DNA of 32,057 nucleotides from Chlorobiota bacterium (GTDB lineage Bacteria > Bacteroidota > Ignavibacteria > Ignavibacteriales > Melioribacteraceae). Below are positions 1 through 32,057 of this stretch, piece after piece. The position numbers and the translations under genes are program-made. Positions within the stretch are counted from its first letter, which is position 1; each line of letters begins with the position of its first letter. The DNA lies in assembly GCA_013151565.1 (NCBI GenBank), contig JAADIB010000380.1, positions 1 through 32,057 of the forward strand, in the 5' to 3' direction. The notes under the pieces are model-generated. The model had not been told where the DNA came from. It saw only the letters and a program-made list of their open reading frames with translations, and searched no databases.

Positions 1-1511
1 AACTTTTCAATCTGTTTGCCGTTTTTATCTGTCGTCTTTAAGAAAAGCGGATATTCGCCTTTCTCAATTTTGATCACACAGATCTCTTTATTATCTATTG
101 TAATAAAATTAATATTGATCTTCCTTGCAGAATAGCGGACAGTAAAAGCCGAACCGATCAAGTTTCTTAAGTGAAGTTCAAAATAATCGGCATCGTTCTT
201 TTTGAGGGAAGCGTAATCGTTGTCAAGCCCTAATATGTTTTTATCATCGTCAATACCGATAACCAAATAACCGCCCTCGGAATTATTAAATGCTGAAATT
301 GATTTAATAATCACTTCCTCCAACTTTTTGTTTACTTTCTCTTCCCGGTAGTCCCACCTTAGCGACGACTTTAGCTCAAAAAATTTTGATTCTCCTTCTT
401 CAAGCAATTGTTTTAATTCTGACTCTGTTAATCTTTCACCGGGTTTAATTTTTTTTGCCCTTCTTCTGAAAAAAACTATTGTAATAATTATTAATATTAT
501 AATTAGAATTGCTGCAACTACATAAGTGTTGAAAAGATAAGCAAAGATCAGTTGACTTTCGGAAACGACAACAGCCAATTTTAAGTTACTTTTACTAATT
601 TCAAATGGGATCACTTGACCCCACCAAATATCATTATTATAATCAAGCGTAAAAGATGTAGAATCACTTCCTAGGTTTTTCCATGTTGATAAAAATGAAA
701 CGACCAATGAATCGGATAATTTATCAATAGTAAGTTCCAATTCAAGTTCTTCTTTCTTTGTGCTATAGTCTATTGAAATGGGTATTATATGATTTCTGCT
801 GTTAAGTAAAAATATTTTAGGATTAGAGTAAAGTTTTAATTCAGGCAGCGAGGAAACCATGTCGTCAATTTTAACCCCAATTCCACAACCGAATATTGTA
901 TCGGTCTGATTAATTTTACCAAACGAAATAGCTGTAATTTCTTCACTTGAAACATCACCTAAACCTCTTCCTTTAAGCCAGTAAACACTGTCGGATTTAG
1001 TTTGTGAACGAAAATAATTTGCCCAGTTTTGCCTGATCGGATCTTTTTCAATATTTTGTTTCCATTCGCTTATCTGTTTATTAACATCTTTCCATCTTTT
1101 CCAAACAACTTCATTGTTGAATGTTTTTTCTATCCGAAATGTTGATACAAATGTTTTATTCTCTTTATACAATAAATATTGATGACCGGAATTATCAAAG
1201 AATTTAACTGAGGAGATATTTTTAGATGACTTTAATAAAGGGATAAAATACTTGTTAAGGGAAGGCTCACTATTAATATTGATTTTATCGGTTGTTCCGT
1301 CTTCCCTAATTTTCTGGAGGGATTTGGAAACCGGATTCAAATAATTATTCATCTCTTTTTCAATTTCATGCACAGTTGAAGAAATTAATTGCTCGGTAAA
1401 AATAGTTTGAGAATCGAAGAAAAGAATACTTCCGATTAAAAACAGTATAACTGTAACTATTAATAAATAAACAATTGACTGTTTTGAAAAAGAGAGTTTT
1501 TTTAAGGGCAT
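1..1511 (-). CDS. Membrane sensor with N-terminal TM, extracytoplasmic region, second TM and C-terminal AlbA_2/Schlafen-like putative ATP/DNA-binding domain (partial, C-terminus runs off window)
   Basis: Read manually on the minus strand, absent from ORF track because it has no stop in the window: ATG at 1511, MPLKKLSFSKQSIVYLLIVTVILFLIGSILFF..., second TM FAYLFNTYVVAAILIIILIIITIVFFRRR, then FFELKSSLRWDYREEKVNKKLEEVIIKSISAFNNSEGGYLVIGIDDDKNILGLDNDY typical of AlbA_2. Confidence 0.82.
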   Translation of the reverse strand, partial: MPLKKLSFSKQSIVYLLIVTVILFLIGSILFFDSQTIFTEQLISSTVHEIEKEMNNYLNPVSKSLQKIREDGTTDKININSEPSLNKYFIPLLKSSKNISSVKFFDNSGHQYLLYKENKTFVSTFRIEKTFNNEVVWKRWKDVNKQISEWKQNIEKDPIRQNWANYFRSQTKSDSVYWLKGRGLGDVSSEEITAISFGKINQTDTIFGCGIGVKIDDMVSSLPELKLYSNPKIFLLNSRNHIIPISIDYSTKKEELELELTIDKLSDSLVVSFLSTWKNLGSDSTSFTLDYNNDIWWGQVIPFEISKSNLKLAVVVSESQLIFAYLFNTYVVAAILIIILIIITIVFFRRRAKKIKPGERLTESELKQLLEEGESKFFELKSSLRWDYREEKVNKKLEEVIIKSISAFNNSEGGYLVIGIDDDKNILGLDNDYASLKKNDADYFELHLRNLIGSAFTVRYSARKININFITIDNKEICVIKIEKGEYPLFLKTTDKNGKQIEK

Positions 1512-1735
1512 TTTAATATTGGGATATAATTCAAATTTACTATTATCAAATTTATTGAATTTATTTATGAGATGTACTGCAAAGCTTTTTGCTTACAAAT
1601 AATAAAATGTTCTCAATTTTTCACTTGTTCATGAATTAGAACTTTTGGTAACTTAAATATTGAAACTGAAAAAGATCGCAAACATTGCCATTTTTTTATA
1701 TAATGTTTAAACTCGTATTTAAATTTTAGGGTTTT

Positions 1736-2653
1736 ATGAAAAAAGTATCGGTTATTGTTTTATTAACTCTCTTAGGTGCATCGCATCTGATTGCACAGAC
1801 AACCTATGATTTCTTGCGAATTGAAATGAGTCCTAGAGCAGCTGCATTAGGCGGCACGTATGTGTCTAATGCAAATGATCCAGATGTGATTTTTTATAAT
1901 CCCGCCGGGTTTAAGACGATTGAAAAAACTCCAGTCTCTTTTTCGTTCGTTAAACATTTGATGGACATAAACTCTGCAAGTCTTTCATCCACATTTGAAA
2001 TTGGTGGTTTAGGAAGATTTGGTGCTGCTATTCAATATATAAGTTACGGTAGTTTTGATAAAGCAGATGAATATGGAAATAAAACCGGTAATTTTAGTGC
2101 AGGTGATCTTTCGATGCTTATCGGCTATGCAAATTCACTTGCGGAAAATTTTTATTATGGAGTTAATTTAAAATTCATATACTCCAGTATTGATGAATAT
2201 TCATCTATGGGTCTTGCCGGTGATATAGGTCTGCAATATTTAATACCTAAGAAAGGCTGGAATTTTGGTTTCTCAGTTTTAAATTTAGGCAGTCAGCTGA
2301 CATACTATTCTTATACTAAGGAAGATCTTCCTACCTCGATTCAGTTTGGATTATCTAAAAAGCTGGAGCATACACCACTTGAAATTTTCTTTGCATTTAC
2401 CAGATTGAATGATGATAACAGGTTCGACTATATTAATGCCGGAGTCGAATTTACTTTAAGCAAAGTTATCCAACTTCGGTTTGGATATGACAACAACAGA
2501 AGAAAACAGCAAAAGGTCGGCGCATCATCGGGCTTAGCAGGATTTAGTTTTGGTTTGGGAGTAAATTTGAGCAGCTATAAATTCAATTATGCTTTTAGTT
2601 CGATGGGATCAATTGGAGCTTTACACAGAATTGGCATTGCGGCAGTTTTCTAG
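1736..2653 (+). CDS. PorV/PorQ-family outer-membrane beta-barrel protein
   Basis: Signal peptide; motif FLRIEMSPRAAALGGTYVSNANDPDVIFYNPAG; repeated beta-barrel-like pattern. Confidence 0.8.
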   Translation: MKKVSVIVLLTLLGASHLIAQTTYDFLRIEMSPRAAALGGTYVSNANDPDVIFYNPAGFKTIEKTPVSFSFVKHLMDINSASLSSTFEIGGLGRFGAAIQYISYGSFDKADEYGNKTGNFSAGDLSMLIGYANSLAENFYYGVNLKFIYSSIDEYSSMGLAGDIGLQYLIPKKGWNFGFSVLNLGSQLTYYSYTKEDLPTSIQFGLSKKLEHTPLEIFFAFTRLNDDNRFDYINAGVEFTLSKVIQLRFGYDNNRRKQQKVGASSGLAGFSFGLGVNLSSYKFNYAFSSMGSIGALHRIGIAAVF

Positions 2654-2654
2654 C

Positions 2655-3797
2655 CTATTGTTTATATGGCTTTTCTAAATACTCTTCCGCTCTATCGTGT
2701 GAATTTCCGAATTCTCTAAAATCAAGTACTTCTTCATAATTTTGAATCGCCTTGTTTCTTTCACCTTTCAAATCGTATATTTCACCCAAATAGAGAATCG
2801 CATTAATTAAAAATCCTGATTCTTCATCGTCATCAACTTTCCTCGAAATTTGCTCACACTCCTTGAAATGCTGAAGCGCCAAATCTAAACTGTCGGATCT
2901 CATATAATTCAGCCCAATATAATAATGTGCTTCCCTTTTAACTTTGTCATTATATCCGGTTAAGTTTCTATCTGCTTTATTTAAAACATCTCTAAAAATT
3001 TCAACTGCTCTAGGCAAATTATTCATGCGCACATTTATCCTTCCGAGGAAACTTTGAAAGCGAGGATTATCAGGAAATTTATCGCTGAGCATTTTTGCGT
3101 ACTTAAAACATTCTTTATCATTTCTTTCAAAAGAATAATTTAAAGTCATTAAAAAATATTGAGCTTCATATTTGGCATACTTGCCTTTTTCAGCAACAGT
3201 CTTTAGCTCTTCGATCCCCTTTTCCTTGTTTCCTTCCGGGAAGAAAAACATTAACGGCTGAACCATCGGATATTTTTCCGGGATTACTGCGGCGAAATAA
3301 TCATAGATGCCAAAACCCAATTTTACATCAACATTTGTTGAATCAAGCTCATAAGCAGCAAAGACAAGGGGAAGAGCATCTTTACCGTCTGCGGCAGCAT
3401 CGAGCCAATCTCCCCTTATCGAATAAAGTCTTCCTCTGAATCCCAAAGAACCGCCTTTGAAAAAATATGCATCTACGTTTTTAGGATCATTATCTAAAAT
3501 ATCATCGCACTGATCAATAACTATTTCCAGTTGATCTTCAAAGAGATCATCAAATTCTTCATTTTCGAGATCAAGAAGAATTTGCCACCAGGTTATCATT
3601 GCAGTAAAAAAATTACCTGCCGGATGCTGTGGATAATTCCTTTTAACCAGTGCGAATGTTGACCTTGCCTGGTCAAACTTAATACTATAGATCTGGTCAA
3701 TACCCGCAGTTATTAATGAATCAAATTTTTGATCTTGGGCGAAGTAATCCTGATTAAAAACCAGAAGTGTAATGATTATAAGTAAAACTTTTTTCAT
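2655..3797 (-). CDS. Secreted/periplasmic TPR-repeat protein
   Basis: Signal peptide MKKVLLIIITLLVFNQDYFAQ; TPR-like helical repeats. Confidence 0.75.
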   Translation of the reverse strand: MKKVLLIIITLLVFNQDYFAQDQKFDSLITAGIDQIYSIKFDQARSTFALVKRNYPQHPAGNFFTAMITWWQILLDLENEEFDDLFEDQLEIVIDQCDDILDNDPKNVDAYFFKGGSLGFRGRLYSIRGDWLDAAADGKDALPLVFAAYELDSTNVDVKLGFGIYDYFAAVIPEKYPMVQPLMFFFPEGNKEKGIEELKTVAEKGKYAKYEAQYFLMTLNYSFERNDKECFKYAKMLSDKFPDNPRFQSFLGRINVRMNNLPRAVEIFRDVLNKADRNLTGYNDKVKREAHYYIGLNYMRSDSLDLALQHFKECEQISRKVDDDEESGFLINAILYLGEIYDLKGERNKAIQNYEEVLDFREFGNSHDRAEEYLEKPYKQ

Positions 3798-3941
3798 CTT
3801 ATCACAGAGAATTAAAATTAATATTCAAAGGTATGTTTCATTGAATAAAATAACAATTCAAATTTGATTGCATTAGAATTTAGTTCTATTTTAGTAAATT
3901 AAAGAATAACGAATACTATATAAATTACGGAAGTTCAATTT

Positions 3942-6011
3942 TTGTCAAAATCATTTAAAAATAATTATTCAGCTTTTTCTCAAAGAACCAGTGATTTTTT
4001 TGACAAAGCCCGACTCACCGAACACACATTTATAATAATTATTGCAATAATAATCGGAGTGATAGCAGGTTATTCCGCAGTGGGTATTAGATTTATGATT
4101 GAAGAGTTTTCGTTATTATCATTCCCAGGTGACGGTAACATACTTGAAAATATAATGAATACCCCATGGTACATTATATTATTAGTACCTGCAATTGGCG
4201 GGTTAATAGTTGGACCTTTAATTTATTTCTTTGCCCCTGAAGCTAAAGGACATGGTGTGCCTGAAGTTATGCAGGCTATTCTGCTTAACGGGGGCAGGAT
4301 TCGTCCAAGAGTAGCATTGATAAAAGCTTTGGCTTCAGCAATATCGATCGGAACCGGCGGGTCTGTGGGAAGAGAAGGACCGATCATTCAAATCGGTTCG
4401 AGCATTGGTTCAACAGTTGGACAGTTTATAAAAATTCCGAGCAAAAAACTTAAAACTCTTGTAGGCTGCGGCGCTGCGGCGGGAATTGCCGCTGCATTTA
4501 ACGCCCCAATTGCCGGCGCACTTTTCGCAGTTGAAATTATTCTAATGGATTTTGCGGTAGCACAATTTTCTCCGATTGTGATCTCTTCAGTTATGGCAAC
4601 AGTAATATCTCATAGTTTTGAGGGAAACCTTGCCGCATTTAATGTCCATGCTTATGAATATGCCAGCCCCTATGAAATAGGTTTTTATTTTGTTCTTGGT
4701 GCGCTCTGCGGATTAGTATCATTTCTGTTTATTAAGGCGCTATATTTTTCAGAAGACTATTTCGACAATAAATTTCATATCCCGGAGTATTTAAAACCGG
4801 TAGTTGGCGGTTTAGCTATTGGAGTTATAGCTTTAGTATTCCCGGAAATTATGGGTGTAGGGTATGATTCAATTAATGAAGCGCTGGACGGAAACATGGT
4901 CTGGTATTTTGCACTTATATTGGTTTTTGTGAAAATATTTGCCACTTCATTGACTTTGGGCTCAGGCGGTTCGGGAGGTATCTTTGCCCCGTCTCTTTTT
5001 ATGGGAGCTATGCTTGGATTTTTCTTCGGCAGTTTTGTCCATGATCTTTTCCCAACTATCACCGCAGGTCCCGGTGCATATGCATTAGTTGCAATGGGAG
5101 GACTTGTAGCGGGAACGACTCGTGCTCCGATAACTGCAATAATTATTGTCTTTGAGTTAACATATGATTATGAAATTATTCTCCCGTTAATGATAACATC
5201 AATAGTTAGTATGATTCTTTCGTCCTACTTGTCACGTGAATCAATCTATACTTTAAAACTCTTATTGAGAGGCATCAATATCAAGGAGGGAGCTGAAACG
5301 AATGTAATAGAATCTATACCTGTTGAAGATGTTTATCACAGTAAATTTGAAAGTATTAATGTTTCCGAGAATTTTACTCAGGTTGTAAATTTTGTTCTTA
5401 GCAGGAAAGATCCGGAATATCCGGTGGTCGATAATAAGGGAGCAATAATCGGGATAATATCAATAAATGATTTGAAGGATTTTTTATTTGAAAGAGATTC
5501 TTTAAGTACACTTCTTATAGCCGGGGACTTGGTCAATAAAGAGTTCGAACCGTTACTTTTGGATGATAATTGTTTTACTGCTCTTGAGAAAATGAATAAA
5601 TATCATTTGGAAGGTTTGCCCGTTGTGGATAATTTAAACTCCAAAAAAGTAATTGGGATGATCTGGGGCAAAGATATTCAGGATGCATACCAGAAGGAAA
5701 TTAACAGAATCGAGATCACTTCTAATCTAGCCAGCAGCATTTCGATGAAGGAAGCTGAAAAGAATGTTCAGTTTCTTGAGGGATACTCTGTTGCCGAATT
5801 CAAAGTACCTAAATCGTTTATCGGTAAATCTATAAGAGAGCTTAATATACGTGCTAAGTATGATGTTAACGTGCTTTCAATTAAATCCTCAAAAAAGAAG
5901 AGATACCAAATAAGAGTAGTACCAAAACCGGATTATATTTTTCAAGATAATGATATAATGGTTATTGCCGGAGAGATAAAAAGGATAAACCACTTAAAAG
6001 CTATTGACTAA
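3942..6011 (+). CDS. ClC-family chloride channel/transporter with CBS pair and C-terminal TrkA_C (RCK_C) domain
   Basis: KGHGVPEVM, GSVGREGPIIQIGSSIGS, GSGGSGGIFAPSLFMGA ClC motifs; two CBS-like segments; C-terminal SVAEFKVPKSFIGKSIRELNIRAKYDVNVLSIK...DNDIMVIAG; TTG start. Confidence 0.93.
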   Translation: MSKSFKNNYSAFSQRTSDFFDKARLTEHTFIIIIAIIIGVIAGYSAVGIRFMIEEFSLLSFPGDGNILENIMNTPWYIILLVPAIGGLIVGPLIYFFAPEAKGHGVPEVMQAILLNGGRIRPRVALIKALASAISIGTGGSVGREGPIIQIGSSIGSTVGQFIKIPSKKLKTLVGCGAAAGIAAAFNAPIAGALFAVEIILMDFAVAQFSPIVISSVMATVISHSFEGNLAAFNVHAYEYASPYEIGFYFVLGALCGLVSFLFIKALYFSEDYFDNKFHIPEYLKPVVGGLAIGVIALVFPEIMGVGYDSINEALDGNMVWYFALILVFVKIFATSLTLGSGGSGGIFAPSLFMGAMLGFFFGSFVHDLFPTITAGPGAYALVAMGGLVAGTTRAPITAIIIVFELTYDYEIILPLMITSIVSMILSSYLSRESIYTLKLLLRGINIKEGAETNVIESIPVEDVYHSKFESINVSENFTQVVNFVLSRKDPEYPVVDNKGAIIGIISINDLKDFLFERDSLSTLLIAGDLVNKEFEPLLLDDNCFTALEKMNKYHLEGLPVVDNLNSKKVIGMIWGKDIQDAYQKEINRIEITSNLASSISMKEAEKNVQFLEGYSVAEFKVPKSFIGKSIRELNIRAKYDVNVLSIKSSKKKRYQIRVVPKPDYIFQDNDIMVIAGEIKRINHLKAID

Positions 6012-6492
6012 CATCTTTTTTAATTACTTCAATTTCTACTTCATTCTCATTCAGATCAAATTTTTTTAGAAAATCTTTCAACAATGATTCTCGTATAATT
6101 ATTATTAATTTCAGATCAGTAGTTGATTTTACTTTATTAATGGTTTCACTGAATACCGGCTCAAGTCCCTCGTTATGTAATTCAAGCAAGCCGAATTCAT
6201 CTATAGCAATAATTTTATGTTTGCTTTTCAGTGCATCTCTTAGCTTTTCTTTTGCCCAGATGAAAGCGGGTTTCCTAAAAATGAAATTCCCTATTTTAAA
6301 TGTATCTGAACTTTTATTTTGCGATGTTAGTTCTATTTTTTCGCCTGACAAAAGATCCACAAAAAATCGTCTGTTTCCCTCTGCAACTTGAATCACACCG
6401 GCAACATTTTCGAGTGAAGATAGTAATTCTTGCAGGTAGGTTGTTTTACCGGATTTTATATTTCCCGTGATTATTTTAATCCTATACTTCAA
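6001..6492 (-). CDS. THEP1-like nucleoside-triphosphatase / P-loop NTPase
   Basis: Walker A GNIKSGKTT near N-terminus, Walker B-like IIAIDEFGLLEL; convergent 11-bp overlap with ClC gene. Confidence 0.72.
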   Translation of the reverse strand: MKYRIKIITGNIKSGKTTYLQELLSSLENVAGVIQVAEGNRRFFVDLLSGEKIELTSQNKSSDTFKIGNFIFRKPAFIWAKEKLRDALKSKHKIIAIDEFGLLELHNEGLEPVFSETINKVKSTTDLKLIIIIRESLLKDFLKKFDLNENEVEIEVIKKDVSQ

Positions 6493-6697
6493 TTTGTTGC
6501 TTTCATTATTACTGAAATGACAGATACGAAATTATTTTGACTTCAATATAGCAATGATATCGGTTTAATTTTTAATGATGAATGAATAAATATTCGAAAA
6601 TATTAAACAATACTCATTAAATAGTTAATAATTCTTTGAATAGGAAACAATATTCATTATTTTTGTCCCTTGATTTTTTAACAAATTGATACATTTA

Positions 6698-8464
6698 ATG
6701 AAATTTAAAAGAAGAACACATACTTGCGGCGAATTAAGAGAATCGAACATTAATGAAAAAGTTATTCTAAACGGCTGGGTTGATACAAGAAGAGACTTAG
6801 GCGGTGTAATATTTATTGATCTAAGAGACAGATATGGAATAACACAAATAGTTTTTGAACCTACATATAACGCCGAAGCGCATGAAATAGGAAAAGATCT
6901 TAGGAATGAATTTGTAATTGCAGTTGAAGGAACGGTAAGAAAACGTCCCGCTGATACAGAAAACACAAAAATTCCAACCGGATTTATAGACATAATGGTT
7001 GATAAACTTATTGTTCTTAATAAAGCTGAAACTCCACCGTTCCCTATTCAGGACGATGCCGACGTTAACGAAGATATTAGATTGAAGTATAGATATTTGG
7101 ATTTACGACGTGGAAAAATGCAGAAGAATATGCTTCTTCGTCATAAAATGTATCAGGCAGTACGCAATTATTTTGATCAGAATAGTTTTGTTGAAATAGA
7201 AACTCCGGTTTTGATGAAATCTACTCCGGAAGGCGCCCGTGATTTTCTTGTACCGAGCAGAATTCACAGGGGGAAATTCTATGCACTTCCTCAATCGCCG
7301 CAGACATACAAGCAGCTTTTGATGGTTTCCGGATTTGATAAGTACTTTCAAATTGTTAAGTGCTTTAGAGATGAGGACTTACGTGCAGACCGTCAGCCTG
7401 AATTTACTCAAATAGACGTTGAAATGTCCTTTGTTGACCAAGAAGATATTTTTGAGATGGTAGAAGGTCTCATGAAAAAATTATTCAAAGAGATCAAAGG
7501 TATTGATATTGACCTTCCACTACCGAGATTAAGCTTTAATGAAGCTATGGAAAAATATGGAAGTGATAAACCTGATCTGCGATTTGGTCTTGAAATGGTG
7601 ACGTTAAATCATGTTTTCGAAAATTCAGAATTCAGAGTTTTCAAAGACACTTTGGATAAAAACGGTATAATTACAGGACTTTTAGCCAAAGGATGCGGTG
7701 ATTATACTCGAAATCAGTTAGATGTGCTTACAAACTATGTTAAACAGCTTGGTGCGGGCGGATTGATATGGATGAGAGTTAAAGAAGACGGTTTAGAAGC
7801 GCCTGTAGCCAAATTTATGAGTGATGCTGAAAAACAAGGCATAATTGAGAATTTAAATGCAGAACCTGGCGATCTAGTGTTTATGATTTCCGGACCGAAA
7901 CTCAAATCACTGTCATATATGGGCTCATTAAGACTGGAAATGGCGAGAAGATTGGAGCTGATCAAAGAAAACGAGAAACCTTCATTGTTTTGGGTTACAG
8001 AATTTCCGCTGTTAGAATGGGATGAAGAAACAAAAAGATACTACGCAATGCATCATCCGTTTACTTCTCCTAATCTTGATGAAATTGATTTATTGGATTC
8101 AGATCCGGGAAAAGTTTCAGCTAGAGCATACGATCTTGTTTTGAACGGAAATGAAATTGCAGGTGGGAGTATCAGAATTCATGATTCCGAACTTCAATCC
8201 AAAATGTTTGATGCTTTAGGTATATCGAAAGAAGAAGCTAATGTTAAATTTGGGTTTCTTATGAATGCATTTAAGTACGGCGCTCCACCTCATGGTGGAA
8301 TAGCGTTTGGATTTGACAGACTTGCAATGCTTTTTGCCGGGGATCATTCAATTAGAGATGTAATTGCGTTCCCAAAAACCTCAAGCGGTATGTCATTAAT
8401 GGATGAATCTCCATCTTCTGTTGATGAAACTCAGTTAAAAGAGTTACATATTAAAGTTAGATAG
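6698..8464 (+). CDS. aspS: Aspartyl-tRNA synthetase
   Basis: RTHTCGELRESNINEKVILNGWVDTRRDLGGVIFIDLRDRYGITQIVF; RYLDLRRGKMQKNMLLRHKMYQAVRNYFD; FRDEDLRADRQPEFTQIDVEMSF; GGIAFGFDRLAMLF. ATG at 6698 preferred over the upstream TTG (6686) used by the track. Confidence 0.97.
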   Translation: MKFKRRTHTCGELRESNINEKVILNGWVDTRRDLGGVIFIDLRDRYGITQIVFEPTYNAEAHEIGKDLRNEFVIAVEGTVRKRPADTENTKIPTGFIDIMVDKLIVLNKAETPPFPIQDDADVNEDIRLKYRYLDLRRGKMQKNMLLRHKMYQAVRNYFDQNSFVEIETPVLMKSTPEGARDFLVPSRIHRGKFYALPQSPQTYKQLLMVSGFDKYFQIVKCFRDEDLRADRQPEFTQIDVEMSFVDQEDIFEMVEGLMKKLFKEIKGIDIDLPLPRLSFNEAMEKYGSDKPDLRFGLEMVTLNHVFENSEFRVFKDTLDKNGIITGLLAKGCGDYTRNQLDVLTNYVKQLGAGGLIWMRVKEDGLEAPVAKFMSDAEKQGIIENLNAEPGDLVFMISGPKLKSLSYMGSLRLEMARRLELIKENEKPSLFWVTEFPLLEWDEETKRYYAMHHPFTSPNLDEIDLLDSDPGKVSARAYDLVLNGNEIAGGSIRIHDSELQSKMFDALGISKEEANVKFGFLMNAFKYGAPPHGGIAFGFDRLAMLFAGDHSIRDVIAFPKTSSGMSLMDESPSSVDETQLKELHIKVR

Positions 8465-8482
8465 AGCTGTTTTCATGTAAAG

Positions 8483-8522
8483 CGATTCGCATACCTGCCC
8501 ATTTGGGAAATCGTTTTTTTTG
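8483..8522 (+). terminator. Candidate intrinsic terminator after aspS
   Basis: CGATT...AATCG stem with inner CCC-atttG-GG hairpin followed by a T tract. Confidence 0.5.
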
Positions 8523-8754
8523 AAATGCAAGATTATTTTCAATACTTCAAGACTGTATTTAGAAACACTTATCAATTGTTTCCCATGAATATTTTAAATT
8601 TCGATATATCAACAAGAGCGAATCAGCGATTCACGCTACGATTTTGTATCTAAATCATATGGTAATAACGTAAAATAACCAAATACTTGCTATTCAGATT
8701 GTTTAATTTTACTATTTCTTCGGTCTCTATTATTACAAGTAAATTCTACTCATT

Positions 8755-8832
8755 CGGTAAACATTGCACGTACAAATTACCGCATCAAAAATTAGGATTG
8801 TAAAACCTACATGTCATTTCCGGTATTTACCG
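8755..8832. promoter_or_regulatory. Candidate activator-binding region upstream of pilin genes
   Basis: CGGTAA (8755-8760) / TTACCG (8777-8782) inverted repeat and CGGTATTTACCG (8821-8832). Confidence 0.4.
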
Positions 8833-8942
8833 AAATTTTTCAACTTCTATTCTATAACGCAAAAACTAGATACTTATTCTTTTAATTTAAGAAACCCTTT
8901 GTTTAAACAATTTTTGAAGGTTTAGTCAATTCTAATTCAAAC

Positions 8943-8957
8943 TGGCACACAAATTGT
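8943..8957 (+). promoter_or_regulatory. Candidate sigma54 (-24/-12) promoter for pilin-like genes
   Basis: TGGCAC-acaaa-TTGT versus consensus TGGCAC-N5-TTGC; 65 bp upstream of the first pilin start. Confidence 0.6.
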
Positions 8958-9021
8958 CATTTAGAAGGAGCGGAATTTATTGATTTCAGCTGGAATAAAA
9001 AAATTATGACAGAGGAAAATT

Positions 9022-9402
9022 TTGGGACAACAGCAACTTTTATTGATCTTGCTAAGTATAATTATTGTCGGCATTGCAATTGTTGTTGGGATTAATGTCT
9101 TTAGTGCTAGTGCGGCTGAATCCAAAAGAGATAGTGTAAAAAATGAACTATTACATCTTGGAGGAATGGCACAACAGTATTATAAAACCCCAAGTGTTTA
9201 CGGTGGTGGAGAAAGAAAATTTATAAATTGGGAAATACCTACAACATTAAGATCAACAGCAAATGGAAGTTACAGAGCAAATGTATCAGATCAGCAGGTT
9301 GTTTTAATAGGAGTCGGGAATGAAATTGTTGCTGGTGGTGATTCAGTAGAGGTACATATGTTGATAACACCAAATAATTATGTAGTGCAAATAATAAATT
9401 AA
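9022..9402 (+). CDS. Type IV pilin-like protein 1
   Basis: TTG start preceded by AGAGGAAAA; M-GQQQLLLILLSIIIVGIAIVVGINVF hydrophobic N-terminal helix, C-terminal beta-rich region; paralogous to the next ORF. Confidence 0.78.
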   Translation: MGQQQLLLILLSIIIVGIAIVVGINVFSASAAESKRDSVKNELLHLGGMAQQYYKTPSVYGGGERKFINWEIPTTLRSTANGSYRANVSDQQVVLIGVGNEIVAGGDSVEVHMLITPNNYVVQIIN

Positions 9403-9472
9403 AATAATAAATAAAGAGATTTTTTTCTTAAAAACTAACTAATATTTAATAACAAATCTAAGGAGTAACAAA

Positions 9473-9868
9473 ATGGGACAACAACAACTTTTACTAATCG
9501 TACTTGGAGTAATTATAGTCGGTATAGCAGTCGTTGTAGGTATTAATGTATTTACTGCAAGCGCAATAGAAGCAAACAGAAATGCAGTTATATCTGATCT
9601 AACAAACTTAGCAACTATGGCACAGCAGCATTATAGGAAACCGGTAGCAATGGCTGGTGGTGGAAATGCATTTAACGCGTCAAAGGGAGGAACTGCTTGG
9701 ACAATTCCTGCACAATTAGATACAACAGCAAATGGTACTTATACTGCTACAGTAAATGCAGCAACTGTTGTACTCGTTGGAACAGGCACTGAATCGAGTG
9801 GGGGTTCACCTGTTAAAGTTACAATGACAGTAACTCCAACAAGTTTCACTTCCAAAGTCAATAACTAA
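9473..9868 (+). CDS. Type IV pilin-like protein 2
   Basis: ATG with AAGGAG RBS; MGQQQLLLIVLGVIIVGIAVVVGINVFTASAIEANRNAV...; shares MAQQ(H/Y)Y, GGG, STANG/TTANG(S/T)Y segments with pilin 1. Confidence 0.82.
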   Translation: MGQQQLLLIVLGVIIVGIAVVVGINVFTASAIEANRNAVISDLTNLATMAQQHYRKPVAMAGGGNAFNASKGGTAWTIPAQLDTTANGTYTATVNAATVVLVGTGTESSGGSPVKVTMTVTPTSFTSKVNN

Positions 9869-9886
9869 AAAGACATTACTTTTCAT

Positions 9887-9926
9887 AAAAGGCGGATAAA
9901 CTGAAAATGCTTATCAGCCTTTTTGT
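9887..9926 (+). terminator. Intrinsic terminator after pilin 2
   Basis: aaaaGGCgGATAA-actgaaaatgc-TTATCaGCCttttt; 9-position stem with one mismatch and T tract. Confidence 0.8.
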
Positions 9927-10509
9927 CTTATCAATATTTAATGAACATTAAATATGAAGGTAAACTTACATTTATAGCTGAATAACAACAATAAAATCTT
10001 TCCAATGAGTCTCATAGACGATTCAATGACATAATTTTTGTCTTAATTTTCAAAGCGCTACCTTTATAGCCGTTGTATCATTTCGTAATTGTATCGTGTA
10101 GCACAGGCTAGTAACCCACGTTACATTCGTTTTTTCTCATTAGTCTTTGTGTCTTTTTTGCACAACTCTGTGATCCAGCCTTTGTTATACTATAGGGTAT
10201 GCTGAGTTTTAAAATTCTTAACGTTACTATCTTTAATGTGTTTTGTTTTCTCAATTTTCCTCTATAAACTTAGGTATAAGAAGGACAAACCGAACCCTAA
10301 AAGTAATTATTACCTACAAATGAAAATTATTCTTAATTGTTGATAAGCATCAATAAGGTTTTTAAGTGTTTTAATAAAAAATATTTTCTTTATAAATCAT
10401 ATCATATTTAAGCCTAAATTCAAAGAAAATATATAATTAATTTCTAGTATTTATTAACCTCATGTTTGAAATAACAATCCCAAAATAATCTTTCACTTAT
10501 GTTTTATTA

Positions 10510-10524
10510 TGGCCTAATTTTTGT
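10510..10524 (+). promoter_or_regulatory. Weak sigma54-like element upstream of pilC-like gene
   Basis: TGGCct-aattt-TTGT; GG-N10-GT spacing identical to the element at 8943. Confidence 0.25.
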
Positions 10525-10590
10525 TATTATGAAGCAAATAGTTTGAAATTTTGATTAAAAAAGTATTTTTTTGATAGGAACTTACCAAAT

Positions 10591-11937
10591 ATGATTGAAC
10601 TAAGATTTAATGCTATTAGACCCAATGGGCAAATTGTTATTGGCGGAATGTCTGCTCCCACTTATAGAGATGGGAAAAAACAAATTTTACAAATACTTAA
10701 GAAGCATAAGCTGAAGCTAAAATCAATCGAAAAGAAAGCCACTTTTGTTTATAAAATTAAAAGAGGAAACGAACCCGTACAGAAAGGTGAACAGAGAGCT
10801 TTTACTAAAGAAGAAGTTAAAACCGCTCTTACAAAAATGGGGTATCAAGTAGTTTCGGTAAATAAATATTTGTTTGAATGGAGTCCTAAACCCCCTGATC
10901 AGGAAATATTATCATATGTAAAAATAAGTGCTGAGCTGCTTGAGCAAAAGCTTCCATACAGTGAAATTATGACATTGCTGATCAATGATCTTGAAAATAA
11001 AACTTTAAGAGAAACGTTAAAACAAATTAATAATGACCTTAAAAGGGGAGCTGATAGTCAAACAACATTTGTAAGGTATGAACACATTTTTGGTAAATTT
11101 ACGGCCTATATGCTTGGCTTAGCAGCCAAAAGCGGTAATATGACAGAAATTTATAAAGCTACAGCAAAATTTCTCGAAAGAAGAATGCAGTTCCGTAAAG
11201 ATCTGAGAAGCGCTCTCATTACGCCTATGATAACTCTTTTTGTCCTGTTTATAGCGGTTCTATTTTATGTCGGATATATTTTCCCGGAAACCGCAAAGTT
11301 ATTCTTAAAATTTGATATTCCCTTGCCACCAATGACTGCCGCCACACTGGCATTCAGTAACTTTTTAATGGGTAATTGGCTGTTGGTTACGATAGTAGCG
11401 GCAGCGCCTTTAGTTGTGTTATGGCAAATGAAAAAGATTAAAAAGGGAAGGCTTTTTCTCGATAAGTGGATCATGAAAATACCAATTATTGGTTCACTGA
11501 TCCATAAAACATATATCGAAGTGTTCTGTCGTGTATTTTATACTTTATACAGCGGTTCGGCTGAAAGTATTGAACCGATTAGAATAGCAGCTGAAGCAAC
11601 AGATAATTCGTATTTTGAACATCAAATAAAAACCATTGCAATTCCTATGATGATAAAAAAAGGTGCCGGAATATCTGAATCTTTTGCTGCTGCCGGTGTA
11701 TTCACAGAGACAGCGCTTTCTCGTTTTCACTCTGGTGAGGAAACCGGAACAATAAAGAATACGACTCTGCAGTTAGCAAACTATTATGAAAGTGAAACTG
11801 TATTCAGATTAAAAAACGTAATTGAATTAATTCAAGTTGTGATAGCAATGGTAATAATGATTGTAATGATCGGATTGACATTGGTTTCAGCAGAAACAGC
11901 GACAATAAATCCATCAAACCCATCAATAACGAATTAA
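10591..11937 (+). CDS. pilC: Type IV pilus / type II secretion inner-membrane platform protein (PilC/GspF family)
   Basis: Two GspF-like helical domains with TM segments (ALITPMITLFVLFIAVLFYVGYIFPET; AMVIMIVMIGLTLVSAE); two N-terminal F/Y-x-x-x...G...G..A..L...G modules. Confidence 0.85.
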   Translation: MIELRFNAIRPNGQIVIGGMSAPTYRDGKKQILQILKKHKLKLKSIEKKATFVYKIKRGNEPVQKGEQRAFTKEEVKTALTKMGYQVVSVNKYLFEWSPKPPDQEILSYVKISAELLEQKLPYSEIMTLLINDLENKTLRETLKQINNDLKRGADSQTTFVRYEHIFGKFTAYMLGLAAKSGNMTEIYKATAKFLERRMQFRKDLRSALITPMITLFVLFIAVLFYVGYIFPETAKLFLKFDIPLPPMTAATLAFSNFLMGNWLLVTIVAAAPLVVLWQMKKIKKGRLFLDKWIMKIPIIGSLIHKTYIEVFCRVFYTLYSGSAESIEPIRIAAEATDNSYFEHQIKTIAIPMMIKKGAGISESFAAAGVFTETALSRFHSGEETGTIKNTTLQLANYYESETVFRLKNVIELIQVVIAMVIMIVMIGLTLVSAETATINPSNPSITN

Positions 11938-11952
11938 TAAAAGGAAATAAAA

Positions 11953-13740
11953 ATGCTTGATTCTCAACTGGAAATTACTGACAAAATAGGTTATCTCTTA
12001 CTTAAAAAGGGGATAATAGATGATGATATACTTGAAAAAGCATTGGTATTAAAACAAGAGGACCAAACTAAGGAAAGACGAAATCTTGCACAAATTTTAG
12101 TTCAAGAACTTAATTTCGATCACGACACAATTTTCAAAGAAGTTGCGGTACTATATGCTTTTAAAGAACTGAACATTCGGGTAAGTGAGTTGCCGGAAGA
12201 AAGAATTGAGGAGATAAAAAAACTTCTAAACTTAAGGGGCGATGATGTCCGCAATCAATTATTGCTTCATAAAATTTTGCCATACAGCTATGATAAATTA
12301 CGGGATAAAATTGTTTTAGGTGCTGTTGATCCCACAGATAAAGCCATTGCGAAAATAGTTTATAATCTTAATGTAAAAAAATTTGAAATAAATTTTTTGA
12401 AGAAAAAAGATTATGATAATCTAATTGAAATTATTGCTCCTCCCCAGAATGAATTTTTAAAACTTATTGAAGAAGCTGACGAAGAAATTTCGATTGATAC
12501 CGATGAAGCAAATGTTGATGAAGAAGAACTGGATGCAGAGATAAATAAAAGCGCGCTTGTTAACTTAATAGAAGCTGCATTAATTGAAGGCGTAAGAAGA
12601 GGTGTGAGTGATATCCATATTATTCCTAAAAGCGGTAAGAGAACAGAAATTCATTTTAGAATTGATGGTAAGCTATCGCTCTGGTATACTCAAGAAAATG
12701 TTCAACCGGAAGCTGTTATGGCTGTAATAAAAGACAGAGCCAAAGGACTTGACCGCTTTGAAAGAGAAAAAGCACAAGACGGATTTATTCAGAGACCTAT
12801 AGATAATACTATTATTCGATATAGAGTTTCTGTACTGCCGATGGTAGGTATTGAATTAAAGAATAAGTACGAAAGTATAGTAATAAGAATACTTGATGAT
12901 AGAAAGGTGATCAGGGATCTTGGTAAATTAGGATTAGTTGGATATGCAAATGAAGCTTTTCAAAAATCCATTAGTCAACCGCAGGGAATGGTGATTTTAA
13001 CTGGACCGACAGGAAGTGGTAAAAGTACAACTCTTGTTGCTGCCCTTTATCAAGTGATTGATCCGACTAAAAATGTTTTAACCGTTGAAGATCCTGTTGA
13101 ATATGTTATAGAAGGCGCCCGCCAGTTAAAAATTAGTTACAGAATGAATTTTGAACAGGCTATAAGATCAATATTAAGACATGACCCTGATATTGTTCTG
13201 GTAGGAGAAATGCGTGATAAAGAAACTGCTGAAACTGCTATTAAGCTTGCTAATACCGGTCACTTGACGTTTTCAACACTTCATACTAATGATGCGCCAA
13301 GTGCTGTAGCAAGACTTTATAAGATGGGGATTGAGCCATTTTTGATCGCCTATGCAATTAATATAATTGTAGCACAGCGTCTTGTTAGAAAGTTGTGTGA
13401 TAACTGTAAACGAAAAGTTGAGGCAATAAATGAAAAAGTTGCTAAAAGAGCCGGTATCAATATAGATGAATGGGCAAATTATGAAATTTATGAACCGGTA
13501 GGATGTGAAAAGTGCAATAATTCCGGTTACAAAGGTAGAATGGCTATTCATGAAGCGCTTTATTTTACTAAAGAAATAAGAGAGCTTATTGTACGTGCGG
13601 GAGAGGAAGTTGACGAAGATGCTGTGAGACAACAATCGAAGAAAGACGGTACATTGTCATTGAGAGAATCCGGGTTAGAGAAGGTAAAAGAAGGGCTAAC
13701 TTCATTGCAAGAAGTTCTTGCCGGAACAATGGATGAGTAA
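11953..13740 (+). CDS. pilB: Type IV pilus assembly / type II secretion ATPase (PilB/GspE family)
   Basis: Walker A GPTGSGKST; Asp box and RHDPDIVLVGEMRDKETAETAIKLANTGHLTFSTLHTNDA; zinc-binding CDNCKRK...CEKCNNSGYKGR. Confidence 0.95.
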   Translation: MLDSQLEITDKIGYLLLKKGIIDDDILEKALVLKQEDQTKERRNLAQILVQELNFDHDTIFKEVAVLYAFKELNIRVSELPEERIEEIKKLLNLRGDDVRNQLLLHKILPYSYDKLRDKIVLGAVDPTDKAIAKIVYNLNVKKFEINFLKKKDYDNLIEIIAPPQNEFLKLIEEADEEISIDTDEANVDEEELDAEINKSALVNLIEAALIEGVRRGVSDIHIIPKSGKRTEIHFRIDGKLSLWYTQENVQPEAVMAVIKDRAKGLDRFEREKAQDGFIQRPIDNTIIRYRVSVLPMVGIELKNKYESIVIRILDDRKVIRDLGKLGLVGYANEAFQKSISQPQGMVILTGPTGSGKSTTLVAALYQVIDPTKNVLTVEDPVEYVIEGARQLKISYRMNFEQAIRSILRHDPDIVLVGEMRDKETAETAIKLANTGHLTFSTLHTNDAPSAVARLYKMGIEPFLIAYAINIIVAQRLVRKLCDNCKRKVEAINEKVAKRAGINIDEWANYEIYEPVGCEKCNNSGYKGRMAIHEALYFTKEIRELIVRAGEEVDEDAVRQQSKKDGTLSLRESGLEKVKEGLTSLQEVLAGTMDE

Positions 13741-13820
13741 AAATTTTTAACTTTTTGATTTTTTTTTATTAAATTCAATTTAGCAATTGAAGAATTTCTC
13801 ACCAAGATCGGGAATTCTAA

Positions 13821-15044
13821 GTGACCGAAGCAAAAATAATTTTAGCAAAGTATGTTCAGAAAATACCAAAATCAATAATTGGTTCTGAAAAGATCAGTTT
13901 TGTTGTTAATTTAGTGGAGGAAATGTCTGCTGAACATAAGTTAATTCTTCATAAACTTCTCAACTATATCCTAACATTAATGATTGAAAAAGAAGCGTCT
14001 GACGTTGAGATAGGCGGATATGGTACCGAAGGGTATATTTGGTTCAGAATACACGGTAACAAAAGCCGAGTTGAAGATCTTCCGAAATTTAACCACCTTG
14101 AAACTGCAATTTTGATAGTCAGTATTTTAACGCCAAGCCAAAGTAAACATTTATTAATTGCTAGGAATATTGATTTTAGTTATTCATTTCATTATGATGT
14201 AATTAACGAGGATGTTCGTTTTAGAGCCGATGCTTATTTTGATCTTGATACCTTGGCTTTAAACATGAGAGCGATTTCCGCCTCTGTATTCCCTCTGCAT
14301 GCGTTGGGTTTTCATTCGAATGCTATCAAAATGATGAGTCATAGATATATTAAGTTTGGTCTATCGTTAGTAACCGGTATCACCGGGTCAGGTAAATCAA
14401 CGACTCTCGATTCACTCATTGATTATCATAATAAAAGTGAATCGGTTCATATTATTGTTATTTCATCTCCAGTAGAATTTGTGCATAAATCTAATAGATC
14501 TATAATAAGGCATAGAGAAGTTGGGAAAGATGTATTGTCATTCCAAGAAGGTGTTGTACAAGCCTTAAGACAAGACCCTGACATAATAGTTATTGGTGAA
14601 ATGAGGGATCCTGAGACCATAATGGCTGCTTTAGAGGTAACTGATACCGGTCATAAAGTATTTTCTACGCTTCATACATCTTCTGCAACAGAATCAATTG
14701 ACAGAATTATTGCAGAAGTAAATCCTGTAGAACAGGAAAGGGTAAGAAACAGACTTGCGGATGTTCTTGTTACTATTGTATCTCAAAAACTTATTCCGAC
14801 TGTTGATGGCAAAAGAACAATGGCAAAAGAGGTCTTAATCGTTACTCCAAGTGTTAAAGCTGCAATAAAAAACAACAATACGAGTGAAATTTACATGATG
14901 ATGGTACAAGGCGGTCCTCATGGTATGATTACAATGGAACAAGATTTGCTAAGACTTATGAAAGAAGGAAAAATTACTAGGGAAACGGCTCTTGGTTATT
15001 CAAATAATAAAACTAGAATGTTACAATTACTCAGGGGATCTTAA
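13821..15044 (+). CDS. PilT-like twitching/retraction ATPase
   Basis: GTG start; GITGSGKSTTLDSLIDYHN, RQDPDIIVIGEMRDPETIMAALEVTDTGHKVFSTLHTSSA; no Cys4 zinc motif. Confidence 0.88.
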   Translation: MTEAKIILAKYVQKIPKSIIGSEKISFVVNLVEEMSAEHKLILHKLLNYILTLMIEKEASDVEIGGYGTEGYIWFRIHGNKSRVEDLPKFNHLETAILIVSILTPSQSKHLLIARNIDFSYSFHYDVINEDVRFRADAYFDLDTLALNMRAISASVFPLHALGFHSNAIKMMSHRYIKFGLSLVTGITGSGKSTTLDSLIDYHNKSESVHIIVISSPVEFVHKSNRSIIRHREVGKDVLSFQEGVVQALRQDPDIIVIGEMRDPETIMAALEVTDTGHKVFSTLHTSSATESIDRIIAEVNPVEQERVRNRLADVLVTIVSQKLIPTVDGKRTMAKEVLIVTPSVKAAIKNNNTSEIYMMMVQGGPHGMITMEQDLLRLMKEGKITRETALGYSNNKTRMLQLLRGS

Positions 15045-15047
15045 AAT

Positions 15048-16601
15048 ATGAAGCCTCTTGTGTGTATATATTGTGAAGGCAGTGATTTAAAATTATCAGT
15101 TATTTCAAGAGAAAAAGAAAAATTATGTATTCATTCAATATTTACTGTTGAGCTTACAGAACTTGAATTGGGAACCAGTGCTACCGAGCAATTAGCCGAT
15201 TTCAGTAAGGAAGATATTTCTGATGGTCTTACTTTTGATTCCTTCAATGGTGGAATTGATTTGACACATCAAAAAGCAAATTCTAATGCAACAGATGTTG
15301 AATTAATTGCTGCTTCTTTAGCTGAGTTTAATTTAAATCAAGCACAGTTCATACCTGTAGTTACTGATCCGAATGTAAACTTTCATATCTACGAAAACTC
15401 TGACGAAAAAAACAAAAGCAACCTTCTTGATAAAATAATTAAAGATATTCTAGTTACTAAAGGTATCACAGTATTAAAAGATAATATTGACTATATCAGT
15501 ATTGATGAAAATACATATTTATGTGTGTTCATTGATAAAGAGATTTCTTGTGTTAATCTGGTTAATTCTGTTGCGGCGTATAACGGAAAACGTTACTATA
15601 AGATCAACTCGATTAAGAATGCAGAAATCGCTCTTGCAAATTATGTATCCAAAACAACTAAATTTTTCGCTGAAGATTATACTCTAGTTATTTATATAGG
15701 AAAAGAGTATAGCAAATTGATCTTCCTTGAAGGACAAAATCTAAGTCATATTGGAGCTACGCTGGATATAGGCACATCAAACTTAAATACGTATGATGTG
15801 TACTTTTCAAAAATTCTTTTAGAGATGGAAAATGGAGGAATACCGAGACTTGATAATGTTGTTCTCTGCGGGGAAGACCGTTCCGAAAATTTGGTGCTTT
15901 CGTTTTATGGTACTTTCCCAGAAGCAAACGTTACTAAATTAAAATTCGATCTATTTGATTTAGCCGACCTCGAAGAAGACGATCAAAATAATATTTCAAC
16001 TTATTCTGTACCGATTGCCGCTGCTTATGAATACTATGCAGAGGAGGATAAGGAACTGAAAGGAATAAATATTCTTCCTCGTTATATTATTGAAAATCAG
16101 AAATTCTTACAGTTCGGCTGGCATAGTTTTGTAGTACTGCCATTCCTATTTATCGCCACATTTTTATTCACATATCTGATCTTATCAAATAATATGAATA
16201 TGGTTAATCTTGATAAAGAAATTCAGAGGATGAAAGAATTAGAAATTCAAAATCAAGAGATAATTGCTAAAATTGAGCCTCTTGAAAGTAGAATAGCCAA
16301 TTTTGATAATACACAGGCAATTTTGGACTCGGCAATGAGCGGTACGGAAGTGTGGGGTAAAACATTAGAAAAGGTTGCTAATTTTGTTGAACGAAGAAGA
16401 AATTTCTGGGTTTCAAATATTGAAACCAAAAATCTTGAAGATCTTACTCTGAGAGGATACTCTCTCTCGAGAACAGTATTAACAGAGTTTGCTGAATATA
16501 ATAATTCGTCAATATTGCAGAATGTATTGTATGAACCATTACGCGAGAAAAATGCTTTTGCGTATATTATGAATTTTAAATTGCAGAAGAATGAACAATG
16601 A
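15048..16601 (+). CDS. GspL-like PilM-PilN fusion (actin-like cytoplasmic region, single TM, periplasmic PilN-like domain)
   Basis: Position in the operon after the ATPases; N-terminal ~360 aa with LVIYIGKEYSKLIFLEGQNLSHIGATLDIG; TM WHSFVVLPFLFIATFLFTYLIL; following coiled coil and Fld-like fold VWGKTLEKVANFVERRRNFWVSNIE. Confidence 0.65.
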   Translation: MKPLVCIYCEGSDLKLSVISREKEKLCIHSIFTVELTELELGTSATEQLADFSKEDISDGLTFDSFNGGIDLTHQKANSNATDVELIAASLAEFNLNQAQFIPVVTDPNVNFHIYENSDEKNKSNLLDKIIKDILVTKGITVLKDNIDYISIDENTYLCVFIDKEISCVNLVNSVAAYNGKRYYKINSIKNAEIALANYVSKTTKFFAEDYTLVIYIGKEYSKLIFLEGQNLSHIGATLDIGTSNLNTYDVYFSKILLEMENGGIPRLDNVVLCGEDRSENLVLSFYGTFPEANVTKLKFDLFDLADLEEDDQNNISTYSVPIAAAYEYYAEEDKELKGINILPRYIIENQKFLQFGWHSFVVLPFLFIATFLFTYLILSNNMNMVNLDKEIQRMKELEIQNQEIIAKIEPLESRIANFDNTQAILDSAMSGTEVWGKTLEKVANFVERRRNFWVSNIETKNLEDLTLRGYSLSRTVLTEFAEYNNSSILQNVLYEPLREKNAFAYIMNFKLQKNEQ

Positions 16602-17491
16602 ACCGAAAACTTAAAAACACATTAGTTTTAATTGCTATATTTCTGTTGATTATAATAGGAGGCAGTATTTTTAGTTTTGTTATCCAAAAAAGCAAGATAG
16701 ACAATAAAAAGAAAGAATTAAATAGTCTAAATGCCAATACGACGAATACTGAAGAACTTATGGCTAAGTTTGATAACTTAAAAAGAAGAGCTGCCGAACT
16801 GGATTCGATATTATCATTGCGGAAATTTAATATTCCGGTTAATGTTTCTCAATCCGATTTTTATGATTTTGTAAATAAAATCAGTTACAATTTTGCCCCG
16901 GATTCATATGTTAATATTGAGTATGTCGAACTTATCAATCAAAAGCATTATAACTATTACACTTATAAGCTATCAGGAACGGCATATTTTAATGATGTTT
17001 ATAAATTAATTTATGCAATTGAGCAAAGCAAATCTTTAAAAAAGATACTTACATGTAATTTCACAAACTTCGTAAGTGTTGATGATGATGGCTTACCTCA
17101 TTACTATGTTAACTATACGTTTAAAGTAGCGGTATATTTTTCTTCCAATGATCAGTTTGCGTCTTCGGTTACAAAGGAGAATAAATTAATACCGAACCCT
17201 ATTTACGATATTTTCTATCCCCTGATAAGAAATGAGATACCTCCTAATTTAGATAATTTATTGGATGTTCAGTCGGCACAATTGTTAGCTTTAATACCGG
17301 AAGGTGCCTTCATCTCGGATTCAAAAGGTGTTACATATTTACTCTGGGAAGGAGATCAGGTTTATCTAGGGTATCTAACAGAAATTGACTATGACAAAAA
17401 TGAAGTTCACTTTGTGTTAAACAAAGGTGGTATTATAGAAAAAGTAACTTTAACATTAGATAATGAAAACAGTGATAAAAAGAATAATTGA
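16598..17491 (+). CDS. PilO/GspM-like protein with C-terminal PilP/GspC-HR-like tail
   Basis: N-terminal TM then coiled coil and PilO-like region; C-terminal SDSKGVTYLLWEGDQVYLGYLTEIDYDKNEVHFVLNKGGIIEKVTLTL; 4-bp ATGA overlap with upstream gene. Confidence 0.6.
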   Translation: MNRKLKNTLVLIAIFLLIIIGGSIFSFVIQKSKIDNKKKELNSLNANTTNTEELMAKFDNLKRRAAELDSILSLRKFNIPVNVSQSDFYDFVNKISYNFAPDSYVNIEYVELINQKHYNYYTYKLSGTAYFNDVYKLIYAIEQSKSLKKILTCNFTNFVSVDDDGLPHYYVNYTFKVAVYFSSNDQFASSVTKENKLIPNPIYDIFYPLIRNEIPPNLDNLLDVQSAQLLALIPEGAFISDSKGVTYLLWEGDQVYLGYLTEIDYDKNEVHFVLNKGGIIEKVTLTLDNENSDKKNN

Positions 17492-18784
17492 GTGAATAAA
17501 ATGAAAACAACATTAGCATTACTAATATCGTTTCTATTTACAATTCCAATCTTTGGTCAAAAGAATTTGGAAAAACGGATGAAACAATACGTTAATCCCG
17601 AAGAAATTGTTACACTAGCTGAGAATATCCCATTCGATAAAGCTATTGAGGTTCTGAGCAAGGTGAGTCAAAAAACAACGGGTAAAAAAATCATTCTTAC
17701 AAGCGATTATACCGATCCGATTGGAATTGAAATAACCAAACTGCCATTCAAGAGAGCGCTTAATATAATTACTCAGTATCACGATATGGTTTACGAGGAA
17801 ACAGCTGATAACATCATTGTTAAACCCGAAACTAAATCGAAGGAGAAATTGGGTGAAGCTATCTATGCAGACGTAGACTCTCGTGAAATTAAGATATCAG
17901 CCCTCTTTTTTGAAGCCAATATTACGGAGATGAAGGAGAGAGGAGTCAATTGGGATCTCTTATTACAAAAGACAGGACTAGCTTTTGGTGCAAATTTAAA
18001 ATCATTCACAACTGGTAGAGAAAATCAGAATTCGAATACGCAGCAACAAGTAGACCCACTTGAATTTACGTTAGATAACGCAACAGATTTTAATATGGGC
18101 GATTTCAGCGGTAATATTGTCGGTGCTTTTAAATTTTTTGAATCTAACGGACTTGGTGAACTAATTGCACGTCCATCCATCACTGTACGAGACAAGGCTA
18201 AAGGAAGAATACAAATTGGGGAGGACATCTCAATAAAAGAACGTGACTTTTCCGGAAATCTGATCGATCGATTCTATTCAACCGGTACAATTGTAGAAGT
18301 TACTCCATATATCTATAAGGAAGACGGTGTTAACTATGTTATGCTGAAACTACAGGCAGAAAGAAGTTCTGCCGAACCTGGTGAGATTTCAACTACGATC
18401 AGGAAAACCGTTGCAAATACAGAAGTACTGATGCTCAACGGGGAAGAAACTATTATTGGTGGTTTATTCACTCATAACGAAGTAACATCTAGAACAGGAA
18501 TTCCATTCTTGAAGGATCTTCCGTGGTGGGTATTCGGAATAAGATATTTAACTGGTTCAGATAAAACTGAAATACTTAAACGGGAAATTATAATTTTGAT
18601 AAAGATTGATGTGCTTCCTACGCTTAAAGAAAGAGTTGTTCAAAAGAAAACCGATTTGATCAAAGAAGAAATACTTAGGAATAGAGGGTATTTAGATCAA
18701 GTGACTAAGCAAAAGCTTGAAGCACACAAAAAAGCTGATGAAAACACAGCGAAGTTATTGTCTAAAGATGGCGAAGGGGAATAG
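17492..18784 (+). CDS. Minimal secretin (GspD/PilQ family)
   Basis: Signal peptide; one STN/N0-like region; NTEVLMLNGEETIIGGLFTHNEVTSRTGIPFLKDLPWWVFGIRYL typical of secretin C-terminal domain; alternative ATG at 17501. Confidence 0.88.
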   Translation: MNKMKTTLALLISFLFTIPIFGQKNLEKRMKQYVNPEEIVTLAENIPFDKAIEVLSKVSQKTTGKKIILTSDYTDPIGIEITKLPFKRALNIITQYHDMVYEETADNIIVKPETKSKEKLGEAIYADVDSREIKISALFFEANITEMKERGVNWDLLLQKTGLAFGANLKSFTTGRENQNSNTQQQVDPLEFTLDNATDFNMGDFSGNIVGAFKFFESNGLGELIARPSITVRDKAKGRIQIGEDISIKERDFSGNLIDRFYSTGTIVEVTPYIYKEDGVNYVMLKLQAERSSAEPGEISTTIRKTVANTEVLMLNGEETIIGGLFTHNEVTSRTGIPFLKDLPWWVFGIRYLTGSDKTEILKREIIILIKIDVLPTLKERVVQKKTDLIKEEILRNRGYLDQVTKQKLEAHKKADENTAKLLSKDGEGE

Positions 18785-18789
18785 TTAAA

Positions 18790-19167
18790 GTGGACTCAAT
18801 TCTGATAGTTGATGATGATATAAAATTATGTGCGACTCTGTCGGAAGACCTTAATGAAATAGGATACTACACTCGTTTTGTTACTACGGCTGACGGGGCA
18901 ATCAATTATCTCAATAGTTCATCGGTGGACCTCATCCTATTAGATTTGAGAATGCCTAATAAGGACGGCTTTTATGTTATCAATCATATAAATAATAGTA
19001 GTAATTATAATCTCAGAATTATTGTTCTTACTGCGAATGTTGATATCGATAGTGCAATTGAATCAGCTAAATTAGGAGTTGATGAATTTTTACGTAAGCC
19101 TTATGATTTTGATGAATTATTAATAACAGTTAAAAGGGTTTTGCAGAAAGAAGCATATGAAAATTAA
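18790..19167 (+). CDS. Single-domain response regulator (REC)
   Basis: SILIVDDDIKL; LILLDLRMPNKDG; TAN; KPYD; GTG start. Confidence 0.9.
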   Translation: MDSILIVDDDIKLCATLSEDLNEIGYYTRFVTTADGAINYLNSSSVDLILLDLRMPNKDGFYVINHINNSSNYNLRIIVLTANVDIDSAIESAKLGVDEFLRKPYDFDELLITVKRVLQKEAYEN

Positions 19168-22100
19168 TTTACGATTGTTACTGATCACTTTTACAGTAAT
19201 AGTAATAATATCATTGTCTTCAACCTTTATTTATTATTCCACTACGACATCTTTACTAAAAAAGCAATACTCTCAAAGTTTGCTCAATGCAAAGAACGAT
19301 TTTGCTTTTGAATTACAGTCAGGGATAAAAATAATCGAAGAAGAATTTTCTAGGATCATAAAAAATTCTGATGATCTTACTTCGGTATCTCTTGATTCAA
19401 CCACCCTGGATTTTGTATTTACTCTAAATAAAGAAAATGCAATTGATCAGAATTCATTTATATACAGTAAATTAATTCAACCGCCTGCACTAATAAATTC
19501 TATTGAAGAGTTCATTGATATCTATCCGAATATTATTCTTCTTTATGCGAAAAATAAAAAATCAGGAAACGTTTTTTATGGCAAAATAATAAATGAAAAG
19601 TATTTAGATAAATTATCGTTAAAAATTAGAGCAGAAATCGCTTTTCTGGTTGATGGACTCCCAAACCAAATTACAAATTCAGGTGCTAATGGAACATATC
19701 TGTCTAATTTTATCAATGCAAATAAGCAGCTCAATTCCTCTAATAAAATAGATGTATATTATGAAGAGTTAAATACCGGCGATTTTTTTGCGTCAATATA
19801 CAGAGCCAAAAATTTAAATGTTGCAGATGTTACATCTTCCTTTTTGATCTTTAATACTCCAACTGAACTTTACGAGTTCCGCAATACTATCCAGATGATA
19901 ATGCTGATATTTACGCTTGCCGGAATATTATTATCATTAATTTTTATTTTACTATTTACAACAAAACTACGAAAGCAAATTTCGTTACTAAGTAAAACAA
20001 CAAACCTAATTGCAAATGGGGAGTTGAATCATCGAGTACCTATAATTTCTAAGGATGAGCTAGGACAACTTGGAACAGCATTTAATGACATGCTCGACAG
20101 GTTAGAAACTAAAGAGAAAATTGAGAAAAGATATCTGGATATTGTAACTATCATAAATGAAAATCCATCTTTAGATGTTCTTTCTAATTTATTATTGGAA
20201 AAATTAATTGGTGATACTGGTTCTACCTTTGGTGCATTCTATCTGGTTGATAACGATAAACTGAAACCTATATCTACATACGGCATTAGCGAAGAAACAC
20301 TTAGTGCTTCTGTGGAGGCTGATCTTTATACTAAAGTAATTCAAAAACAAGAGAATGTTGAAATTGTTTTTGAAAAAGATTTCCCGTCAATTAAAACCGG
20401 GTTATTGGAAATTAATGTTAAGTATTTGTTAATTATTCCAATTGTGTTTGATAAAAATGTAATTGCTGTAATTGAAATAGCAAGTGAGCATGAACCTAGT
20501 GAAAATCCCAAAGAGTATTTGGAGAGCATCAAAGAACAACTTGCTATTGGCATTAATAATACTGCTTCACTTGAACAGCTTAAGAATCTCGTTAATGAAC
20601 TCAAAGTCCTGAACGAACAATATCAGCAGCAGAATGAAAAAATTGTTGAGCAAAACAAAGAGTTAAAAAAACTCCACAAAGATCTACAAGAGAAAGCAGA
20701 AGAACTGGAAGAGCAAAGAAAAAAAGCAATCGAGTTGACTCATGTAAAATCACAGTTCTTAGCAAATATGTCTCATGAACTTAGAACTCCTCTTAATTCA
20801 ATTATCGGATTAACAGAATTGATTTCTGAGGATTCAACAACATTCCCGAAAACAAAAGATAGATTAAAAATCGTTCTACGCAATGGTAAAAAGTTACTTG
20901 CAATGATCAACAATATACTTGAATTTTCTAAAATAGAGTCGGGAAAATTTGAAATTACAAAAAGTGATTTTATTATCAGTGAATTTTTAAATGACATCTT
21001 CCTTGCAATGGAACCTCTGGTAGCCGAGAAGGAACTCCAGCTTTCGATTGTTTATGCAAGCGATAATGATTTAATGGTAAATACTGATAAGCATAAATTA
21101 GAACAAATAATTCTTAATCTTGTGATCAATGCAATAAAGTTTACTGAAGTTGGTGGTATAAAAATCAACATCGACGTAATTAAAGATAAGACATTAAAAG
21201 TTGATATTATTGATACCGGTATCGGGATTTCGGATGAAAATAAAAAGCTGATCTTCGAAGAATTTAAACAAGTCGATTTGACCAGGACCCGGAAATATCA
21301 GGGTGCCGGCTTAGGTTTGGCAATCTGCAGAAAGTATATTGAGCTTCTAGGCGGAACTATATCAGTTCAGAGCAATGAATTCAAAGGGACTACATTTACA
21401 TTATTATTACCGAATGTTATTCTTGATAAACTACCTCTGCTCGAAAAGTATAAGTATTCAACAAGTGATTTGAGCAAACAAGGTAATAGAAAAAAACTTC
21501 TTCTTATTCATGGTGATGCTCAAAATAAGATTGCAATTGAAAATTATTTTGAAAAAAGCGAGTATGATGTAATTCAAAGCAAACCGAATTTAGAAGTAAT
21601 CGATCAATTGGGGAATGTTGCGTTAGACGGTATTATAATAAATGCAACAAATATAACCAACGTCTATTGGGATATACTTCATGAATTGAAGAAAAATCAA
21701 TTGACAACAGATATCCCTTTGAGTCTTATTTCTATACAGCCTGATAGTAATAAATTATATTTATTTGAAGCTTTTGAAATAATCATTGGACCGAGGAATA
21801 TTGAGAAGTTGAAATATTGCCTAGACCTTGTAAAGCTCAATAATAACAACGGTAAAAAGATTTTGTGGCTTGGAGAAGATTCAGAAGAAAGAGAAAATCT
21901 TGTTCAACAGATGAGAAGCTTCGCTAATATTTCTCTTACTTCCGAAATAGGAAATATCAGTGAAGATATTGATGAAATTAAACCTGACGTTTTAATCGTT
22001 GATACAATTATTGAAAATGAAACCACATTAAAATTAATTTCTTACTTACAGCAGTCCTATAAAATCCCAATTATTGCAACAATACATGAAAGCATTGATG

Positions 22101-22687
22101 AATTAGATAAGCAAAGACTAATCAGCGCTGTAAACACAATGGTTATGGACTTTGGTAAGAGTCCGGAAGAGGTCTTCAAAACGATCGATAGAAAATTTTC
22201 TTTGATGAAAAAATTGAAAAAAAGCATTAGTTTCCCTATTGAAAATAAGAGTCTTAGTGAAAACAGGGAAACTATTCCACCAGTACCTATATCAGAACCG
22301 GAAGAAAATAATTTTCATATATTGGTTGTTGATGATGATAAGGACACTCTTTTTACAGTTGGAGAAATCGTAAAGAATATCGGCTGTTCAATTTCTTTTG
22401 CTAATAACGGAGCAGAGTGTTTAACACAATTGAAAACTATTACTCCTGATCTTATATTACTTGATATAATGATGCCCGTTTTAGATGGATTTGAAACCAT
22501 CAAAAAAATTCGTTCCGATAAAGAAACAAAAGACTTAACGGTTTATGCAATGACAGCACAAGCAATGTTAGATGATTTTGATATTATTAAAAAAAGCGGC
22601 TTTAATGATTTAATAACTAAACCTATTGATACTTCAACTTTGTCATTTAAGATTCAGCAGCGTATTCAGCAAATATTAAAACAGTAA
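19157..22687 (+). CDS. Hybrid sensor histidine kinase: TM-sensor-TM-HAMP-GAF-coiled coil-HisKA-HATPase_c-two REC-like segments-REC
   Basis: HAMP-like LSKTTNLIANGELNHRVPIISKDELGQLGTAFNDM; H-box SQFLANMSHELRTPLNSIIGL; N/G boxes IDTGIGI, GAGLGLAICRKYIELLGG; C-terminal VVDDDK...LILLDIMMPVLDG. Confidence 0.93.
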   Translation: MKINLRLLLITFTVIVIISLSSTFIYYSTTTSLLKKQYSQSLLNAKNDFAFELQSGIKIIEEEFSRIIKNSDDLTSVSLDSTTLDFVFTLNKENAIDQNSFIYSKLIQPPALINSIEEFIDIYPNIILLYAKNKKSGNVFYGKIINEKYLDKLSLKIRAEIAFLVDGLPNQITNSGANGTYLSNFINANKQLNSSNKIDVYYEELNTGDFFASIYRAKNLNVADVTSSFLIFNTPTELYEFRNTIQMIMLIFTLAGILLSLIFILLFTTKLRKQISLLSKTTNLIANGELNHRVPIISKDELGQLGTAFNDMLDRLETKEKIEKRYLDIVTIINENPSLDVLSNLLLEKLIGDTGSTFGAFYLVDNDKLKPISTYGISEETLSASVEADLYTKVIQKQENVEIVFEKDFPSIKTGLLEINVKYLLIIPIVFDKNVIAVIEIASEHEPSENPKEYLESIKEQLAIGINNTASLEQLKNLVNELKVLNEQYQQQNEKIVEQNKELKKLHKDLQEKAEELEEQRKKAIELTHVKSQFLANMSHELRTPLNSIIGLTELISEDSTTFPKTKDRLKIVLRNGKKLLAMINNILEFSKIESGKFEITKSDFIISEFLNDIFLAMEPLVAEKELQLSIVYASDNDLMVNTDKHKLEQIILNLVINAIKFTEVGGIKINIDVIKDKTLKVDIIDTGIGISDENKKLIFEEFKQVDLTRTRKYQGAGLGLAICRKYIELLGGTISVQSNEFKGTTFTLLLPNVILDKLPLLEKYKYSTSDLSKQGNRKKLLLIHGDAQNKIAIENYFEKSEYDVIQSKPNLEVIDQLGNVALDGIIINATNITNVYWDILHELKKNQLTTDIPLSLISIQPDSNKLYLFEAFEIIIGPRNIEKLKYCLDLVKLNNNNGKKILWLGEDSEERENLVQQMRSFANISLTSEIGNISEDIDEIKPDVLIVDTIIENETTLKLISYLQQSYKIPIIATIHESIDELDKQRLISAVNTMVMDFGKSPEEVFKTIDRKFSLMKKLKKSISFPIENKSLSENRETIPPVPISEPEENNFHILVVDDDKDTLFTVGEIVKNIGCSISFANNGAECLTQLKTITPDLILLDIMMPVLDGFETIKKIRSDKETKDLTVYAMTAQAMLDDFDIIKKSGFNDLITKPIDTSTLSFKIQQRIQQILKQ

Positions 22688-22691
22688 CAAT

Positions 22692-23405
22692 ATGAAAAAA
22701 ATATTAGTAGTTGACGATCAGAAAGATAATGTATTTGTTCTGCAGGAAAGACTATCGAGAGAAGGGTTTGAAGTATTAGCCGCATATGATGGGCCCACTT
22801 GCTTAACTATGGCGCAAGAAGAGAACCCCGATCTTATTCTGCTTGATGTGATGATGCCGGGTATGTCGGGATTTGAAGTTTGCAGAAAGCTTACATCATC
22901 GGAAGATACTAAATTAATACCGGTTGTTTTGCTTACGGCTTTGACCGAGGCTGAAGATCTAAAGGAAGGTTTTGAAGCCGGCGCTTTTGACTATATTAAA
23001 AAGCCGTTTAACAGAGTTGAACTTATTGCACGCATTAAATCTGCGCTTAGTTTCAGAGAATCTCAAAAGGTAATGCTGGAAATAGAAAAAGTTCAAACAT
23101 ATGCTGCTACTGTAATCACTGCTAATCATGAAATTAAACAACCGCTGACACTCATCAATCTTTCGACAGCTGCAATAAACAGAGAACTGCGTAAAGATGA
23201 ATTATCAAAAGATGTTGTTCAAAAAAGAGTGACATTTATTGAAGAGGCAACAAAAGAAATTATTTCTGTTCTGCAGAAGTTAAGCTCAATAAAAGTTCCT
23301 GTACTCACTAATTGGGTAAACGATTTGAAAGTTGTTGATCTTTCGAAGGCAAAACATGAAGCTGATAAATTAGAAGGTAGCGTTCCTGATCAATTCAATC
23401 ATTAA
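22692..23405 (+). CDS. Response regulator with REC plus HisKA-like dimerisation/phosphotransfer domain, no HATPase_c
   Basis: KILVVDDQKDN, LILLDVMMPGMSG, KKPFN; C-terminal ITANHEIKQPLTLINLSTAAINREL. Confidence 0.82.
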   Translation: MKKILVVDDQKDNVFVLQERLSREGFEVLAAYDGPTCLTMAQEENPDLILLDVMMPGMSGFEVCRKLTSSEDTKLIPVVLLTALTEAEDLKEGFEAGAFDYIKKPFNRVELIARIKSALSFRESQKVMLEIEKVQTYAATVITANHEIKQPLTLINLSTAAINRELRKDELSKDVVQKRVTFIEEATKEIISVLQKLSSIKVPVLTNWVNDLKVVDLSKAKHEADKLEGSVPDQFNH

Positions 23406-24476
23406 ATCGAAGTCATAAGGTTTTTTAATTATTTTGTTTATGCCTAGCTTTTTAAATTTCTTTTCGTCTGCTTCCTGAAGTCCGGTCGTAAGTATTATGG
23501 GAATAGCCTTATTCTTTTTTCTAATATTTTTTACTACTTCCAGTCCATCCACAATAGGCATAAATTTATCAATGATCATCAAATCAATATCATCATTTTC
23601 ATCAAACTGCTGAATAGCTAGTTCCCCGTTTGCTGCACAGACTGTTTCATAATCATACGATTCAAGAAGGTAACAAATTGATTCAAGAATTGGAGCTTCA
23701 TCTTCGGCAATAAGAATTTTTTTGATCTTTTCTTTATTTGTTTTCTTCTTTAATGATTTAACAGCAGGAAGTGTGATTATGAATTCTGTACCTTTATCTA
23801 CTTTGCTTTTTATACTAATCTCTCCATCATGAATTTCAATAATATTTTTAACAATGGATAGCCCTAAGCCAGAAACTACCTTTTTCTGTTTGGTGCTGTA
23901 TCCTTCAGTAAAAATGGACTTCAACGATTCTTCACTAATGCCGCAGCCAGTATCTTTAATTGAAATAACAATACTTGGTTCTTTTTTTCTTGAAGAGACA
24001 TTCCTTGCTTTAATTGTTATTTTACCGTTACCTTCAATAGATTCAACTGCATTAAGGGCAAGATTTAACAAAGCTCTATATAAATCAGAGTAAAACCCGT
24101 TAACTTTATATAAGTTTTTAATGACGCTAACATTGAGATCAACATTATCACCGAGTGAGCCTCTGAGAGTTCTGATAACATCATTGATTAAATCATTGAT
24201 GTTTATACGACGTTTAATTCGCTCGCCAATACCTTCGGATACGAGCAGCTCCTCAATTAGTTCCGTTGCTCTAATGGAATTTGTTTCAATATTTGTAAGG
24301 TACTTTTGAATTTTGTCTTTCGGCTTAATTAATTGCTTGATAGCGGCAATAGAATTATTACTGCTGGTTAGTATATTATTAAGATCGTGAGCGGCTTGTC
24401 TAATTCTAGTATTTAAAGATATAATCTCGTTTTCTTTCGATTTTAAAGAGGAAGTTTCTTTTTTGATTTTAGTCAT
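23370..24476 (-). CDS. Cytosolic hybrid histidine kinase (HisKA-HATPase_c-REC)
   Basis: H-box RQAAHDLNNILTSSNNSI; IKDTGCGISEE, GLGLSIVKNIIEIHDGEISIKS; REC KILIAEDEAP...LMIIDKFMPIVDG. Confidence 0.9.
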   Translation of the reverse strand: MTKIKKETSSLKSKENEIISLNTRIRQAAHDLNNILTSSNNSIAAIKQLIKPKDKIQKYLTNIETNSIRATELIEELLVSEGIGERIKRRININDLINDVIRTLRGSLGDNVDLNVSVIKNLYKVNGFYSDLYRALLNLALNAVESIEGNGKITIKARNVSSRKKEPSIVISIKDTGCGISEESLKSIFTEGYSTKQKKVVSGLGLSIVKNIIEIHDGEISIKSKVDKGTEFIITLPAVKSLKKKTNKEKIKKILIAEDEAPILESICYLLESYDYETVCAANGELAIQQFDENDDIDLMIIDKFMPIVDGLEVVKNIRKKNKAIPIILTTGLQEADEKKFKKLGINKIIKKPYDFDLMIELIRNATF

Positions 24477-24478
24477 TA

Positions 24479-25825
24479 TTACTTAAGATTATATTTTTTG
24501 ATTTTAGTGTAGAGAGTCTTCTGACTAATACCTAGCGCCCTAGCAGAAACTTCTCTATTCCAATCATTTGAATCGAGAACTTGCTTGATGTGCATGTGTT
24601 CCATTTCGTCAAGACTTAATGACTCAAGATTTTCAGCCAAATTAATCGGTAGATTATCTGAGGCAACATTCGGGAGATTCAGATCGTGAACTTGAATTTC
24701 ATCCCCATCAGAAAAGATCAGCGCTCTTTCAATAATATGTTCTAATTCTCTAACATTTCCAGGGAAAGGATATTTTAGTAGTGAGCGTTCAGCATCTTTA
24801 GATAATACTTTATTAGACCGTATTGGAGCTTTTTTTTCTAGAAAATATTTTACTAATAGGGTTATATCTTCGCCTCTTTCTCTAAGAGGTGGAATTGTAA
24901 GAGTAATTACATTCAATCTAAAAAGAAGATCCTTTCTAAAATTTTTCTTATCAGATTCTTCCATTAAATTTTTATTTGTTGCACCTATAACACGAACATC
25001 GGATGATAAGTTACTAACTCCGCCAATTCTTCTAAATTCTCCGTTTTCAAGAAAACGTAATAATTTAGGCTGTAGAATTAAGCTCAACTCACCAATCTCA
25101 TCTAAAAATAAGCTGCCGCCGTTTGCAATTTCAACAAGACCCTGTTTGGAAGTTTTTGCGTCAGTAAAAGCACCTTTTTCATAACCGAAAAGTTCACTCT
25201 CAATAAGCTGATCGGGTAGCGATGCACAATTGATGGCAACCAATGGTTTGGTATTTCTTGGAGAACTGTTATGAATATATTCTGCAAAAAGTTCTTTACC
25301 CGTTCCGGTTTCTCCCTCAAGAAGAATATTGGAATCAGATCTGGCTGCTCGCTCAGCAAGAGATTTAACCTCAAGGATTGCTTTACTTTCACCAATAATC
25401 TTGCTTGGAAATGTTTGTCCGATCTTTGTTTCTAATATCTTTTTATTTATAATAAGATTTTTGTGCTCTAAGGCTCTTTCAATAATCATTAATAATTGAG
25501 GAAATTCATATGGTTTTGTAATAAAATCATAAGCGCCGTTTCTGATGCAGTCAATTGCCGTACGGATTTCAATTTTTGCAGTTAATACTATTACTTGTAA
25601 AGATGGATGGTGCTCGGTTGCATACTTTAGAACTTCTTCTCCCTGCACATCGGTCATCTCGAGATCCAAAAGCAGCACATCGTAAGATTTCTTTTTCAAA
25701 TTTTCAATTGCGTATTTGCCGTCAAAAGTAATATCAACATTAAAGCCTTCGTTAATAAGTTCTTCTTTCAGCAGATAACATAGAGTTTGGTCATCATCGG
25801 TAATTAAGATATTTCCATTTTTCAT
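24479..25825 (-). CDS. NtrC-family sigma54-dependent response regulator (REC-AAA+-HTH_8)
   Basis: REC ILITDDDQ; LLEGETGTGKELFAEYIHNSSPR; ESELFGYEKGAFTDA (GAFTGA variant GAFTDA); C-terminal NDWNREVSARALGISQKTLYTKIKKYNL. Confidence 0.96.
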   Translation of the reverse strand: MKNGNILITDDDQTLCYLLKEELINEGFNVDITFDGKYAIENLKKKSYDVLLLDLEMTDVQGEEVLKYATEHHPSLQVIVLTAKIEIRTAIDCIRNGAYDFITKPYEFPQLLMIIERALEHKNLIINKKILETKIGQTFPSKIIGESKAILEVKSLAERAARSDSNILLEGETGTGKELFAEYIHNSSPRNTKPLVAINCASLPDQLIESELFGYEKGAFTDAKTSKQGLVEIANGGSLFLDEIGELSLILQPKLLRFLENGEFRRIGGVSNLSSDVRVIGATNKNLMEESDKKNFRKDLLFRLNVITLTIPPLRERGEDITLLVKYFLEKKAPIRSNKVLSKDAERSLLKYPFPGNVRELEHIIERALIFSDGDEIQVHDLNLPNVASDNLPINLAENLESLSLDEMEHMHIKQVLDSNDWNREVSARALGISQKTLYTKIKKYNLK

Positions 25826-25929
25826 ATTTCTTTACGTCTCTTTTCTTGATGTGCAAATATAAGGATTATTTCTTTTGCATAACTTATCAAAAGTTCTAAC
25901 TTCAAAGATATTAAATATTAAAGTATTTT

Positions 25930-26877
25930 TCACCTTTGGAAGCTCTTTATATCGACATTACCTCCTGACAGTATTAATGCTGCAGATTTACCGTGAAATT
26001 GCTTTTGGTTTTCCATAACTGCTGCAAGAACCGTTGCCGAAGAAGGTTCAATAATTATTTTCATTCTTTCCCAGATCAAATACATAGCTTCTAAAATTGT
26101 TTCCTCTTCAACTGTTATAATTTTATAAACATTTTCTTTAATAATGTTGAAAGTCTTTTCACTTAACGATGTAAGTAAACCATCTGCAATGGTTTTAGGA
26201 TTTATCGAGGGATAAATTTTCCCGTCTCTTATTGAGCGATAAGCATCATCTGCTCCTTTTGGTTCAACGCCGATAACTTTAGTTGAATTTGAAAAATATT
26301 TGGATGAGAGTAATGTTCCGCTTAGCAAACCGCCGCCGCCCAACGGAGCCAAAAGATAATCGAGGTTATTTATTTCTTCAAGAATTTCTTTTGTACAAGT
26401 TGCCTGACCGGCGATTATACGATAGTTATCATAAGGATGAATAAATGTTGCACCGGTTTTCCTGACTATCTCGGATAAAGTTCTTTCTCGGTCATCAAGA
26501 GTAGGCTTACAGAAAGTGATCTTCCCCCCGTAACTTTCTACAGCTTTTCTTTTTATTTCGGGAGCGGTATTCGGCATTGCAATGTAGGCAGTAGTATTTA
26601 ATGATTGTGCGGCAAGAGCCAATGCTCCGGCATGATTACCTGATGAATGAGTGGCAACACCTTTGCTTAATTCTTTCTCGGTTAATGAGAGAATTGTATT
26701 AGTTGCACCGCGCATTTTAAATGCTCCGGCTCTTTGAAAATTCTCGCATTTGAAAAAAAGATTAGATTGCAAAATTTTATTAATAGAGCTTGATGTAAAA
26801 ATTGGGGTTTTATGAATATGATTTTTTATTCGTTCATGTGCTGATTCAATATCAATTTTTGTAGGAACATTATTCAT
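25930..26877 (-). CDS. PLP-dependent threonine/serine dehydratase (threonine ammonia-lyase / serine racemase-like), no ACT domain
   Basis: FKCENFQRAGAFKMRGATN lysine motif, HSSGNHAGALALAA, LAPLGGGGLLSG. Confidence 0.9.
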   Translation of the reverse strand: MNNVPTKIDIESAHERIKNHIHKTPIFTSSSINKILQSNLFFKCENFQRAGAFKMRGATNTILSLTEKELSKGVATHSSGNHAGALALAAQSLNTTAYIAMPNTAPEIKRKAVESYGGKITFCKPTLDDRERTLSEIVRKTGATFIHPYDNYRIIAGQATCTKEILEEINNLDYLLAPLGGGGLLSGTLLSSKYFSNSTKVIGVEPKGADDAYRSIRDGKIYPSINPKTIADGLLTSLSEKTFNIIKENVYKIITVEEETILEAMYLIWERMKIIIEPSSATVLAAVMENQKQFHGKSAALILSGGNVDIKSFQR

Positions 26878-26888
26878 AATAAAAAAAA

Positions 26889-27488
26889 TTATCTTTTTAT
26901 TGAATTCCAGAAATAGTCTATGTGCGAATCACATTTCTCCAGTATTTTTTCAAGGTCGACTTTCTCCTCAACAAGGTATTGAAGACGGATCATGAAAATC
27001 GGGTAAACAAATTCTTCTGCATAAACTTTAGGGTCGCCTTTTTTGATATACCTGAAGTTGATCATCTCAGAAAATATCAAACTCCAAATGTTTATCGATT
27101 CATCAACAAGTAAATTAAGTGAAACGTTTACACCTTTAATTTCTCTAAACTGTTCAATCAGAACAAGACGAAGATATTTCTTCTGCTTTTTAGTATTCCA
27201 TCGCTTAATTAAAATCTGTACGAATTCTTTCATGAATATCTGCGGCTTGGAAAGTTTATTCAGCAGTTCATCAGTTATGATCTCAACTCCAATTGTTGAG
27301 TTCTTAACATCATCCAGCAAAACTTTTAGGATATTCTCTTTAGAAGAGAAATGATTATAAATTCCGCTTTCTCTTATCCCAACCGTGCCGCTGATCTGGC
27401 GGACAGAAGTGCCGGCAAATCCTAGTGTTGAGAAAAGATCTAAAGCTACATTCTTTATCTTGTTTCGAGTATTTGTTTTTCTAGGCAT
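26889..27488 (-). CDS. TetR/AcrR-family transcriptional regulator
   Basis: N-terminal HTH: TRNKIKNVALDLFSTLGFAGTSVRQISGTVGIRESGIYNHFSSKENIL. Confidence 0.93.
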   Translation of the reverse strand: MPRKTNTRNKIKNVALDLFSTLGFAGTSVRQISGTVGIRESGIYNHFSSKENILKVLLDDVKNSTIGVEIITDELLNKLSKPQIFMKEFVQILIKRWNTKKQKKYLRLVLIEQFREIKGVNVSLNLLVDESINIWSLIFSEMINFRYIKKGDPKVYAEEFVYPIFMIRLQYLVEEKVDLEKILEKCDSHIDYFWNSIKR

Positions 27489-27538
27489 AATATAAGTTAT
27501 CTGTTTTGATTAAAATAAATATAATGATTTTTACACTT

Positions 27539-27581
27539 CCGTACACCGACTTCAAATTATTCGTTATAATAAAATGTACGG
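27539..27581. promoter_or_regulatory. Candidate TetR operator (inverted repeat)
   Basis: CCGTACA (27539-27545) ... TGTACGG (27575-27581) exact inverted repeat between divergent tetR and TPR gene. Confidence 0.4.
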
Positions 27582-27659
27582 TTGTTTTTTTACTTAAAAT
27601 AAATCAATACTTTTTATTAAATTTGATAATTATATTTAATAAAACCAAAGGTGTAATTA

Positions 27660-28259
27660 ATGAAGATCAAACCACTATATATTTATGGAGCAATTATTTT
27701 AATAATAGTTGCAATGCTGCTTTTTTTAGATACGGGCAAAACCAATGATAATGCCGGTATACCTAGCGATGCCGAAGCTACAATGCCTCAAGATGAAATA
27801 CATCAGGGACTTGGTAATAATGGCGCAGGTCCTTCTAAATCCGATGTTAAACCGGAGTTCTACCAAAGATTAGAAAATCTTGGGAAAGAAGTGGAAGCAA
27901 ATCCACAAGACACAGCAAAGATAATGGAATATGCTCAGCTTTTAAGTTTGGCTCACCAGTCAGAAAATGCATTAAAACAATATGAAAAAATATTGAAAGT
28001 CGATCCCAATCGTATAGATGTTTTATTATCCGAAGGCTTATTGTACTATAATTTGGCAAAGTATGACGAAGCTGAAAAAGCAACAAAGCGAGTTCTTAAA
28101 GTAGATGGAAATTATCTGGAAGCAAAATTTAATTTGGGTATAATTGCTGTCGCACAGGGTGATAAAGAAAAAGCGAAAAAGATATGGACTAAACTTGTTA
28201 AAGATAACCCGGGTTCGGAAGCAGCCAAATATGCCAAAGATGCTTTAGCAAAACTTTAA
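27660..28259 (+). CDS. Membrane-anchored TPR-repeat protein
   Basis: N-terminal TM IYGAIILIIVAMLLFLD; TPR consensus ALKQYEKILKVDPNRIDVLLSEGLLYYNLAKYDEAEKATKRVLKVDGNYLEAKFNLGII. Confidence 0.88.
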   Translation: MKIKPLYIYGAIILIIVAMLLFLDTGKTNDNAGIPSDAEATMPQDEIHQGLGNNGAGPSKSDVKPEFYQRLENLGKEVEANPQDTAKIMEYAQLLSLAHQSENALKQYEKILKVDPNRIDVLLSEGLLYYNLAKYDEAEKATKRVLKVDGNYLEAKFNLGIIAVAQGDKEKAKKIWTKLVKDNPGSEAAKYAKDALAKL

Positions 28260-28282
28260 GTGGTTATTCATATATTTAAAAC

Positions 28283-28318
28283 AAAGCCTAATCCCGCAAG
28301 TGCAGGATTGGGCTTTTA
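28283..28318. terminator. Bidirectional intrinsic terminator between convergent genes
   Basis: aaaGCCTAATCC-cgcaagtgca-GGATTGGGCtttt: 9-bp stem with one G-T wobble, A tract left and T tract right. Confidence 0.85.
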
Positions 28319-28322
28319 ATAC

Positions 28323-28631
28323 TTACAAAACAAGTACACTGTTTTGTGAATCAGCATATTCTGTCGGAACGAATTTATCCGCATTTGGATCGTTGCTCCA
28401 ATTATTTCCATCCAACACATATTTGAATTGATATTCTCTACCCGCTTCCAAAGTTTTTTGAATTGAGAAAGAACCATCTTTTTTTAATTTTCTCATCACA
28501 TCTTTGGATGGATTCCAGTTGTTAAAATCACCAACCAATGAAGCAGTTGAAAAATCTTTTGCTGCATCAGCATCGATCTTAAAACTGACTTTGTATTTGT
28601 TCGATTTTAATGCTTTTTTATTAATAGACAT
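28323..28631 (-). CDS. Stand-alone CBM48 / isoamylase early-set (AMPK-beta-like glycogen-binding) domain protein
   Basis: VSLVGDFNNWNPSKDVM-type signature (ASLVGDFNNWNPSKDVMRKLKKDGSFSIQKTLEAGREYQFKYVLDGNNWSNDPNAD). Confidence 0.87.
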   Translation of the reverse strand: MSINKKALKSNKYKVSFKIDADAAKDFSTASLVGDFNNWNPSKDVMRKLKKDGSFSIQKTLEAGREYQFKYVLDGNNWSNDPNADKFVPTEYADSQNSVLVL

Positions 28632-28720
28632 TTTATCTCCCCAAGTTTTTATTAATTGAATGGGCGAATTTAATGAATTTTATTATATCTGAAAATTGAA
28701 AAATTTTGTGATGATTTACA

Positions 28721-28749
28721 TTGACAAAAGTTTGTATGGTTATTAATAT
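28721..28749 (+). promoter_or_regulatory. Candidate sigma70-type promoter for S9 peptidase
   Basis: TTGACA-N17-TAATAT. Confidence 0.45.
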
Positions 28750-28878
28750 TAATGAGTATTTACTCTGTAGGTAAACGGAATAAACTTTTAAAAAATATTT
28801 TTTAATGACCTGCTTCTTTTTTCTGACATCAAAAAAAACGATATTGCATCAAAAAAAAAATTAAACAATGAGGTATTT

Positions 28879-30939
28879 ATGAAATTTAGGTTAAATATAA
28901 TTCTGATTGTTATAGTATCATTCACTTTCACTTTACAAGCACAGAAAAAAGCATTTGAAATTGAGGATTTATACAAGGTAAAATATATTGGCTCACCTGC
29001 TCTATCCAATGATGGCGAAAAGGTAGCGTTTACGGTTACAACATCGAATTTGAAAGAAGCAAAATCCAATACTGAAATATTTGTTGTAAACGTTGACGGT
29101 TCCGACTTAAAACAATTGACCAATAACGAAGCCGCAGATTTCAACCCGGTTTGGAAGAATGATGATAGCGGGATCTTGTTCACCTCCACGCGAGACGGAG
29201 CGGAGCAGTTATATTGTATTCCGGTTGATGGCGGCGAAGCAAAGCAGATCACCGATTTTGATCTTGAAGTCTCCTCTCCAAAACTGGCTCCGGATGGAAA
29301 GTCAATAATATTTCAAACCTCGTTATTCCCGGAATGCGGAATAGATATAGAGTGCAATAACAAAATTGATAATGGGATAAACGATGGTCCTATACAAGCT
29401 CATTTAGCCGACTCACTTTTTGTGCGTCATTGGACAGAATATAACGATGGAAAATACACTCATGTATTAAGTTACAACTTTGAAACGGAAGAGTATAAGG
29501 ATCTGACTCCCGGTTATTTCAACTCACCAACATTCTCAGCCGGAGGAAGTGACCATTATAATTTTTCTCCTGACTCAAGGACAATTACTTTTGATTCAAA
29601 GCGGGTGAAGAATCCTGCTGCATCAACAAATTCTGACATATTTGTGGAAAACCTAAATGGTGAGGGATTAAAGAATATCACAATCAAAAATAAAGCTGCG
29701 GATTTCAATCCAAAGTATTCACCGGATGGAAAATATGTAGCATATTTAACACAACTTATTCCAACATATGAATCGGATAAAATTCGTTTAGCTGTTTATA
29801 ATATCAAAACCGGTGAGCATGAAATATTAACGGAGCAATTCGATAACTGGGTAAGTGATTTTAGCTGGGCGGCGGATTCCAAACATATCTATTTTACCGC
29901 TTACGAAAAGGGTTATATGCCTTTGTTCAAAATAAATGTTGATACGAAGAAAATAACAAAGGTAATTGAGAAAAAAGTAATTCCTAGTTTCGTCATTTCT
30001 CCCAAAGAAGATTTTGTTATTTACACATACTCTTTTGTGCATAAACCTGTTGAGTTAGCTCGCTTTGATCTGAATAGTAATAAGGATTTCGATTTAACAA
30101 GTTTTAATAAAGAGCTAACGGAAACTGTAGATTTTCGTCCCGCAGAACAAGTTTGGGTTAAAGGAGCCAACGGTAAACAGATTCAAGTTTTCATTGTTAA
30201 ACCTCATAACTTTGATCCGAGTAAAAAATATCCGCTTGTGATCAACGTTCACGGAGGACCGCAGTATCAATGGATGGATTCATTCAGAGGTGATTGGCAA
30301 GTTTATCCTGGTGCCGGGTATGTTATTGCATTTCCGAACCCGCACGGCTCAACAGGATACGGACAAGAATTCACTGCTGAAATTTCAAATGATTGGGATG
30401 GAAAAGTTTATGAAGATGTAATGAAAGTAACCGATTATCTGGAAGATCTCGATTACGTTGATAAAGATAGAATGGGTGCAATGGGCTGGAGTTACGGCGG
30501 ATACTTTATGAATTTACTCCAAGCAAAAACTCATAGATTCCAATGTCTTGCTTCGATGATGGGAATTTATGATCTGAGAGAATTCAAAAATGAAACGGAA
30601 GAACTTTGGTTTGCAAATTGGGATCTGAAGAGAAAGGATTACGAAAAGATGTCTCCAAGTATGTATGAAGATAATTTCAAAACACCAGCACTTATTATTA
30701 CAGGTGAGAAGGATTATCGTATCCCATACACTCAGGCATTACGATATTTTACTGTGCTGCAGAATAAAGGAATTGATTCAAGACTGATCATTTTCAAAAA
30801 TGACGGACATTGGCCTAGTTATATTAAATCGATGCCGCTTTATTATAATTCACATTTGGAATGGTTTCACAAATATCTTGGCGGTAAAGAAGCTCCGTGG
30901 GATAGTAAAAAGATGGTTCGTAATTTAATTTTTGAGTAG
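28879..30939 (+). CDS. S9-family prolyl oligopeptidase (DPP/acylaminoacyl peptidase-like), secreted
   Basis: Signal peptide; beta-propeller repeats (SPDGKYVAYLTQ); nucleophile GWSYGGYF; catalytic Asp/His region GEKDYRIPYTQ...NDGHWPS. Confidence 0.95.
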   Translation: MKFRLNIILIVIVSFTFTLQAQKKAFEIEDLYKVKYIGSPALSNDGEKVAFTVTTSNLKEAKSNTEIFVVNVDGSDLKQLTNNEAADFNPVWKNDDSGILFTSTRDGAEQLYCIPVDGGEAKQITDFDLEVSSPKLAPDGKSIIFQTSLFPECGIDIECNNKIDNGINDGPIQAHLADSLFVRHWTEYNDGKYTHVLSYNFETEEYKDLTPGYFNSPTFSAGGSDHYNFSPDSRTITFDSKRVKNPAASTNSDIFVENLNGEGLKNITIKNKAADFNPKYSPDGKYVAYLTQLIPTYESDKIRLAVYNIKTGEHEILTEQFDNWVSDFSWAADSKHIYFTAYEKGYMPLFKINVDTKKITKVIEKKVIPSFVISPKEDFVIYTYSFVHKPVELARFDLNSNKDFDLTSFNKELTETVDFRPAEQVWVKGANGKQIQVFIVKPHNFDPSKKYPLVINVHGGPQYQWMDSFRGDWQVYPGAGYVIAFPNPHGSTGYGQEFTAEISNDWDGKVYEDVMKVTDYLEDLDYVDKDRMGAMGWSYGGYFMNLLQAKTHRFQCLASMMGIYDLREFKNETEELWFANWDLKRKDYEKMSPSMYEDNFKTPALIITGEKDYRIPYTQALRYFTVLQNKGIDSRLIIFKNDGHWPSYIKSMPLYYNSHLEWFHKYLGGKEAPWDSKKMVRNLIFE

Positions 30940-31031
30940 GATTAGTATAACAGGGTTGCTGCTTACCTGCTAATTGCTACAGCTTCTATTCATCCCAATG
31001 TTTTTTATCGGGGGTTGGGTACGGCGATGGG

Positions 31032-31988
31032 TTAGGTAGTTGGTTTATACTTTGTCTTGTTTTTGGAACCTATTTTTATCAGTTTTTTGTTCTCAACACC
31101 TTGCAATAAATCTCTGCTTGCTGTTGAAGTAGATATTTCCTTAAATAAGTTCATATAATCTTTGCGCGTAAATTCTTTTTTATTCAGTGAAAGAAAATAT
31201 TCTAATCTTTCATTGCTCGTCAAAGTTCTATTGTTAAAGTTTAATAATTCGGTTAAAGATTTTTCTAAAACATTTAACATGTATTCAATAAATTCAGTAG
31301 AGTTACCATTTTTATCACTGTTTTCTAAAGCTTCATAGTATTCGTTTTGTGTTGAATTTATTAGCGTCTCAAATGGTAAGTTTTCAAAGACCGGATACTC
31401 TTGTGATAAAATTAAGGTTTGCCAAAGTCTTCCCATACGTCCATTCCCATCTAAAAATGGGTGTATAAATTCCATTTCATAATGAAAGACACAACTTTTA
31501 ATTAATGCTATTTCATCGTAGTTTTTTATGTAATTGAATAGTTCTTTCATCAGATATTGAACATTTTGTGGAGGTGGTGCCAAATGAGCAATTTTAGAAT
31601 CTTTAAATATACCGACGCTAGCTATTCTATATTCCCCTGCCTTTTCTACCAAGTTTCTCATTAATATTTTATGTGCTTTTAAAAATGATTTTTCTGATGC
31701 CGGGTTAAAAGACGATATGTTGTCATAAACCAAAATTGCATTTTGAACTTCCAAAATATCTTTTTGTCCACCTATAACCCGTTTGTTTTCAATAATTGCA
31801 GTTACTTGTTCTTCTGAAAGAGAATTGCCTTCAATTTGTAATGATGAATGTATGGTTTTAATTTTATTCTGCTTTCGTAATTGGGGAGACGGTTTGCTAA
31901 TATAATTTGCGTTAATTTCACCAATTTTTATCGAAATTGATGAAATCAATCTTAAAATTGCTGCATTTATTTCATAAGGAGGTTCCAT
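31032..31988 (-). CDS. Fic-family protein (putative AMPylator) with C-terminal winged-helix region
   Basis: Fic motif HPFLDGNGRMGRLW; N-terminal inhibitory-helix-like SLQIEGN (S/TxxxEG/N); C-terminal EFTRKDYMNLFKEISTSTASRDLLQGVENKKLI. Confidence 0.93.
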   Translation of the reverse strand: MEPPYEINAAILRLISSISIKIGEINANYISKPSPQLRKQNKIKTIHSSLQIEGNSLSEEQVTAIIENKRVIGGQKDILEVQNAILVYDNISSFNPASEKSFLKAHKILMRNLVEKAGEYRIASVGIFKDSKIAHLAPPPQNVQYLMKELFNYIKNYDEIALIKSCVFHYEMEFIHPFLDGNGRMGRLWQTLILSQEYPVFENLPFETLINSTQNEYYEALENSDKNGNSTEFIEYMLNVLEKSLTELLNFNNRTLTSNERLEYFLSLNKKEFTRKDYMNLFKEISTSTASRDLLQGVENKKLIKIGSKNKTKYKPTT

Positions 31989-32002
31989 TTTTAACTAACA
32001 AG

Positions 32003-32020
32003 TAGTATCATATGATACTA
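32003..32020. promoter_or_regulatory. Perfect 18-bp palindrome, candidate operator of fic gene
   Basis: TAGTATCATATGATACTA, 14 bp upstream of the Fic start codon. Confidence 0.65.
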
Positions 32021-32057
32021 TCAATATAATGATTCTATTTTAGTTTTCAAACTAATT

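What the first reader, a model, noticed from the sequence alone, without database searches (positions are those of the whole stretch)
9022..9868. Tandem pilin-like proteins with MG|QQQLLL N-terminus: two-residue leader and no Glu5
Both proteins begin M-G-Q-Q-Q-L-L-L-I followed by an uninterrupted hydrophobic helix of about 20 residues. Type IV prepilins usually have a leader ending in Gly, then F/M-T-L-I-E with the near-invariant Glu5. If cleavage occurs after Gly2, the mature residue 5 would be Leu and three Gln residues would start the protein. Either a peptidase processes a minimal leader, or the subunits insert without processing. Both would be unusual for filament assembly.
Basis: partly seen in the sequence, partly recalled or inferred. 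Interest (0 to 1): 0.75.

Follow-up and report, generated by a model that had tools for sequence, protein, structure and literature searches.

The report
Peptidase-free type IV pilus with leaderless pilins
These bacteria appear to build type IV pili from subunits made without the leader peptide and without the peptidase that were thought to be universal, so the protein as translated is already (almost) the mature subunit.

Summary
Observation confirmed. Both tandem genes start M-G-Q-Q-Q-L-L-L-I with good ribosome-binding sites and no usable upstream start. They are the subunit genes of a pilC-pilB-pilT-pilM-pilN/O-pilQ cluster. AlphaFold gives a type IV pilin architecture: a continuous helix 2-55, then a four-stranded sheet (pLDDT 90). 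The family is large. In 250 near-complete genomes of the class it occurs in 134, coincides almost perfectly with the PilC-type platform (130 shared), and 117 of those 130 encode no A24 prepilin peptidase. Six closed genomes show the same. The 13 genomes with a peptidase nearly all carry canonical leader-bearing pilins too; in 11 these lie within 2 kb of it. Three minor-pilin-like genes, also leaderless, co-occur with the major pilins (90 of 91 genomes) and are present in this genome (contig C465). Counted from Met1, residue 5 is an invariant Gln in major and type-1 minor subunits, where canonical mature pilins have Glu5. Most likely: a complete type IV pilus whose subunits are inserted directly in assembly-ready form, so no prepilin peptidase is needed. 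Not shown: that filaments form, and the real N-terminus.

The parts
9022..9402 (+). leaderless major pilin 1 (TTG start; MGQQQLLLILLS...)
   Evidence: 51% identical to pilin 2; family alignment A1; no Pfam or NCBIfam family
9473..9868 (+). leaderless major pilin 2 (ATG start; MGQQQLLLIVLG...)
   Evidence: AlphaFold2 pLDDT 90.1, helix 2-55 plus four strands
9007..9024 (+). in-frame stop (TGA 9007-9009), GAGG ribosome-binding site and TTG start of pilin 1: no room for a leader
9461..9475 (+). ribosome-binding site (AAGGAG) and ATG start of pilin 2
10591..11937 (+). PilC/GspF inner-membrane platform
   Evidence: PF00482 2.6e-28; GspF, HofC and PilC NCBIfam models around 1e-39, below cut-offs
11953..13740 (+). 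PilB-type assembly ATPase
   Evidence: PF00437 8e-103; TIGR02538 PilB 4.8e-125, below its cut-off
13821..15044 (+). PilT-type retraction ATPase
   Evidence: TIGR01420 329.1 bits, above the 319.1 cut-off
15048..16601 (+). PilM-like protein (probably with a PilN-like C-terminal part)
   Evidence: weak match to the Amuc_1101 PilM-like model, 0.0024; conserved position; PilN-like part by inspection
16598..17491 (+). PilN/PilO-like inner-membrane protein
   Evidence: no relevant family match; conserved position between pilM and pilQ; assignment by position and inspection
17492..18784 (+). PilQ/GspD-type secretin
   Evidence: PF00263 2.4e-22; TIGR02515 5.3e-27, below cut-off

Best explanation
The two proteins are the major subunits of a complete type IV pilus that works without a prepilin peptidase. 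Translation starts directly at the hydrophobic assembly helix, so the new polypeptide already has the N-terminus that other bacteria must generate by cutting off a 6-26 residue leader. The subunit is inserted N-in/C-out as a single-pass membrane protein. PilC and PilB then extract it and pack it helix-to-helix into the filament, PilQ exports the filament and PilT retracts it. Three minor pilins of the same leaderless kind, encoded on contig C465 of this genome, probably prime the filament. The invariant Gln at residue 5 (Met = 1) most likely takes the place of the near-invariant Glu5 of canonical mature pilins. SHOWN by computation: start sites, family, fold prediction, gene linkage, absence of A24 peptidase and of canonical pilins, leaderless minor pilins. 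INFERRED: filament assembly, membrane topology, the state of Met1 (kept, or removed by methionine aminopeptidase), and the role of Gln5.
For: (1) Starts: 224 distinct major pilins, 192 ATG/17 TTG/15 GTG, 214/223 with no alternative start, strong Shine-Dalgarno signal. (2) Linkage: pilA-pilC-pilB-pilT, mostly followed by pilM-pilN/O-pilQ, in most of about 100 loci. (3) Co-occurrence: pilin family in 134/250 class genomes, T2SSF in 132/250, 130 shared; 117 of these have no A24, 113 neither A24 nor an N_methyl pilin. (4) Closed genomes G030, G104, G109, G139, G151 and G167 carry major pilin, minor pilin and platform, and no A24. (5) Phylum: 129 of 145 genomes with the family lack A24. (6) Internal control: in A24-positive genomes canonical pilins with leaders ending G|F/Y-[S/T]-x-x-E lie beside A24 with a divergent PilB/PilC, away from the leaderless cluster. 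(7) Three leaderless minor-pilin-like families, between pilB and pilT or elsewhere; all three in this genome at L171:6743-9209; type 1 accompanies the major pilin in 90/91 genomes. (8) Folds: long helix 2-55 or 3-55 then four strands, pLDDT 90-92, in a major and a minor pilin. (9) Gln5: residues 3 and 4 vary (QQ, TQ, SQ, NQ, TL, TK) while Gln5 stays; Met1 and Gln5 invariant in 21 type-1 minor pilins (L096 only by a two-residue gap). (10) The Melioribacter roseus genome paper reports pilT, pilQ, pilB, pilC but no pilA or pilD (PMC3534657).
Against: No experiment shows filaments. Sequence profiles do not match canonical pilins significantly, and Foldseek matches are not significant, though the best PDB hit of the major pilin is a PilA fusion (E 0.68); for the minor pilin no pilin is among the hits listed. 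In studied systems Glu5 mutants do not homopolymerise (PMC4471445), so a Gln5 filament needs other compensation. There is no positive charge before the membrane helix, so what fixes N-in topology is unexplained. Gly2 and Gln5 invariance is partly built into the search pattern. A very divergent peptidase could escape the Pfam model.
Confidence: 0.82

Rival explanations
1. A peptidase unrelated to A24 (or a very divergent A24) removes the two-residue Met-Gly leader, giving a mature pilin that begins Gln-Gln-Gln, as archaeal class III pilins begin with Gln.
For: Gly2 is invariant and followed by Gln, like the G|Q cleavage site of some archaeal pilins (own knowledge); Gly-1 is the hallmark of prepilin cleavage (PMC4471445).
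Against: No A24 gene in 117 of 130 genomes with the system nor in six closed ones; no peptidase-like gene in the conserved cluster; no positively charged leader; type-1 minor pilins keep Met1 and Gln5 but not Gly2 (MN, MS); a cut after residue 2 would place Leu at position 5.
Confidence: 0.1
2. The initiator Met is removed by methionine aminopeptidase (Gly2 is a favourable second residue), so the mature pilin starts Gly1-Gln2-Gln3-Gln4. This is a sub-variant of the best explanation in which a housekeeping enzyme does the trimming and supplies a free amino end; its confidence overlaps with that of the best explanation.
For: Gly2 in all major pilins collected fits the enzyme's known specificity (own knowledge); a free positive amino end would help N-in topology.
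Against: Several type-1 minor pilins have Asn2, and many type-3 have Phe2, which should block removal, yet the type-1 proteins keep the same register.
Confidence: 0.45
3. The proteins are not filament subunits but membrane-anchored components or substrates of a PilB/PilC-type secretion machine.
For: Filaments have not been seen; homology to canonical pilins is not detectable by sequence.
Against: Multi-copy major subunit with long helix plus sheet, an accompanying trio of minor pilins, a PilT-type ATPase above its family cut-off, and no other pilin detected in the genome.
Confidence: 0.08

Closest known systems
Type IVa pilus (PilA/PilB/PilC/PilT/PilQ/PilD)
   Same: assembly ATPase, PilT, platform, secretin, PilM/N/O-like genes; subunit with an extended alpha-1 helix and a C-terminal sheet
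   Different: no leader peptide, Gln5 instead of Glu5, no A24 prepilin peptidase/methylase, no N_methyl sequence family match
Type II secretion pseudopilus (GspG-K)
   Same: major subunit plus a trio of minor subunits (types 1, 2 and 3 resemble GspI, GspJ and GspK in order and size; by inspection)
   Different: minor subunits are leaderless too; a PilT is present; the type-3 subunit carries DUF4900
Archaeal class III pilins
   Same: Gly-Gln at the start of the hydrophobic helix (own knowledge); Glu5 is often missing (PMC4471445)
   Different: archaeal pilins have leaders and A24-type peptidases; here neither
T2SS-like system of Bacteroidetes (Cytophaga)
   Same: related phylum; divergent major pilin, system branches away from other T2SS (PMC6668835)
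   Different: treated in that survey as one of the type IV filament systems; the passages read do not describe a leaderless system
Melioribacter roseus pil genes
   Same: same set of genes noted (pilT, pilQ, pilB, pilC), pilA and pilD reported missing (PMC3534657)
   Different: no pilin gene was recognised there and the missing pilA and pilD were taken as an incomplete set

Membership tests
type IV filament superfamily (machine) | PilB/GspE-family assembly ATPase | tested here: met
   PF00437 8e-103
type IV filament superfamily (machine) | PilC/GspF platform protein | tested here: met
   PF00482 2.6e-28
type IV filament superfamily (machine) | secretin (in two-membrane bacteria) | tested here: met
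   PF00263 2.4e-22
type IVa pilus | PilT/PilU-family retraction ATPase | tested here: met
   TIGR01420 329.1 bits, cut-off 319.1
canonical type IV pilin (class III signal peptide) | hydrophilic leader of 6-26 residues ending in Gly | tested here: not met
   translation starts at M-G; 214/223 have no alternative start
canonical type IV pilin (class III signal peptide) | Glu at mature position 5 | tested here: not met
   Gln5 if Met is residue 1; Leu if cleaved after Gly2
canonical type IV pilin (class III signal peptide) | N_methyl (PF07963) sequence match | tested here: not met
   no hit in the genome; A1 members match no pilin family; no profile match with canonical pilins
canonical type IV pilin (class III signal peptide) | pilin fold: about 53-residue alpha-1 helix and antiparallel sheet | tested here: inconclusive
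   architecture predicted with pLDDT 90, but no significant Foldseek match
canonical type IV pilus | A24 prepilin peptidase | tested here: not met
   not found in this genome nor in 117/130 genomes with pilin and platform
canonical type IV pilus | visible filament; N-methylated mature pilin | not testable with these tools
   needs microscopy and mass spectrometry

The most novel reading that the evidence does not exclude
A whole clade of bacteria (Ignavibacteria and related lineages) runs a complete, retractable type IV pilus in which every subunit, major and minor, is leaderless, with Met1 standing in for the mature Phe1/Met1 and Gln5 for Glu5. Prepilin peptidase and the class III signal peptide would then not be essential parts of type IV filament assembly.
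Probability: 0.6. Interest if true: 0.88.

Novelty: new variant of a known kind. Interest (0 to 1): 0.8.

Why it matters
Reviews and surveys treat prepilin peptidase and the cleaved leader as core features of type IV filaments (PMC4471445, PMC6668835). A clade that dispenses with both would show that the leader is not needed for insertion or for holding subunits before assembly, and would give a natural test of what Glu5 and N-methylation do. It could also explain why pilA and pilD were reported missing in Melioribacter, and it means that pilus detection based on N_methyl and A24 models misses the subunits of this system in more than a hundred genomes sampled here.

Tried and rejected
Upstream in-frame start restoring a leader: rejected. 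Fragmented assembly hiding pilD: rejected with closed genomes and class-wide counts. A24 peptidase shared from a second system: present in only 13 of 250 class genomes, mostly physically tied to canonical pilins. Direct homology by sequence to canonical pilins: not detectable. Foldseek support: top PDB hit is a PilA fusion but not significant; for the minor pilin the listed hits are chance. Pfam hits of the pilins (Invasin_D3, MacB_PCD) are weak and were ignored. Literature searches for leaderless pilins or peptidase-independent pili found none.

Full report
Observation. The window holds two tandem genes, 9022-9402 (TTG) and 9473-9868 (ATG), whose products begin MGQQQLLLI and run into an uninterrupted hydrophobic helix. 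Upstream of the first an in-frame TGA leaves room for only four codons, and both starts have a ribosome-binding site at the right distance. The products match no pilin family in Pfam or NCBIfam.

Neighbourhood. Downstream lie PilC/GspF, PilB, PilT, a PilM-like protein, a PilN/O-like protein and a PilQ-type secretin, then response regulators and a hybrid kinase. tblastn with these proteins on the collected loci shows the same order, pilA-pilC-pilB-pilT and mostly also pilM-pilN/O-pilQ, at protein identities of about 20-78%.

Start sites. A scan of public genomes found at least 389 relatives, mostly in Ignavibacteria, with Candidatus Chrysopegis and a Calditrichaeota record among the 79 loci kept. 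In 142 genes on these loci an initiation codon, ATG, TTG or GTG, directly precedes GQQQ. In a wider set of 224 distinct proteins, 214 of 223 have no other in-frame start and 174 of 223 have a clear Shine-Dalgarno sequence, against 11% of shuffles. Divergent members begin MGTQQ, MGSQQ, VGNQQ (GTG start), MGTLQ or MGTKQ. Gly2 and Gln5 were part of the search pattern, so their invariance there is partly built in; the variation at residues 3 and 4 was limited only by a loose pattern.

No peptidase. The window's genome has no detected A24 prepilin peptidase and no N_methyl pilin, but it is a 467-contig, 90% complete assembly. Therefore the class was sampled: 134 of 250 genomes have the leaderless pilin, 13 have A24, 16 have N_methyl pilins, 132 have the T2SSF platform. 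Pilin and platform coincide in 130 genomes (Fisher p about 1e-63, which ignores relatedness); 117 of these lack A24 and 113 lack both A24 and N_methyl. The same A24 search rings in 12 of 14 control genomes. Single-contig genomes G030, G104, G109, G139, G151 and G167 show the full leaderless set and no A24. Across the phylum, 129 of 145 genomes with the family lack A24.

Internal control. All 13 class genomes with A24 also have the leaderless pilin. In 11 of them a canonical pilin lies within 2 kb of A24 (coordinates). These have leaders, 9-34 residues from the first possible start in all but one case, ending G|F/Y-[S/T]-x-x-E, and the PilB/PilC/PilT beside them are only about 20-43% identical to the window's. 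Locus L112, from the same genome as leaderless locus L100, is a clear case. So in one cell a canonical system has leader, Glu5 and peptidase together, and the leaderless system has none of them.

Minor pilins. In several families three genes sit between pilB and pilT; in others they lie elsewhere. They also start straight at the helix: type 1 M-x-x-x-Q (Met1 and Gln5 invariant columns in 21 sequences), type 2 with a conserved Asp at residue 6-8 and an E-x-D-x-x-K-x-G motif in many, type 3 with Lys/Arg at 3-4 in most and a DUF4900 domain in two of three checked. The likeness to GspI/J/K is by inspection. The window's genome has all three in order on contig C465 (L171:6743-7252, 7261-7884, 7896-9209). 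In a 171-genome sample type 1 occurs in 92 genomes and the major pilin in 91, with 90 shared.

Structure. AlphaFold2 models of a major and a type-1 minor pilin (mean pLDDT 90.1 and 91.8) give one helix, residues 2-55 and 3-55, then four strands. From own knowledge the alpha-1 helix of mature canonical pilins spans about residues 1-54, so the primary translation product already has the length of a mature subunit. PDB matches are not significant; the best for the major pilin is a PilA fusion.

Mechanism. The best reading is that translation itself makes the assembly-ready N-terminus. With Met as residue 1 the hydrophobic stretch begins at residue 6 and residue 5 is Gln, as canonical mature pilins have Phe/Met1 and Glu5. 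Major and type-1 minor pilins align in this register (weak, E 0.026). Whether Met is kept, kept formylated, or removed is open. Glu5 is needed for homopolymers in studied systems (PMC4471445); here the neutral Gln5 must be matched by some other arrangement, perhaps an uncharged N-terminus. How N-in topology is set without a positively charged leader is unexplained.

Known before. The Melioribacter roseus genome paper found pilT, pilQ, pilB and pilC but not pilA and pilD (PMC3534657). [quoted passage not shown] No paper found describes leaderless type IV pilins; the library holds open-licence papers only.

Noticed in passing
L171:6743-9209 (contig C465 of the window's genome): Three-gene leaderless minor-pilin operon on another contig than the main cluster; the third protein has DUF4900, which may be a pilus-tip domain.
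   Followed up: partly
window 18790-25825: Response regulators, a 1176-aa hybrid histidine kinase and a sigma-54-type regulator follow the secretin gene; a regulator 54% identical to the first lies next to pilQ in L116, so it may control the pilus.
   Followed up: no
L104-L114, L121: A minority of genomes of the class carry a second, canonical T2SS/T4P-like system with its own A24 peptidase and leader-bearing pilins.
   Followed up: partly
L175:991-3417 (G008): Minor-pilin trio in a genome where neither the MGQQQ major pilin nor the T2SSF platform was detected; type 1 starts MGSGH instead of MGSGQ.
   Followed up: no
family f35 of the phylum sample: A family of genomes of 2-3.3 Mb has A24 but no leaderless pilin, the mirror image of the window's class.
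   Followed up: no
window 1736-2653: PorV/PorQ-like outer-membrane protein (by inspection of the sequence).
   Followed up: no
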